Source: an uncultured Maribacter sp. (lineage in GTDB: Bacteria > Bacteroidota > Bacteroidia > Flavobacteriales > Flavobacteriaceae). From it: DNA of 64,000 nt. Below, one piece after another: positions 1-64,000 of the stretch. A program made the translations under genes and the position numbers. The stretch's first letter is position 1. Each line of letters starts with the position of its first letter. Under the pieces are notes generated by a model. That model was not told where the DNA came from, did no database searches, and was given only the letters and a program-made list of their open reading frames with translations. The stretch spans positions 434,001 through 498,000 of the forward strand of contig NZ_CANMTX010000004.1 in the NCBI RefSeq assembly GCF_947500985.1, read 5' to 3'.

Positions 1-667
1 AAGAATTAGGGGAAAGCTCATTTTGATTAAAAAGTTCAATAGCACCTGTAAATGTCTGTGCTACCAATACTTTAGATACATTTGGTGTAAAGCCCATTTT
101 TAGGGCAGCTTCCATCATGCTTTGCATAAAGTAAAATACATAAGCCGGACCGCTACCAGATATACCGGTAGAAGCGTCAATGAAGTTTTCATTGCTTATT
201 TGAATAGATTTACCCGTAGTGTCTAACAAACTTTCAATCGTTAACAATTCAATACGCGTTACTTCTTTAGAAGCTACGAATGACGTTAGTCCTCTACCAA
301 TTGATGCAGGTAGATTAGGCATAGCGCGTACTATTTTTGTGAGTCCCGTTAAATTCTGAATAGTATCGATAGTAACACCGGCCATAATAGAAATTACAAT
401 TTGACCAGGTTTTACAAGCGGATTCAGTTTTAAGAAAACACTTTCTGCGTGATATGGTTTTACCGCGATATAAATAATATCTGCCTGTGGTGCACAATTT
501 TTTAAATCATCAAAAGCATCAAATTGCGGATTTTCGCGTAGTTCTTCTAACTTCTCTTCAGAAGTATCGAGCACCATGATATTTCTCTTTTTAAGTAATT
601 TTGATTTCGACATGCCCTCTGCATAAGTCAATCCCATATTGCCGGCTCCTATTACTAGTATTTTCAT
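1..667 (-). CDS. proC: Pyrroline-5-carboxylate reductase, C-terminus cut by window edge
   Basis: Absent from the ORF track because it runs off the window. Reverse-strand translation from ATG at 667 reads MKILVIGAGNMGLTYAEGMSKS...IVRAMPNLPASIGRG...STGISGSGPAYVFYFMQSM, a ProC Rossmann motif plus the ProC signature. Confidence 0.93.
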   Translation of the reverse strand, partial: MKILVIGAGNMGLTYAEGMSKSKLLKKRNIMVLDTSEEKLEELRENPQFDAFDDLKNCAPQADIIYIAVKPYHAESVFLKLNPLVKPGQIVISIMAGVTIDTIQNLTGLTKIVRAMPNLPASIGRGLTSFVASKEVTRIELLTIESLLDTTGKSIQISNENFIDASTGISGSGPAYVFYFMQSMMEAALKMGFTPNVSKVLVAQTFTGAIELFNQNELSPNS

Positions 668-709
668 GAATTCAATTTTAATTATTGGATAATATGTATG
701 ATTGTCTAA

Positions 710-901
710 TTAGATAAATAGTATTTTTTCAATAGCGTTATTCTTACGCCTGTAATAAATTTGTCTGTAGGTGTGCAGGGTTTTTATGGGGATACCTAAA
801 AAGTATTTCGTGATTGATGTCACCTTTGACTTTTTGAGTCCGTTACGTGTTCTGTATAATTCTTTGGTATTGCTTTCTCTTTTAATGTAAATAAGTTTCA
901 T
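710..901 (-). CDS. Small hypothetical protein (about 63 aa from the internal ATG of the 710..943 ORF)
   Basis: Basic small ORF MKLIYIKRESNTKELYRTRNGLKKSKVTSITKYFLGIPIKTLHTYRQIYYRRKNN, same strand as and just upstream of proC. Confidence 0.45.
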   Translation of the reverse strand: MKLIYIKRESNTKELYRTRNGLKKSKVTSITKYFLGIPIKTLHTYRQIYYRRKNNAIEKILFI

Positions 902-1044
902 GTAATGGTATTTAAAACAGTAACATAACAAATGCATTACCAACTCCTAATTAGAGCTGTTAAGCTAATGTTATACTATTATATGTGGTTAAAATGAATG
1001 TTGGAAAATATTTTTCCTAGTGATGATAAATACTGATTTAATAA

Positions 1045-1905
1045 TTATAGATAGGCACGTAACAATTCGGTATTCGATGTACGTCTAAGAGATTTAAGAC
1101 CCTTATCTTTTATCTGTCGTACACGTTCTCTAGTCACATCAAAGACTTCACCTATTTCAACTAAGCTCATTGCAGGCTGGTTGCCCAAACCAAAGAAAAG
1201 ACGTAAGACATCACCTTGTCTTTCTGGAATTTTCTTCAATACTTGATTGATGTCCGTTTCTAATGATTCGGCCATCATTTCTTTATCGGGACTATTTAGT
1301 TTTGTAGACTCTAACACATTATATAAGGAAGAAGATTCCCCTTCTTTAAAAGGAGCGTCTAAAGAAATAGATTTTCCCGAATTTTTCATGGAGGTTTTTA
1401 CTTTTGAAACGCTCATGTCTAATTCTGATGCAATTTCGTCAGCACTCGGTGGTCTTTCATTTACTTGTTCTAAAGAAGAATACACCTGATAAATTTTGCT
1501 GCTAACCGCAATTTTGTTCTGCGGTATCCTAATCATACGTGAAGTGTTAGAAAGCGCTTGAAGAATAGATTGACGGATCCACCACACGGCATACGAGATA
1601 AATTTAAATCCTCTAGTTTCATCAAAGCGTTTAGCTGCTTTTACTAGCCCCAAATTACCTTCGTTGATGAGGTCGGTTAAGCGTAGCCCTCTGTTTTGAT
1701 ATTGCTTGGCAGCAGATACAACGAACCTTAAATTAGCACTCACTAATTTATCTAGCGCTTTCTGATCACCATTACGAATTTTCTGAGCCAGTTCTACCTC
1801 TTCGCTTGCAGTAATTAAATCTATTTTACTGATTTCTTGAAAATATTTTTCTAATGATTTGGCATCTCTGTTCGTAATTTGTTTGGTGATCTTTAGTTGT
1901 CGCAT
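1045..1905 (-). CDS. rpoD: RpoD/SigA-like RNA polymerase sigma-70 factor (286 aa)
   Basis: MRQLKITKQITNRDAKSLEKYFQEI..., region 2 NLRFVVSAAKQYQNRGLRLTDLINEGNLGLVKAAKRFDETRGFKFISYAVWWIRQSI, region 4 VTRERVRQIKDKGLKSLRR. Several normally invariant positions differ from housekeeping Bacteroidota RpoD (see findings). Confidence 0.85.
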   Translation of the reverse strand: MRQLKITKQITNRDAKSLEKYFQEISKIDLITASEEVELAQKIRNGDQKALDKLVSANLRFVVSAAKQYQNRGLRLTDLINEGNLGLVKAAKRFDETRGFKFISYAVWWIRQSILQALSNTSRMIRIPQNKIAVSSKIYQVYSSLEQVNERPPSADEIASELDMSVSKVKTSMKNSGKSISLDAPFKEGESSSLYNVLESTKLNSPDKEMMAESLETDINQVLKKIPERQGDVLRLFFGLGNQPAMSLVEIGEVFDVTRERVRQIKDKGLKSLRRTSNTELLRAYL

Positions 1906-2248
1906 AGATTATTTTTAAGTTCATATATAACATACTATAATTTCGTTAAAATGCAAGAAAAAGACACTTTTTGTGATAAGTTTGGTTAATTTAAAGGCTT
2001 TTTTGCTTGATTTTGAATAAAAAAGGTTTGTTTTTGAAATATTTGAATCTTGGTAATTTTCTAAATTTTTCCTTATAAATGTGTAATATGACCTTTTGAA
2101 AGTAATATTGTAGCTAAGGTCTGATTAAGGCAATCTTCCGCCTTTATTTTTAAATAGTTGATTATTGTTTAAAATAGAGAATTTCATTAGCTAAAATGCC
2201 ATTGTTTACGCGTCGATTTTTATTTTTGGGTAAACTACCACTCATACC

Positions 2249-5200
2249 ATGAAAATTCGCTTTATCATCTTCTTTGTCTTTGCTATTATTACTCAGTTTG
2301 CAATCGGACAAAAAATCGATTTCTCTAATTTAAAAAATCTGAGCATCCGTAACGTGGGTCCTGCGAATATGAGTGGTCGTATTACAGCTATTGATGTGGT
2401 AACTGACAATCCGAAAATAATGTTCGTTGGTGCGGCTTCTGGCGGAGTTTGGAAATCTGAAAATGGTGGTTCTGCATGGCGACCCGTTTTTGACGACCAA
2501 CCTACTCAGAACATTGGCGCACTTGCTATTCAACAGGACAATCCAGATGTTATTTGGGTGGGTACAGGCGAAGGTAATCCTCGTAACTCAATGAACTTGG
2601 GCATGGGTATTTTTAAAAGTACCGATGGAGGGGAAACATGGAAACATTTGGGATTGGAGGCTACCAAAACCATACATAGAATCAGTATTGATCCAAATGA
2701 TCCAAACGTGGTTTATGTTGGCGCTATGGGTGATCCATTTACACCAAACGCGCATAGGGGGCTGTATAAAACTATTGATGGAGGTTTGCATTGGAAAAAG
2801 ATTTTATATACGAACGATAGATCGGGTATTGCAGATATGGTTATGCATCCTACCAATAGTAACAAACTATTTGTAGCATTATATGAACATGAGAGAACTC
2901 CGTACTATTTTACATCTGGTGGCGAAGGTTCTGGATTATATGTAACAGAAGATGGTGGGGATAATTGGGAAATACAGGGAGAGAAAAACGGTCTACCTTC
3001 TGGTAATTTGGGGAGAATAGGTTTTGCCATAGCGCCTTCTAACCCAACTAGAATGTATGCTAAAATAGAAGCGAAGAAGAATGCTATTTATCGCAGTGAT
3101 GATAGTGGTGTTACTTGGGAGATGATAAACGATAACCCAAAGTTTGCGAATAATAGACCCTTTTATTTTCAAGACCTTGCAGTAGATTCAGAAGACCCAG
3201 ATAGAGTGTATAATATTTATCAGCCTTTGTCGGTAAGCTATGATGGCGCTACCACTTTTGATACCATACCAATGATACCTGCCGATGAGACGAAAGGTAT
3301 TCATGCCGATTTTCATGCCTTTTGGGTAAATCCGAAAGATGCAAAACATTTTATTATTGGAGGTGATGGCGGATTGGGAATTACTCAGGATCATGGTGAA
3401 AGTTGGTATTTTCCTGAAACCATACCTGTCGCACAATTTTACCATGTGGGCGTAGATAATGATACTCCGTATAACGTATATGGCGGTATGCAAGATAACG
3501 GCAACTGGTCTGGTCCTGCTTATACTTGGAAAAGAGGCGGAATTAGAACGTTATATTGGCAGTATTTGGTTGGGGGCGATGGCTTTGATATTTCTCCCGA
3601 TTTAGATAATTCTAGATTTGGATATGGATCATCTCAAAATGGAGATTTATATAGGTATGATAAATTAACGGGGTATTATGTAAGTATAAAACCACCGGCG
3701 CCAAATTTAGAAACTTCGCTTCGTTTTAATTGGAATGCTGCTTTTGCTAGAAATCCTACCGATGACAATGCTGCTTATTATGGATCTCAATTTGTACATA
3801 TTACTAAGGATAAGGGAGCGACATGGGAAATAATTTCACCCGATTTAACAACTAACAATCCTGAGCATCAAAAACCTGATTATGGCGGATTAACATTGGA
3901 TGTTTCAGGAGCAGAACGCTACAATGCTATTTTGAGTATTGCGCCTAGTAGTATAGATGATGAAATAATCTGGGTAGGTACTGATGATGGTCAAGTGCAA
4001 TTAACAACAGATGGTGGTGCAACATGGAAAAATATTACTAAAAGGTTAAAAGGGCTGCCAAATGAAGGGTGGATAGCTCAAATTGAAGCTTCTAAATACG
4101 ATGCTAAAACTGCTTGGGTGGTGGTGAATAATTACAGAAAGGGAGATTGTGATCCTTATGTTTTTAAAACTGAAGATTTAGGGAGAACATGGAAACAAGT
4201 AGTTGATAAATCTATGGTCAATGGTTATGCATTAACAATTATACAAGATCCCGTAGAACCGAATTTGTTGTTTTTAGGAACCGAGAATGGATTATGGATA
4301 AGTATTGATGAAGGTGAAACATGGTCGCAGTTTAAAAACGGATTCCCGTCAGTTTCAACGATGGATTTAAAGATACAGGAAACAGAATCTGCACTGGTTG
4401 TTGGAACTTTTGGTAGGGCAATATGGGTTTTAGATGATTTGTTGACCTTAAGGGAAATAGCTGGTGACCGATTAAAATCTGGTATAACCGCGTTACCGAT
4501 GAATGATGCTGTACAGGTGAAAGGCTTATTTATAAACCCGCCAGGAAATATTTGGACAGGTTTTAATACCACTTTCGAGGGTGAGAATAAAGTATTTCAG
4601 AAAACTCAAATTCCGTTTTATTTATCGGAGGAGCCAACCGCTGAATCCAATGTTTCAGCAATGATTTATGATCAAAAAAATAGATTGGTAAATACGGTTG
4701 AAACTAAAGAACTCACTAAAGGGTTGAATTACATGATTTGGAAATTAGATGAGTCAGCAGCATCTTTACCTGGTTCATGGACTGATGATTTTTCAAGAGA
4801 TATTCCTGTTTTGCCTGAAGAGTATACTATTGTTTTAAAGTATGGTGCACAAACCGATAGTACTAAAGTAACCGTAATTGCAGATCCTAGATTTGAATTA
4901 AAATCAAATGTAGATAAAGCACTTTATGAATATAAAAAGGCAGTAGATAGTCAAGTCGAAATCTTGTCGAAACACTTAACGGATATTGATGCTAAAAGCA
5001 AAAAAATAAATGGGTTGTTAAGCAAAATAAGTAAGTCTGAGAATACACCTGATCAAGCATTTGTGACCAAGCTTGAAGATATGAGACAGGCGCTAAAGGT
5101 TCTGAAGGCAAAAGGTCAAACCCCTAAGCCAGAAAGACAAGTAGGGGCGTGGCAGTCTTTTGAGACATCGCCCTATTCTAAAATGCGAGAAGCTTTAAGT

Positions 5201-5368
5201 ATAGCTGCTGCACAAACTAATGAGCCTTCAGCCCAGCATCAAGAAATTCTTGAACAGGGAAAATTATTAGTTACTGAATTTTCTAAAACAGTAACCAATT
5301 TTATGAAAAATGAATGGGCGCCCTTTGAAACTATGGTCAAAAATAGCAACATCACTTGGGATGAGTAA
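2249..5368 (+). CDS. Exported BNR-repeat / VPS10-sortilin-like beta-propeller protein
   Basis: Signal peptide MKIRFIIFFVFAIITQFAIGQ; repeated Asp-box-like motifs (SENGGSAWRPVF, STDGGETWKHLG, TEDGGDNWEIQ, TTDGGATWKNIT, SIDEGETWSQFK). Confidence 0.85.
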   Translation: MKIRFIIFFVFAIITQFAIGQKIDFSNLKNLSIRNVGPANMSGRITAIDVVTDNPKIMFVGAASGGVWKSENGGSAWRPVFDDQPTQNIGALAIQQDNPDVIWVGTGEGNPRNSMNLGMGIFKSTDGGETWKHLGLEATKTIHRISIDPNDPNVVYVGAMGDPFTPNAHRGLYKTIDGGLHWKKILYTNDRSGIADMVMHPTNSNKLFVALYEHERTPYYFTSGGEGSGLYVTEDGGDNWEIQGEKNGLPSGNLGRIGFAIAPSNPTRMYAKIEAKKNAIYRSDDSGVTWEMINDNPKFANNRPFYFQDLAVDSEDPDRVYNIYQPLSVSYDGATTFDTIPMIPADETKGIHADFHAFWVNPKDAKHFIIGGDGGLGITQDHGESWYFPETIPVAQFYHVGVDNDTPYNVYGGMQDNGNWSGPAYTWKRGGIRTLYWQYLVGGDGFDISPDLDNSRFGYGSSQNGDLYRYDKLTGYYVSIKPPAPNLETSLRFNWNAAFARNPTDDNAAYYGSQFVHITKDKGATWEIISPDLTTNNPEHQKPDYGGLTLDVSGAERYNAILSIAPSSIDDEIIWVGTDDGQVQLTTDGGATWKNITKRLKGLPNEGWIAQIEASKYDAKTAWVVVNNYRKGDCDPYVFKTEDLGRTWKQVVDKSMVNGYALTIIQDPVEPNLLFLGTENGLWISIDEGETWSQFKNGFPSVSTMDLKIQETESALVVGTFGRAIWVLDDLLTLREIAGDRLKSGITALPMNDAVQVKGLFINPPGNIWTGFNTTFEGENKVFQKTQIPFYLSEEPTAESNVSAMIYDQKNRLVNTVETKELTKGLNYMIWKLDESAASLPGSWTDDFSRDIPVLPEEYTIVLKYGAQTDSTKVTVIADPRFELKSNVDKALYEYKKAVDSQVEILSKHLTDIDAKSKKINGLLSKISKSENTPDQAFVTKLEDMRQALKVLKAKGQTPKPERQVGAWQSFETSPYSKMREALSIAAAQTNEPSAQHQEILEQGKLLVTEFSKTVTNFMKNEWAPFETMVKNSNITWDE

Positions 5369-5387
5369 TATAATGAAGCTGAGGTAA

Positions 5388-6836
5388 TTAAGATAGAATA
5401 GCCTCTGCTTCAATTTCTACCATATAACCATCACCTACCAATTTAGCTTCTACCAATGTATTTGCAGGGTTAATGCCTTTAAAACGTTCGCCATGTGCGC
5501 GTGCTACAGGTTCCCAGTCTTTTAGTTCGTTGACGAAAATTCGTGTTCTCACCACATCGGCTAAAGTGCCGCCGAAAGAAGTGATAACGCCTTCGATTTT
5601 ATCAATGATAAAATGGGCTTGAGCAGCTGGGTCGGTGCCACCGATCATGTCACTTCCATGAGTTGCCGTGGTGCCTGAAACATGAATGGTATTGCCGATT
5701 TTTACTGCTCTAGAGTACCCCGCATAGTCTTCCCATTCGGTACCGCTAAAAATCTGTTCTCTGTTTTCTCCGGTTTGTATTGGGGTAAATGCTTTTGGTA
5801 TTGTTTCCAAATGATCGCTAAGATCACCCGATGCTGTTAAAAATGGAGGTTTTCTATATTCATCACCGCAATCGCCAGGTATTAATGTCAGTTGGTGTTG
5901 TGCTTTTTTAATGGCGTTGATATCATCAGAATCTAGCGTAATATCCAGCATTTTTCTATTGTCTTCGATATGTTCGCTTTCGCCTAATCTAGCGCCAACG
6001 ATGACAGAAGCAACCGCATCACACTCTAGAATAAATCTACTTGCAATATTTGCGATAGAGGCATTATGTTTATCGGCAATTTTTTTTACTGTTTGTAAGA
6101 GGTTCTGGTATGGTTCCCATCCGCCAGCGGCGTCAATAAAACGTTTGTATTTCATTTGTGACCATGTGGTCAATTCTTCATATGTAGGTTCGGTTTTATT
6201 TAACCATTTATCGGTTAAGAATCCGCCTGCCAATGTTCCGAATGCCAATAGTTTTACGTTGTACTCTCGGCAAACGGCAGCCATGTTTCCATTCGCGCGC
6301 TGGTCTATCAAAGAATGACAAATTTGATTACTAACAATGGGTATACCACTTGCCAGAGCAATTCGTAAATGCGCGGCATCAAAATTAGTTACTCCAATAT
6401 GTTTAATTAATCCCTCTTCTTGTAACTCCTTAAGATAAAAAAGACCGTCTAACCAACTAGCATCGGGGTAGTACCATGCATGAAATTGTAAAAGATCAAT
6501 ACTAGCTAGTTGCATTCTGTCTAGCGCTGTTTGTATGGCGGCTCTAACATCTGTACGAGTAATTTTTCCTGGTTTTGGAACCCATTTAGTAAATAGCTGC
6601 ACGCTATCTTTATCGGCAAGACTATTTTTAAAAGTACCAGCTATAATTTCACTAGATCCATAGTGATCGGCCATGTCGAAAGTAGTGAGTCCGGCATCAA
6701 GATAAGGCTTCATGAACTTGGCGGTTGCAACAGGGTCTAAAGTATTACCGTTACGTTCCATATCGGCAATTTGCCATAAGCCGGTAACCACTCTAGAAAT
6801 CTCTAAATCTTTTGCTAATTCAATTGTTGTCTGCAT
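5388..6836 (-). CDS. Aldo/keto reductase fused to C-terminal RidA/YjgF-like domain
   Basis: N-terminal AKR motifs (FDMADHYGSSE, LFTKWVPKPG, LLQFHAWYYPD); C-terminal about 120 aa YjgF/YER057c/UK114-like (VKIGNTIHVSGTTATHG...IDKIEGVITSFGGTLADVVRTRIFVNELKDW...VEIEAEAILS). Confidence 0.88.
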   Translation of the reverse strand: MQTTIELAKDLEISRVVTGLWQIADMERNGNTLDPVATAKFMKPYLDAGLTTFDMADHYGSSEIIAGTFKNSLADKDSVQLFTKWVPKPGKITRTDVRAAIQTALDRMQLASIDLLQFHAWYYPDASWLDGLFYLKELQEEGLIKHIGVTNFDAAHLRIALASGIPIVSNQICHSLIDQRANGNMAAVCREYNVKLLAFGTLAGGFLTDKWLNKTEPTYEELTTWSQMKYKRFIDAAGGWEPYQNLLQTVKKIADKHNASIANIASRFILECDAVASVIVGARLGESEHIEDNRKMLDITLDSDDINAIKKAQHQLTLIPGDCGDEYRKPPFLTASGDLSDHLETIPKAFTPIQTGENREQIFSGTEWEDYAGYSRAVKIGNTIHVSGTTATHGSDMIGGTDPAAQAHFIIDKIEGVITSFGGTLADVVRTRIFVNELKDWEPVARAHGERFKGINPANTLVEAKLVGDGYMVEIEAEAILS

Positions 6837-6839
6837 CTT

Positions 6840-8327
6840 TTATTCTTCAGGGAGTTCTAAAAATAATTCGTTTGTATTGTTGTGCTGTTTTTTTAATTTT
6901 TTCCAATAGTAGGTAAATAACAAGCTAGCCAAGCCCATAACAATTAGCCATATAGGTGTGGAGTGAAAATACCACGCCGTTGTTTCTGATGTTAAATCTT
7001 TATAGGTGTGAATTCCTAAAAAGGCAGAAAGGGTGATTATACCTGACCAAGCAATCCATAATTGCAAGGTTCTATTCTTAAGTACTGAAATTTGTTTCGT
7101 CAATGCCGGGTTTACCTTATTAATGGTAACTAGCGTAATACACATTAACAGAAAATTGACCATCATAGAAGTAACCATAATATCGATACCTAAAAAGAAG
7201 TCGCCTGCAAAATGAGAACCCAATACGCCAATACTTGCCATTACACCAGCTACTATTAATGCAATATGTGGGGTGTGGTTTTTAGAATGGATTTGAGAGA
7301 TAGATTTTGGGAAAATACCATCTTTTGCCCAAGCGAACATCAATCGCGAAACCGATAACAGCATGGCTGGCAAATCGTTTATTAACGCAATTGCAGCACC
7401 TGCCAATATTGCGATACCTAAACCAGCGGGTAGTACGTAGCTTAACAAACCGGGGGCAGATATATCTTTTATCATTGCTTCTTCTGCAACAAAACTCCAA
7501 GGCACAATATGATATACTGCCGATGCAAAAAGAAAGTAGAACAAACCTACTCCGAATATGGCTAGTAGAATTGCTCGTGGTAATGATTTAGTCGGATTTT
7601 TAGCCTCTCCACCTGCCTGTGCTATGGAGTCAAAACCGATAAAACTTGAAAATAAAAGTGCGGCTGCCGACAAAAAAATACGCCAGTCGAAATCAATATT
7701 TTTAATGGGGTCAAAAGTGCGTCCGGTTTTTTCTTGTAATCCAGTTAAGAAATCTGTCGAGTCGTAAATGAGTCCCGATACGATTACAATTCCGCCGAGG
7801 GCGAACATTAAAAACATCATGGGTAATAAAATGCGTTCATAACTTTTTATTCCTCGAATATTTATGGCGACAAAAGACCAAATTAATGCCAGAGCTATGG
7901 TTACGCGTATCCATCCTATTTCTAAGCCGTTCGAGATATTTTCCCACCCCAAACTCAATGTAACATCACGAATAAAAGGTACGGTTACGTAGGCAATAAC
8001 TCCGATAACAATGGAGAGTCCGAACCATTGAGAAAAGCTGGCTACAAAGCCTAAATAGGGGTTTAATCCTCTACTGGCATAAATATAACTACCGCCCGCA
8101 CGTGGCATTGCCGATGCCAAAATACCATACGCCAAGGCGGCAAATAATGCAGGTACCGCTGCAAAAGCAAACGCAGGTAACACGTACGGACCAATACCGG
8201 GTACATTGCGTTGTATCATGAAAGGAACAACATTTATAGAAGCCCCTAGCATAGAGCAAACACCGGTTGCGGTAAGGGCTAAAAGCCCCATTTGTCGAGT
8301 TAGTTTTTTTGAGTTAGTTTTTGACAT
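6840..8327 (-). CDS. APC-superfamily amino acid permease
   Basis: Multi-TM protein with APC-type motif GVCSMLGASINVVPFMIQRNVPGIGPYVLPAFAFAAVPALFAALAYGILASAMPRAGGSYIYASRGLNPYLGF. Confidence 0.88.
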   Translation of the reverse strand: MSKTNSKKLTRQMGLLALTATGVCSMLGASINVVPFMIQRNVPGIGPYVLPAFAFAAVPALFAALAYGILASAMPRAGGSYIYASRGLNPYLGFVASFSQWFGLSIVIGVIAYVTVPFIRDVTLSLGWENISNGLEIGWIRVTIALALIWSFVAINIRGIKSYERILLPMMFLMFALGGIVIVSGLIYDSTDFLTGLQEKTGRTFDPIKNIDFDWRIFLSAAALLFSSFIGFDSIAQAGGEAKNPTKSLPRAILLAIFGVGLFYFLFASAVYHIVPWSFVAEEAMIKDISAPGLLSYVLPAGLGIAILAGAAIALINDLPAMLLSVSRLMFAWAKDGIFPKSISQIHSKNHTPHIALIVAGVMASIGVLGSHFAGDFFLGIDIMVTSMMVNFLLMCITLVTINKVNPALTKQISVLKNRTLQLWIAWSGIITLSAFLGIHTYKDLTSETTAWYFHSTPIWLIVMGLASLLFTYYWKKLKKQHNNTNELFLELPEE

Positions 8328-8352
8328 TTATAATGAGTTGCAGTTGGTTAGG

Positions 8353-9999
8353 CTATTCTTGACCTAGAAAAGATTGTACACCGGTCATTTGCCATCTGCC
8401 CAAGGTTATTGGTATACTCCCAATTACATTTAATTCGTCGAAAAAAGCTTTCATTTCAAAAGGTTCGTTCTTGCTCTCTTTCATTCTGGCATATTCTGCC
8501 ATGGTGTTTTCTAACAAGTATTTACCTGTTATGTAGCTGGTGCCATAACCAGGTTGCCTAAGGTAAAGATGTTGTTCAAAAAGCAATAGATCTTTTTCTG
8601 TTTTCATCCATCCTCTTGGGGTGTAGTTGGAGTGAATACTACCGGCTTCTTCAGATGTCATAAGGTTGGCATGTGCGTATAACGAGCCTAAACCTCTAGC
8701 GGCACGTTGGGCAATCATGATATATACGATTTCTCTAGAGCGAGGTTGGTCATCATAAAGACCGGCATCCATGAACATTTCTTCAACTGCAGTGGCCGTA
8801 CCCTCGTTTCTTGAATCGAATATATTATAAAGCAATGCCTCTTTTCTAATTTCACGTGGGTTAGGCTCGTTATCCATTCTAGCTAGTTCGAACCAATGGT
8901 AAAAATGAGAGTATAGCGGGCGCTGGTCTAAATGTGCCGTGATCCAAAAAAAGTTTCTTTTCTCTTTTGGTACATATGAACCTAAATGGTCATTAAGCGC
9001 AGTCTCAAAATAATCTTTAACTGTTACAATCTCATTCTTATCTAAAAATTCTAGAAGACTTTTGGTAGAAGCTTTTGCCATGGTATCATATTCTTCAACA
9101 CTGCTGGCGTCATCTAATTCAGGTAAATTCCGATTTCTATGTTCTTCTAATTTAAGTGCCGACCAGGCTCGCGTAAGCTCACGTTTTAAGAGCATTACTT
9201 CATCTTCCCAAGTTAAAGGCACCAAATGTACATTTTGTAAATACCATGTATAATTTTCTTTGCCAATACCTGAAGGCCCCGTTTTAGTGGTTGCTTCGGT
9301 TTTTAGCCATTCAGCCAAACTATTTGTTGAGGTAATTGCAGCATCAATAGCCAGCACTATTTTTTTATTTTTTTGAACTCCTTCAAGATTTTTAAGCTGC
9401 GCCAAATCTTTGCTTTGAGTTTCGATATCGCGAATACCAGCGACCCATAAATCTTTAGCATTACCCGTTAAGTTTTTCTTCGCTTGTTCGTTAAGAACAG
9501 GTATTACTTTTAATGCGGCCAGTAATTTTGTTTGCTCGGTTTTATCTAACGGAAAGTTGTATTTCCATATATCGATTATAGCATGGTGCGCCGGACCTTC
9601 ATGTGCAGGTACATCGCTGCGGTCTGTCCATATTGTCTTGTAGAAAGCTGGGTCTCTAACCCACGGTTTTAAAATCCGTTGGTTAAAATCGTAACCATTC
9701 ATCTCGGCATTTACAATATGCCAATCAACTTTATCTGGTATTGACCACCCAGTAGTATCTGTAGCGTGTAGTTGTTGCTGTAATGCTTTGAATGCAGGAA
9801 ATCTTTTCTCGAAAGCATCAGCAGTATAATCAGGAGCACCGTCTAGCAATGGCGGATTTTCAAAAGAACGCCACTTTCTAAAAAGCTCAACTAAATTTTG
9901 ATTGGAACTTGTGTCTTGAGCTAATGCTGTTAAAGGCGTGCTGACAAAAAGTAGAAGAAAGAAGTAAATTAATAATTTCGAATTTGCAGTTTTATTCAT
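8353..9999 (-). CDS. DUF885-like exported protein
   Basis: ORF 8353..10056; ATG at 9999 gives signal peptide [29 protein letters not shown]-terminal [43 protein letters not shown]...[20 protein letters not shown] resembles DUF885. Confidence 0.7.
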
Positions 10000-10304
10000 T
10001 TGAAGTTGGTGATTGGTATGTTTATGCAAATTAATAATAGTGGAGCAATGCGCCATATTTAAATTAAAAATATTGAAGGCTGTAAGAGGTGTAGTTACTT
10101 ACGAAATAGCGCAAAGTTGCTCTAATGCGAAAAAAAGTATCTCAAATGCTCAATTCACCACAATTTAAATTGCGAATAGAGTTATTTGTAAATCAAATCT
10201 GAAAGTATTTTACTTAATTGTATTGTCTTAAAGATGTATTTTTATACACCTATACACGCAATAGTGTAAGCATAAACTTTAGTATGTAGTTCAATTTTAA
10301 TCGT

Positions 10305-11957
10305 ATGAATAAGGAGTTTCATTTTCTTGATGATGGTGGCGAGATGGGTAAGTTAATGCGCGAAAAAGATTGGTCAATGACCCCTTTAGGTCCACCAGAA
10401 GAGTGGCCGCAAAGTTTACGAACTACGATTAATATTATTTTAAATACACCTTTTCCAATGTTTTTGTTTTGGGGAGATACCCTAAAAGGATTTTATAACG
10501 ATGCCTATAGACCAATTTTAGGTGTAGACGGCAAACACCCCAAAATTTTAGGTTTAAACGGGGAAGAAGCTTGGGCAGAGATATGGAAAGATATTTTTCC
10601 GATGCTTAGTGTAGTAACTAAAAAAGGAGAGTCTATTTGGAGAGAAAATTTAATGATTCCTATTTATAGGAACGGTAGAATGGAAGATGTCTACTGGACA
10701 TTTAGTTATAGTCCTGTTAAAGATGAATCTGGAAACGTATCTGGCGTTCTAGTAATTGTAACAGATACTACCGAGGCTGTTTTAGCAGAGAGAAGGTTAC
10801 GAGAGAGTGAGCGAAGATTTAGAGAGTTGGCAGACCTATCTCCAGTTTGGATTTGGATCACCGATAATGAAATAAATATAGAATATTCGAATAAGGCATT
10901 ATTAGATTATGTAGGCGTAGAAAACGAATCTGAATTTAAAGGTCAAGTTTGGGTCGATGTGGTTCATCCTGATGATTTAGACGTGGTGTATTCAGGCTTC
11001 GGCAAAGCATTAGAAGATCAAACTGGTTTTACATTAGAGTATAGGGTTAAAAATCATAGTACTGATAAGTACGAGTGGTTTAAAGTTTTGGGCGTTCCAA
11101 AGTTTGAAGAAGGTAAAATGATAGGATTTATCGGCACCGGTATGAATATTGACAAGCAAAAATCATTTGCAGATCAATTAAAAGAAGAGGTAGATAATCG
11201 TACGAGACAGTTGGCCGATAGTAATTTAAAGCTAGAGGCAATGAATAAAGAGCTTCAGTCTTTTGCCTATATTTCTAGTCACGATTTACAAGAGCCTTTA
11301 CGTAAAATTCAAATGTTTTCAGAGGTACTGATGGAAAACGAATTTGACAAACTTTCCACTTCTGGAAAGACTAAATTCGAAAAAATACAATCTGCAGCAA
11401 ATAGAATGCAATCGCTCATAAACGATTTGTTATCGTACTCACGTACTGATACAGAGCAAAGGATTTTTGAGACGGTCGATTTAAAAAATCTTGTAGAAGA
11501 TGTTAAAAAGGATTTAGGTGAAGAGCTTAATAAAAAGAATGGTACCATAACTATCGTAAATTCAGTTAAGATTGAAATGGTGAAATTTCAATTTCGCCAA
11601 TTAATGTACAATCTGCTATCTAACTCCATTAAATATTCAAAAAGCGACGTTCCACTGGTGGTCACTATAGAAATTGAAATAATTACCAATGCGAATACCA
11701 TAGATGAAAATCTATTAAATGATAAAGAATATGTTCAAATTACGATTACCGATAATGGTATCGGTTTCGATGAGCAGTTCTCAGAAAAAATATTCGAAGT
11801 ATTTCAACGATTACACTCCAAACAAGAATATGTGGGTACAGGTATAGGTTTGGCTATTGTAAAGAAAATTGTACAAAATCACGCTGGGATTATCAGTGCT
11901 ACAGGTGAATTAAATAATGGATCTGTTTTTACAATTGTACTTCCTAAAAAGCAATAA
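10305..11957 (+). CDS. PAS-domain sensor histidine kinase
   Basis: PAS regions; H-box FAYISSHDLQEPLRKIQMF; ATPase motifs LSNSIKYSK, ITDNGIGFDEQFSEKIFEVFQRLH, GTGIGLAIVKKIVQNHAG. Confidence 0.93.
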   Translation: MNKEFHFLDDGGEMGKLMREKDWSMTPLGPPEEWPQSLRTTINIILNTPFPMFLFWGDTLKGFYNDAYRPILGVDGKHPKILGLNGEEAWAEIWKDIFPMLSVVTKKGESIWRENLMIPIYRNGRMEDVYWTFSYSPVKDESGNVSGVLVIVTDTTEAVLAERRLRESERRFRELADLSPVWIWITDNEINIEYSNKALLDYVGVENESEFKGQVWVDVVHPDDLDVVYSGFGKALEDQTGFTLEYRVKNHSTDKYEWFKVLGVPKFEEGKMIGFIGTGMNIDKQKSFADQLKEEVDNRTRQLADSNLKLEAMNKELQSFAYISSHDLQEPLRKIQMFSEVLMENEFDKLSTSGKTKFEKIQSAANRMQSLINDLLSYSRTDTEQRIFETVDLKNLVEDVKKDLGEELNKKNGTITIVNSVKIEMVKFQFRQLMYNLLSNSIKYSKSDVPLVVTIEIEIITNANTIDENLLNDKEYVQITITDNGIGFDEQFSEKIFEVFQRLHSKQEYVGTGIGLAIVKKIVQNHAGIISATGELNNGSVFTIVLPKKQ

Positions 11958-12156
11958 ATACAACCCATTTTTTTATCCGAAGTTCTAGAAATCTATTCAT
12001 TGTTATTGATTAGGATAAATTTCTATGTCATTGTATTCCATTTCAATAGCTAGTTAAATTCCAATATTTCCTAATTATTTAAAATAAATTTTTTTTGAGT
12101 TAAAGCATATTCTTTTTAAGATATTATATGGGAGAATTCGATTCGATTTTTAACTC

Positions 12157-13019
12157 ATGAATACTACAATAACAAAATCGGCAGGTATGGGCGCTGTCAT
12201 AAATGATGGTGCTGTAACCTTTAGAGTATGGGCACCGAATGCAGTGAAAGTCTTCGTTGGCGGTAGCTTTAATAACTGGACTAAAAAAGATATTTCACTT
12301 GAAATAGAAGAAAATGGGTATTGGTCTGTAATTACAGATAAGGCATCAGAAGACGATGAATATAAAAATATGAGGGGGAACTTTTGTCGAGAAACGATCC
12401 GTATGCTTTTGAGGTCACCAATAGCAATGGTAAAGCGAGGGTTCCAGAAGAAATTCAACCAGGTGATGCAGAAAGTGATTTAGCCAAGTAAAGAGCCATA
12501 TTAGGTATGGTATTAACACTTACAGCGCCGGGTATACCAATGCTGTTTCAAGGTCAATAGTTTATTGAAGACGAATATTTTCAAGATACCGAAGGCTTAG
12601 ATTGGGAAAAAGAAGAAAAGCACAAGGGTATAGAAAACTTGATTAGAGATATTATTAAGTTAAGAACAGGAGAAATTGAAGGTGCTAAAGGGCTAAGAAG
12701 TCAACATATAGAGATTTTGCATAGTAATCACGAAACAGAAATTCCGGCATATAGACGTTTCGATGTTAATGATTTAAAAGAACTCGTACTTGTAGTTTTG
12801 AATTTTAGCAATCAAGAGTATGAAAATTATGGTATAGGTTTAAATGAAGATGAACCATTTTGGCTAAAGGTCAATGCTAGTAGTAAAATTTACGATGAAG
12901 ATTTCTCAGAATTGCCTGTAGAGAGTGTTGAAGTAGTAAAAGAAAGTACCGACGCTAAAACTTGGACGGGGAAAATAAATATTCCGGCTTATGGAGCGTT
13001 GATTTTTACAAATTCTTAA
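12157..13019 (+). pseudogene. Decayed alpha-amylase / glycogen branching-enzyme family gene, catalytic barrel deleted
   Basis: 12157.. encodes CBM48-like VTFRVWAPNAVKVFVGGSFNNWTKKDISLEIEENGYWSVITDK; after a frameshift near 12365 the other frame reads LSRNDPYAFEVTNSNGKARVPEEIQPGDAESDLAK, then RAILGMVLTLTAPGIPMLFQGQ, an in-frame TAG, FIEDEYFQDTEGLDWEKEEK and the C-terminal domain. Confidence 0.85.
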
Positions 13020-13196
13020 TCGTCTAACTGTTGTTATTACTGTAGATGAATTTTTTGTAGTTTAAAACTTATAATTAAAATGTTTTTTAAGTTGAGTTTC
13101 AAAAGTGCTAATAATTTATTGTATTTTGTTATATAATATTTTTCTAAAATAATAATTTTACAAACTTTTATGCGGAGAATTAATTGTATTTATTAA

Positions 13197-13730
13197 ATGG
13201 AATATAGTTTCATATATAGCCCTGAAAAAATGGTTAATGAAGTGTTTCGAAGAACAATGTTTTCTGCAGAAGTTGATTTTGAAATATTGCAAGATGGCAC
13301 CATTAAGTTACCTGAAGATTTAAGTGATGAGAAGCTTAAATCTATTCAGATTGAGCTTGAAGGTTTTGGTATAAAGATTCAAACAAAAGAGAATCGAGAT
13401 GTTGTAGAAGAGATAAAAATCTACATAAAGAAAATGGTTTATGAGGGTGATATTAGAAATGTAAAAATGTCAGAATCGCTTTCCGATAAGTTGGGTTTTA
13501 GTTATCCATATCTGTCAAATCTATTTTCTAGTAAAACGTTCACCTCAATAGAGAATTTTTATATATTAGTGCGCATTGAAAAAGTAAAGGAGTTGGTACT
13601 ATTGGAAAATACAAGTTTAAGTGAAATTGCATATGACTTGAATTTTAGTAGTGTTCCTCATTTATCAAATCAGTTCAAAAAAGTTACTGGGTTAACCATT
13701 ACTCAGTATTTGAAGTTTAGAAAAAAGTGA
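13197..13730 (+). CDS. Small AraC-type HTH transcriptional regulator
   Basis: C-terminal tandem HTH: SLSDKLGFSYPYLSNLFSSKT...TSLSEIAYDLNFSSVPHLSNQFKKVTGLTITQYLKFRK. Confidence 0.85.
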   Translation: MEYSFIYSPEKMVNEVFRRTMFSAEVDFEILQDGTIKLPEDLSDEKLKSIQIELEGFGIKIQTKENRDVVEEIKIYIKKMVYEGDIRNVKMSESLSDKLGFSYPYLSNLFSSKTFTSIENFYILVRIEKVKELVLLENTSLSEIAYDLNFSSVPHLSNQFKKVTGLTITQYLKFRKK

Positions 13731-13767
13731 GAAGAATGGTTCTTCTTTCAATACATGAAAAGTGAAA

Positions 13768-14208
13768 ATGGATAAATTAAGAATACTACTCGTTGACGAT
13801 GACGAAGACGACAGACAGTTTTTTGCCGATGCATTGGAAGGAATCGAATTGAATACCGATTTACATCAATTAGAGAACGGAAAAAGCTGTATAGAATATT
13901 TATTGACCGATACAGATAATACTCCCGATTTGGTGTTTCTAGATTTGAATATGCCGATAATGAACGGTTTTGAATGTTTGGAAGCAATAAGACGGACCCC
14001 TCATTTAAAAGATTTATTGGTCGCCATTTATTCTACCTCATCTGCCGAAAGAGATATTGAAGAAACGTTTGAAAAAGGAGCCAACATTTACATTAAAAAG
14101 CCCTCTAGTTTTAATGAACTTAAAAAATCATTAAAACAAGTGGTTAAAATGAACTGGGCATATCATTTAAATGATTTTAAGAAAGAGAATTTTTTATTGA
14201 AAATATAA
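13768..14208 (+). CDS. Single-domain response regulator
   Basis: RILLVDDDEDDRQFF acidic pocket, phosphoacceptor VFLDLNMPIMNGFE, IYIKKPSSF. ATG at 13768; the track start at 13762 is GTG. Confidence 0.92.
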   Translation: MDKLRILLVDDDEDDRQFFADALEGIELNTDLHQLENGKSCIEYLLTDTDNTPDLVFLDLNMPIMNGFECLEAIRRTPHLKDLLVAIYSTSSAERDIEETFEKGANIYIKKPSSFNELKKSLKQVVKMNWAYHLNDFKKENFLLKI

Positions 14209-14232
14209 GGTCTCAAATAAAATTGCAGTAAG

Positions 14233-14266
14233 AAAGTTGTTTCATTCGGAACAACTTTTTTTGTTT
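14233..14266 (+). terminator. Rho-independent terminator after response regulator
   Basis: AAGTTGTT-tcattcgg-AACAACTT followed by TTTTTGTTTT. Confidence 0.75.
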
Positions 14267-14337
14267 TAGCACTAATCGAACTGTATTATAAACACTTATT
14301 TCGCAATATCTTAACAGAAGAGTAAAAGTTAGTACAA

Positions 14338-16263
14338 ATGATGAATACTGTAGCAGATGATTTTTTTAAAAAAATAGTTGACGATGCCAACACTGCTGTA
14401 CTATATGCTGAGCCATCGGCGCTTAAATCTTTACAGGTAAAAGAATATTTGGTCAAGTATGCGAATAAAAGCGCGCAAAAATTCTTTTCATTTGAGAATG
14501 TTGAAAATCATTCTTTAGGAGAACTTATAAATTATGATGAAATTTTAATTTTCGCGAATAAGGTATTGGAAACCGGCGTTGAAGAAAATTTCAATATTAT
14601 AGTAAAAGAAGAAGATAGCTTATTAAGCTATAATGTCAGAATTTACACTTTTGAAAAGGGTTTGTCGTTTACATTGACTTTAATTAAACCTAAGTTTATT
14701 ACAGATAAAGAATCTAAAACCCCATTAGGTATCCAAGAATCTAGAAGGAGAGAGCTTGAGATTTCTAATCTTTTTGGAATACGAGTTTTAGATAGTAATG
14801 ATAGTATTATTTGTTACTTAAAACCGATTTTTAATAAGAAAGGAGATGTTGAAGACTTTCGTATCGATTATATAAATAATCGAATGGGTGAAATTGCAAA
14901 TGAAGAATCTACGTTCATTGAAGGGCAGACCATACTCGAATATTATCCTAAGAACGCGGAGAACGGAGTTTTAGAGATTCTAGCAGATGGGTATTTGTCT
15001 GGTGAGAATAAAGAATATACTAAAGAATTTATTTTTGATAAAGAGCCTGTTTGGTTGGCCACCAGGGCAATAAAAATGAACGGTGGCCTAATACTATTCT
15101 CTAAAGATGTAACGCAAGAGAAGGCGTATGAAACACAATTGTTTATACAGAACAGATTACTTTCAGAGGCTGAGCATGTAGCCAATATTGGTAGTTTTCG
15201 TTGGAATTTAGCTAAGGAGCAAATAAAATACTCAGACAATGTATACAGGTTGTTTGGCTATGACCCTAATGAGTTCGATGATAAGTATGATCGCTTACTT
15301 ACATTTTTACACCCTAATGATTTTGAAAAGGTAAAATCTAGTTTTAAAGCGGCTAGAAAAAATAAATCTAAAACTGACTTGGTTTTTCGTGTGTATATAA
15401 AATCTAAAGAGTTGAGGTATATGAACACTATTGGCGAATGTTACCAGAAAGAAGGTAATTGGTATATGGTAGGTGTTATTAGAGATGTTACCAAGCAAAT
15501 AGAAGCAGAGTCGGTGCTGCAGATTAAGAATACAGAATTAAAAAGAACCAATGCCGATTTAGAAGCCTTTAACCGTGTGGCCAGTCATGATCTGCAAGAG
15601 CCATTACGTAAAATTCAAATGTTCGTCAGTCGATTAGATGAAGAAGAAGAGGGGCGGTTAAGTAATCGATCCCAAGGCTACTTGTCTAAGATAAAGTACT
15701 CGTCAGATAGAATGCGTAATCTTATTAATAATCTACTATCTTATTCTAAAATAGATGAGGTGGGCGAGCAACCAAGGCGCGTAGACCTTAATGATGTTTT
15801 AAATAATGTTTTAGAAGATTTAGGTGAACGTATTAATGATTTAGAGGCCGAGGTAGCGTCTGTGAGTTTGCCGGTAGTAAATGGTATTCAATTTCAGTTA
15901 GAACAGTTGTTTGCGAACCTCATTGGTAATTCACTCAAATATGTAAATGAAGGAGTACAGCCCAATATTAAAATTATAGGTAATATCGTTAGTGGGGATA
16001 AAAGTTTGGTAGAAAGTTTATTACCAAACATAAATTATGTGAAGCTTCAATTTATTGATAACGGTATAGGATTCGAAAAAAAGTATCAAGAGAAAATTTT
16101 TGAAATATTTCAAAGACTTCATGGTAAGACAGAATTTTCAGGTACTGGTTTGGGCTTATCTATCTGTAAAAAAATTGTTCAATCGCATAACGGTACCATC
16201 ACGGCAAAAGGCGAGTTGAACAAAGGTGCTGAGTTCACCGTTTATCTTCCAACCTTATTATAG
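14338..16263 (+). CDS. PAS-domain sensor histidine kinase
   Basis: PAS/PAC regions; FNRVASHDLQEPLRKIQMFVSRLDEE; LIGNSLKYVN; FIDNGIGFEKKYQEKIFEIFQRLHGKTEFSGTGLGLSICKKIV. Confidence 0.93.
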   Translation: MMNTVADDFFKKIVDDANTAVLYAEPSALKSLQVKEYLVKYANKSAQKFFSFENVENHSLGELINYDEILIFANKVLETGVEENFNIIVKEEDSLLSYNVRIYTFEKGLSFTLTLIKPKFITDKESKTPLGIQESRRRELEISNLFGIRVLDSNDSIICYLKPIFNKKGDVEDFRIDYINNRMGEIANEESTFIEGQTILEYYPKNAENGVLEILADGYLSGENKEYTKEFIFDKEPVWLATRAIKMNGGLILFSKDVTQEKAYETQLFIQNRLLSEAEHVANIGSFRWNLAKEQIKYSDNVYRLFGYDPNEFDDKYDRLLTFLHPNDFEKVKSSFKAARKNKSKTDLVFRVYIKSKELRYMNTIGECYQKEGNWYMVGVIRDVTKQIEAESVLQIKNTELKRTNADLEAFNRVASHDLQEPLRKIQMFVSRLDEEEEGRLSNRSQGYLSKIKYSSDRMRNLINNLLSYSKIDEVGEQPRRVDLNDVLNNVLEDLGERINDLEAEVASVSLPVVNGIQFQLEQLFANLIGNSLKYVNEGVQPNIKIIGNIVSGDKSLVESLLPNINYVKLQFIDNGIGFEKKYQEKIFEIFQRLHGKTEFSGTGLGLSICKKIVQSHNGTITAKGELNKGAEFTVYLPTLL

Positions 16264-16379
16264 GTTTTACCACTGTAAAATATACCCTTCTTAAAATTGT
16301 GTAACAGCTTCTAAAAATGTTGTAACAGATTTACATTGCATTGGCCGCATCTTTGTATCAACAAGAAATGTAAGCCTTT

Positions 16380-16541
16380 ATGAATAATCTTCAATATGCT
16401 AGAGTAGGTAATGTAAGACGAAAAGATTCTTATGACCAGACTTTAAATGTACAGAGTAGTACTCCTGGTTTTTCCGAAAACTTTAACGCACAAGAGGCTT
16501 CATTAAATAATAACCATCTAAATAATATATCATGCAAATAG
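16380..16541 (+). CDS. Putative 53-aa small ORF overlapping the start of the AraC-type gene
   Basis: ATG at 16380: MNNLQYARVGNVRRKDSYDQTLNVQSSTPGFSENFNAQEASLNNNHLNNISCK*, stop at 16539-16541, overlapping the ATG at 16532. No family recognised. Confidence 0.35.
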   Translation: MNNLQYARVGNVRRKDSYDQTLNVQSSTPGFSENFNAQEASLNNNHLNNISCK

Positions 16542-17527
16542 TTCATAATCAGTTAAGTCATTTCAATAATATTTTAGGAGGAAGTATCTCTAGTTTTCAA
16601 GGAGATCGTATTCTTCAATACGATAATGATAAAGGTACAGGTAGAATACAGACCGTTTCATTAGGATCAGGAATTTCTTATACCGAATATGATTTGGATT
16701 TGAACGATGATTTCAATTTCGATTTAAAGTTGGATGAGAATCGTAGTTTATACTTCATTTATTGTTTAGAAGGTAGTTTTAGATTTTCTAAAGGAAAAGA
16801 AACAAGTAAAGTTGAAGCTTTGCAAACAGTAGTGATAGGTGGTTCTAACGAGACTATTAATATTAAACTTAGAGAGGCGACAAAGTCTAACTTGTCTATT
16901 ATTAAGGTAACGCAAGATGGAGAGTCATTAAGTAAGAATGTTAACAATAATGAATTATATGAGCAATTGTTTGCTTCGTTTTTAAATGAAGATGGTAGTG
17001 CACACATAGGTACATTCAATCTTAAAATAAAAGAACAATTATTACAGATTAGGTCAATTACCCAAGTAGGTTTGGTAAGAAAACTGCTTATAGAAGGTAT
17101 TGTAAACTTTACGTTGGCATTAGAGATTTTACATTGTAAGCAAGATATTGAGAATAGCGGTCAAGTTTCGACTATGCTAACAAAGAAAGAGCTTTTAAGA
17201 ATTGAAGAAGCAGTAAATGCTATTAAGAGAAAACCAGAATTTCCTTATACAGTAACCGATTTAAGTAAAGAATACGGTCTTTCGCCAACAAAATTACAAG
17301 AAGGATTTAAAGTGATGGAAGGTACAACGGTAACCAATTTCATTAGAAATGAACGATTGATACTAGCTGAAGAATTAATACAAACATCTGACATGAACAT
17401 TTCAGAGATTGTTTATTCTATAGGGTTTACAAGTAGAAGCTACTTTTCTAAAATCTTTAGAAATAAATTTAAGTGTACGCCAAAAGCGTATTTAATGAAC
17501 ATTAGAAACGTATCTATTTCAGCATAG
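16532..17527 (+). CDS. AraC-family transcriptional regulator
   Basis: C-terminal AraC HTH: YTVTDLSKEYGLSPTKLQEGFKVMEGTTVTNFIRNERLILAEELIQTSDMNISEIVYSIGFTSRSYFSKIFRNKFKCTPKAYLMN. Confidence 0.92.
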   Translation: MQIVHNQLSHFNNILGGSISSFQGDRILQYDNDKGTGRIQTVSLGSGISYTEYDLDLNDDFNFDLKLDENRSLYFIYCLEGSFRFSKGKETSKVEALQTVVIGGSNETINIKLREATKSNLSIIKVTQDGESLSKNVNNNELYEQLFASFLNEDGSAHIGTFNLKIKEQLLQIRSITQVGLVRKLLIEGIVNFTLALEILHCKQDIENSGQVSTMLTKKELLRIEEAVNAIKRKPEFPYTVTDLSKEYGLSPTKLQEGFKVMEGTTVTNFIRNERLILAEELIQTSDMNISEIVYSIGFTSRSYFSKIFRNKFKCTPKAYLMNIRNVSISA

Positions 17528-17549
17528 AAAAACATATATGAAAAAAATG

Positions 17550-17578
17550 AAGCCAGCTCAATAGAGCTGGCTTTTTTG
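17550..17578 (+). terminator. Rho-independent terminator after AraC-family gene
   Basis: AGCCAGCTC-aata-GAGCTGGCT followed by TTTTT. Confidence 0.9.
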
Positions 17579-17703
17579 CTTTATTATTTTAGGGAAATAC
17601 TTTTTTAAGGATTGAAAAATTTAAACAGGAAAATACTTTTAGCTAAAAACTAAGTAAGATTGAAGATTTAAAATGACAGTATGGAGAGTATATAATAACT
17701 AGG

Positions 17704-18141
17704 TTAAATAGAAATAACGAACTCTTTTTCGTTTCTTTCAGAATCATTTACATAGCGTAGACATTTGTGTAAAAGTGTTTTTAACTGGTTGTATGAAGAA
17801 GGTTTTTGTAAATATAAAGAAGCACCCATTTCATTTAAACGTGTAATCTCTTTAGGGTGATAAGATGTAGAATAGATAATTACGGGCGTATCTGCATATT
17901 TCTCTAGGTCACGAATATCTGCAAGACACTCAAATCCGTCCATCATAGGCATTTTTAAATCTAAGAATATAACATCTGGTTTCTCATCAGTATTTGATAG
18001 TAAACCTGCCATTAGGTCTACACCATTATTAAATTCAGAAATTTTAGTCTGTATAGGAATCTCTCTTAGTGCATCAGAAAAGAAAGTTCTGTCATCACTA
18101 TCATCGTCAGCTAGGAAGACATTTAGTAAATTTTTGCTCAT
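17704..18141 (-). CDS. Single-domain response regulator
   Basis: NVFLADDDSDDRTFFSDAL, VIFLDLKMPMMDGFECL, LYLQKPSSYNQLKTLL; paralogous to 13768..14208. Confidence 0.92.
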   Translation of the reverse strand: MSKNLLNVFLADDDSDDRTFFSDALREIPIQTKISEFNNGVDLMAGLLSNTDEKPDVIFLDLKMPMMDGFECLADIRDLEKYADTPVIIYSTSYHPKEITRLNEMGASLYLQKPSSYNQLKTLLHKCLRYVNDSERNEKEFVISI

Positions 18142-18349
18142 GGCAATTAATAATTTAAAACGCTAAAAAATGTTTGTTCACAAAGAATTTGATTTAAAAT
18201 TTTAATCAAAATCTAAAAGCAAGGTAAAACTTAAGGAGTCTACTCTCTAATGCGATTCGTTTAAAAAATAGCTCAATACCTAAAATATAACGCTGACATA
18301 TGAGCACATATTACTATTTTATGTAAAAATGTGTAACATGTTTTGTAAG

Positions 18350-18781
18350 CTACATAGGCGGTTCTACTACCATCGATTTAATCTTCTTCCAAAAGTGTTT
18401 TGAAGTAACATTGGTAGGTTCAATTAGATCTGCCATTAAAATTAGATTTCTCTTGAATTGCTCGTATTCGTATTTGTTAGTATTGTTCTCATCAATGGGG
18501 TAGTAGGCCATTCCCCAATTTGGGAATGTTCGCTTGCTTATTTCATCATCAGAGAAAAGAGTGACATTTTTATGGCGAGGATCCATTTTAATCTTGCTGT
18601 AAAGTTCTTCTATTCTTACTTTGTTGCCTTCTAGCAGTTGAACAAAACGACCTTTATAATAGATCAAACAACCTGTAATAGCATCACGTTGATTATTTGC
18701 ACGTGCCTTTTCAAGTAATTCTTCCATTTCTGCGCCCTTAATCTTATTGGTAGCAACAGATTCATAAGTCAATGTATACAT
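18350..18781 (-). CDS. BLUF-domain blue-light sensor protein
   Basis: LTYESVATNK...ANNQRDAITGCLIYYKGRFVQLLEGNKVRIEELYSKIKMDPRHKNVTLFSDDEISKRTFPNWGMAYY; BLUF flavin-pocket Tyr, Asn, Gln, Trp and Met appear present. Confidence 0.9.
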   Translation of the reverse strand: MYTLTYESVATNKIKGAEMEELLEKARANNQRDAITGCLIYYKGRFVQLLEGNKVRIEELYSKIKMDPRHKNVTLFSDDEISKRTFPNWGMAYYPIDENNTNKYEYEQFKRNLILMADLIEPTNVTSKHFWKKIKSMVVEPPM

Positions 18782-18888
18782 CTAAAATGAAATTGGTCTT
18801 AATGGGTAAAAATAATAAAAATGTCAAAATATGAAAAAGACTTCTCAAATAAGTAATTAAATAGTGAGTGAGGAAAGTGTTTATAACA

Positions 18889-18912
18889 AAAAAGCCCCTA
18901 AAAGGGGCTTTT
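18889..18912 (-). terminator. Bidirectional-looking terminator downstream of the tRNA
   Basis: AAAAGCCCC-taaa-AGGGGCTTTT with T-rich flanks on both strands. Confidence 0.8.
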
Positions 18913-18915
18913 GAG

Positions 18916-18989
18916 TGATCGCAGGAGGATTCGAACCTCCGACCGTCTGCTTAGAAGGCAGATGCTCTATCCAGCTGAGCTATGCGACC
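18916..18989 (-). tRNA. tRNA-Arg (anticodon TCT)
   Basis: Reverse complement GGTCGCATAGCTCAGCTGGATAGAGCATCTGCCTTCTAAGCAGACGGTCGGAGGTTCGAATCCTCCTGCGATCA folds as a cloverleaf; anticodon loop CTTCTAA. Confidence 0.97.
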
Positions 18990-19093
18990 GACACCATTTT
19001 TTCAAATGTGGGTGCAAACTTAGTGATTTTTATAGACTGGTAAAACCAAAATCAATAAAAATTTAATTATTTCTTTTATCTACCTATTTACGG

Positions 19094-19540
19094 TTATGAA
19101 CGACCTTCATACTGGTCAAAATTTTCCCATAGCTGATCAAGAACTTTATAGAATATTTCAAACTCTTCTTCAGTGATACCCAGTGTACTAACTTTTCTTA
19201 AATCGGTAATAAACGGCATTACTTGTTTAATGAGTGCAGAACCTTCGTCTGTTATTACAAGCTTGTATCTTTTTTGATCATCTCTAAATCTAGACTTTCG
19301 TAAGAAGCCTTTTTTACATAATCCGCTAATAACTCGAGAGGTTGTAGCCCTATTTCTAAAATTAGATTTGGCAATATCTGCCTGTGAGGCATCTTTACCT
19401 TCTAACTGTACACGTTGTAATATGACCCATTGCTCAATGGTCAAATCAATATTATTCTCTGCAAAAACCTGTAGAAAGGTACTCTGTACTTTTTTTAATG
19501 TACGATCAATATATACGCCGAAGCCTTCCGTCCTGTCCAT
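19094..19540 (-). CDS. MarR-family transcriptional regulator
   Basis: ATG at 19540 (MDRTEGFGVYIDRTLKKVQSTFLQVFAENNIDLTIEQWVILQRVQLEGKDASQADIAKSNFRNRATTSRVISGLCKKGFLRKSRFRDDQKRYKLVITDEG). The upstream extension in the track looks like leader sequence. Confidence 0.9.
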   Translation of the reverse strand: MDRTEGFGVYIDRTLKKVQSTFLQVFAENNIDLTIEQWVILQRVQLEGKDASQADIAKSNFRNRATTSRVISGLCKKGFLRKSRFRDDQKRYKLVITDEGSALIKQVMPFITDLRKVSTLGITEEEFEIFYKVLDQLWENFDQYEGRS

Positions 19541-19585
19541 AATCCAAATGTTATTCCTCCAAAAGTAACAGAGTTTATCGTTAAT

Positions 19586-19605
19586 ATTGTTGTTAATGCA
19601 ACAAT
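19586..19605. promoter_or_regulatory. Candidate MarR operator
   Basis: ATTGTTG-ttaatg-CAACAAT, perfect 7-bp arms between divergent marR and the aminotransferase gene. Confidence 0.6.
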
Positions 19606-19660
19606 AATTAAAAAAAAGTGTATATTTACTACGGATAAATTGGTCAAAAGAAGTAGAAAT

Positions 19661-20767
19661 ATGCAACTAGGTTTCAAGAAATATATATTAGAAGATAGCA
19701 CCTATAAAGGTGGTGGAAAGAAAATTGTTATGCCTGATGGTGTTACGGTACACAAGCTTTCGTCTAATGAGAATCCGCTAGGGTATTCCCCAAAAGTGAA
19801 AGAAGCATTAGGTAAAACATTAGACGATTTAAGTTTCTATCCAGATAATACAGATATCAGATTGCGAGAAGCATTGGTAAAGGATTTTGATGGTGCTTTA
19901 GTTGCCGACAATTTCATTACAGCAAATAGTGGTTCTGAAATTATTGATATGATTTCGAAAGCATTTTTGAATGAAGACGATGAGGTAATTGTGAGTCAGC
20001 CATGTTTTCTTCCGTATACAGCATTTACCAGATGGATGGGGGCAAAGGCTATCAATGTACCTATGACCGAGAATTATGACTATAATCTAGAAGGTATCAT
20101 AGCCGCAATTACAGAGAAAACGAAGTTGGTATTTCTAGCATCGCCTAATAATCCGTCAGGAAATTACATTCCTATGACGGAGTTGCGAAGCTTTATAGAG
20201 AAATTACCTGAGCATGTTATTCTGGTATTGGATGAGGTGTACAGACATTTTGCAGAAGCAGAAGATTACACATCTGGTTTGCCGTTTGTTGTAGAAGGTA
20301 AAAATGTAATTGCCATAAATAGTTTTTCAAAAACTTATGGTTTAGCTGGTTTACGCGTAGGGTATTGCTATGCTCCATTAGAGATCAGTAATTATATGCG
20401 AAGAATCTGTAAGCCATTTTTACTGTCTTCTTTAGCTTTAGAAGGTGCTATTGCAGCATTAGAAGATGTAGATTTTGTAAATAAAACGGTAGCATTGGTA
20501 AAGGAAGAAAGAAGGTTTGTTTTGAACGGACTTGATGCTTTACAGATTAAATATTGGCCTGCACAAGGTAATTTTGTGCTAATAGACCCGCCAATTAATG
20601 ATGTGGAGTTTACTTCCTTTTTAGAGCAACGTGGTATTATGGTGAGACCTGTAGGTAATTTTGGAGCTCCAGGAAAAGTGAGAATTTCATTCGGGGTAAG
20701 AGAGGCTAATAAAGCACTCTTGGCAGCTTTAGAAGTACTCATGAAAACCCAAACAACAACGGCTTAA
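19661..20767 (+). CDS. PLP-dependent aminotransferase, HisC-like, probable aromatic amino acid aminotransferase
   Basis: SSNENPLGYSPKVKEAL, ASPNNPSGNYIP, VLDEVYRHF, INSFSKTYGLAGLRVGY. ATG at 19661; the track start at 19640 is TTG. Confidence 0.88.
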   Translation: MQLGFKKYILEDSTYKGGGKKIVMPDGVTVHKLSSNENPLGYSPKVKEALGKTLDDLSFYPDNTDIRLREALVKDFDGALVADNFITANSGSEIIDMISKAFLNEDDEVIVSQPCFLPYTAFTRWMGAKAINVPMTENYDYNLEGIIAAITEKTKLVFLASPNNPSGNYIPMTELRSFIEKLPEHVILVLDEVYRHFAEAEDYTSGLPFVVEGKNVIAINSFSKTYGLAGLRVGYCYAPLEISNYMRRICKPFLLSSLALEGAIAALEDVDFVNKTVALVKEERRFVLNGLDALQIKYWPAQGNFVLIDPPINDVEFTSFLEQRGIMVRPVGNFGAPGKVRISFGVREANKALLAALEVLMKTQTTTA

Positions 20768-20781
20768 TTTTTTTAATATAT

Positions 20782-20799
20782 ATGTTGCATAAGCAACAA
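20782..20799. promoter_or_regulatory. Second candidate MarR operator upstream of hppD
   Basis: ATGTTGCATAAGCAACAA (TGTTGC-ATAA-GCAACA palindrome), similar to the site at 19587-19604. Confidence 0.5.
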
Positions 20800-20826
20800 A
20801 AACGAAACAAGAATAAACTCAACAAT

Positions 20827-21957
20827 ATGTCAACAGCAACAGTAGTACAAAACGATCACAAAGAAGCTCAAGATTTTATGCCTATTAACGGTACAGATTA
20901 TTTAGAGTTATATGTAAGTAATTCTAAGCAAGCGGCACATTATTACAAAACTGCATTCGGCTTTAAATCTTTAGCGTATAAAGGTCTAGAAACAGGTAGC
21001 AGAGAATATGAGTCTTACGTATTAGAACAAGACAAAATAAGGTTGGTATTGACATCTCCTCTAAAAAGTGGAACTGATGTAGGTAGACATATTGACAAGC
21101 ATGGTGACGGAGTAAAAGTTACTGCGCTATGGGTAGATGATGCTACGTACGCTTATGAAGAGGCAATGAAAAGAGGTGCCAAAAGTTATATGGAGCCTAA
21201 AACAGAAAAGGATGAAGACGGTAAAGTCGTTACCTCTGGTATCTATTCTTACGGTGAGGTCGTACATATTTTTGTAGAGCGTAAAGATTACAACGGAACA
21301 TTTTTACCAGGATATCAAAAATGGGAATGCGATTACCAACCAACTTCTACAGGTTTAAAATTTGTGGATCATATGGTAGGTAATGTGCATGAAGGTAAAA
21401 TGAACTATTGGGTAGATTTCTATGCTAATGTAATGGGCTTTAAGCAAATTATGTCTTTTGATGATAAAGATATCTCTACAGATTTTACGGCATTGATGAG
21501 TAAGGTGATGAGTAATGGTAACGGTCGTATTAAATTCCCAATTAACGAACCTGCGCCAGGTAAGAAAAAATCTCAAGTAGATGAGTATTTGGAATTTTAC
21601 GAAGGCGAAGGTGTTCAGCATATTGCTGTTGCAACAGATGATATTGTAAAGACAGTTTCAGATCTTAAAAGTAGAGGGGTAGAGTTTTTAAACATACCAA
21701 CTACGTATTATGATGTATTGACGGAAAGAGTTGGTGAAATTGATGAAGATATAGAGTCACTTAGAAAACTAGGTATTTTGGTAGATCGTGATGATGAAGG
21801 GTATTTATTACAGATTTTCACGAAAACCGTACAAGCAAGACCAACAATGTTCTTTGAAATTATTCAGCGTAAAGGAGCAACTTCTTTCGGAAAAGGAAAC
21901 TTTAAAGCTTTATTTGAAGCTATTGAGCGTGAGCAAGAATTAAGAGGAACTTTATAG
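20827..21957 (+). CDS. hppD: 4-hydroxyphenylpyruvate dioxygenase
   Basis: MSTATVVQNDHKEAQDFMPINGTDYLELYVSNSKQAAHYYKTAFGF...FVDHMVGNVHEGKMNYWVDFYANVMGF...GVQHIAVATDDI...FTKTVQARPTMFFEIIQRKGATSFGKGNFKALFEAIEREQE. Confidence 0.95.
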   Translation: MSTATVVQNDHKEAQDFMPINGTDYLELYVSNSKQAAHYYKTAFGFKSLAYKGLETGSREYESYVLEQDKIRLVLTSPLKSGTDVGRHIDKHGDGVKVTALWVDDATYAYEEAMKRGAKSYMEPKTEKDEDGKVVTSGIYSYGEVVHIFVERKDYNGTFLPGYQKWECDYQPTSTGLKFVDHMVGNVHEGKMNYWVDFYANVMGFKQIMSFDDKDISTDFTALMSKVMSNGNGRIKFPINEPAPGKKKSQVDEYLEFYEGEGVQHIAVATDDIVKTVSDLKSRGVEFLNIPTTYYDVLTERVGEIDEDIESLRKLGILVDRDDEGYLLQIFTKTVQARPTMFFEIIQRKGATSFGKGNFKALFEAIEREQELRGTL

Positions 21958-22011
21958 GTTCAACAAATTTCTTGAGAATCTTAAAATAGATTATTTTTAA
22001 AGGAAGTATTC

Positions 22012-22105
22012 ATAAATACCTCGACGCTAGTACTCGAGGTATTTATTACTAAGTAATTTTGATATTTCAAGGTAAGTCTTGAGGTATTTAATCTCGATTA
22101 TCGAG
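22012..22105 (+). promoter_or_regulatory. Structured hmgA leader with competing hairpins
   Basis: 13-bp perfect stem ATAAATACCTCGA(22012-22024)/TCGAGGTATTTAT(22034-22046); second copy of GAGGTATTTA at 22081-22090; hairpin CTCGA-tta-TCGAG at 22093-22105; hmgA ATG at 22120. Confidence 0.6.
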
Positions 22106-22119
22106 TAAAACGAACGTAT

Positions 22120-23274
22120 ATGCCTATATATCATAAACAGGGAGCGTGGCCACCTAAAAGGCATACGCAATTTAGAAAACCGGATGGCGAATTGTACTCA
22201 GAGCAATTGTTCGGTACCATTGGTTTTGACGGTATGTCTTCTTTACTATATCATCACAACCGACCAACAATGGTCAAAGAGATATTGAAGAGTACCGATG
22301 TTTCTCCGAAAATTGCTTTAGAGAAAAATATACGATCGTTGAAGTTGGTCAGTTTTAATGCTCCTGCAAAAGATGATTTTTTAGAGGCTCGTGAACCTTT
22401 GTTGGTGAACAGTGATATTATTATTGGAGTAGCAGCGCCACGAAAATCGTTACGAGATTATTTTTATAAGAATACTGATGCTGATGAAATGTTGTTCATT
22501 CATAAAGGTACAGGTACGTTACGAACTATTTTTGGGCAGATTCCCTTTGAATACGGAGACTATTTAATTATCCCTAGAGGTACTATTTATCAGATAGATT
22601 TTGATGGTGAAGACAATCGTATTTTGTTTGCAGAATCGTATTCTCCTATTTATACTCCTAAAAGATACCGTAATTGGTTTGGTCAATTATTGGAGCATTC
22701 TCCTTTTTGTGAGCGCGATTATAAATTACCAGAGAATTTAGAAACGTTTACAGATACCGATGAGCACTTGATTAAAGTGAAGAAACAAGGGGTCATGCAT
22801 GAAATGGTCTACATAGGGCATCCTTTTGATGTTGTAGGTTGGGATGGATATAACTTTCCGTACGGATTCTCCATTCACAATTTTGAACCCATTACCGGTA
22901 GAATTCACCAGCCGCCACCAGTGCACCAGACATTTGAGACAAATACCTTTGTAATTTGTTCTTTTGTGCCAAGGTTGTATGATTATCACCCGTTGTCTAT
23001 ACCGGCACCATACAATCACTCTAATATAGATTCTGATGAGATGCTGTATTATGTAGATGGGGATTTTATGAGTAGAAATGGAGTGCAGCCAGGTAATATA
23101 TCGGTGCATCCCGCAGGTATACCTCATGGTCCACACCCAGGTGCGGCTGAGCGTAGTATAGGGCAAAAAGGGTCTGAAGAACTAGCTGTAATGATAGATA
23201 CTTTTAAACCTTTAATGGTTACGGAAAATGCAATGAAATTAGATGATGGAGATTATTATCAATCTTGGTTATAA
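22120..23274 (+). CDS. hmgA: Homogentisate 1,2-dioxygenase
   Basis: GAWPPKRHTQFRKPDGELYSEQLFGTIGFDGMSSLLYHHNRPT; EMVYIGHPFDVVGWDGYNFPYGFSIHNFEPITGRIHQPPPVHQTFETNTFVICSFVPRLYDYHP; cupin-type HPAGIPHGPHPG. Confidence 0.95.
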   Translation: MPIYHKQGAWPPKRHTQFRKPDGELYSEQLFGTIGFDGMSSLLYHHNRPTMVKEILKSTDVSPKIALEKNIRSLKLVSFNAPAKDDFLEAREPLLVNSDIIIGVAAPRKSLRDYFYKNTDADEMLFIHKGTGTLRTIFGQIPFEYGDYLIIPRGTIYQIDFDGEDNRILFAESYSPIYTPKRYRNWFGQLLEHSPFCERDYKLPENLETFTDTDEHLIKVKKQGVMHEMVYIGHPFDVVGWDGYNFPYGFSIHNFEPITGRIHQPPPVHQTFETNTFVICSFVPRLYDYHPLSIPAPYNHSNIDSDEMLYYVDGDFMSRNGVQPGNISVHPAGIPHGPHPGAAERSIGQKGSEELAVMIDTFKPLMVTENAMKLDDGDYYQSWL

Positions 23275-24527
23275 CAGAAATAAGTAAGCACTTGACAACA
23301 CTAAAAACATGGGTCACTGTACCCAATAATTCAGATTTTTCAATTTACAACCTTCCTTTTGGAATCTTCTCTGTTAATGGTGATGCCCCAAAAGCAGGCA
23401 TGGCTATTGGGGAGCAGATAATTGATTTAGCGGCAATTTCAGAGTTAGGTTTAATTACTGTTGATGCATCATATTTTAGACAAAAAACTTTAAATGAATT
23501 CATTTCCCTAGGAAAGAAAATAACGAATAAAGTTCGGTTAGATATTCAGGAATTATTGATTTCTGAGAATTCTTCGTTAAAAAATCATCCAGAAGTTTTT
23601 GTGTCGCAGCAAGATGCAAAAATGCATTTGCCAGTTCATGTGGGTGATTATACCGATTTCTATTCAAGTATAGAGCATGCTACCAATGTGGGTAAAATGT
23701 TTCGTGATCCAGAAAACGCTTTGTTGCCAAATTGGAGGCATATTCCGGTAGGATATCATGGTCGTGCATCATCAATTGTGGTAAGTGGTACAAATATTCA
23801 CAGACCAATGGGGCAAGTGAAAACCAATGATATGGAAGTGCCGGTTTTTAAAGCTTCAGGTAATTTGGATTTTGAATTGGAAATGGGTTTTGTTGTAGGT
23901 AAAAGTACCGAGTTAGGTGAACGCGTTTCTACAAAAGATGCTGATGAACATATTTTCGGATTAGTGCTGTTCAATGACTGGTCTGCCCGCGATATTCAGA
24001 AATGGGAGTATGTGCCTTTAGGTCCGTTTTTGGGTAAAAGCTTTGCATCATCCATGTCACCATGGATTGTAACTTTAGAAGCCTTAGAACCATTCAAAGT
24101 TCAAGGTCCTGAACAGAAACCAGAAGTCCTGTCGTATTTAGCGTACGAGGGAGAAAGAAATTATGATATTCAATTAGAGGTCGGAATGTGTTCGCCAACT
24201 TCAGAAGAAACCACCATTAGCAAATCTAATTTCAAATTCATGTATTGGAATATGATGCAGCAATTGGCGCACCATACCGTTAACGGATGTAATATTAATG
24301 TAGGTGATGTAATGGCATCTGGAACGATATCGGGCAAAGACGAAAGTTCATATGGATCATTGTTAGAAATCTCTTGGGGCGGTAAAAAACCATTTGAATT
24401 AAAAGATGGTAGCAAACGTACTTTTATAGAAGATAATGATACCGTAGCTATGCGAGGTTTTGCAGAAAAAGACGGAAAGAGAGTGGGTTTTGGTCAAGTA
24501 ACCGGAACAATATTGCCAAGTAAATAA
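23265..24527 (+). CDS. fahA: Fumarylacetoacetase
   Basis: TWVTVPNNSDFSIYNLPFGIFS; DYTDFYSSIEHATNVGKMFRDPENALLPNWRHIPVGYHGRASSIVVSGT; LVLFNDWSARDIQKWEYVPLGPFLGKSFASSMSPWIV. Start codon uncertain (no early ATG; TTG candidates at 23265 and 23292). Confidence 0.93.
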   Translation: MVITEISKHLTTLKTWVTVPNNSDFSIYNLPFGIFSVNGDAPKAGMAIGEQIIDLAAISELGLITVDASYFRQKTLNEFISLGKKITNKVRLDIQELLISENSSLKNHPEVFVSQQDAKMHLPVHVGDYTDFYSSIEHATNVGKMFRDPENALLPNWRHIPVGYHGRASSIVVSGTNIHRPMGQVKTNDMEVPVFKASGNLDFELEMGFVVGKSTELGERVSTKDADEHIFGLVLFNDWSARDIQKWEYVPLGPFLGKSFASSMSPWIVTLEALEPFKVQGPEQKPEVLSYLAYEGERNYDIQLEVGMCSPTSEETTISKSNFKFMYWNMMQQLAHHTVNGCNINVGDVMASGTISGKDESSYGSLLEISWGGKKPFELKDGSKRTFIEDNDTVAMRGFAEKDGKRVGFGQVTGTILPSK

Positions 24528-24558
24528 ACGAATACTTTACAAAATAGAAGAATAACAC

Positions 24559-25455
24559 ATGTCGAAGAACGAGGAAATCAATTCTATAGATCCAAACAGT
24601 ATTTCTCAACAAGAATTACACGGGTATCTATTATCTGCCGTAGCGCCAAGACCTATTTGTTTTGCAAGTACAATTGATAAAGATGGCAATGTAAATTTGA
24701 GTCCGTTCAGTTATTTTAATCTGTTTAGTGTAAATCCGCCAATCATGATTTTCTCCCCTTCTAGAAGAGGTCGAGACAATACTACGAAGCATACATTAGA
24801 GAATGTGTTGGAGGTAAAAGAAACAGTGATCAATATCGTGAATTATGATATGGTAGAGCAAATGTCATTGTCAAGTACCGAATATGGCGATGGTGTAAAC
24901 GAATTTGTAAAAGCCGGATTGACTCAAGTGCCAAGTGATAAGGTAAAACCGCCAAGAGTTGGAGAGGCGCCTGTAGCATTTGAGTGTGTGGTAGATCAAG
25001 TTATAGCATTGGGTGACGGACCCGGAGCAGGTAATTTGGTACTAGCCAAAGTAGTTCAGATACATGTAAAAAAAGCCTTTTTAGATGCAGAGGGGAAATT
25101 AGATACTCCCAAATTGGATTTAGTGGCACGTATGGGTGGTAATTGGTATTGCAGAGCAAATGGCGATGCTTTATTTGAGATACCTAAACCAATTCGTACC
25201 CAAGGAATAGGAGTAGATATGCTACCGGAAGCTGTTCGAAATAGCGCTGTATTAACAGGTAATAATTTAGGTAGATTAGGGAATTTAGAAGAATTGCCTA
25301 ATAAAGAAGCTATAGCAAAGATTACAGAACACGCTGAGGTGAAATCTATTTTAAATGGAGCTGAAGATGTTTTAGAAATACACAAATTAGCGCAACAGTG
25401 GTTAGCAGATGGTAAAACTGAAGATGCTTTAGCATTGTTGCATTTAGGGTCTTAA
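24559..25455 (+). CDS. Flavin reductase-like domain protein
   Basis: SAVAPRPICFASTIDKDGNVNLSPFSYFNLFSVNPPIMIFSPS; VIALGDGPGAGNLVLAKVV. Confidence 0.88.
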   Translation: MSKNEEINSIDPNSISQQELHGYLLSAVAPRPICFASTIDKDGNVNLSPFSYFNLFSVNPPIMIFSPSRRGRDNTTKHTLENVLEVKETVINIVNYDMVEQMSLSSTEYGDGVNEFVKAGLTQVPSDKVKPPRVGEAPVAFECVVDQVIALGDGPGAGNLVLAKVVQIHVKKAFLDAEGKLDTPKLDLVARMGGNWYCRANGDALFEIPKPIRTQGIGVDMLPEAVRNSAVLTGNNLGRLGNLEELPNKEAIAKITEHAEVKSILNGAEDVLEIHKLAQQWLADGKTEDALALLHLGS

Positions 25456-25520
25456 CCTTTTATTTCAAATGTAAAATCCATTGGCTTGTCCTCCCAATAT
25501 GGGTCATTTAGTTGCTTTTT

Positions 25521-27878
25521 TTACCCTTGTTTTAATTCTATAAGTGGTCTTTTTAAAATTTTTACAGATGAAGTCTCTATATCATTAGATACAAGTTTGT
25601 TAATTGTATAGGTGCTCTGTAAATATTGATGTTCCCTTGAAAATATATCAGTGTTCGTTGAGACTTCTAATAGATTAAAAAAGTATTTTCCATGAACGTT
25701 TTTATAAGTCTGTACAATGTTGTGCTCTTGTTTTATCCATTTTTTAGATTTTTTAGTTTGGTATTCTGCACGTTCAATAGTATGCTCATATTTTAAAACA
25801 GCATAGTTTTTTGTACTAATATAAATACTGCCAGATGATGCTATTGGCGCTGGATAACCATACCCAGTAGAATAAGAGCCAGGAGAATTATTGATGAAAT
25901 CTATTTTATACACTTTTTGTCCTTCATAGTTTAATAATTTCTGCTTTTTCAGGTCATAAGAACCGTTTCTGTACAAAACATTGGTTTTGCTTAAAATGAT
26001 ATCTCTATTTAAAACTGCCCATAATGAGCCTATTCCGTTCTGCCATTTACTTTTCTCATAAGCATCTGTATTAGTTCTTAAATGTTTAATGTTTGCGAAT
26101 ATGTTACTCTCAGGTTTATTGCTACCATTAATTCCTTTTTTATTATAGGTGTCAATAACGGCTTCTTCACCAATGGCTACAGAATCTGTGCTGTTGAGTT
26201 GACTTATTTTAAATAAGAAACTTTGATTATAGGGAGTTTGTACGTAATTTATTTCAATATTTTCCCGAGCTTTTTTAATGATTTCTTCAGCGCTTAATTC
26301 TACTCTTGCAGCCGAAACAACGACCTCATTTAAAACAATATCATCTTTAGATTTTTTAAGACGGATGTTAATTTGTTTTGTAAGTGAATTGGTAGAAATA
26401 GAATCGCTTTCATACCCAATTGAAGAAAATACTAAATAGCTATTTGTACTTTTTTTATTCGGGATGTTAAACTGTCCTTTTGCGTTTGAAACTGTACTTG
26501 AATTCAAGTCAGAATAATATACATCGGCATAATTTATGGGTTCAGAAGTATCATCGTCAATTATAGATCCGCTTATGCTGCTGCCTTTATATGTAACTGT
26601 CTTTATTTTTTCATTATCGTATTCAATATACTTTGGAGGGTACATTTTTTCAATGTAATAAATACCATCAAAAATATTTTCCCAATTGGCGGATAGCGGA
26701 ATGTAGCCTAGAGCAGAAGAATAAAATTGATGCGGAATATCATTTAAAACATATAGCGCTGTTTTAATATCCTGATTTTTAAAATCGGATTCAATACTAT
26801 TGGCTGGTGGTTGTAAAATTGGAGAAATCTGTTCTACTGAAAAATCAAAATAGAAACCTTCATAAGAAGTGAAAGCTAAACTAAACAACTTTGAGCCATA
26901 TTTTTCTTTAAGAATTTGACCCATAGGTACGGCATATTTCAAATCTTTTATTTGCGCAATTTCTTCTTTAGTGTTGGTATGGCTATCACCGTGAATACTG
27001 TCTGTGACTGCAATTTGTTTTTTAATGTAATTTTCAGTTTCTAAGGTGTACTCGAATTCATTCAATTTATTCGCAAAATGATAACTAGCGCCCCATCCAA
27101 TTATTTTTTCATTAGGGTAAAGGTCTTTAATGAAAATCAGATTTTCAGCCATTTGTTTATCCCTAGGGTTTTGAATGACTATTTTTTCTTTTTGTAAACT
27201 TTTTAATCCAAAATCCAAGTCAGAAAATGCACTCTTAAATGTTTGAACTATCACTTTTGTTTCAATATCATTTTTAGGGATCTTGTCAATTTTATCAATG
27301 AGAGCATTAATATTGTTGTAAAGGTTGGTAGAGTCTTTTTTGTTAAAAGCATATTTTTCAAAATCTCTAACAACCATTGTCTTTTCAATTTCTATGTAGT
27401 CTTCATCAGAAATTACAATGTTATTTTTAGAGCAAAGAGATTTAAAGTCATTTAAGAAGTACTCTTCAAAAAGAGTTGATTCTTGTGAATCGAACCCAAG
27501 AATTTTTAATTCAGGGTGTGTTTCCATATAATCCAATAATTCTTGGAAAACTTCGGTAGTGGTATACAGCCAACCAACACTTTGCTTGAAAATGTCAATC
27601 TCCTCTTTTTGATTTTTGTAAAGCTCATTTGCTTTAAAATTATCATACATACCACTCTCAAAAACTAATAAATTATACCCATGGTTCTCATGTAGGTCTT
27701 TTATCATTTCAAATTTTTTGTCAAAAACGGCACCATCTCCATGAGTTTGCTCTCCAAGTAAAATGATTTCAAATTCGGCAGGTGATATTCCTTTAAAAAG
27801 TAAATCTTGACTAAAAAGAGTACTAGTAGATATGAGATTTAGAAAAAGAATCGAAATTACTATATATATACTTTTCAT
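25521..27878 (-). CDS. Exported erythromycin-esterase-like domain fused to a carboxypeptidase-regulatory-like domain
   Basis: Signal peptide; EIILLGEQTHGDGAVFDKKFEMIKDLHENHGYNLLVFESGMYD; IIGWGASYHFANKL; then SISGSIIDDDTSEPINYADVYYSDLNSSTVSNAKGQFNIPNKKSTNSYLVFSSIGYES. Confidence 0.75.
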   Translation of the reverse strand: MKSIYIVISILFLNLISTSTLFSQDLLFKGISPAEFEIILLGEQTHGDGAVFDKKFEMIKDLHENHGYNLLVFESGMYDNFKANELYKNQKEEIDIFKQSVGWLYTTTEVFQELLDYMETHPELKILGFDSQESTLFEEYFLNDFKSLCSKNNIVISDEDYIEIEKTMVVRDFEKYAFNKKDSTNLYNNINALIDKIDKIPKNDIETKVIVQTFKSAFSDLDFGLKSLQKEKIVIQNPRDKQMAENLIFIKDLYPNEKIIGWGASYHFANKLNEFEYTLETENYIKKQIAVTDSIHGDSHTNTKEEIAQIKDLKYAVPMGQILKEKYGSKLFSLAFTSYEGFYFDFSVEQISPILQPPANSIESDFKNQDIKTALYVLNDIPHQFYSSALGYIPLSANWENIFDGIYYIEKMYPPKYIEYDNEKIKTVTYKGSSISGSIIDDDTSEPINYADVYYSDLNSSTVSNAKGQFNIPNKKSTNSYLVFSSIGYESDSISTNSLTKQINIRLKKSKDDIVLNEVVVSAARVELSAEEIIKKARENIEINYVQTPYNQSFLFKISQLNSTDSVAIGEEAVIDTYNKKGINGSNKPESNIFANIKHLRTNTDAYEKSKWQNGIGSLWAVLNRDIILSKTNVLYRNGSYDLKKQKLLNYEGQKVYKIDFINNSPGSYSTGYGYPAPIASSGSIYISTKNYAVLKYEHTIERAEYQTKKSKKWIKQEHNIVQTYKNVHGKYFFNLLEVSTNTDIFSREHQYLQSTYTINKLVSNDIETSSVKILKRPLIELKQG

Positions 27879-27904
27879 TGTATTTTTTCAAGAATTAAAC
27901 AAAC

Positions 27905-28447
27905 TTACTCCGCTTTCTCATAAGCTTCCTTCAACCAGTCAATTAATTCGCCATCAACTTGGCTGGCATTAGTGAGTTGAACTCTATGTGTACACATGCT
28001 ACCAAATGGTCCTGAAGATTCTAGTCGGTCTGTAGTTGGTTTATTTTTTATTTTCAGTCCTAGGTCTATTCTTGTTTTGGTAGCGGGTTTTATAAGTGCA
28101 AATTGTTTTTTTCCAATAATACTTACTGTAGTTTTCTTTGGGGTAATGGTAACATCGTCACCAAATGTTTTTACCACTTTTAAAAGCGCTTCGAAAATAG
28201 GGATTAAACTCTCTTTTCCTTTATACTGCTGTGCAACTAAGTCGGTTGGGGAGTTGTTTTCTTCTTTAGATAAAGTGACGATAGTATTTGCAAATCCGTG
28301 TGTAACACCGTGTTCTTTCTTTAAAAAATTGACACCTTCAGAATGTTTAGTAAACGATTTAGTTTTTAATACATCTTTCCATTCGGTTAAAGATTTCCCA
28401 GTTTTCTCGGGCATATTATCAATCATGGTTTGTAGTGCCTTGTCCAT
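27905..28447 (-). CDS. DUF4287/DUF5655-like protein
   Basis: MDKALQTMIDNMPEKTGKSLTEWKDVLKTKSFTKHSEGVNFLKKEHGVTHGFANTIV; C-terminal KTTVSIIGKKQFALIKPATKTRIDLGLK. Start taken at the internal ATG. Confidence 0.75.
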   Translation of the reverse strand: MDKALQTMIDNMPEKTGKSLTEWKDVLKTKSFTKHSEGVNFLKKEHGVTHGFANTIVTLSKEENNSPTDLVAQQYKGKESLIPIFEALLKVVKTFGDDVTITPKKTTVSIIGKKQFALIKPATKTRIDLGLKIKNKPTTDRLESSGPFGSMCTHRVQLTNASQVDGELIDWLKEAYEKAE

Positions 28448-28696
28448 TTTTTTAGGGTTTGGTATAAAAGTCAATTTACGAAAATTAAAATGTTTATGTG
28501 TACCGTTACTAATTCATCTTTCTTACCTAATTGTTTTATCCAAAGAAAAAACAACAATACTAAGTTTACATTGGGAATCTATCAATAAAATTGGCTTCAA
28601 CTCTTTTATATATAAAAATTTGGCGATTAAGCAATTGTGTGTTCTTTTTGCTGTTATTAGTGCTTATATTAGTTAGTACTGAAATCCCACTGTATT

Positions 28697-31600
28697 ATGG
28701 CTTTAAAAGTTGCAATTAAACACAAGACAAAATATATTTATGATAGAAGCATAAATCTATCTCCACACATATTCAGGTTACGACCTGCGCCACATAGTAG
28801 AACACCAATTGAGGCTTATTCCATAAAAATAAAACCAGAAAATCATTTTTTCAATTGGCAGCAAGATCCTTTTGGCAATTATATGGCTCGTATTGTCTTC
28901 CCGGACAAGACAACCGAGCTTTCTGTCGATGTAGAGATCATTGCAGATTTAAAGACGATTAATCCGTTCGATTTTTTTGTTGAAGAAGCGAGTGAAGAAT
29001 TTCCTTTTAAGTATTCTGAAGAAGCTAAAAAGGAGCTTTTACCTTATTTAGAAAAAGTAGAAAGTGGTCCGCTTTTGAAGGAATGGTTGTCTCAGATTGA
29101 TTTAACTCCACAAAGAAGTATCGATTTTTTAATTGGTCTTAATGCTGATTTGTATAACCACCTAAACTATACTTTACGTATGGATCCCGGAGTACAGACT
29201 TGCGAAGAAACATTAGAAGGTAAATTGGGGTCTTGTAGAGATTATGCTTGGCTATTGGTACAAACATTACGTCATTTAGGTTTAGCGGCACGTTTTGTAT
29301 CTGGGTATTTGGTACAATTAAAATCTGACGAAAAATCATTGGACGGGCCGTCTGGTCCTGAAGAAGATTTTACTGATTTACATGCATGGGCAGAAGTATA
29401 TTTGCCAGGTGCCGGTTGGATAGGCTTAGACGCCACCTCTGGTCTTTTTACTGGTGAAGGTCACATTCCTTTGGCATGTACGCCATCTTATGAGAGTGCA
29501 GCTCCTGTAAGCGGATTTACAGATTTTGCAGAAACCACCTTTGAATTTGAAAATTCGGTTACTAGAATATTTGAATCACCACGAGTAACAAAGCCATATA
29601 CAGAAGAGCAGTGGAATGCTATATATAATCTTGGTTTTAAGGTAGAAGAAGAATTACAGGCAAATGATGTTCGCTTGACCATGGGTGGTGAGCCCACTTT
29701 CGTTTCTATAGATGATATGGAGTCTGAAGAGTGGAATACTGCTGCAGATGGGCAACACAAAAGAGAACTGGCAAGTAAGTTGTCTATTCGCTTATTAGAG
29801 GTTTTTGGAAAGGGCGGATTGCTGCATCATGCACAAGGTAAGTGGTACCCAGGTGAAGCGCTACCTCGTTGGTTGATTGGTATTCACTGGAGAAAAGATG
29901 GAAAACCAATTTGGAAAGACCCAAGTTTACTGGCATCATTTTCTGAGGAATATAAAATGCCAAGAAATATTACCAAACGATTTTTAAAGACTTTGGGCGG
30001 CTATTTGGGTTGTAAAACCAATAGTGTAATGCCAGCCTATGAAGATGCTTTTTATTTCTTGTGGGAAGAAGGAAAGTTACCTGTAGATGTAAACCCGAAA
30101 AAATATAATAAAGACGATAGCCACCTGCGTAGAAAGTTAGGTGAGATTTTAGAACAAGGTTTAGGCAAAACGGTAGGTCATGTGTATCCGTTGATTAAAA
30201 AAGATAATAAATGGTTGACCAATAAATGGGAATTTAGAAATAAGAACTTACTGCTTACTCCCGGTAATTCGACAATTGGCTTGCGTTTACCTTTAGCGGC
30301 ATTGCCAAAAGACCCACCTATTCCGTCAGAACCAACTGCAGAGGTAGAGCTGTTTAAAAATACTCCTGATTTACCTATGACTGATGACGCTTTGCAAAAG
30401 CGAATGAAGTTGAAATCTACTTCGCACCCAAGAAAGCACCCTTATGTACGTACGGCAATTTGCGCCGAGGTTCGTGAGAAAAAGTTATTTCTATACTTAC
30501 CGCCATTAGACAGTGCAGAAGACTTTTTAGACTTGGTAGCATGTATAGAAGCTACCGCGAAAGAATTGAAAGTACCTGTTATTTTAGAGGGCTATGAGCC
30601 ACCAAGAGATAATAGGTTAGAGGTGTTGAAGGTGACGCCTGATCCAGGGGTGATCGAGGTAAATGTACATCCTGCTAAAAACTGGCAAGAATTAACAGAT
30701 AATACCTTAACTCTATATGCCGAAGCAAAACAAGCCCGTTTAGGTACAGAAAAATTTATGTTAGATGGCAAGCATACCGGTACAGGTGGTGGTAACCATG
30801 TAACCTTGGGCGGAGTAACGCCAGCTGATAGTCCGTTATTACGTAACCCACAATTACTAAGAAGTCTTTTGACATTCTGGCAACATCATCCAGGCTTATC
30901 TTACTTGTTTTCTGGTGCCTTTATAGGTCCTACAAGTCAGGCGCCACGAGTAGATGAGGCAAGGTTAGAGAATCTGTACGAACTTGAAATCGCCTTTTCT
31001 CAAATACCGGACGATGAAGAGGTTCCGTTTTGGATTACCGACCGATTATTCCGTCACCTATTAACAGATATTACGGGAAACACCCACAGGGCAGAATTCT
31101 GTATAGATAAATTATACTCGCCAGATTCTTCTTCTGGTCGCTTAGGTATATTAGAACTGCGTGCTTTTGATATGCCACCACATGCACAAATGAGTTTAAT
31201 GCAAATGTTGCTGGTACGTACATTGGTATCATGGTTTTGGAAAAAACCGTACAAGCATGATTTGGTACGTTGGGGTACAGAGTTACATGACAAGTTCTTG
31301 TTAGAGCATTATGTAAAAGAAGATATAAAAGATATCGTTGCGCAATTGAACGATGCGGGTTATCCGTTTAAGCTAGATTGGTTTGATCCATTTTTTGAAT
31401 TCCGCTTTCCGTTATATGGTTTAGTAGAAATCAATTCAATTCAGATGGAATTACGAATGGCGATAGAACCTTGGAATGTGCTTGGCGAAGAAATGACCGG
31501 TGGTGGTACATCGCGTTATGTAGATTCTTCATTAGAACGTGTACAGGTAAAAGTGAATAATTTTAATAGTAAGCGATATATATTGACCTGTAATGGGGTG

Positions 31601-32020
31601 AAAATAGAGCTCAGCTCAACCGGTACAAAAGGAGAGTATGTTGCTGGTGTTCGTTTCAAAGCATGGGAACCATGGTCGGCATTACACCCAACTATCGGTG
31701 TGGATACTCCGCTAGTTTTCGATATTGTTGATGATTGGAACAAGAAATCTATTGGTGGTTGTACTTATTTTGTAGCGCACCCTGGTGGGCGTTCTTATGA
31801 TACCTACCCGGTAAATAGTTTAGAGGCAGAATCGCGTAGAATCAATAGATTTTGGGATATAGGGGTAACACAAGATGAGGTAACTCCTACAGAATTGGTT
31901 GCTTCAACAAATTTTACGGGTAGAATGGTTGAACCTAAGGCAGGTTCAAATACATTTGTATACAAAGAGATGCCGATTAACCCCGAGTATCCTCATGTAA
32001 CAGATTTACGTAAGAAGTAA
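28697..32020 (+). CDS. Transglutaminase-like protein with C-terminal DUF2126 (putative amidoligase) region
   Basis: N-terminal bacterial transglutaminase-like region; Cys/His/Asp triad GKLGSCRDYAWLLVQTLRHLGLAARFVSGYL / LHAWAEVYLPGAGWIGLDATSG; long DUF2126-like region (RLTMGGEPTFVSIDDMESEEWN..., GGNHVTLGGVTPADSPLLRNPQLLRSLLTFWQHHP). Confidence 0.92.
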   Translation: MALKVAIKHKTKYIYDRSINLSPHIFRLRPAPHSRTPIEAYSIKIKPENHFFNWQQDPFGNYMARIVFPDKTTELSVDVEIIADLKTINPFDFFVEEASEEFPFKYSEEAKKELLPYLEKVESGPLLKEWLSQIDLTPQRSIDFLIGLNADLYNHLNYTLRMDPGVQTCEETLEGKLGSCRDYAWLLVQTLRHLGLAARFVSGYLVQLKSDEKSLDGPSGPEEDFTDLHAWAEVYLPGAGWIGLDATSGLFTGEGHIPLACTPSYESAAPVSGFTDFAETTFEFENSVTRIFESPRVTKPYTEEQWNAIYNLGFKVEEELQANDVRLTMGGEPTFVSIDDMESEEWNTAADGQHKRELASKLSIRLLEVFGKGGLLHHAQGKWYPGEALPRWLIGIHWRKDGKPIWKDPSLLASFSEEYKMPRNITKRFLKTLGGYLGCKTNSVMPAYEDAFYFLWEEGKLPVDVNPKKYNKDDSHLRRKLGEILEQGLGKTVGHVYPLIKKDNKWLTNKWEFRNKNLLLTPGNSTIGLRLPLAALPKDPPIPSEPTAEVELFKNTPDLPMTDDALQKRMKLKSTSHPRKHPYVRTAICAEVREKKLFLYLPPLDSAEDFLDLVACIEATAKELKVPVILEGYEPPRDNRLEVLKVTPDPGVIEVNVHPAKNWQELTDNTLTLYAEAKQARLGTEKFMLDGKHTGTGGGNHVTLGGVTPADSPLLRNPQLLRSLLTFWQHHPGLSYLFSGAFIGPTSQAPRVDEARLENLYELEIAFSQIPDDEEVPFWITDRLFRHLLTDITGNTHRAEFCIDKLYSPDSSSGRLGILELRAFDMPPHAQMSLMQMLLVRTLVSWFWKKPYKHDLVRWGTELHDKFLLEHYVKEDIKDIVAQLNDAGYPFKLDWFDPFFEFRFPLYGLVEINSIQMELRMAIEPWNVLGEEMTGGGTSRYVDSSLERVQVKVNNFNSKRYILTCNGVKIELSSTGTKGEYVAGVRFKAWEPWSALHPTIGVDTPLVFDIVDDWNKKSIGGCTYFVAHPGGRSYDTYPVNSLEAESRRINRFWDIGVTQDEVTPTELVASTNFTGRMVEPKAGSNTFVYKEMPINPEYPHVTDLRKK

Positions 32021-34581
32021 TGCCGACAACAAAAACGCGCTGGTTTAATAATTATGATACCCAAAAGGGCAATGATGAAATGTATTCATTGAACAATGGT
32101 ATGAAGCCCTATTGGAGTAAATTATTAACCGAATTTGACACTTTAGGAGTTACAGGTTTGACCGCCCGTCAAAAAGATATTGACTGGTTATTATCAGAGA
32201 ACGGTGTCACCTATAATGTTTATAACGACCCAAAAGGTATGCACAGGCCTTGGAACCTTAATGTGGTTCCTTTTATGCTGCACCAAGACGAGTGGACTAA
32301 GGTAGAGGCAGGCTTAAAGCAAAGGGCAGAACTGCTCAATTTGGTTCTTAAAGATGTCTATGGCGAACGAAAGCTGATTAAAAATGGCATAGTGCCCTAT
32401 GAAGTTATTTATGGACATCGTGGGTTTCTAAGGCAATGTTCTGGTATGGAACTTAAATTAGAACAATATCTATCAATTTATGCGGCAGATCTTTGTCGTG
32501 GTACAGATGGGCGTTTATGGGTCGTAAACGATCGTACAGAAGCACCTTCAGGTATGGGGTATGCGTTGGAAAATAGATCTACCACCAGTAGAATTCTGTC
32601 AGATATGTATGCTGAAATGAAGGTAAAGCGATTATCTGGCTTCTTTCAAGAATTCAATCAAATGCTTATTGATGCGGCGCCTGGTAAAAAAGAAAATCCT
32701 ACAATTGTAATTCTTACTCCCGGTTCACATAACGAAACCTATTTTGAGCATGCCTATATGGCTTCGTTCTTAGGGTATCCTTTAGTTCAGGGTAATGATT
32801 TGGTAGTGCGAGATGGTTTTCTCTGGATGAAATCATTGCAAGGCTTAAAGCAGATAGATGTTGTTTTACGAAGAGTTGACGATGCCTTTACAGATCCGTT
32901 AGAATTGCGTGAAGATTCTCATTTGGGCGTAGCCGGATTGCTAGATGTAGTACGAAGAAAAAATGTAGCCGTCATCAATCCTATTGGGAGCGGAGTAATT
33001 GAAAATCCAGGATTAATTCCATTCATGCCCGCAATTGCAAAGTACTTTTTGAAGGAAGAATTGAAATTACCTCAGATAGCGTCGTGGTGGTGTGGACAAG
33101 AGAAAGAAAGAAACTATGTGCTTGAGCATATATCTGAATTAGTTATAAAGAGAATAGATCGCACCAATAGAGAGAGTATATACTTTTGCGAGCAAATGAG
33201 CGCTAAAGAATTAGAAGAGCTTAAAAAAGTTATTCTAGAACGGCCTTATCGTTTTGTAGCGCAAGAGCGTATAAATTTTTCAACTGCACCTAACCTTTCC
33301 AAAGATAAATTAGAACCTAGAAATGTAGTCGCCAGATCATTTTGTATTGCATCTAAAGGTGAATATTCTGTTATGCCAGGTGGTTTAGTAAGAGTAGCAC
33401 CCGATGGCGAAACGGTAAGAGTTTCAAACCAAAGAGGAGGCACCAGTAAAGATTTTTGGATATTAGATGATGCTGAAATAAAAGAAGAAAAGAACAGACA
33501 TTGGCAAAAGAAATCATCGATAGCTATTTCTGGTCTTGATGATCTACCAAGTTTAACAGCCGAGAATTTATATTGGGCAGGTCGTTATGTAGGGCGTACA
33601 TTGGTAAATGCACGTTTTTTAAGAACTGTAATGCGCCAAATGGCAATTGTTCAAAATAGAGATGAAAAGCCAGATTCTGAGAAACTTAAAGTACTGTTTA
33701 AAGCAGTTACGCAATTAACAGGTACATACCCAGGGTTCGTGGAAAAGGACAAAGACGGTAAATTGGCAATGGATAATCCGTATGAAGAAATGTTGTCGGT
33801 AATTCTAGATAAGAATAGAATAGGCAGTTTGGCACATACCATTAGCATGTTCAGTAATTCTTATTACTCTATTCGTAATCTCTGGTCTTCAGATATGTGG
33901 CGTGTATTTGAAAATATTCAGAAACTATGGAATGCCTTGGTAGATGGCAAGGATCATTCAATCAACAAAATATTAAAAGTGTTGAATCAATTAATTACTC
34001 GCTTAATAGCATTTATGGGGTTAATTGAAGAAAGCATCATGGTGCAACAAGGTTTGTTGTTATATTTCATCGGCTTGCAATTAGAGCAAAGCACTTTAAA
34101 TATTACCAAATGCAGAGCCTTATTGACTATAAAATATGATGAGCAGGTAGAGTATGACCTGTTAGAGTATTTATTGACCAGTCACGAAAGTTTAAATATT
34201 TACAGATATAGTTACCGCTCTCATATAGAGTTGGCACATGTATTAGATTTGGTAGTGTTAGATTTAGACTATGCACGTTCGTTGACTTTTATGATCAATC
34301 GCATTCAAAAAGATATTGCACGTTTGCCACATTCTAAACATGACCACCAATTAAACAATTATCAAAAGTATGTTTTCGAAGCATTTTCTAAGTTGAGGTT
34401 GGCAGAGTCTTCAAAACTAGCAATGACGAAATCAGAAACAGATTTTAAACGAGAAGATTTAGATACGCTGTTAGAAGAACTAACAGATTTGTTGTATAAG
34501 GCATCCCAATCTATCTCAAATACCTATTTCAATCATACAGACAAGCAGACACAATTGTTTACGCAGTCTTTTCCTATTTGA
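32020..34581 (+). CDS. Circularly permuted ATP-grasp protein fused to alpha-E domain
   Basis: RPWNLNVVPFMLHQDEWTKVEAGLKQRAELLNLVLKDVYG, GYALENRSTTSRILSDMY, TPGSHNETYFEHAYMASFLGYPLVQGNDLVVRDGFLWMK, ENLYWAGRYVGRTLVNARFLRTV. 1-nt overlap with the upstream stop. Confidence 0.92.
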   Translation: MPTTKTRWFNNYDTQKGNDEMYSLNNGMKPYWSKLLTEFDTLGVTGLTARQKDIDWLLSENGVTYNVYNDPKGMHRPWNLNVVPFMLHQDEWTKVEAGLKQRAELLNLVLKDVYGERKLIKNGIVPYEVIYGHRGFLRQCSGMELKLEQYLSIYAADLCRGTDGRLWVVNDRTEAPSGMGYALENRSTTSRILSDMYAEMKVKRLSGFFQEFNQMLIDAAPGKKENPTIVILTPGSHNETYFEHAYMASFLGYPLVQGNDLVVRDGFLWMKSLQGLKQIDVVLRRVDDAFTDPLELREDSHLGVAGLLDVVRRKNVAVINPIGSGVIENPGLIPFMPAIAKYFLKEELKLPQIASWWCGQEKERNYVLEHISELVIKRIDRTNRESIYFCEQMSAKELEELKKVILERPYRFVAQERINFSTAPNLSKDKLEPRNVVARSFCIASKGEYSVMPGGLVRVAPDGETVRVSNQRGGTSKDFWILDDAEIKEEKNRHWQKKSSIAISGLDDLPSLTAENLYWAGRYVGRTLVNARFLRTVMRQMAIVQNRDEKPDSEKLKVLFKAVTQLTGTYPGFVEKDKDGKLAMDNPYEEMLSVILDKNRIGSLAHTISMFSNSYYSIRNLWSSDMWRVFENIQKLWNALVDGKDHSINKILKVLNQLITRLIAFMGLIEESIMVQQGLLLYFIGLQLEQSTLNITKCRALLTIKYDEQVEYDLLEYLLTSHESLNIYRYSYRSHIELAHVLDLVVLDLDYARSLTFMINRIQKDIARLPHSKHDHQLNNYQKYVFEAFSKLRLAESSKLAMTKSETDFKREDLDTLLEELTDLLYKASQSISNTYFNHTDKQTQLFTQSFPI

Positions 34582-34583
34582 TT

Positions 34584-35474
34584 ATGATATTTAACGTTAC
34601 ACATATCACTAAATACGATTATAATGCTCCAGTAAGCTATTGTCATAATATAGCAACGCTACGTCCCAGAGAATCTAAAGGGCAAGAGTTGTTAGAATAC
34701 AGTATTGATATTTCGCCAGAACCGGCAGAAATAAGTGAACGAGTAGATTTCTTCGGTAATTATATTACCCGTTTTTCCATACAGACAGAACATAGAACTT
34801 TAAAGGTTACAACTCGAAGTAAAATTAAAAGAGAATACGCTCAGTTTCACGAATCGTTCAATAGTGATGCCTGTAAGAGTGTAACAATGAGTGATGCCCT
34901 TACAGCATTAAATGGCATGCACCCAGAAATTTTAGAGGCAAAGCAGTATATACTAGAATCTATTTTTATAAGAAGAACAGATAAGGCAATTCGTGATTAT
35001 GCTGAAATATCATTTAAAGGGAATAGGTCGGTTTTTGAAGCCGCTTACGAATTGATGCAACGCATTTATACCGATTTTGATTTTGATTCAGAATTCTCGA
35101 CCATATCTACTCCTATAGAAGAGGTAATGAAAGAGAAGAAGGGTGTCTGTCAAGATTTTGCTCAAATTGCAATTGCCTGTATAAGATCTATTGGTTTACC
35201 GGCAAGATATATAAGTGGGTATATAGAAACATTGCCTGCCCCTGGTAAAAAGAAGTTGGTAGGTGCAGATGCGTCACATGCGTGGTTTGCTATTTTTATA
35301 CCAGGCTTTGGTTGGGTAGATTTTGACCCTACAAATAATCAAATTCCAAAAAATCAACATATTGTAGTGGGTTGGGGTAGGGATTATTATGATGTGCCAC
35401 CTTTAAAAGGTGTGGTATATGGTAGCGGACAGAGTAAATTGCATGTATCGGTTGATATTGCAGCGGTAGTATAG
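34584..35474 (+). CDS. Transglutaminase family protein
   Basis: MIFNVTHITKYDYNAPVSYCHNIATLRPRE; EVMKEKKGVCQDFAQIAIACIRSIGLPARYISGYIETL; DASHAWFAIFIPGFGWVDFDPTNN. The track start at 34578 is TTG; ATG at 34584. Confidence 0.92.
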   Translation: MIFNVTHITKYDYNAPVSYCHNIATLRPRESKGQELLEYSIDISPEPAEISERVDFFGNYITRFSIQTEHRTLKVTTRSKIKREYAQFHESFNSDACKSVTMSDALTALNGMHPEILEAKQYILESIFIRRTDKAIRDYAEISFKGNRSVFEAAYELMQRIYTDFDFDSEFSTISTPIEEVMKEKKGVCQDFAQIAIACIRSIGLPARYISGYIETLPAPGKKKLVGADASHAWFAIFIPGFGWVDFDPTNNQIPKNQHIVVGWGRDYYDVPPLKGVVYGSGQSKLHVSVDIAAVV

Positions 35475-35673
35475 ATTGGGTGTTTGGTTTAAGAATAGGC
35501 CATACCCACCAAATCGGTTAGTTCCCCCGAAATACCTTTTCGGTAGGATGGCCATAGCACTAAATATTTATAGATATTGACTAGTATTTATTCTTGTTTT
35601 AAGTAGGGCGAAATTAATACCATTCTATGAAAAAGCATTACGGTTTTCCGTAAAGCGGTGTAAGTTTCAGTTT

Positions 35674-36339
35674 TTAAATCAGCCCTAAATCTTTCACTAT
35701 AGCCACAAGGTGTATAGCATTGTTGGCATTGAATTGAATACGTAATTTATTTAAACGCTTTTCAATAGAACTTAAGCTGGCAGGTGAAATATTCTCTTTT
35801 CTATATAATGCACTAATTTCATCTTGAGATAATCCTTTACTTAGATTATCTAGAAGAGAAATATCGTAATCATCTATCTCTAATTCATTTTCACTGCTAA
35901 AGGCATTAGCCACTTCAGGAGATAAAAAAGTATTGCCCTCAGCTATTTCAGTAATAGCTTGTGTAAGATTTTTGAGTCCGTTTCTGCTCTTACATACATA
36001 GGCATCAATATGATGCTGTGTAAACAAAGTTCTTACGGCTTGTAATCTATCTTCAACAGAATAGACAATAACTTTTAATTCTGGAAATTCTGTTTTTAAT
36101 TTTTCTACTAGCGAATGCCCAGAAGGGTAGGATTGTGATCTATGGTCTACTTTAAAAGATAGGTCAGATATTACCAAATCAAAAGACTCGCCATCTAGGT
36201 TGGCTCTTTTAACTTTTAAGTATGCATCATCACAGTACTGTACTTGGTCTATTTGTGAAACCCCTAATTCGGTAAGTAATGAAAATACACCTTTATTGAT
36301 GTCTTCCATATCTTCTGCGATTAAAACTTTTTTGAACAT
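35674..36339 (-). CDS. NarL/LuxR-type response regulator
   Basis: MFKKVLIAEDMEDINKGVFSLL receiver with FDLVISDLSF; C-terminal LuxR-like HTH LSKGLSQDEISALYRKENISPASLSSIEKRLNKLR. Confidence 0.85.
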   Translation of the reverse strand: MFKKVLIAEDMEDINKGVFSLLTELGVSQIDQVQYCDDAYLKVKRANLDGESFDLVISDLSFKVDHRSQSYPSGHSLVEKLKTEFPELKVIVYSVEDRLQAVRTLFTQHHIDAYVCKSRNGLKNLTQAITEIAEGNTFLSPEVANAFSSENELEIDDYDISLLDNLSKGLSQDEISALYRKENISPASLSSIEKRLNKLRIQFNANNAIHLVAIVKDLGLI

Positions 36340-36342
36340 GCG

Positions 36343-38007
36343 TTAAATTATTATTGATGCCTTAAAGCCATCACCTTGCTTAGATTCAAAATTAATAGTT
36401 CCATTTAAAGAAGCGATACGGGAATCCGTATGTTGAAGCCCATTTTTTTTAAAAAGATCACAACCAACGCCATTATCACGGTAAATTATTTGAATTTTAG
36501 ACCCTTCTTTTTTGAAAACTAGTGTAACAAAAGTTGCCTGGCTGTGTTTTCGCATATTGGTCATAAGTTCTTGTAAGACCCTATAAATAGCAGTTTTTTT
36601 ATGTTCTGTTACATTGTTCCATGGCATTTTAGATAGGTTGCGGGTAATCACATTTACCTTGTTGTTTTTGTAGCCAAGTAATAAATCATTTAATTGAAGA
36701 TCAAAATCATTTCTTAGGTCAATAGCACTATTTTCTCTTGAAATATCTCTTGTCTTGGTATAAATATTCTCCAATTCGTCAATAATTTTGCTGTCGATAC
36801 CTGAATTATTTTCAAGTGTGGTCATCACTTTATACATGTCGTTAGCTACTTCATCATGTACTTTTTTAGCAATTCTGGTTTCTGTTTTATAGATTTCTTC
36901 AATTTTAGCTTTGCGGTATCTGTTGCGATAGATAAAATAAGAACTAACTAAGATTAAAAAAATAATAAAGGCAAGCGATTGATATGCCAGTCGTTTACGA
37001 GATTCAATTTCTTGAAGAAGAATACTAGCTTGGGTTTTCTTTTGTTCTTCAGCTACATTGTATTTTAAAAAGGCATTTTTGTTTTCAGCTACCTGTTTTG
37101 CATTATTTATACTATCGTTCAATCTTTTGTATTCATGAATAAGTGGATTATTACTTAAATTCATAAGATGTGATATAGAGTTAAGCTTAAAAGAGCTGCT
37201 ATTAATTTTGGTAGATAGGTTTAGAGCCTTTTCAGCATAAAATATAGCCGTAACGGTATCTTCTCGGTCTAAATAATACTCTGATAAATGTGTGTTACTA
37301 GAATGTAGACCGGTAAGGTCATGGTTATTTTCTCGTAGATGTAGCGCTTTTTTTAAATTTGGTAATGCTTCTGGTAAATTTAGTTTAGATTGTACATAAC
37401 CTAAATTATCAACTACCATAGCCAATTGTTGTTCGTCATTAAGTTGTAGTCGTATTTCATGCAGTATAGTATATATACCTAGTGCATTTATATAATCTAG
37501 CTGATCTTTGTAAATGTTGGCTTTATTATTTAAGATAATAACACTGTCTTTTAACTTATTGGCAATAAGTAAAGCCTTTTCAAAAGTCTTTATGGCTTCT
37601 ACAGGATTACTTGACGCTCGGTAAATACGTCCTAGTTGATTGTAGATGCCAACTCTAGAGTTAATTAAAGTGTCTTTTGAAGGCATAGGTTGAATAAGGT
37701 TCAAAGCTTCAACAATATGGTTTTCGCTATTGAAATTGTTCCCTATTTTAAATTCTGCAATAGACAGCAGCCGTAAATCATAAATAGCATTTAAGGTATC
37801 GTGTATTTTTAGATCAGTTTCTTTTTTTTTTGTAAAAAAGTTAATCCCCGATGGTAAGTCATTTGGATTTACGGGGCTTATAATAGCTTTTCTATAATAA
37901 CGAGAACTATCAGAAGAGATTTGTGCTAAGGATTTTAAGGGTAAGCAAAATGCAAGAAAGATAAAGATTAGACTGTAAGGGTTAAATGAAATTTTGCTGT
38001 ACTCCAT
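36343..38007 (-). CDS. TPR-containing sensor histidine kinase (HisKA_3-like)
   Basis: Signal/TM, TPR-like repeats, TM, RIAKKVHDEVANDMYKVM, HATPase QELMTNMRKHSQATFVTLVF, IIYRDNGVGCDLFKKNGLQHTDSRIASLNGTI. Confidence 0.9.
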   Translation of the reverse strand: MEYSKISFNPYSLIFIFLAFCLPLKSLAQISSDSSRYYRKAIISPVNPNDLPSGINFFTKKKETDLKIHDTLNAIYDLRLLSIAEFKIGNNFNSENHIVEALNLIQPMPSKDTLINSRVGIYNQLGRIYRASSNPVEAIKTFEKALLIANKLKDSVIILNNKANIYKDQLDYINALGIYTILHEIRLQLNDEQQLAMVVDNLGYVQSKLNLPEALPNLKKALHLRENNHDLTGLHSSNTHLSEYYLDREDTVTAIFYAEKALNLSTKINSSSFKLNSISHLMNLSNNPLIHEYKRLNDSINNAKQVAENKNAFLKYNVAEEQKKTQASILLQEIESRKRLAYQSLAFIIFLILVSSYFIYRNRYRKAKIEEIYKTETRIAKKVHDEVANDMYKVMTTLENNSGIDSKIIDELENIYTKTRDISRENSAIDLRNDFDLQLNDLLLGYKNNKVNVITRNLSKMPWNNVTEHKKTAIYRVLQELMTNMRKHSQATFVTLVFKKEGSKIQIIYRDNGVGCDLFKKNGLQHTDSRIASLNGTINFESKQGDGFKASIII

Positions 38008-38167
38008 TCCTCTAAAGTAAATACATTTTATGTATTTATATTTCTGATTTCAATAATGATTTGTGTGAGATACACATTTAAAAATAAATAAAAATTTATT
38101 GGATTGATAATTAGTGGTTTAGGCTATTTAAATATTTTTTTAATTAAAATTTATATGCCTAGTAATT

Positions 38168-38222
38168 AAAAACAAAAAGAGCACCAAACTTCAGCGTAAT
38201 GCCAAAGTTTAAATGCCCTTTT
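38168..38222 (-). terminator. Imperfect terminator-like hairpin for the eda-pfk-kdgK operon
   Basis: Minus-strand AAAGGGCATTTAAACTTTGGC...GAAGTTTGGTGCTCTTTTTGTTTTT, hairpin with T-rich tail. Confidence 0.5.
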
Positions 38223-38303
38223 CCAACTAACAACTTAAATATGCACTTTTAAAAGGTTACACTGTATGAGTGTTTAATTCATGTTGTGTGATACCTCTAT
38301 ACT

Positions 38304-38972
38304 TTATGAACGCAATTTTTTAATTGTAACCAAGGTATTTTTTACCAAAGCTTCTAATCCTGCGTAATCTTTATTTGCTAAAATATCTTTACTAATTAAT
38401 TTTGATCCCATACCAACACAAGTAACACCTGCATCGAACCAACCTTTTAGGTTTGCTTCATCGGTACTAACACCGCCAGTTGGCATAATGTTTGTCCAAG
38501 GTTGAGGTCCTTTAATACCTTTTACGAATCCTGGTCCGTAAAGGTCACCAGGGAATAATTTTACAATCTCACAGCCCATTTCTTCAGCTTTGTTGATTTC
38601 GGTTAATGAACCACAACCAGGAGACCATAATACTTTTCTACGGTTACAAACAATGGCAATATCTTCTCTTAATGAAGGTGTTACAATGAAATTTGCACCA
38701 ATAGACATATAGTATGAAGCGGCACCTGCATCTGTAATAGATCCTACACCCATAATCATACCCGGTAAATTTTTGATAGCGTATTTATTCAATTCGGAAA
38801 ATACTTCGAAAGCGAAATCGCCACGAGCGGTAAATTCCATTAAACGTGCACCACCATCGTAACAAGCTTGTAAAACCTTTTTACCTAATTCTACGTCTGG
38901 ATGATAAAATAAAGGAACCATACCAGTTTCCTTCATTACGTTTGCTACTTCTATTCTTGAATATTGTGCCAT
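38304..38972 (-). CDS. eda: 2-keto-3-deoxy-6-phosphogluconate aldolase (KDPG/KHG aldolase)
   Basis: GARLMEFTARGDFAFEVF, GVGSITDAGAASYYMSIGANFIVTPSL, VLWSPGCGSLTEINKAEEMGCEIVKLFPGDLYGPGFVKGIKGPQPWTNIMPTGGVS. Confidence 0.95.
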   Translation of the reverse strand: MAQYSRIEVANVMKETGMVPLFYHPDVELGKKVLQACYDGGARLMEFTARGDFAFEVFSELNKYAIKNLPGMIMGVGSITDAGAASYYMSIGANFIVTPSLREDIAIVCNRRKVLWSPGCGSLTEINKAEEMGCEIVKLFPGDLYGPGFVKGIKGPQPWTNIMPTGGVSTDEANLKGWFDAGVTCVGMGSKLISKDILANKDYAGLEALVKNTLVTIKKLRS

Positions 38973-38980
38973 TTGTTTTT

Positions 38981-40201
38981 TTATTTCTCAGTTAAAATTT
39001 TGTTGAAATCGTAGTCCGATGGATTGTCTACATATTTTTTTGCATTCTCATAATCGTCTTCACCTACGTGGAATAAGTTTTGAAAGCATAATTCTGCCAA
39101 TTCTGAATTGATATCTACCAAACGAGGAGCAATTTTACCGTTCTCATCTTGAATTTCAGATAAAAATAGCGGTGTAATTTCACCTCTAGAATTTGCTGTA
39201 ACCATACAGCCACTTTTACCTTCGTCAAATAATTTTTTTACACCAAGACCTAGAACCGTACATAATGTAAGATCGAATCCAATAGGTCTACAACAGCGTA
39301 ATTCGTAGCCTAGTTCAACAGGTCTACTTTTAATATCAATACCTAATTCCTTTAATTTTTTTTGAACGAGCATATTAAAAATATGCGCTTTACTAACATT
39401 GCCCAATTCTGGGTGTCCATGATCATCATAGGTAAATTTAATGTCACACTTATTTAATTCAGAGTCTGGCATGTTATGAAATACACCTTCACTAATTAGT
39501 GCTACACCGTAATTAATATTTTCAATTTTACGTTTGATCATTGAAGAAATGACCATTCTAACCACTTTGTCAAAAGTGATAGAAGTGCGGTCAAACATTT
39601 CTGGTATAATCATCATAGGGTAGTGGCAGCTAGCCGCAATACCGAATGCTAAATGCCCTGCAGAACGACCCATGGTAGACATTACAAACCAGTTTTGACT
39701 GGTGCGAGCGTCTTCATAGGTAGTATTCCCAATACGTACACCTTCATCTTTTGCAGAATGGAAACCGAATGTTGGGTTTCTATCTGGTAACGGCAAATCG
39801 TTATCAATGGTTTTAGGTACGTGAATGTTGGCAATTGAAATACCTTCTTTCTTCAATAAACCTGTAATTCTGTTGGCAGTAGAAGCAGTGTCGTCACCAC
39901 CAATACTTACCAACAGTTTTACATTATTATCAATAAACAGGCTAGTGTTTAGTTTTTCGTTTTTAGGTTTAAAACGGCTCATTATTAATGTGGAGCCACC
40001 TCTACTAAAAATCCTGTCGGCATGGAAAAAATCGAATTCCTTGATTTGAGGATTTTCATCAAAAATTCCTTTAAATCCTTCATGTAGACCTAGAACGCGA
40101 TAATTATCTTTTAGGAAAGCCTTTGCCACGGTACTGATCACGGTATTTATACCAGGTGCAGGTCCGCCACCACAAAGAATTAAAACAGATTTTTTCGACA
40201 T
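38981..40201 (-). CDS. Phosphofructokinase family, probable PPi-type (diphosphate:fructose-6-phosphate 1-phosphotransferase)
   Basis: CGGGPAPGINTVISTV; LLVSIGGDDTASTANRI (GGDD); VPKTIDNDLPLPDRNPTFGFHSA (PKTIDND); STMGRSAGHLAFGIAAS. Confidence 0.9.
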   Translation of the reverse strand: MSKKSVLILCGGGPAPGINTVISTVAKAFLKDNYRVLGLHEGFKGIFDENPQIKEFDFFHADRIFSRGGSTLIMSRFKPKNEKLNTSLFIDNNVKLLVSIGGDDTASTANRITGLLKKEGISIANIHVPKTIDNDLPLPDRNPTFGFHSAKDEGVRIGNTTYEDARTSQNWFVMSTMGRSAGHLAFGIAASCHYPMMIIPEMFDRTSITFDKVVRMVISSMIKRKIENINYGVALISEGVFHNMPDSELNKCDIKFTYDDHGHPELGNVSKAHIFNMLVQKKLKELGIDIKSRPVELGYELRCCRPIGFDLTLCTVLGLGVKKLFDEGKSGCMVTANSRGEITPLFLSEIQDENGKIAPRLVDINSELAELCFQNLFHVGEDDYENAKKYVDNPSDYDFNKILTEK

Positions 40202-40236
40202 TTTTGGTTTTTAGAAGGTCTAAAACAATTTTTTAA

Positions 40237-41283
40237 TTATCTAGCAACTCTACCAGAAGCATCACCACCCATTAGTTTCTCTACTTCAGAAACTGTTACA
40301 AGGTTGGCATCACCTTTAATTGTGTGCTTTAAACATGATGCAGCTACTGCAAAGTCAAGTGCATTCTGATCATCTTCTGGGTATTTTAATAATCCGTAGA
40401 TCAAACCGCCCATGAAAGAATCTCCACCACCAACACGGTCAACTATATCTGTAATTTGGTATTGACGAGTTTCGTACATTTTAGTACCATCCCAAAGTAC
40501 ACCTGCCCATGTATTGTGAGATGCAGAAATAGAACCTCTTAAGGTTGTAATTACCTTTTTAGCTTTTGGGAATTTTTTCATCATTTGCTTACATACAGAT
40601 AAGAAAGCTTCTGCTTTAACATCGGCACCATCTTTATGAACATCAAGTCCTTCTGGGTGAATCCCAAAATGCTTTTCAGCATCTTCTTCGTTACCTAAAA
40701 TTACATCACAGTATTCAGTTAAACCAGACATAATTTTTTCTCTATGAGCATCATCACAGAATGTCCAAAGTTTAGCTCTATAATTTAAATCGGTAGAAAT
40801 AGTAATTCCTTTTGCACTAGCAGCTTTTACAGCTTCTAAACAAACATCTGCAGCTCCTTGAGAAATAGCTGGTGTAATACCCGTCCAATGAAACCATTCT
40901 ACACCTTCAAAAACAGCATCCCAATCGATCATGCCAGATTCTATTTCAGCAATAGCCGAATGTGCTCTATCATATACTACTTTACTACCTCTAGATACTG
41001 CACCAGTTTCTAAGAAATAGATACCTAAACGATCACCACCGTAAACAATTTTATCTACACCAACACCTCTTTTACGCATTTCCATCATAGCGCATTCACC
41101 AATATCATTCTTTGGTAAACGTGTTACGAAATCTACAGGAACGCCATAATTAGCTAAAGAAACAGCTACGTTAGATTCACCACCACCGTAAATAGCATCA
41201 AATCTATTTGCTTGTGAAAATCTCAAAAATCCTTCCGGTGCTAAGCGAAGCATTATCTCGCCGAATGTTACTACTTTTTTCAT
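40237..41283 (-). CDS. kdgK: 2-keto-3-deoxygluconate kinase (PfkB family)
   Basis: VVTFGEIMLRLAPEGFLRFSQANRFDAIYGGGESNVAVSLANYGVPVDFVTRLPKNDIGE; STDLNYRAKLW; DRVGGGDSFMGGLIYGL. Confidence 0.93.
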   Translation of the reverse strand: MKKVVTFGEIMLRLAPEGFLRFSQANRFDAIYGGGESNVAVSLANYGVPVDFVTRLPKNDIGECAMMEMRKRGVGVDKIVYGGDRLGIYFLETGAVSRGSKVVYDRAHSAIAEIESGMIDWDAVFEGVEWFHWTGITPAISQGAADVCLEAVKAASAKGITISTDLNYRAKLWTFCDDAHREKIMSGLTEYCDVILGNEEDAEKHFGIHPEGLDVHKDGADVKAEAFLSVCKQMMKKFPKAKKVITTLRGSISASHNTWAGVLWDGTKMYETRQYQITDIVDRVGGGDSFMGGLIYGLLKYPEDDQNALDFAVAASCLKHTIKGDANLVTVSEVEKLMGGDASGRVAR

Positions 41284-41319
41284 GTGAATATTAAGTTTAA
41301 TATATACTGATTTATCGTT

Positions 41320-41416
41320 TGTTTAATCGATTAACCATTTTAGGTAAAAAATAACCAAAACAGACATTTTTTGTTAAAGATAATTAAAGTCTTACTTTTG
41401 GTTAATCGATTAAACA
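41320..41416. promoter_or_regulatory. Pair of LacI-type operators in the kdgK/lacI divergent promoter region
   Basis: TGTTTAATCGATTAACCA at 41320-41337 and its exact reverse complement TGGTTAATCGATTAAACA at 41399-41416. Confidence 0.8.
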
Positions 41417-41432
41417 AATATATACAAAGTAA

Positions 41433-42449
41433 TTGAATAAAAAAAGAACAACTTTAAAAGACATTGCAAATGTTTTAGGTATTTCAACTGCAGCTGTTTC
41501 CAAAGCTTTAAATGATGATGCGCGTATAAGCGTTAAAACTAAAAAAGCCGTAAAGCAAGTTGCTAAAGAGTTGAACTATCAACCTAATCATTTGGCAAGT
41601 GCACTTAGAAAAGGAAAAAGCAAATTGGTAGGCGTTATAGTGCCTAGAACTAATAGTCATTTCTTCTCTTCGGTGGTAGAGAGTATGGAGGGCGTTCTTA
41701 ATAAAGCCGGTTATAATATTATAATAACACAGTCTAACGAATCATTTGAAAAGGAGTGTAACAATATAGATACACTTTTATATTTACAGGTAGATGGTAT
41801 CATTGCTTCGATGGCGAATGAAACGGTTGATCTATCGTATTATGAAAAAATAAAATCTAACGGAATTCCTTTAATTCTATTTGATAGGGGAGAGAATGAT
41901 TTGAACGTAGATTATGTAGGTATTAATGATTACGATAGTAGTCATATGATTATAGAGCATTTAGTAGCTCAAGGTTGTAAACGTATTGCCCATATAGGCG
42001 GATACCGTAGAACCCGAATATTTAATAACAGAATACGTGGTTATATAGATGCGATAAAAAAACACGATTTACCTCATGATGATGAGTTATTAATTGAAAG
42101 CAGCTTGACATTGGAAGATGGCAGACAACAAATTGAAAACTTATTGGCTTTAAAAAATAGACCAGATGCAGTTTATGTCGCAAGTGATTATGCAGCATTA
42201 GGCGCGTTACAAGTTTTAAAGGAAAAAAATATTAAAGTGCCAGAAGAGATAAAATTGGTAGGATTTGGAAATGAACCGTTTACTTCTTTGGTTACACCTT
42301 CTATCACCAGTATTAGTCAGCATAGTGTAAAAATAGGAAAACTAGCGGCAGATACCTTTTTAAGTTATGTCGATAAAGATGTAGTGAAACAATCTTTGAA
42401 TAAAATTATATTAGATTCAGAATTGATCATACGTGATTCGTCTAAATAG
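41433..42449 (+). CDS. LacI-family transcriptional regulator (TTG start)
   Basis: NKKRTTLKDIANVLGISTAAVSKALNDDARISVKTKKAVKQVAKELNYQPNHLASALRKGKSKLVGVIVP. Confidence 0.93.
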   Translation: MNKKRTTLKDIANVLGISTAAVSKALNDDARISVKTKKAVKQVAKELNYQPNHLASALRKGKSKLVGVIVPRTNSHFFSSVVESMEGVLNKAGYNIIITQSNESFEKECNNIDTLLYLQVDGIIASMANETVDLSYYEKIKSNGIPLILFDRGENDLNVDYVGINDYDSSHMIIEHLVAQGCKRIAHIGGYRRTRIFNNRIRGYIDAIKKHDLPHDDELLIESSLTLEDGRQQIENLLALKNRPDAVYVASDYAALGALQVLKEKNIKVPEEIKLVGFGNEPFTSLVTPSITSISQHSVKIGKLAADTFLSYVDKDVVKQSLNKIILDSELIIRDSSK

Positions 42450-42454
42450 AAAAA

Positions 42455-42486
42455 GCGTTATTGTAAGATTATAATAACGCCTTTTA
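42455..42486. terminator. Terminator between convergent lacI and SDR genes
   Basis: GCGTTATT-gtaagattat-AATAACGC followed by CTTTT on +. Confidence 0.75.
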
Positions 42487-42503
42487 TAAATAATTTCTAC
42501 TTA

Positions 42504-43265
42504 CTAGATACCTAAAGCTTGTCCACCACCAATTTGGATAGTTTCAGCAGTAATGAAAGCTGCATCTTTACCTGCAAGGAAAGAAACAACACCAGCAACA
42601 TCGCCAGGTTGACCTAATCTACCTAACATAATGTTATTTGCCCAAGAAGCAAAAACTTCTGGTTTAGTAGCTTTGATCTGTGCGTGGAAAGGAGTGTCGA
42701 TAGTACCAGGAGATACTGCATTTACTCTAATACCATATTCAGCAAGATCTTTTGCCAAAGCTCTAGTTATTGCATTAACACCTGCTTTTGAAGTACCGTA
42801 GATACCTGCGCCTGGTCCACCTGCTGTCCAAGCTGCGTTAGATGTATAGTTGATGATTGATGGGTGCTCACCTTTTTTAAGGTAAGGGATAGCAGCTCTT
42901 GATGCAAAGAAGGTAGAATCAAGGTTCAATGCCATTACAGATCTGTAAAATTCAGTAGTCATTTCTTCGAAACGAGATCTACCACCTAATCCACCTGCAT
43001 TGTTTACAAGGGTATCAATTTTACCGTATTTATCACCAATAGCTTTGATGTTTTTAGTTACCGCTTCTTCATTGGTAACATCAAACCCTAAGTACTCAGC
43101 AGTAATACCTTCTGCAGTAAGTTCTTTGATTCTTTGTGCACCAGCTGCGTCATCTATACCATTTAAGATAACGGTGAACCCATCTTGTCCTAATCTTTTA
43201 GCAACTTCAAATCCGATTCCTCCAGTTGCTCCTGTAATTACTGCTACTTTTCCTTCTGTACTCAT
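42504..43265 (-). CDS. SDR-family oxidoreductase, probable DEH (4-deoxy-L-erythro-5-hexoseulose uronate) reductase
   Basis: GKVAVITGATGGIGFEVAKRL, LVNNAGG, YGTSKAGVNAITRALAKDLAEYGIRVNAVSPGTIDTPFH; specificity inferred from alginate context. Confidence 0.88.
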   Translation of the reverse strand: MSTEGKVAVITGATGGIGFEVAKRLGQDGFTVILNGIDDAAGAQRIKELTAEGITAEYLGFDVTNEEAVTKNIKAIGDKYGKIDTLVNNAGGLGGRSRFEEMTTEFYRSVMALNLDSTFFASRAAIPYLKKGEHPSIINYTSNAAWTAGGPGAGIYGTSKAGVNAITRALAKDLAEYGIRVNAVSPGTIDTPFHAQIKATKPEVFASWANNIMLGRLGQPGDVAGVVSFLAGKDAAFITAETIQIGGGQALGI

Positions 43266-43305
43266 GATATAATTTATTTTAATCTATTCTTAATTCAGTT
43301 TAATA

Positions 43306-44595
43306 TTACTTTTTAATATTTGGAATATATTTTTTCACGGGTTCCACTTTTTTGATTAAAACCAAAATTGCGAGAACACCTAAAACTACTGCTATACAAA
43401 TAGCGATAAATGCTGGGGTATATGAGTTGGTTGTAATCTTACCTACAAACCAGTTCATAATCATTGGTGATACAGCGGCTACCGTTCCTGCCATACCCGC
43501 TAGAGTACCTACAGATGGTCCGCTAAACATATCACTAGATAGTGTTTGAATGTTTCCAATTGCGAATTGGAAGCCAAATAAGGCTAGACCTGCAAGGTAT
43601 ATGAAAGTCATAAAGTTATCTTGCTTTACCAGTATAATGATGCCTACAAAGCCCATAAGAATTAGAATGGCACCAAAGACAATGGTCGCTTTTCTGGAAA
43701 TATCTACAGAATACTTTTTCATTAATTCGCCGCATACCATACCGCCTGCAATACTACCGACTGCTGCCATTAGGTAGGTAATCCACATTGTATTGGCAAT
43801 CTGTTCAATGCTTAAGCCGAATTTATTATTAAGGTAAATTGGCATCCATGCAGCGAAGAACCACCAAATTGGCTCTATGAAAAATCTACATAGTAAAATA
43901 CCCCATGACTCTTTGTAGCTAAGAATTGCACCAACACTAAGGCTCTTTCTTTTAACGCCCGTATCTTCTTCCTCAATTCTATCAGTTAGAATTAGTTTTC
44001 TTTCCTCATCTGTAACCCAAGGGTGTTTCTCTGGGGTAGATTTATTTAAGAATAACCAAGGAATAACCCATAGCAAACCAACAGCACCCAAAATAATGTA
44101 TGTAGTTTTCCAGCCAAATTGGGCGTATAGGAATACGATGATGAAAGGAGCAATAACATTACCAATAGAAGCGCCAGCATTAAATATACCTTGGGCAATG
44201 GCTCTTTCTTTTACAGGAAACCATTCTCCATTACTTTTTACGGCACCAGGCCAGTTACCTGCTTCACCTAAACCAAGTGCACCTCTAAATATGGATAGAG
44301 AAACGATACCACCTGCAAAGGCATGTAATACCGAGGCGACAGACCAAATAATAATAGAAACGGTAAAACCAAGTCTTGTTCCTATTTGGTCATATAATTT
44401 TCCAGAAGCAAATTTACCAATAGCATAAGCTGCTAGAAAAATATTGAACATAAATGCATAATCTGCTTTGTCCATGCCTAGGTCTTTACCCATCTCTGGC
44501 CAAAGTAAAGCAAATGCAGTTCTATCAATATAATTGATAACAGTCGCTATAAAAATAAGCACAATTATCCACCATCTTAGTCCTTTAATTTTCAT
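43306..44595 (-). CDS. MFS transporter, ExuT-like (hexuronate / DEH)
   Basis: RWWIIVLIFIATVINYIDRTAFALLWPEMGKDLGM; RGALGLGEAGNWPGAVKSNGEWFPVKERAIAQGIFNAGASIGNVIAPFI. Confidence 0.92.
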   Translation of the reverse strand: MKIKGLRWWIIVLIFIATVINYIDRTAFALLWPEMGKDLGMDKADYAFMFNIFLAAYAIGKFASGKLYDQIGTRLGFTVSIIIWSVASVLHAFAGGIVSLSIFRGALGLGEAGNWPGAVKSNGEWFPVKERAIAQGIFNAGASIGNVIAPFIIVFLYAQFGWKTTYIILGAVGLLWVIPWLFLNKSTPEKHPWVTDEERKLILTDRIEEEDTGVKRKSLSVGAILSYKESWGILLCRFFIEPIWWFFAAWMPIYLNNKFGLSIEQIANTMWITYLMAAVGSIAGGMVCGELMKKYSVDISRKATIVFGAILILMGFVGIIILVKQDNFMTFIYLAGLALFGFQFAIGNIQTLSSDMFSGPSVGTLAGMAGTVAAVSPMIMNWFVGKITTNSYTPAFIAICIAVVLGVLAILVLIKKVEPVKKYIPNIKK

Positions 44596-44714
44596 AATTC
44601 AGTGCTTTTTTGGTTTAGTTTGTTGTTGAAAATAAGTAGTATTGAGTTATTTTAATAATCTATAAAACTTCTTATTTTCATTGGTTGGTTAATAGAGATT
44701 CTATCGTTTGTCTC

Positions 44715-45416
44715 TTATAAGTTGTAACAATATTTATACAGTTCAACAAAATGATCTTTCATCATTTGTTTTGCTTTCTGTGTATTTTGTTCTTTAATAG
44801 CTTCAAAAATATCTTGATGCTCTTTTAATCTTCTTTTACTCTGGTTTTTATCGCAGACGTGGTATTTCTCAAAATTGTTGATGATCTCTGGTGTGATTAT
44901 CAACATCATTCTATTAATAGTACTATTGCCGCATGCCTGAGCAATTGCTAAATGAAAAAGTAAATCTTCTTGAACAGCGTCTTCATTGTTCAATACTTTT
45001 TCTTTGAAAGCCTCTAATGCCGATTCCATTGATTTTAAATCTTCATCGGTTCTTCTTTTTGCCGCTAGTCTAACTGTTTTTAGTTCTAACAGAATTCTTG
45101 TTTCAACCAATGATTTAAAATCAGGGTCTTCCAAACCAAGAATATCATCCATCATACCGTTCATGGCTACTTGCCCAATATCGGCTACGAATGTGCCACT
45201 TTGTGGCTTAGATTTTAGAATACCATAGAATTCTAGTTTTTGAATTGCTTCACGAACATTACTTCTACTAACTTCAAATTTTTCAGAGAGCATACGCTCA
45301 GAGGGTAATTTGTCGCCTGGTTCAAGATTCTTGTTGTTTATTAAATCTCTAATATTGGCAATTATAACATTATGCAGTTCTTTGTGTTCATTTTTTGTAA
45401 GTATCTCTAGCTTCAT
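44715..45416 (-). CDS. GntR-family transcriptional regulator, FadR/FCD type
   Basis: LEPGDKLPSERMLSEKFEVSRSNVREAIQKLEFYGILKSKPQSGTFVAD; C-terminal helical FCD-like domain. Confidence 0.93.
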   Translation of the reverse strand: MKLEILTKNEHKELHNVIIANIRDLINNKNLEPGDKLPSERMLSEKFEVSRSNVREAIQKLEFYGILKSKPQSGTFVADIGQVAMNGMMDDILGLEDPDFKSLVETRILLELKTVRLAAKRRTDEDLKSMESALEAFKEKVLNNEDAVQEDLLFHLAIAQACGNSTINRMMLIITPEIINNFEKYHVCDKNQSKRRLKEHQDIFEAIKEQNTQKAKQMMKDHFVELYKYCYNL

Positions 45417-45442
45417 AAATCACATATTATTACTGAAACAAA

Positions 45443-45468
45443 TTGGTTAACCAGATTGGTTTATCAAA
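45443..45468. promoter_or_regulatory. Tandem UxuR-like operator upstream of gntR
   Basis: TTGGTTAACCAGA TTGGTTTATCAAA, two 13-bp units. Confidence 0.75.
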
Positions 45469-45613
45469 TTTATGAAAATAACTGTGTTATCAAATTTTTA
45501 ATGAACTTAATATTGAGAACTTTACAGAAAATACTGATATGAAAGATTGCTGACCCGCTTAACAAGCCAGCAATCTTAAAAAAAACTAACTCAAACAACT
45601 TTCTTTAAACAAT

Positions 45614-45682
45614 GCTTTAATTTTTACTATCGATAAATTCGATTAGCTAATTCATGAATTTTCAGATAGTAAAAATTAAAGC
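45614..45682 (-). repeat. 18-bp perfect inverted repeat just downstream of susD
   Basis: GCTTTAATTTTTACTATC (45614-45631) / GATAGTAAAAATTAAAGC (45665-45682), 33-nt loop. Confidence 0.85.
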
Positions 45683-45689
45683 TTATAAC

Positions 45690-47219
45690 TTAATACCCTG
45701 GATTTTGTGTTAGGTTAGGGTTTCTTTCTAATTCATCTTCGGGTAATGGAAGTAAATAATCATCTACAGAGAAAAATGGTTTTTCACCTTCTAATCCGGA
45801 TGCTCCAAATACTTCGTTTCCAATTTTTCTTCTAGCAATGTCGTACCATCTTATTCCTTCAAAAGCAAATTCTAATCTTCTTTCTTCTAAGATGTCGTCG
45901 ATTGTAACTGTACCTGAAAGATCTGCAGGTACTGCACTTGGTTCTACTGTTACAGTAACACCTGAGCCAGTTTGAGTTTCTCCACCCATTCTTGCTCTTG
46001 CTCTAACTTGGTTTATATAGTTAAGAGCAGTTGCATTGTCTCCTAATTCTACTGCTGCTTCAGCTGCAATCAATAATACTTCTGCATAACGTATCATAGA
46101 ATAGTTATGGCTAGTTGCTCTAGCGTTTGCGCGAGCAAATGGTCCAGGAAAACGTGTGTATTTTGCAACGTAAGGGTTGTTTTTAGCAAATTCATGACCA
46201 CTGATGTCAAATTGCGTGTAATCAACAACTGTACCTCCAATAGATACTTCGTCATCCATACTAACAGCTCTTCTGTAATCTGCTGCATCCCATGTTGTAT
46301 AAACTTCTAAAGTTGGTACAGCTACAGACCATCCTCCTCCTAAGTTTCTATCATCTCCTCTGATACCGGTCATTGGAGCTGTTTGATCATAAGCATTATC
46401 ATCTGCTTCGAAATTATTGTAATCCAATGCAAAAATTGGTTCAAGAGATGCATCTATAGCATCTGCATTAAATAGGTTTTGAAAATTAGTATCTAATACT
46501 AAATTATAAGTTCCTGCATTGTCTATAACTTCTTGTGCCTCATCAAAAGAATTTTGCCATTCTTCCATCGTTAAATAAACTAGAGCTAAATAAGAACTAG
46601 CTGCCGCTTTCGAAGGGGTTGCTCTTGATGTTACCGTTGCTGGTAACCATGCTTTTGCATACTCTAAATCTGAAATTATATTTTGATATACTTCTGCAGC
46701 TGGAGTTCTACTAATTGAAGTGGCAGCATCAAAATCGGTTACAGGTTCATCGATATAAGGAACATCTCCAAAAAGACGTACTAAGTGAAAATAGTAGAAT
46801 GCTCTTGCAAAATAAGCTTGAGCTGTAATTGGATTTTTTATAGAATCATCCACATCTACATCTTCAGCTCCAGCAATTGCAGCGTTTGCTGCAGCAATAC
46901 CTTGATAAGTTCTTGGCCAGAATTCACTGATCATACCATTACTGGCAAGAGTAGTGAACTCGTTCATTTCAACTCTTCTAGTTTCGTTAGAGGCAAGACT
47001 TACCATGTCTGAACGTAACAATAAGGCAATTGATAATTTTCTGCCCCAAAATTTTTCATTAATAGCGTGTGTTAAAGAACCATCTACCGCTGTTTGTATA
47101 TTCGCAGGAGTTTCAAAGAAACCTTCAGCAGATAATATACCTACAGGCTCTTCTTCTAGATCTGAACATCCCATTATTGATAAGCCTACCAATAATAGTA
47201 ATAATTTATATATTTTCAT
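45690..47219 (-). CDS. SusD/RagB-family glycan-binding lipoprotein
   Basis: Lipobox LVGLSIMGCSDLEEEP; RagB/SusD features ...YNYINQVRARARMGG..., ILEERRLEFAFEGIRWYDIARRKIG, ERNPNLTQNPGY. Confidence 0.95.
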   Translation of the reverse strand: MKIYKLLLLLVGLSIMGCSDLEEEPVGILSAEGFFETPANIQTAVDGSLTHAINEKFWGRKLSIALLLRSDMVSLASNETRRVEMNEFTTLASNGMISEFWPRTYQGIAAANAAIAGAEDVDVDDSIKNPITAQAYFARAFYYFHLVRLFGDVPYIDEPVTDFDAATSISRTPAAEVYQNIISDLEYAKAWLPATVTSRATPSKAAASSYLALVYLTMEEWQNSFDEAQEVIDNAGTYNLVLDTNFQNLFNADAIDASLEPIFALDYNNFEADDNAYDQTAPMTGIRGDDRNLGGGWSVAVPTLEVYTTWDAADYRRAVSMDDEVSIGGTVVDYTQFDISGHEFAKNNPYVAKYTRFPGPFARANARATSHNYSMIRYAEVLLIAAEAAVELGDNATALNYINQVRARARMGGETQTGSGVTVTVEPSAVPADLSGTVTIDDILEERRLEFAFEGIRWYDIARRKIGNEVFGASGLEGEKPFFSVDDYLLPLPEDELERNPNLTQNPGY

Positions 47220-47245
47220 TTTTCTTATTTTAAATTAATTCTTTA

Positions 47246-50200
47246 TTAAAACTTTAAATTAAGGCTCATAGTAACAGTTCTTACTGTTGGGTAGTTTCCA
47301 AAGTCAAAACCTTGAGCGGTATTAGATGAAGTGTTGTTGTTGCCACCAGAACCGTAGTAACTTACCTCAGGATCTAAACCAGAATAATCTGTAAAAGTTA
47401 ATAGGTTTTGACCACTTAAAGATAATCTAAGGTTATCAAGACCTAACTTTTCTGAAACGTTAGAAGGTACTGTATAACCTAAAGAAATATTCTTAAGTCT
47501 AATGTAACTACCGTCTTCTACAAAACGAGAAGAAATTTCTCTGTTACTGTTGTTACCAACACGTGGAGCGTTTGTGTCTGTATTTGTTGGAGTCCAAGCG
47601 CTATTGTAGTAAGCTCTAGTAGTATTTGCATCTCCATTCGTTAACTGAACATTGGTCAAGTTAAAGATATCTCCGCCTTGAGAACCTTGAAAGAATATAC
47701 TTAAATCTAAGTTTTTGTAGCTAAAGTTGTTAGTGAAACCCCAAGTAAAATCAGGATTAGGGTTACCTATCGTTGTTCTATCTGCTTCGGTAATGTCACC
47801 ACTTCCATCGATATCTGCAAATAGTGGGTCACCTGCTACACCACCTGATAAGGTTTGTGTACCTGTAGGTGCTGTACCGCCTTGATAAACACCAGCATAT
47901 TCATAACCCCAGAATAGACCAACTTCTTCACCAACTCTTAAAACATAACTTCTGTCATGACTGAAATAACTTGGTGTAGCATCGAAAAATAAATCTGCAT
48001 CGTTTACTAAGCTAACCACTTCGTTTTTGTTAAAAGCAATGTTGAAATCAGTTGTCCATCTAAAATCTTCTTTAAGAATGTTTTTTGTACTTAAAGCAAT
48101 TTCAAGTCCTCTGTTGTTTATTTCACCAACATTAGCTAAAATATCATCACCAGAGAAACCTAAGTATTCAGTAATACTGTTATCCGTTAAAATCAAATCT
48201 TTAGTATCAATGTTGTAATAATCTAATGATACAGATACTCTATTGTTAATAAGACCTAAATCAATACCAAAGTTTGTTTGATATGAAGATTCCCATTTCA
48301 AATTTGGATTTTCAGGTTGTTCAGGAGTTACAGCACTAACAGTTTGTCCGTTGCTTGAAGCATAAAGAGTCTCAAGTCTTGATAAAGATTCGTAAGCACC
48401 AATTGAAGGGTTACCAGTAACACCGTAACTAGCTCTAAATTTCAAATTAGAAATAGCCTTGCTGTCTTTAAGAAAGTTTTCATTAGAAACTTTCCATCCT
48501 AAAGCTGCAGAAGGGAAAAGGGCATACTTTTCATTAGCCGAAAAGTTCGATGCACCATCTCGTCTTATAGTCGCAGTTAATAAATATTTATCATCAAAAT
48601 CATAATTGAATCTACCAAACTGAGATTGAATTTCTACTTCTGATTTTGAAGAATCTGGTTGTAAGATGTTCGTAGCAGAACCTAAACCATAATAAGAAAA
48701 GCCATCTGAAATAAAGCCGGTAGCTTCAGAGAAAAAGTTTTCATTAACTGTTTTTTGGTAAGAATATCCTCCTAATAACGTTAAATTGCTTTTACCGAAT
48801 TCTTTAGTGTAAGTTAAATAGTTTTCACTCAAAACACTTGTTTCTCTATTAGTGTCTACTATTGCTCTTCCGCTTTCTCCACCTGCAGTTTGGGTTAATA
48901 ATGAAGGTAAGTATATACCTCTAGTCTGATTCTCTGTACTTAAACCAAAAGTAGTTTTGAAACTAAGACCTTCTAAAATTTCATAATTAGCATATAAATT
49001 AGCTCTAAAATTATCGGTTTTTGTTTCATCAATTCTTTCTGTTGCAACAGCAAAAGGGTTATCAACTGGATCACCTACAGTATTACCAAATGTATAAGTT
49101 CCATCTGCATTAAAAACTGGTTGGTCCGGTGCATATCTTAGAGCTAATGTAATTACATCATCACCACCAGCAGAAACAGAACCATCTGACTGTGTTGCAG
49201 AACCATTTTTAATACCTCTACTTCCAAAAAGGTTCATACCTAACTTTAATTTGTCGGTAACTTGAGCGTCAATGTTAGATAAGAAAGTTAATCTTTCGAA
49301 ATCAGAACCTATTATGATACCATCTTGTTTGAAGTAGTTTGCAGAAGCATAAAAATTAATTTTTTCGCTACCACCTGAAAATGAAACTTGGTTATTAGAT
49401 GTACTTCCTGATCTATAGATAAGGTCTTGCCAATCTGTATTAGCAGGTCCTTGTGCATATGGAGTTGAAACACCATTGTTAGTTCTAATTTGATTTTGAT
49501 AATCAGCGAACTCACTAGCATTCAGTAAATCTAATCTGTTAGAAATATTTTGAATTGCGTAAGTAGTGTTAGCTTCAATTGATAATTTTCCACTTCTACC
49601 TTTTTTAGTAGTTACTAATATAACACCATTAGAACCTCTTGATCCATATATAGCAGTTGCTGATGCATCTTTTAAAACCTCCATTGATTCAATGTCATTT
49701 GCTTGTGGCATAGAAGCGCCTACAAAGCCATCTACAACAATAAGTGGAGAGCTACTTGCATTAATAGAGGTGTTACCTCTAATTTTTATACTGATAGGTG
49801 CACCTGGTTCACCACCATTATTAGATTGTACTACAACACCTGCTGCACGTCCTTGTAATGCTTGTTCTGCATTTAAAACAGGATATGCATTCAATTCCTC
49901 AGATTTAACTGAAGAAACTGAACCTGTAATGTCACTTTTTTTCTGAGAACCGTAACCTACTACAACAACCTCTTCCAGTTGGCTTGCATCTTCAGCAAGA
50001 ACAACGTCTAAAGTTTGTTGCCCATTAATAGTTACAGATTTCTTAGCGTAACCAATGTAAGAGAATTCTAATACATCGCCATTTTTAACTGTAATGGCAT
50101 AATTACCATCAAAATCTGTTGATGTACCTGTTGTTGTATTTTGGATAACAACATTGGCACCGGGCACAGGCATATTTGTTTCATCGGTAACTGTACCGGT

Positions 50201-50281
50201 CAGGTTATACCCGTCTTGTGCGAATAATGATATGTTGAGTAACAATACCATCATTAATACTAATTTCGTTTTTAAATTCAT
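47246..50281 (-). CDS. SusC/RagA-family TonB-dependent receptor
   Basis: Carboxypeptidase-regulatory-like N-terminus, VVVGYGSQKKSDITGSVSSVKSEELN, plug and beta-barrel, NRGLEIALSTKN, YIRLKNISLGYTVP. Confidence 0.97.
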   Translation of the reverse strand: MNLKTKLVLMMVLLLNISLFAQDGYNLTGTVTDETNMPVPGANVVIQNTTTGTSTDFDGNYAITVKNGDVLEFSYIGYAKKSVTINGQQTLDVVLAEDASQLEEVVVVGYGSQKKSDITGSVSSVKSEELNAYPVLNAEQALQGRAAGVVVQSNNGGEPGAPISIKIRGNTSINASSSPLIVVDGFVGASMPQANDIESMEVLKDASATAIYGSRGSNGVILVTTKKGRSGKLSIEANTTYAIQNISNRLDLLNASEFADYQNQIRTNNGVSTPYAQGPANTDWQDLIYRSGSTSNNQVSFSGGSEKINFYASANYFKQDGIIIGSDFERLTFLSNIDAQVTDKLKLGMNLFGSRGIKNGSATQSDGSVSAGGDDVITLALRYAPDQPVFNADGTYTFGNTVGDPVDNPFAVATERIDETKTDNFRANLYANYEILEGLSFKTTFGLSTENQTRGIYLPSLLTQTAGGESGRAIVDTNRETSVLSENYLTYTKEFGKSNLTLLGGYSYQKTVNENFFSEATGFISDGFSYYGLGSATNILQPDSSKSEVEIQSQFGRFNYDFDDKYLLTATIRRDGASNFSANEKYALFPSAALGWKVSNENFLKDSKAISNLKFRASYGVTGNPSIGAYESLSRLETLYASSNGQTVSAVTPEQPENPNLKWESSYQTNFGIDLGLINNRVSVSLDYYNIDTKDLILTDNSITEYLGFSGDDILANVGEINNRGLEIALSTKNILKEDFRWTTDFNIAFNKNEVVSLVNDADLFFDATPSYFSHDRSYVLRVGEEVGLFWGYEYAGVYQGGTAPTGTQTLSGGVAGDPLFADIDGSGDITEADRTTIGNPNPDFTWGFTNNFSYKNLDLSIFFQGSQGGDIFNLTNVQLTNGDANTTRAYYNSAWTPTNTDTNAPRVGNNSNREISSRFVEDGSYIRLKNISLGYTVPSNVSEKLGLDNLRLSLSGQNLLTFTDYSGLDPEVSYYGSGGNNNTSSNTAQGFDFGNYPTVRTVTMSLNLKF

Positions 50282-50553
50282 TTGTAGTCTTGTTATGTTA
50301 ATTTAAGTTCGACTTGTTAAAGTCTGATTAAAGCATTTTAAAATGAAAATTGAGTTAAGTTTATTTTACATCTGTTAGGCTTCTTTTATTTCTATTTCTT
50401 GCTTTTGAAGAAAGCACTAACAGTAAGTAGTTCAATTTTTAATCATAGTTCTTATCTCAAATAAGAAGCGATAATGTTAATGTGTTAATCTAAATTTTCA
50501 GTCATTGGATTGAATTAAAATTAAGTTCGATGTTAATTTGAGTTGAAAATATT

Positions 50554-50592
50554 TTGGTTTTCCAAACTGGTTATCCAATTTGGTTGACCAAA
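50554..50592. promoter_or_regulatory. Triple tandem UxuR-like operator between divergent susC and manA
   Basis: TTGGTTTTCCAAA CTGGTTATCCAAT TTGGTTGACCAAA, three contiguous 13-bp units. Confidence 0.75.
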
Positions 50593-50915
50593 TATATGTT
50601 ATTTAATCGTTAAAAAAAGAGAAATTTACATTTTAACAACTTTTGCTGTGCTGAAATTTTTCAAATCTGCTTTTAACCCTATATAATATTGAGGATATGG
50701 TATTTAATTAACAAATGGAATCTTTTTTGAGATAATGCTTTTTGTAGCTAATTATGCTTTATTTGCAGTTAAAAACTGCATTTAAATCCCTAAATTTGAG
50801 CGGTTTTCCTCTCTAACTTTTCAATAATATTTTGATTTTTAATAGCAAGTAATGAATTCAACTTTGTGATATTCATTAATTTCTGATGATTTTAATTCAT
50901 TGTAAATACAGTAAT

Positions 50916-52010
50916 ATGAATAACAGTTTTGAGCAATATGCATATATGCCCCTTAAACAATTTTCTAACAGAGTTTGGCGAACTTATGAAGGTGGGGCAT
51001 TAATTGATAAGTGGAAAAAAGATGTTCCAGAAGTAGATGGTAGCATGCCAGAAGAATGGATTATGTCTACTGTAACTGCAAGAGGCAATGGTCGCCCTGA
51101 AAACGAAGGGCTCTCTCTTGTGGAAACTCCGTCAGGTACTCATTCGTTAAAACAATTGGTTGCTTCTAACAAAGAACTGTATTTAGGTAAAGCATTAGCT
51201 GATAAATTTGGCACTACGGGAGTATTGATAAAAATGCTCGATTCTAAAGAAAGGTTAACGATACAAGTTCATCCAGATAAAGATTATGCTAAGACCATGT
51301 TGAATTCCGCTTTCGGAAAAACGGAGTCATGGTACGTTTTGAATAAGAGAGAAATAAATGGCGAGAAGAGTGTCATTTACATGGGCTTTAAAGAAGGTGT
51401 GACCAAAGAACAATGGGAAACCTTATTTATCGCTCAAGATATAGAAGGTATGTTGAACAGTCTTCATAAGATAGAGGTAAACCCTGGTGATGCATATATG
51501 ATATATGGTGGTGTACCACATGCAATTGGTAGTGGTTGCTTTTTAATGGAAGTTCAAGAGCCTACAGATTATACCATGCGTGTAGAAAAAGTTACTCCTG
51601 CAGGATTAACAATTTCTGATGAATTAATACACCAAGGGGTGGGGGAGCAAAATATGCTTGATTGTTTTCATTACGATGGTTGTTCTTATGAAGAAGCAAT
51701 AAAAAGATGGAAGGTCTCACCTAAAACGATAGATTCATCTGATACGCATTCATTGAATACGATTTTCAATGAAAGTCATACAGATTGTTTTGGGCTAAGT
51801 GAGTTAGATTTAAATGGATCACATACCATTAAAGCAAATGGAAGCTTTTTTGTAGCTGTTATTTACTTTGGTGAAGGCACTATAGTATGTGGTGGTAAAG
51901 AATATAGCTTTGCCCAAGGTGATGAAATATTCTTTTCTGCAGCAATAGACCAAGTTGAGTTTAGGTCTACTATAGAATCGAAAATCTTATTATGTTACCC
52001 ACCAAAATAA
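50916..52010 (+). CDS. manA: Class I mannose-6-phosphate isomerase-like protein
   Basis: VWRTYEGGALIDKWKKDVPEVDGSMPEEWIMSTVTARGNG; GVLIKMLDSKERLTIQVHPDKDYA; DAYMIYGGVPHAIGSGCFLMEVQEPTDYTMRVE. Start at 50886 or 50916. Confidence 0.85.
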   Translation: MNNSFEQYAYMPLKQFSNRVWRTYEGGALIDKWKKDVPEVDGSMPEEWIMSTVTARGNGRPENEGLSLVETPSGTHSLKQLVASNKELYLGKALADKFGTTGVLIKMLDSKERLTIQVHPDKDYAKTMLNSAFGKTESWYVLNKREINGEKSVIYMGFKEGVTKEQWETLFIAQDIEGMLNSLHKIEVNPGDAYMIYGGVPHAIGSGCFLMEVQEPTDYTMRVEKVTPAGLTISDELIHQGVGEQNMLDCFHYDGCSYEEAIKRWKVSPKTIDSSDTHSLNTIFNESHTDCFGLSELDLNGSHTIKANGSFFVAVIYFGEGTIVCGGKEYSFAQGDEIFFSAAIDQVEFRSTIESKILLCYPPK

Positions 52011-52053
52011 GGTGTTTGGAAAATAAACATAACAGCGGAATCCAGAAATTATC

Positions 52054-54372
52054 TTAATATAGAATTTTTAGCTTCTGCTGTTCTTCTACTTTAATTTCAC
52101 CAGAATTTATAGTTGAATTATTCTTATGATGATTATTCTTTTCTCCCCATAAAAGAGCAGCATAGCTAACAGGATTGTTCTTGAAAGTGTTATCTGTAAT
52201 TAGCACGTTGATTATACCTTTGGTTTTTAATAGGATATCACTTTTTTCATTCTTTCCACAATTTGTAAAACTGCTATTTTTTATTGTTAAATATCCACCA
52301 ATAGTAGATTCGTCATAACCCCCTCTATAGAAATCAATAACATTCTGCCCAATATTATCAAACTCGCATTGGTAAATAGAGACCATTTCGGCATTGTAAT
52401 CGCCCTTTTCGTCTGCAGCGAGAACTATACCGTTTAAGCAATTATTGAAAGCAGTATCTTTCAATGAAATGCTATTCACAAAAGAGCCTTTGTAGGCTTT
52501 TAAGATAAAGGCGAAATTGCTTATTTCACAACCCATTATATCTAGACTGTAGGCAGATGACATATTTGTTGTTAATGGTGCAAAAGCAATCTGGTTATCT
52601 AAGCCTTTTACTATAATATGTTCCAATCTTAAATTTCCCTTAGGCTTCATTTTAAAAGCCACGCTATCTTTATCATTCGTGAATATTAATTGAGCTTTAG
52701 TGGTAGCGTCTTTTGAACGTAAGGTAATACTCTTGTCAATAGCTAAGGGAGTATTTATTTGATAAATGGCATCGGTTAATTCTATAATGTCGCCAGTATG
52801 TGCCTGTTGAATTTTATTGGTAAGTTCACCTTCTGCAGCTGTGGCTTTTATTATTTGAGGTTCATAAACTTCTTCTTCGGGCGAGAACCAATCTGGTCCA
52901 TACTTTTTCTTGTCGATTATAAATTTTTTAGCTGAAGAAAGGTCGTTTATGGCACCTGGGCGATTTTTATCACTTCGCGATGCACCAAAAATATCTTTGT
53001 CGATTTTAGCAAAATCGAATCCGTTATACACCACTTTCGAAATACTATCTTTAAAATTGGCAGGAGCAAAGAGCCATTCATTAATTTGCTCCATTTTTAC
53101 TTCTCCATTTTGTAGTACATCATACTCAGAATATAGAGTGCCATTATTGTCAATAATATTATTCTTAAATAAAATGCCATCCATTTCACTGTGATTTATA
53201 ATAGGAGTTTCATCTGACTCCGAATTATAGATCAGATTGTTCGCAACGATAGATCGAATAGGTGATGCAGATCTAATTTCACTCGCAGGCAGTACACTGG
53301 TACTTTCTAAATTTTGACCAATACCTATTTGCCAAGGTGATGTGCAATCTACCCATGTATTAAAAGCGACCACAACATCTGATACTTGTAGATATCTGTT
53401 TAAAGGAGTCATTGGTATGCCGTTCATAATCGCAAGTGGTGACCTAAATTCTTCTCCTTTGATTTTGTAGAAATAATTATTGGTAATCCAATGACCTGCA
53501 TTTACAACTCTAATGCCACCATAGAATTCAGAATCATCAGCACCTATAAAAATATTACCATTTACTTTAGCGTAATTACTATGGCGTAATACCAAAGAGC
53601 CTTCAGATTTGTAAAAGATATTATGATTGAAAGTATTGAAATTTGTCTTGTCTGATATTATCTCGACTTCACCATTACAGGCGTCAAAATAATTATCTGA
53701 TACGTTTACATAACCTGGTGAAAAACGGGTTTTACTATCACCTATACGTATGGTTTCACCTCTAGGACCTCCTTTTCTGGGACGTGGTCCAAAATAGTTG
53801 TTTACTATTTGATGGTGATTCTCTATATGTTGGTTACCCGTGAAGAATACTCTTAACGTTTCTCCATCATTAGATTTTCCAGATATATAATTATGATCAA
53901 ATTGGTTGTGCTTACCGTAAAGTTCTATCCAACGGTCATTCGTGTATCGGTTTGGTTGGTTGTAATCTTTAATGACTGTATTGGTTACACGACAGTTATT
54001 TGCAACGCTATCTTCATTAATCATAAAACGAATTATAGAACTGTTGGGGGAGTATCCATTTTTAAAGTAGAGGTTACTTACAGTTAAATACTCTCCGCCT
54101 AGTTGAATAAATGAATTGCCTTCTAAAAATACTTTACCAGGTGTTTCGGCACTAATGGTAATAGGTTGTTTTTCTGTACCGTTACCGTAGTATTTTATAG
54201 CAGCATCTTTCCAAATGCCATCGGCTAATAAAATCTTATCACCAGGACTGGCTTTGGCTATAGCAGTATTTAATTCGGCAATGTCATTAACAATGAGAGT
54301 TTTTTTAGAACTATTTTCTGTACAAGATGCTAGTGCAATAAAAACAGTAATCGCTAGTAGAATATTCTTCAT
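52054..54372 (-). CDS. PL6-family alginate lyase (lipoprotein, two beta-helix regions)
   Basis: Lipobox FIALASCTENS; ISGKSNDGETLRVFF; NYFGPRPRKGGPRGETIRIGDSKTR; NGEVEIISDKTNFNTFNHNIFYKSEGSLVLRHSNYAKVNGNIFIG. Confidence 0.93.
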   Translation of the reverse strand: MKNILLAITVFIALASCTENSSKKTLIVNDIAELNTAIAKASPGDKILLADGIWKDAAIKYYGNGTEKQPITISAETPGKVFLEGNSFIQLGGEYLTVSNLYFKNGYSPNSSIIRFMINEDSVANNCRVTNTVIKDYNQPNRYTNDRWIELYGKHNQFDHNYISGKSNDGETLRVFFTGNQHIENHHQIVNNYFGPRPRKGGPRGETIRIGDSKTRFSPGYVNVSDNYFDACNGEVEIISDKTNFNTFNHNIFYKSEGSLVLRHSNYAKVNGNIFIGADDSEFYGGIRVVNAGHWITNNYFYKIKGEEFRSPLAIMNGIPMTPLNRYLQVSDVVVAFNTWVDCTSPWQIGIGQNLESTSVLPASEIRSASPIRSIVANNLIYNSESDETPIINHSEMDGILFKNNIIDNNGTLYSEYDVLQNGEVKMEQINEWLFAPANFKDSISKVVYNGFDFAKIDKDIFGASRSDKNRPGAINDLSSAKKFIIDKKKYGPDWFSPEEEVYEPQIIKATAAEGELTNKIQQAHTGDIIELTDAIYQINTPLAIDKSITLRSKDATTKAQLIFTNDKDSVAFKMKPKGNLRLEHIIVKGLDNQIAFAPLTTNMSSAYSLDIMGCEISNFAFILKAYKGSFVNSISLKDTAFNNCLNGIVLAADEKGDYNAEMVSIYQCEFDNIGQNVIDFYRGGYDESTIGGYLTIKNSSFTNCGKNEKSDILLKTKGIINVLITDNTFKNNPVSYAALLWGEKNNHHKNNSTINSGEIKVEEQQKLKILY

Positions 54373-54413
54373 AAAAGTAACTTGTTAAATAAAATGAACT
54401 AGCTTCTGTTTGT

Positions 54414-55667
54414 TTACTGAATGAAATCAATAAATCCGTTTAATGCAACGTAAAGCATATAACAATTGAAAATAAAAGTGGCGCCTAAGGCTAAATTCAT
54501 CCCAATACCTACTTTGTACTCTTTCATGATACTTTCTTTGTTTAAGAGGATAATAAGAAAGAGTGTAATCAATGGCATTACAAACGGACTTAATGCTTGA
54601 GAAGCAATTAATATCCAAACTGGTTTTCCTCCTAGAATAGGGACAATTAAACCAGACAGTGCCACCAATACAACAATTAGTTTGTACAGCGGTTTTTTCA
54701 TGTCGCGTTCTGTACCTGTGTAATCAGCAACTAACCAAGGGAATAATAATAGGTTGGGAAAGATGGATGACAAACCCGCACCGATAATACCTAATGTAAA
54801 TAGGGTAAGGGCGAAATCTCCTGCCCATGGTCCTAATGCATGCATCATATCTGTGGCATCTTCAACAGGTGCGCCCTTAAAGTACAGGGTTCCCGTTGCG
54901 CTGATCATTATAGCAAGACTTATAAAAAAGGTCATTACCATTGAAGACATTGCATCTTTGTTTTCAGTTTTTAAATCTTTTAAGCCCCAATTTTGTTCTT
55001 GAACGAGAATACTTCTCGACGCTAAACAAACACCTGCCATTGTAGTACCTACTATACCGGCAATTACCAAGCCGTTGTTATCACCTTTAGGCAATTCTGG
55101 AAAAAATTCGGTAATGGAAGTGCCTGCTTCTTTAACCACCATAAAGCTAGTGATAATAAAGGCTAAGGCCATAAAGCCAACCATAATACTCATGGCTTTT
55201 ATGAAATTTTCGTGTTTACCGGTCCAAAAAAGTCCGATAAGTAAAGCGATAAAAAAGATGGAAACTACAGGTTTGTTTAGAAATGAAATGGAAGTTTTTA
55301 CTGAAATCCATTCCATTGTTACTTCTGCTACTACGCCCATAACGCCAATACAAGATGAAACAATAGAGACGAGTAATGCAGTAATAATAAAAATAGTGAG
55401 TGGTTTACCGAATGCCTTTTTAAAATTGAACATTAGGGTATTTCCAGAAACGATGGTCAATTTACTAATAGACACCAATAAGAAGTAGGTGAAAAAACAA
55501 GAAAGTAGTAGCGCCCATGAAAGGCTAAGACCATATTTAGCACCAGAAACTACCATTGAGGTGACACTACCGGTACCTACAACGTAACCAATAATAAAAA
55601 ATGCTGGACCAAAATCCTTGAGACGTTTTTTGAATTTTCCTGAAAAGGACATATTTTCTGTTGTCAT
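54414..55667 (-). CDS. Atypical Nramp-family-like transporter
   Basis: About 11 TM segments; FGPAFFIIGYVVGTGSVTSMVVSGAKYGLSLSWALLLSCFFTYFLLVSISKLTIVSGNTLM; AGIVGTTMAGVCLASRSILVQEQNWGLKDLKTENKDAMSSMVMTFFISLAIM. Confidence 0.72.
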   Translation of the reverse strand: MTTENMSFSGKFKKRLKDFGPAFFIIGYVVGTGSVTSMVVSGAKYGLSLSWALLLSCFFTYFLLVSISKLTIVSGNTLMFNFKKAFGKPLTIFIITALLVSIVSSCIGVMGVVAEVTMEWISVKTSISFLNKPVVSIFFIALLIGLFWTGKHENFIKAMSIMVGFMALAFIITSFMVVKEAGTSITEFFPELPKGDNNGLVIAGIVGTTMAGVCLASRSILVQEQNWGLKDLKTENKDAMSSMVMTFFISLAIMISATGTLYFKGAPVEDATDMMHALGPWAGDFALTLFTLGIIGAGLSSIFPNLLLFPWLVADYTGTERDMKKPLYKLIVVLVALSGLIVPILGGKPVWILIASQALSPFVMPLITLFLIILLNKESIMKEYKVGIGMNLALGATFIFNCYMLYVALNGFIDFIQ

Positions 55668-55757
55668 AAGTATTGGTTCAGCATTTAATATGTTATAAAA
55701 TATTACTTCAAAAAATCTATTTGAAGCCGCAAAAAGTAACTGTAAATAGATTAGGTC

Positions 55758-56132
55758 TTACTCTTTATCTCCGAAATAAGATGGACCCACACCACTTAAG
55801 AAATCTTCTCTGACAGGGCTAAAAGTATCAATTAGTTCCCCTTCTTCAAGGCAAACAGCACTATGTAATAAATTTGGTTCAATATAAACTCCGTCACCTG
55901 CTTCTACTATTTGCTTCTCACCGTCAATTACAAATTCGAATTTACCTGAAACGCAATAGGTAGCTTGTGTGTGAAAATGTTGATGAGGGGCACCTAATGC
56001 TCCTTTGTCAAATTTTACTCTAACCATCATGATTTGGTTGTCATAACCTAAGAATTTTCTTGAAACTCCTCCTCCAAGTACTTCCCATTCCATGTCTTTA
56101 GTGATGACGTATTTTTCACTGAATCTTTTCAT
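55758..56132 (-). CDS. kdgF: KdgF-like cupin (unsaturated uronate linearisation)
   Basis: Small cupin: VRVKFDKGALGAPHQHFHTQATYCVSGKFEFVIDGEKQIVEAGDGVYIEPNLLHSAVCLEEGELIDTFSPVREDFL. Confidence 0.88.
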   Translation of the reverse strand: MKRFSEKYVITKDMEWEVLGGGVSRKFLGYDNQIMMVRVKFDKGALGAPHQHFHTQATYCVSGKFEFVIDGEKQIVEAGDGVYIEPNLLHSAVCLEEGELIDTFSPVREDFLSGVGPSYFGDKE

Positions 56133-56151
56133 AATTTTTATTCTTTAATAT

Positions 56152-58380
56152 TTATTTAAAATAATAAGAACCAGACCACTCATAATTCTTATCGTTAATT
56201 TTTAATGTATGTGTAGCTTCTTTTGAAGCATTGGTATTTGCAATAATAAATAGTTTGGTAGAATCTTTTACGGTAGTTATTGAAATAGCAGTGTAATCTA
56301 TAGTATCTAAAACTACTTTTAACGCTGAGATAGAACTATTAGAATTAACAGCAGATTCTGAAACCGGGCTATAGCTTCCATGTGCTTCTATAGCTGAAAC
56401 AAAAAGCGTATTTTGAGTATCATTTCTGCGGATAATAAAACCAGCTTCTCTTCTTAAATTAAATTCAGGGTCATTGGCGCCTATTCGTACAAATCTTAAC
56501 TCGTCATCTTTTGAGGTTGCAGATGTTAAGGTATAGAACTTCCCTTTTTCTAGCCAACTCAATTTAGTGTTTTCTTCTGTTGTACTTCCACAACCTTCTG
56601 ACCATAAATGTTGATAGCCGCTATCAATACCTAAAGGCTCAAGGGTTTTTGGAACTTCGAATTCAAAATTTGTGTTCAATACTTGACCCATAAAATAAAA
56701 GGGCAAATCATATTGGTTGGTACTATCAGACTTAACTCGTAGAATATCAAGCATGAAAGGCTTTTCAAATTCACCATCTTTAATAATGGCCATTGTTCTG
56801 TGCATCTCAGTTCCAGGATATGCGTTAGATTCTTTAGCGCTTACTAATTGTACATTGGCATTAGAATCATCAAAAATATATAAAGTAGGGTTGTGCTTGC
56901 TGCCAATATCATATTTGCCTTGGTAGTGAGATTTCTCATTCTGCACAAGGGTGTTATGGGCAATTGTTTGCTTGGCCCAAGTTTTATTTTCCTTCAGATA
57001 ATTACCACCACCTTTCTGTTCAATATTTACAAAACGAGCTAATCCGTAATCCTGCAATACTTCATCACCATTTTCGTAGAAGGAGTACGATAACTTATCA
57101 TAGTGCCCATGACTTGAGCCTTGTGCTGCATATTTAAAAACAAGTTCTAAATCATCGCTACGTAAAATACCCACACCACCTTGTTTTCCGTTAGGACCGT
57201 CAGATAAGTTGATTGATTTTTTAGCGAAAGGTTTTGCTTTTCCATTTTTTACTCCAAGAGCAACAGCTAAACCAGAATCGTCTAACAATACTTTGTTTTG
57301 CTTTTCTGCTATACTTAATAATCCAGGGTTTTGGTTTCCGAAATAATAAGAAATATCTACAGCAGTAACTAAGGCATCATTGTAATAAGACATTCCTTTC
57401 TGACCATCGTTAAGGGGAAAGAAATCTCCATCTGCATCAGATAAATTTAAAAGGGCATTGATTGATTTTAAAAGTACTCCGTCCTTGTATTCAAAAATTT
57501 TCAATTCTGGTTTTACATTGTGTAATCCTTCTGCAAAAATCAAAAATGGATACATGGCATAACGCTGGTAGTATGGACCTTCATTATAATAACCGTCTGG
57601 AGAAAAAGGTTCTTCAATGTTCGCTAAAAATCCGGCTTTTCCTTCCTTATTGATAAATCCGCCATCATCGTCTTTAGCGGTTTTATCCATCTCTAAATCT
57701 GGAATTCCGTATAAAGCACGATCAATTAACTCTTTATCGTTCATTACTAAACCAATCATGCCAACAGCTGCATTACCCCATGTACTATGATTGTGTACTC
57801 TTTGATAGAATTGCGGACTATCAACTGAAATGTGATCTGCAAATGGTCTAAAAAGATTTTTCTCTAGCTTTTTTCTTTCGGCTGCACTTAAGTAGTTATA
57901 TACACAATCGTAAGCTTGGCTAACGTAAACCAACCAGTTAGAATCGTTTAAACATTGCCAAAACAGCTTACCTCGTGCATAAGATCTGGTTTTGGGGTGC
58001 AGAGGTAATGTTTTATACATTCCTTCATATTGCATAAGCATGTCTTTTACATACTTTGCATACTTTTCGTCGTCTAAAATTTGATATAAAACACCAGCTT
58101 GTTGCATTACTATCATGTTACGTTTATGACGTACATGGGTATATCCACCAGAATAATCTTTAGGTATAGGTGTGTCTATGCCTAAAGCTATTTCGGCATC
58201 AATCTCTGCTTTTAACTTTTGTAACGAGGCATCAAATAAAGGAACAGAACCTAATTCTGCTCTTATTTTTTCAACTCCCTCTTTAGTGAGAATAAGGCTA
58301 GGGTGTTCTTGTGCAGCTGCGCTGAACGTTATTAAAATAGCGCAAATAAAAATTTGCAATGTTGTTAAGTATTTGATCAT
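56152..58380 (-). CDS. PL17-family oligoalginate lyase (heparinase II/III-like)
   Basis: Signal peptide; RVHNHSTWGNAAVGMIG; PDGYYNEGPYYQRYAMYPFLIFAEGLH; KYAAQGSSHGHYDKLSYSFYENGDEVLQDYGLARFVNIEQKGGGNYLKENKTWAKQTIAHNTLVQNE. Confidence 0.93.
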   Translation of the reverse strand: MIKYLTTLQIFICAILITFSAAAQEHPSLILTKEGVEKIRAELGSVPLFDASLQKLKAEIDAEIALGIDTPIPKDYSGGYTHVRHKRNMIVMQQAGVLYQILDDEKYAKYVKDMLMQYEGMYKTLPLHPKTRSYARGKLFWQCLNDSNWLVYVSQAYDCVYNYLSAAERKKLEKNLFRPFADHISVDSPQFYQRVHNHSTWGNAAVGMIGLVMNDKELIDRALYGIPDLEMDKTAKDDDGGFINKEGKAGFLANIEEPFSPDGYYNEGPYYQRYAMYPFLIFAEGLHNVKPELKIFEYKDGVLLKSINALLNLSDADGDFFPLNDGQKGMSYYNDALVTAVDISYYFGNQNPGLLSIAEKQNKVLLDDSGLAVALGVKNGKAKPFAKKSINLSDGPNGKQGGVGILRSDDLELVFKYAAQGSSHGHYDKLSYSFYENGDEVLQDYGLARFVNIEQKGGGNYLKENKTWAKQTIAHNTLVQNEKSHYQGKYDIGSKHNPTLYIFDDSNANVQLVSAKESNAYPGTEMHRTMAIIKDGEFEKPFMLDILRVKSDSTNQYDLPFYFMGQVLNTNFEFEVPKTLEPLGIDSGYQHLWSEGCGSTTEENTKLSWLEKGKFYTLTSATSKDDELRFVRIGANDPEFNLRREAGFIIRRNDTQNTLFVSAIEAHGSYSPVSESAVNSNSSISALKVVLDTIDYTAISITTVKDSTKLFIIANTNASKEATHTLKINDKNYEWSGSYYFK

Positions 58381-58385
58381 GCTTG

Positions 58386-60722
58386 TTATTCGTTTTTAAG
58401 TAGGCCTAAGTCTTTGCCATCAGTACCTTTTCCTTTTAATGGAGAATCTGAAGGTAATGCGTAGTTGGTGTCTTTAGAAAATTCAGGGACAAGTTCCCAT
58501 TGATTTTCCACTTGGTATTTCTGATCGCCAGTGACCATTAGTTTTTCTGAATTACTCAAAGCATTATTAAGAACTTTTACAATTGGCTCACCGACTACCA
58601 GATGCATGTTAATTGCCTTGCTATCTTTAAAAATATTGTTTTTAATGGCTGTTTCTTGAACTCCGTATAAAGAAACGGTAGCATCATATTTATTTTTAGA
58701 ACCGTAACCAACATGGTCAAATACATTGTGCTCCATTTCTAAAAATGGTCCAAAGGTACTTTCATCTTTACCACCTCTATACAAACGTAATGCAGCGCCT
58801 TGTAAATCATTGATGGCATTGTTATTCATTAAAAAGTATTCCACATTGTAAGCACCAATGTCATCAGTTTCTTTATCTAAGGCTGCAATGCTACCAGAGA
58901 TGTTTTTAAATTTAGAATTTTGAATACTAATAGTGTCGGCAAAAGTTCCTTTTGAAACTCGTAATACATCAAAAGAGTGGTTTACGATCATGTCTTTAAA
59001 CTCACACCTGTCAATAAACAGTTTGTAATTATCGATCATAGATTTTTTGCTGGTACTAATAACTGAGTTACCTGCGTAGTCTGGGGATTTGGTACCGTCA
59101 AAAGTGATATTTTCTAGAGATAGACTACCGCCATTTTCAATTTCAAAAGCCATCATTCTTTCAAATAAGATGGTCGCCTTTTCTTTACCGATTGTTTTAA
59201 AAGTAAGTGGGTGATTAATTTTAACGGCTTTGGTCAATAAGTAAGTACCACCGCCTTCAAGAATGATAATATCACCTGCTTTCGTTTCTTTTACTTTATC
59301 GTACAACGTATTAATACCAGCAGCTACGTTAATAGTATTACCAGAATTTAACGCAACCGTATTATCTGCTTTAGAATACCATGATGTACCTGTGTTCTCT
59401 TTAGTTGCGATTTTAGGACTAATAACAACTTTAGTTTTAATCTTTTTTGAAGTAGGAATGGGGAATCCGTTTTTGTCTTTTACCAGTTTAATCTTAGCAT
59501 TCTTAAAACCTTCTTCTATAATTGTTTCTGAATTTTCACCAAGGATGTTGTTCTTGAATTTTACACCGCTAATATCATCATCAATTGTGAAAACATCTTT
59601 TTTGGTATCGTTGTAAATGATGTTTTCTGAAAATTCAGAGGTTCTTGGTGCCTGACTTCTTTCAGCGTCGCTACCTGCACCAAAAAGAATATTATCGCAG
59701 TTTACAAAAGTGTTGTTGTTTACTTTAGAATCGATAACTGGTACATACCTATTTGGTGGTGAATTAGGTACACCGTTCATCATTACAAAGGCACCTCTAA
59801 AACGATATCCTGTCAAGCCAACATGGTAGTTGTTAATAACTGTTTGCGTTTCATTAATGACACGAACGCCGCCAGTACTTGGTTTATTATTGCCTATAAA
59901 TACATTACCATCTACCAATGTTTCGTTGCCATGGCGCATAGTCAATGTACCTGTACATTCAAAAAATGTATTGTACTTAAAAGTGTTATTACAAGATTTA
60001 TTAGAGATGATTTCGTGCTCACCGTTAGTTCTATCAAAATAGTTAGATTCAACCAAGGTGTTGGATTTTTCTAATGCATGGTGGCTAGTTCCTATTCTTA
60101 AGGTTTCTCCTCCATTGTTTCCGTAGGTAGGGCGTGGTCCAAAATAATTATGATCTATTTGGTGATTGTTCGCTCTACTATCTTCGGTATCTAAACCAAC
60201 AATCATGGTAACTCCTAAATTCTTTTTACCTGCAATATGGTTATGGTCAATTCGGTTATTTTTTCCGTAGATGGTTATCCAATAATCTTGTACTTGACGC
60301 TCAGGATTATTAAAGTTATCGATTACACATTCGGTAAGGCGAGAATTATTAGCCATTTTTTCTCTACTTTTTCTGAAGGAAATAACAGCGTTGGTCGGCG
60401 TAAAACCGTTTTTGAATACAAGACCTTTTACGATTAAATGATCGCCAGCGATTCTTAAATTAGATGCGCCAGATAAAATCACTTTTCCTTTTTCTTCTGC
60501 TATAAGCGTAATCGGATTTTCTGCGGTACCATTTGCTTCGAAGAGTAGTTCAGAATCCATCCAAATTCCATTGGCAAGAACTATGCTATCACCAGGCTGT
60601 ACTTTTTGAAGTACTTCAGTAAACTCTGCTACATTTTTTACAGTATGAGTATGCTGTGGTGTGGTAAAGGAATATGCCAGGCATAGAAAAACAGATAAGA
60701 ATAGAAGGTGGTATCGTCTCAT
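58386..60722 (-). CDS. PL6-family alginate lyase
   Basis: ATG at 60722 gives signal peptide MRRYHLLFLSVFLCLAYSF; NYFGPRPTYGNNGGETLRIGTSHHALE; NGEHEIISNKSCNNTFKYNTFFECTGTLTMRHGNETLVDGNVFIGN. Confidence 0.93.
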   Translation of the reverse strand: MRRYHLLFLSVFLCLAYSFTTPQHTHTVKNVAEFTEVLQKVQPGDSIVLANGIWMDSELLFEANGTAENPITLIAEEKGKVILSGASNLRIAGDHLIVKGLVFKNGFTPTNAVISFRKSREKMANNSRLTECVIDNFNNPERQVQDYWITIYGKNNRIDHNHIAGKKNLGVTMIVGLDTEDSRANNHQIDHNYFGPRPTYGNNGGETLRIGTSHHALEKSNTLVESNYFDRTNGEHEIISNKSCNNTFKYNTFFECTGTLTMRHGNETLVDGNVFIGNNKPSTGGVRVINETQTVINNYHVGLTGYRFRGAFVMMNGVPNSPPNRYVPVIDSKVNNNTFVNCDNILFGAGSDAERSQAPRTSEFSENIIYNDTKKDVFTIDDDISGVKFKNNILGENSETIIEEGFKNAKIKLVKDKNGFPIPTSKKIKTKVVISPKIATKENTGTSWYSKADNTVALNSGNTINVAAGINTLYDKVKETKAGDIIILEGGGTYLLTKAVKINHPLTFKTIGKEKATILFERMMAFEIENGGSLSLENITFDGTKSPDYAGNSVISTSKKSMIDNYKLFIDRCEFKDMIVNHSFDVLRVSKGTFADTISIQNSKFKNISGSIAALDKETDDIGAYNVEYFLMNNNAINDLQGAALRLYRGGKDESTFGPFLEMEHNVFDHVGYGSKNKYDATVSLYGVQETAIKNNIFKDSKAINMHLVVGEPIVKVLNNALSNSEKLMVTGDQKYQVENQWELVPEFSKDTNYALPSDSPLKGKGTDGKDLGLLKNE

Positions 60723-60731
60723 AGAAGGAAA

Positions 60732-60757
60732 TTGGTTTACCAAATTGGTTTACCAAA
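60732..60757. promoter_or_regulatory. Tandem UxuR-like operator upstream of a PL6 gene
   Basis: Two identical 13-bp units TTGGTTTACCAAA TTGGTTTACCAAA. Confidence 0.8.
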
Positions 60758-60969
60758 AATAAGGATATTTGCAAGACTGGCAAATATTTAACATAAAAAG
60801 GGCGGTTTAATTTACGAATCGATAAATATCTACTTTAGAAATCGTCAATTCGATAAATTCTATTACTGGCAAATTTTCCGATAATTAGTAGTCTTATTAA
60901 CCTAGTAACGAGTGATTTGTTTTCAGTTTTAATATACTTTAAACGACAGTACCATAAGAAAACTAAATG

Positions 60970-62022
60970 TTATTTTTCGCTCGGTTGAGTACCTGCACCA
61001 ACTGTTGCCTCTTTAAACCAGACTTCGGTATAATCTCCGTTTGCATATTGTTTTTCGATATTACCATCATAGGTGTCAGCACCTGTACTCCAAACAATAT
61101 TGTCTTCTGGAGATTTACCATTAGTTTGATTATAAGCACCTTGTTTGAAATATTGAATTTCGCCAGCATATGCATTTTCGCGTTCCAAACCATCACGACC
61201 TATTGAGGCATATAGTGTTTTAATTTGTTCAGGTAAGGTTTTAGTAAATTCAGACGCCAATAGGTTTTTGGTGAACTTTACGGTTTCATGACCTTCACTT
61301 GTAAAAGTTAAGTACATGATGCCTTTATAAACATTGATTTCATAGCTAAATTCTTCACCTAATTCAATACCATTTTCTGGTTCTGCAGGAGGAGTTATTG
61401 CGTCTGATCCAACAACAGACATGTCATTACCCCAAACTGCCGATGAATAATCCCATCTTTTTGAATTATCACCTGCTGTGTTGATTTCATAATTCCAGAA
61501 AACAGATCCTTTTGTATGTCCGGGAAATTTCTTGTAGAATATCTTTATAGGTTCATTCTCATGACCCTCATCACTATGTATTTGTCCTACTACAACAGCA
61601 TAAGAAGCGGCAACTCTGGCATCGCCAGAGGTAGATACGTGTTGTACCTTTAAAGTTCCGGTTAATTTTCCGCCAGTTTCTGGTATCCAATGTTCTTTTT
61701 GTCCTAGTTCTGTTCTTGTATTGCTAGATGTACGAGATGTTATGCCGCTATTTGGTGTTTTGTAAACTACCCAATCCGTTTTTCCGTCATTAGCAACATA
61801 AAAGAAATCATCTTTAGCGTAATCTTTAAGGTTGTCCTCGTAGGTGCCATCACCTAATAGAATTTTCCATTCGGCCATAAACGGAATAACATCACTTGGG
61901 TATTTAACGGCAGTTTCACCTTCGGTCGTTGATTCTTCATTAGAAACTGTAGTTTTCTTTGAGTTGTCTTTACAGGCAAATAAAGCTACTACTGCTATGA
62001 TGGTAATTATTGATTTTTTCAT
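60970..62022 (-). CDS. PL7-family alginate lyase lipoprotein
   Basis: Lipobox VVALFACKDN; PL7 motifs NTRTELGQ, VVVGQIHSDE, IQYFKQGAYNQTNGK. Confidence 0.93.
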   Translation of the reverse strand: MKKSIITIIAVVALFACKDNSKKTTVSNEESTTEGETAVKYPSDVIPFMAEWKILLGDGTYEDNLKDYAKDDFFYVANDGKTDWVVYKTPNSGITSRTSSNTRTELGQKEHWIPETGGKLTGTLKVQHVSTSGDARVAASYAVVVGQIHSDEGHENEPIKIFYKKFPGHTKGSVFWNYEINTAGDNSKRWDYSSAVWGNDMSVVGSDAITPPAEPENGIELGEEFSYEINVYKGIMYLTFTSEGHETVKFTKNLLASEFTKTLPEQIKTLYASIGRDGLERENAYAGEIQYFKQGAYNQTNGKSPEDNIVWSTGADTYDGNIEKQYANGDYTEVWFKEATVGAGTQPSEK

Positions 62023-62046
62023 TGGTAATATATTTTTTGCGTGGTA

Positions 62047-64000
62047 TTAATACATAAGTTTAAGAGGTAAATTTTCTTCAACAAGAATCTTACCTGAATT
62101 TTTTATTTCGTTATCTGAATATCTGTTGTTTTTTGCACCCCAAAGGCGCGTGACTATTTTTACAGGGTTGTCAATGAATTTATTGTTAGCAAGGTTTACA
62201 TTGATAATACCGTAAGTATTAAGAAGTAGTCCTTCTTCAGCTTTAGATCCGCAATGTGTGAATGTGCTGTTAGTTACTATTAAATTACCACCAACCGTAG
62301 ATTCATCATAGCCACCTCTATAGTAGTCCAGGACATTACTCGCAATCCCATCAAATAAACAATTTTCAATGGTGATGTTCTCGGCATTGTATTCCCCCTT
62401 ATCATCTGTTTCTTCAGACAATTCTAAACCATTTGCGCAATCTTTAATTTGAGTAGATTTGAAAGTAATATGTTCGGAGAACGAAAGTTTGTATGCTTTT
62501 AAAACATAATCGAAATTCGATATTTCACAATCGACAACGGTTAAATTGTACAGGCTCGACATATTGTTCTTTAAACTAGCAAAAGCATACTGTTCTTTAG
62601 CCCCAATAAGTTGAACATTTTTAAGTGTAAGTTGCCCTTTAGGATTCATTTCAAAAGCCGGAGTTTCAGATGCTCCTTTATATTGAATAATGGTTTTTGT
62701 ATCAGAGGTAGTAGCCATTATGGTAATACCTTTATTAATTATTAAAGGGGTATCTAAATTGTAACGCTCGGCAGATAGTACAATAGTATCTCCACTATTT
62801 GCAGTTGCAAGGGCACTGGTAAGCTCGGCAACGTTATTTGCTGAATGTGTTTTGTTTTCGGTGCTCGTAGAAGTTGTTTTAGAATACCAGTCAGGACCAT
62901 ATTGCGATACATCCATCATATCTTTTTTATTCACTGGCTTACCAATAACAGCACCGACCAAATTTTTGTCAGCTCTAGAGTTACCGAACAAATCGGCTTT
63001 GATCTGGTCAAATTCAAATCCGTTATAAAGTTCAAAGTTAGACAACGAACTATCTGGCATTAAAATATCACCATCGGCTACAGTGGTACCAAAATCTTTT
63101 TGGGTAAGTCCGTCAATAGCCTTAAATATCACCCCTTTATTATTGATTACATTACTTTTAAAATCAACACCATCAATAGAATCGTGTTCAACTATAGGTT
63201 GCTTGTCACCCTTATCATTATAAATAAGGTTATTTGCTACTATAGTTCGTATAGGTGTAGCAGATCGAATCTCAGATTTAGGTAAAATATCTTTTTGATC
63301 GGTATTTGATCCTACACCAAATTGCCAAGGTGATTCACAATTTACCCAAGAATTATTGGCTACTACAACATCTGTAACTTGTAAATATCTATTCAAAGGT
63401 GATTTTGGAATTCCGTTCATTACGGCAAGTGGACTCCTAAAAGTTTTACCATTTAAGTTATAGAAATAATTATTGGTCACCCAGTGTCCTGTTCCTATTA
63501 ATCGAATACCACCTATTTGTTCAGAATTTTCATCGCCTATAAATACATTGCCATCAATAATGCAGTAGTTACCATGCCTTGTAACAAGAGAACCTTCGCT
63601 TTTATAAAATACATTATTTCTAAATTCATTGAAATTGGTTTTACTAGAAATAATCTCTACTTCACCATTACAGTGGTCAAAAAAGTTATTTTCAACTAAA
63701 GTATAACTAGGGGCCATAGAGGTAAAGCTATTACCAAGTTGAATGGTCTCGGCACTAGGTCCGCCTTTAGGTGGTCGAGGTCCAAAATAGTTATTGGTAA
63801 TTTTATGGTAATTCTTAATACTATTATTACCTGCCAAATCAATTCTAACCGTAGGTCCTCTATTCGACTTTCCTGAAATATAGCAATGGTCTAGCTCATT
63901 GTGTCGACCTTTAAATAATACCCATAAATCTGTTTGATTACGTTGTGCTTTGTTGAAATCTATAATAGCAGAATTGGTAATCTTACAATGGTTTGCAACG
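62047..64000 (-). CDS. PL6-family alginate lyase, N-terminus cut by window edge
   Basis: The track start (63837, TTG) is internal: the frame continues to 64000 (VANHCKITNSAIIDFNKAQRNQTDLWVLFKGRHNELDHCYISGKSNRGPTVRIDLAGNNS...). Catalytic region NGEVEIISSKTNFNEFRNNVFYKSEGSLVTRHGNYCIIDGNVFIGD. Confidence 0.93.
   Translation of the reverse strand, partial: VANHCKITNSAIIDFNKAQRNQTDLWVLFKGRHNELDHCYISGKSNRGPTVRIDLAGNNSIKNYHKITNNYFGPRPPKGGPSAETIQLGNSFTSMAPSYTLVENNFFDHCNGEVEIISSKTNFNEFRNNVFYKSEGSLVTRHGNYCIIDGNVFIGDENSEQIGGIRLIGTGHWVTNNYFYNLNGKTFRSPLAVMNGIPKSPLNRYLQVTDVVVANNSWVNCESPWQFGVGSNTDQKDILPKSEIRSATPIRTIVANNLIYNDKGDKQPIVEHDSIDGVDFKSNVINNKGVIFKAIDGLTQKDFGTTVADGDILMPDSSLSNFELYNGFEFDQIKADLFGNSRADKNLVGAVIGKPVNKKDMMDVSQYGPDWYSKTTSTSTENKTHSANNVAELTSALATANSGDTIVLSAERYNLDTPLIINKGITIMATTSDTKTIIQYKGASETPAFEMNPKGQLTLKNVQLIGAKEQYAFASLKNNMSSLYNLTVVDCEISNFDYVLKAYKLSFSEHITFKSTQIKDCANGLELSEETDDKGEYNAENITIENCLFDGIASNVLDYYRGGYDESTVGGNLIVTNSTFTHCGSKAEEGLLLNTYGIINVNLANNKFIDNPVKIVTRLWGAKNNRYSDNEIKNSGKILVEENLPLKLMY

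Follow-up and report, generated by a model that had tools for sequence, protein, structure and literature searches.

The window, a stretch of 64,000 nucleotides from an uncultured Maribacter genome, contains an alginate PUL whose genes, as discussed here, lie on the minus strand. A gntR gene (44715..45416) sits inside it with susCD, PL6, PL17 and kdgF genes as neighbours, and the same neighbours are found in relatives. A gene for a susC-like TonB-dependent receptor (47246..50281) forms an operon with a susD-like gene (45690..47219). Another operon runs from a PL6-type lyase gene (PF14592; 58386..60722) through genes for a PL17-type oligoalginate lyase (alginate lyase and heparinase II/III C-terminal domains; 56152..58380), a KdgF-like cupin (55758..56132) and an NRAMP-family transporter (54414..55667) to a second PL6-like gene (52054..54372), named by its resemblance to the upstream PL6 gene. 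An SDR gene and an MFS transporter gene, located 3' of gntR (42504..44595), are probably cotranscribed with it; no operator array was found in the 120-bp gap between gntR and the MFS gene. The gntR product, of 233 amino acids, consists of a GntR wHTH (residues 17-77; PF00392, 68.6 bits) and an FCD domain (residues 103-223; PF07729, 96.8 bits), both scoring well above the Pfam cut-offs. Structures of FCD-type GntR proteins match its AF2 model (pLDDT 80), in which the first helix begins at residue 8, after about 7 residues; D151, H155, H200 and H222 are unchanged in 30 orthologues.

The promoter regions of this locus share a 12-bp palindrome, TTGGTnnACCAA, in which 2 nt separate GT and AC. Two units were read upstream of gntR (45443-45467; TTGGTTAACCAG-A-TTGGTTTATCAA), three in the gap between susC and manA (50554-50591; TTGGTTTTCCAA-A-CTGGTTATCCAA-T-TTGGTTGACCAA), and two identical ones before the PL6 gene (60732-60756; TTGGTTTACCAA-A-TTGGTTTACCAA). 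The arrays of two, three and two units that the first-pass annotation had reported at these places were borne out, with an exact spacing of 13 bp. The array at gntR needed a small correction, in that its −7-proximal unit reads TTGATAAACCAA on the coding strand. When spacings of 10-39 bp were scanned throughout the window, counting as good a pair of units with a score sum of at least 17/20, four good pairs were found at 13 bp, which are the three arrays, one at 26 bp, made of units 1 and 3 of the susC triple, and none at any other spacing. The middle unit of the susC triple is weak (8/10). Single units with up to two mismatches numbered 63 in the window, compared with 39.6 ± 5.5 in shuffled sequences.

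The first-pass annotation had also proposed a genome-wide scan for the tandem motif. With at most one mismatch, the whole 4.25-Mb genome gave four forward matches and one reverse match, and the same search with the reversed pattern gave none. With up to three mismatches, the intergenic tandem places were the three in the window and three further ones outside it, at C4:498433-498457, C1:625637-625661 and C7:13624-13661; tandem-like matches on contigs C12, C3 (two), C2 and C5 lay inside ORFs and were discarded. The C4 array, a double operator at window-equivalent positions 64433-64457, just past the window end, belongs to a PL6-PL7 operon (60970..63999). Of the three extra arrays, one precedes a lone SDR gene on another contig, and another stands before a second alginate PUL, which encodes a GntR paralogue of its own. 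The regulon reaches past the coordinates first annotated, and a second, paralogous regulator is present in the genome.

With one GntR/FCD paralogue beside each alginate PUL, the window GntR and the paralogue on C7 (GntR2) could share out the sites, each serving its own PUL, instead of governing one regulon. A duplication of the alginate regulator AusR, for which sub-functionalisation was proposed, is reported in Zobellia. However, the two Maribacter proteins are 75% identical, their wHTH regions are nearly identical (SRSNVREAIQKLE versus SRSSVREAIQKLE), and the operators of both PULs are alike in unit, spacing and −7 register, so that cross-binding is expected; in most relatives, moreover, one regulator goes with the same operator type. 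We consider such a partition rather unlikely, though the effector domains of GntR and GntR2 may differ.

The regulator and the operator were found to occur together in other Flavobacteriaceae. The tandem operator was present in 37 of 37 sampled genomes with a GntR orthologue and in 2 of 114 without one (p=3e-33), counts that are not independent events because the relatives are related sequences. Together with the downstream genes in 36 genera, this co-occurrence largely upholds the earlier suggestion of one GntR regulon comprising gntR, susCD and PL6-PL17-kdgF. Pairs of strong units in relatives were spaced by 13 bp (101 times), 26 bp (41), 39 bp (2) or 33 bp (1), no pairs appeared in the reversed-sequence control, and GT and AC were 2 nt apart in all arrays. 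The gene downstream of most arrays is susC. SusC promoters often carry three copies, and lyase and MFS promoters two: among the 36-genus loci, 19 of 32 susC arrays had three copies, versus none of nine lyase or MFS arrays (p=0.0017). Single units occur at gntR in relatives and at the GntR2 gene here, and doubles, triples and rarely four copies elsewhere. Across a class-wide sample, fused tandems were rare, with one clear case in another family, where the regulator is 52% identical; near the genes of two more distant relatives, with regulators 49-50% identical, no tandem was found.

We then considered the position of the arrays relative to the core promoter, using the −7 consensus and position of PMC9723704, from which transcription start sites were inferred. 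Structural promoters have their first unit joined directly to the sigma-A −7 box, with TTGGTnnACCAA following straight after TAnnT (47 of 50 arrays, 36 genera), and later units run downstream from it across +1. TAnnT stood right before the first TTGG at the left edge of 98 of 114 arrays and at the right edge of 6, the background being 3.7%. Where it was one-sided, the downstream gene on the TAnnT side matched an alginate-locus protein in all 44 arrays of the 36-genus loci. A −33 TT(G) was found 18-19 bp upstream. Because the array finder demands two good units, conservation within the units is partly selected for, whereas the flanking TAnnT and the −33 element lie outside that selection. The exact fused motif occurs six times in the Maribacter genome, five of them being operator arrays; the sixth, C2:629126, lies in coding DNA and was discarded.

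In the window, the susCD triple, which reads TTGGTCAACCAA, TTGGATAACCAG and TTGGAAAACCAA in the order of transcription, is fused exactly at unit 1 to the −7 box TATATTTG (50589..50596); a susC leader of about 300 nt is predicted. Unit 1 of the PL6-PL17-kdgF-NRAMP-PL6 operon is likewise fused to its −7 box, TATTTTTG (60754..60761; motif search and sequence reading), with a −33 TTTG at 60781-60784, 19 bp further upstream. This fusion and the resulting polarity of the arrays point to susC, and not manA, as the target of the central one. An exact −7 fusion exists there only towards susC; the manA side reads TATTTTGG, one base short, so manA is an unlikely target.

This geometry bears on how the repeats might act. 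As the predicted +1 lies inside unit 1, the later units are transcribed, and units 2 and 3 could work as RNA, forming leader hairpins that control translation or termination; the long susC leaders of most relatives would suit such a role. Yet the 2-nt centre of a single unit makes a poor RNA loop, the first unit, which is the most conserved, is transcribed only in part, and the presence of arrays tracks the GntR regulator. An Rfam search gave no match at the gathering score. Control at the RNA level therefore seems to us scarcely credible. Some GntR proteins activate transcription, and GntR might do so at these arrays. Unit 1, however, occupies the −7/+1 region, which is not a normal activator position, and AusR is reported to be a repressor; an activator is hardly to be expected here.

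The promoter of gntR itself follows a different register. Its −7 box, TAAATTTG (45465..45472; consensus from PMC9723704), is preceded 18 bp upstream by a −33 TTTG (45491-45494). The unit overlapping the −7 box, TTGATAAACCAA (45456..45467), is decayed, and the intact unit, CTGGTTAACCAA (45443..45454), is predicted at about +7 to +18. In 50 of 57 named loci no intact unit overlaps the −7 box, the copy there having decayed or being absent, and a single intact unit lies 13 bp further downstream, so that the operator is offset from the −7 TA by 18-20 bp; the same offset was found in 16 of 24 loci of a genus sample that overlaps in part with the named loci. In the first unit, TTGG is replaced by TTGA or TTAA in all 11 gntR arrays of Maribacter and Croceitalea, about a quarter of loci lack any operator before gntR, and the C7 GntR2 gene has a weak single unit at offset 18.

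These single units also bear on the junction palindrome ACCAAnTTGGT, which could be the true site, the 12-bp units being by-products of the tandem layout. The palindrome is inherent in the arrays by construction, and isolated exact copies numbered 17, compared with 3 in the reversed control. Nearly all of these copies, however, lie in coding DNA, mainly in one conserved stretch of the MFS gene, whereas isolated exact copies of TTGGTnnACCAA are nearly all non-coding and mostly directly upstream of gntR, and many single-unit gntR promoters have no junction palindrome at all. The junction palindromes, which the first-pass annotation had read as a hint of cooperative or side-by-side dimer binding, do not emerge as an independent site, and we find it very improbable that they are the true one.

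The repeats thus very probably serve as operators for a GntR/FCD repressor of the AusR type that governs alginate utilisation in this Maribacter. What the sequence itself gives is the unit with its spacing, register and polarity, its conservation, its co-occurrence with the regulator, and the targets; binding by GntR, repression, the effector and cooperativity are what we infer. Each 12-bp TTGGTnnACCAA with one spacer base would be the site of one dimer. Because unit 1 is fused to a −7 element at −12 to −5, it would cover about −7 to +5, with unit 2 at about +7 to +18 and unit 3 at about +20 to +31. A dimer at unit 1 would block access of RNA polymerase to the start site and the −7 box, and adjacent dimers 13 bp apart would reinforce repression, most strongly at susCD. 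A breakdown product of alginate, held in the metal-containing FCD pocket, would free the repressor from its operator. At gntR, with a decayed −7 unit and one intact unit just past +1, autorepression would be weaker and some repressor would always be present.

We favour, with some reservation, a wider reading in which the AusR operator and core promoter form one composite element throughout Flavobacteriaceae, with a fixed start base in the −7 box and downstream growth in 13-bp steps. Copy number would be tuned to the target, uptake genes having the most, the promoter of the repressor gene would escape this scheme because its unit over the −7 box has decayed, and promoter class would be readable from sequence alone. 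Alginate is a main brown-algal polysaccharide and Flavobacteriaceae are major degraders, yet promoter-level control of their PULs is known in few cases. The AusR regulon becomes predictable from sequence in this family, including lone genes outside the PUL such as the SDR gene on another contig. The regulator-operator pair, conserved across many genera and with its fixed −7 register, lends itself to clean tests of how repression depends on copy number and register, and the gntR promoter provides a natural experiment for asking why an autoregulator would weaken its own operator.

The arrays can be compared with several known systems. The first-pass annotation had likened the unit to the sites of both UxuR and ExuR; the 2-nt gap agrees with UxuR, and not with ExuR, whose sites have 3 nt between GT and AC (PMC4494728). 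E. coli UxuR, of the FadR subfamily, shares the palindrome type TTGGTnnACCAA and a similar winged helix, and similar units lie around gntP/uxuA and upstream of uxuR. The UxuR sites found are, however, not arranged head to tail at 13 bp, and they serve hexuronate catabolism, for which a different effector is expected; the two proteins align over their full length with moderate similarity and differ at the C-terminus. E. coli NanR resembles the Maribacter GntR in being a GntR/FCD repressor with a three-copy repeat operator, on which three dimers bind side by side and are released by a sugar acid, and by this analogy side-by-side dimer binding is plausible on the Maribacter arrays. The NanR operator, in contrast, consists of direct GGTATA repeats instead of palindromes, and NanR dimers depend for cooperativity on an N-terminal extension of 32 residues, which the Maribacter GntR lacks. 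AusR of Zobellia galactanivorans was described by Dudek et al. (2020, Nucleic Acids Res 48:7786). According to PMC7874173, PMC8286568 and PMC8073546, AusR is a GntR repressor of most alginate genes in that species and acts on single, double or triple operators. A repressor of this type is expected to act when alginate is absent and to be released by degradation intermediates. Common to both genera are a GntR regulator in an alginate PUL, one to three operator copies and alginate targets; Maribacter is another genus, with two regulator copies in two PULs. Since the regulon matches that of Zobellia in family, PUL context and operator copy number, the kind of system is already known. The fixed −7/operator register, with its different register at gntR, was derived here by comparison; beside AusR as those papers describe it, this predicted promoter arrangement is apparently new.

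Direct reading of the window sequence confirmed the three tandem arrays that the first-pass annotation had placed before the regulator gene gntR (45443), between susC and manA (50554) and before a PL6 gene (60732). Over scanned spacings of 10 to 39 bp, good TTGGTnnACCAA units in the window were paired four times at 13 bp, and these pairs make up the three arrays. A 26-bp pair is formed by the outer units of the triple, and no pair was found at any other spacing in this range. The genome-wide scan that the annotation had proposed (4.25 Mb, 42 contigs; the window is C4:434001-498000) revealed three additional intergenic arrays. One, at C4:498433-498457, shortly beyond the window end, precedes a PL6 gene with its start outside the window, after which comes a PL7-like gene. 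The second, at C1:625637-625661, precedes a lone SDR gene, and the third, with three units at C7:13624-13661, a second susC. On C12, C3, C2 and C5, weaker matches were intragenic, and hence were not counted as arrays.

Across 80 named loci, the spacing between strong units was 13 bp in 101 pairs, 26 bp in 41, 39 bp in 2 and 33 bp in 1, and the reversed-sequence control for these loci gave no such pair. The 114 arrays in 74 loci contained two (58), three (51) or four (5) units. Isolated exact TTGGTnnACCAA outside arrays was nearly all non-coding, the majority about 30 bp upstream of gntR, whereas isolated exact ACCAAnTTGGT, the palindrome formed at unit junctions, was nearly all in coding DNA. 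This distribution speaks against the junction palindrome as an independent site and argues that the operator unit is the 12-bp palindrome TTGGTnnACCAA. Of the two suggested models, UxuR sites share its 2-nt gap, and ExuR sites have a gap of 3 nt (PMC4494728).

The proposal of one GntR regulon was largely supported in a family sample of 151 genomes, close to one per genus. The tandem pattern was present in 39/151 and a regulator match also in 39/151. Two matches, in G078 (35% identity) and G116 (27%), are not orthologues at the cut-off of at least 52% identity, and both genomes lack the pattern; G062 and G109 have the pattern but no regulator. The pattern thus occurred in 37/37 genomes with an orthologue versus 2/114 without (Fisher p=3e-33, counts drawn from related genomes). 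Named relatives, among them Maribacter sp. 1_MG-2023, whose regulator is 96% identical, assign the window to Maribacter. In another family of the class (L247, G234:C10), a 52%-identical regulator adjoins a tandem TTGGTnnACCAA pair, which argues that the pairing reaches beyond Flavobacteriaceae.

In Flavobacterium, the sigma-A −7 box has the consensus TAnnTTTG and spans −12 to −5 (PMC9723704). With named loci oriented with gntR on the plus strand, 98/114 arrays had TAnnT immediately ahead of the first TTGG at their left edge, against 6/114 at the right edge (local background of TAnnT 3.7%), with a conserved TT(G), the −33 element, 18-19 bp further upstream; the array finder requires good units but imposes nothing on the flanking promoter elements. 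Among loci from 36 genera, 47 of 50 arrays carried TAnnT, one-sided in 44, and the gene downstream on that side matched an alginate-locus protein (SusC, PL6, PL7, PL17, MFS or GntR) in all 44. The exact fused motif has six copies in this genome, five being arrays and the sixth coding. From the −7 register, with inferred start sites, unit 1 (in transcription order) would cover about −7 to +5, unit 2 +7 to +18 and unit 3 +20 to +31. Of the window arrays, the central one, annotated as lying between susC and manA, is fused on the susC side but not on the manA side. The predicted susC leader is about 300 nt (50281-50584) and had no Rfam match at gathering score; long array-to-ATG distances are common at susC in relatives. 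The lone SDR gene on C1 (L015:3303-4073), a candidate DEH reductase outside the PUL, has a fused operator, and its product is 39% identical to the window SDR. Past the window end, genes for a xylose-isomerase-like TIM-barrel protein and an RraA-like protein (L014:1033-2741, C4) are oriented divergently to the PL6-PL7 operon, with the fourth array in between; this array is fused to a −7 box on the side of PL6.

The gntR promoter is an exception. In the window, its −7-overlapping unit reads TTGATAAACCAA and the next unit is the intact one; A replaces the second G in 11/11 gntR arrays of Maribacter/Croceitalea. Most other loci (50/57) retain one intact unit before gntR, which starts at a distance of 18-20 bp from TA in a TAnnTTT(A/G) box; in the genus sample a unit precedes gntR in 24/34, at this offset in 16 of those 24. 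A weak unit with offset 18 precedes the gene for GntR2, a paralogous regulator encoded on C7. The offset is 5 in 98/114 structural arrays. From this difference, structural genes are predicted to be strongly occluded and gntR to be less tightly autorepressed, in agreement with a general tendency towards weaker autoregulation among GntR proteins (PMC4494728). Copy number also differed in the genus sample, with three units in 19/32 susC arrays versus two in 9/9 lyase or MFS arrays (Fisher p=0.0017), a trend only, because relatedness of the genomes is only partly removed.

Residues D151, H155, H200 and H222 are invariant in 30 GntR orthologues and presumably correspond to the metal site of FCD domains. 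The AF2 model (pLDDT 80, pTM 0.65) matches GntR structures of the FCD type, among them DNA complexes of NanR and DhdR, with a whole-chain TM of about 0.5 because its domain orientation is uncertain. The model has no N-terminal extension like that of NanR, so any cooperativity must have another origin.

The C7 array belongs to a second alginate PUL with a triple operator (L026, G000:C7:12500-32000), encoding SusC, SusD, a PKD-type protein, two PL7-like lyases (named from sequence resemblance), GntR2 and an NRAMP-like transporter. GntR2, one of four FCD proteins in the genome, is 75% identical to the window GntR. Since their wHTH regions are nearly identical, cross-binding by the two regulators is expected. 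NRAMP-like transporters are present in both PULs (window 54414-55667; L026:11100-12371), where they may carry a metal or some unusual substrate.

Two TTAATCGATTAA palindromes (41323, 41402) are located in the interval (41283-41433) that separates kdgK from a divergently oriented gene for a LacI-family regulator. They suggest that a second regulator, of LacI type, controls the lower pathway (kdgK-pfk-eda) instead of GntR. In Zobellia galactanivorans, according to two reports (PMC7874173, PMC8286568), most alginate genes are repressed by the GntR protein AusR, which binds operators in single, double or triple copies and is released by degradation intermediates. The window system shares this anatomy, and we therefore class it by anatomy as a putative AusR-type regulon.
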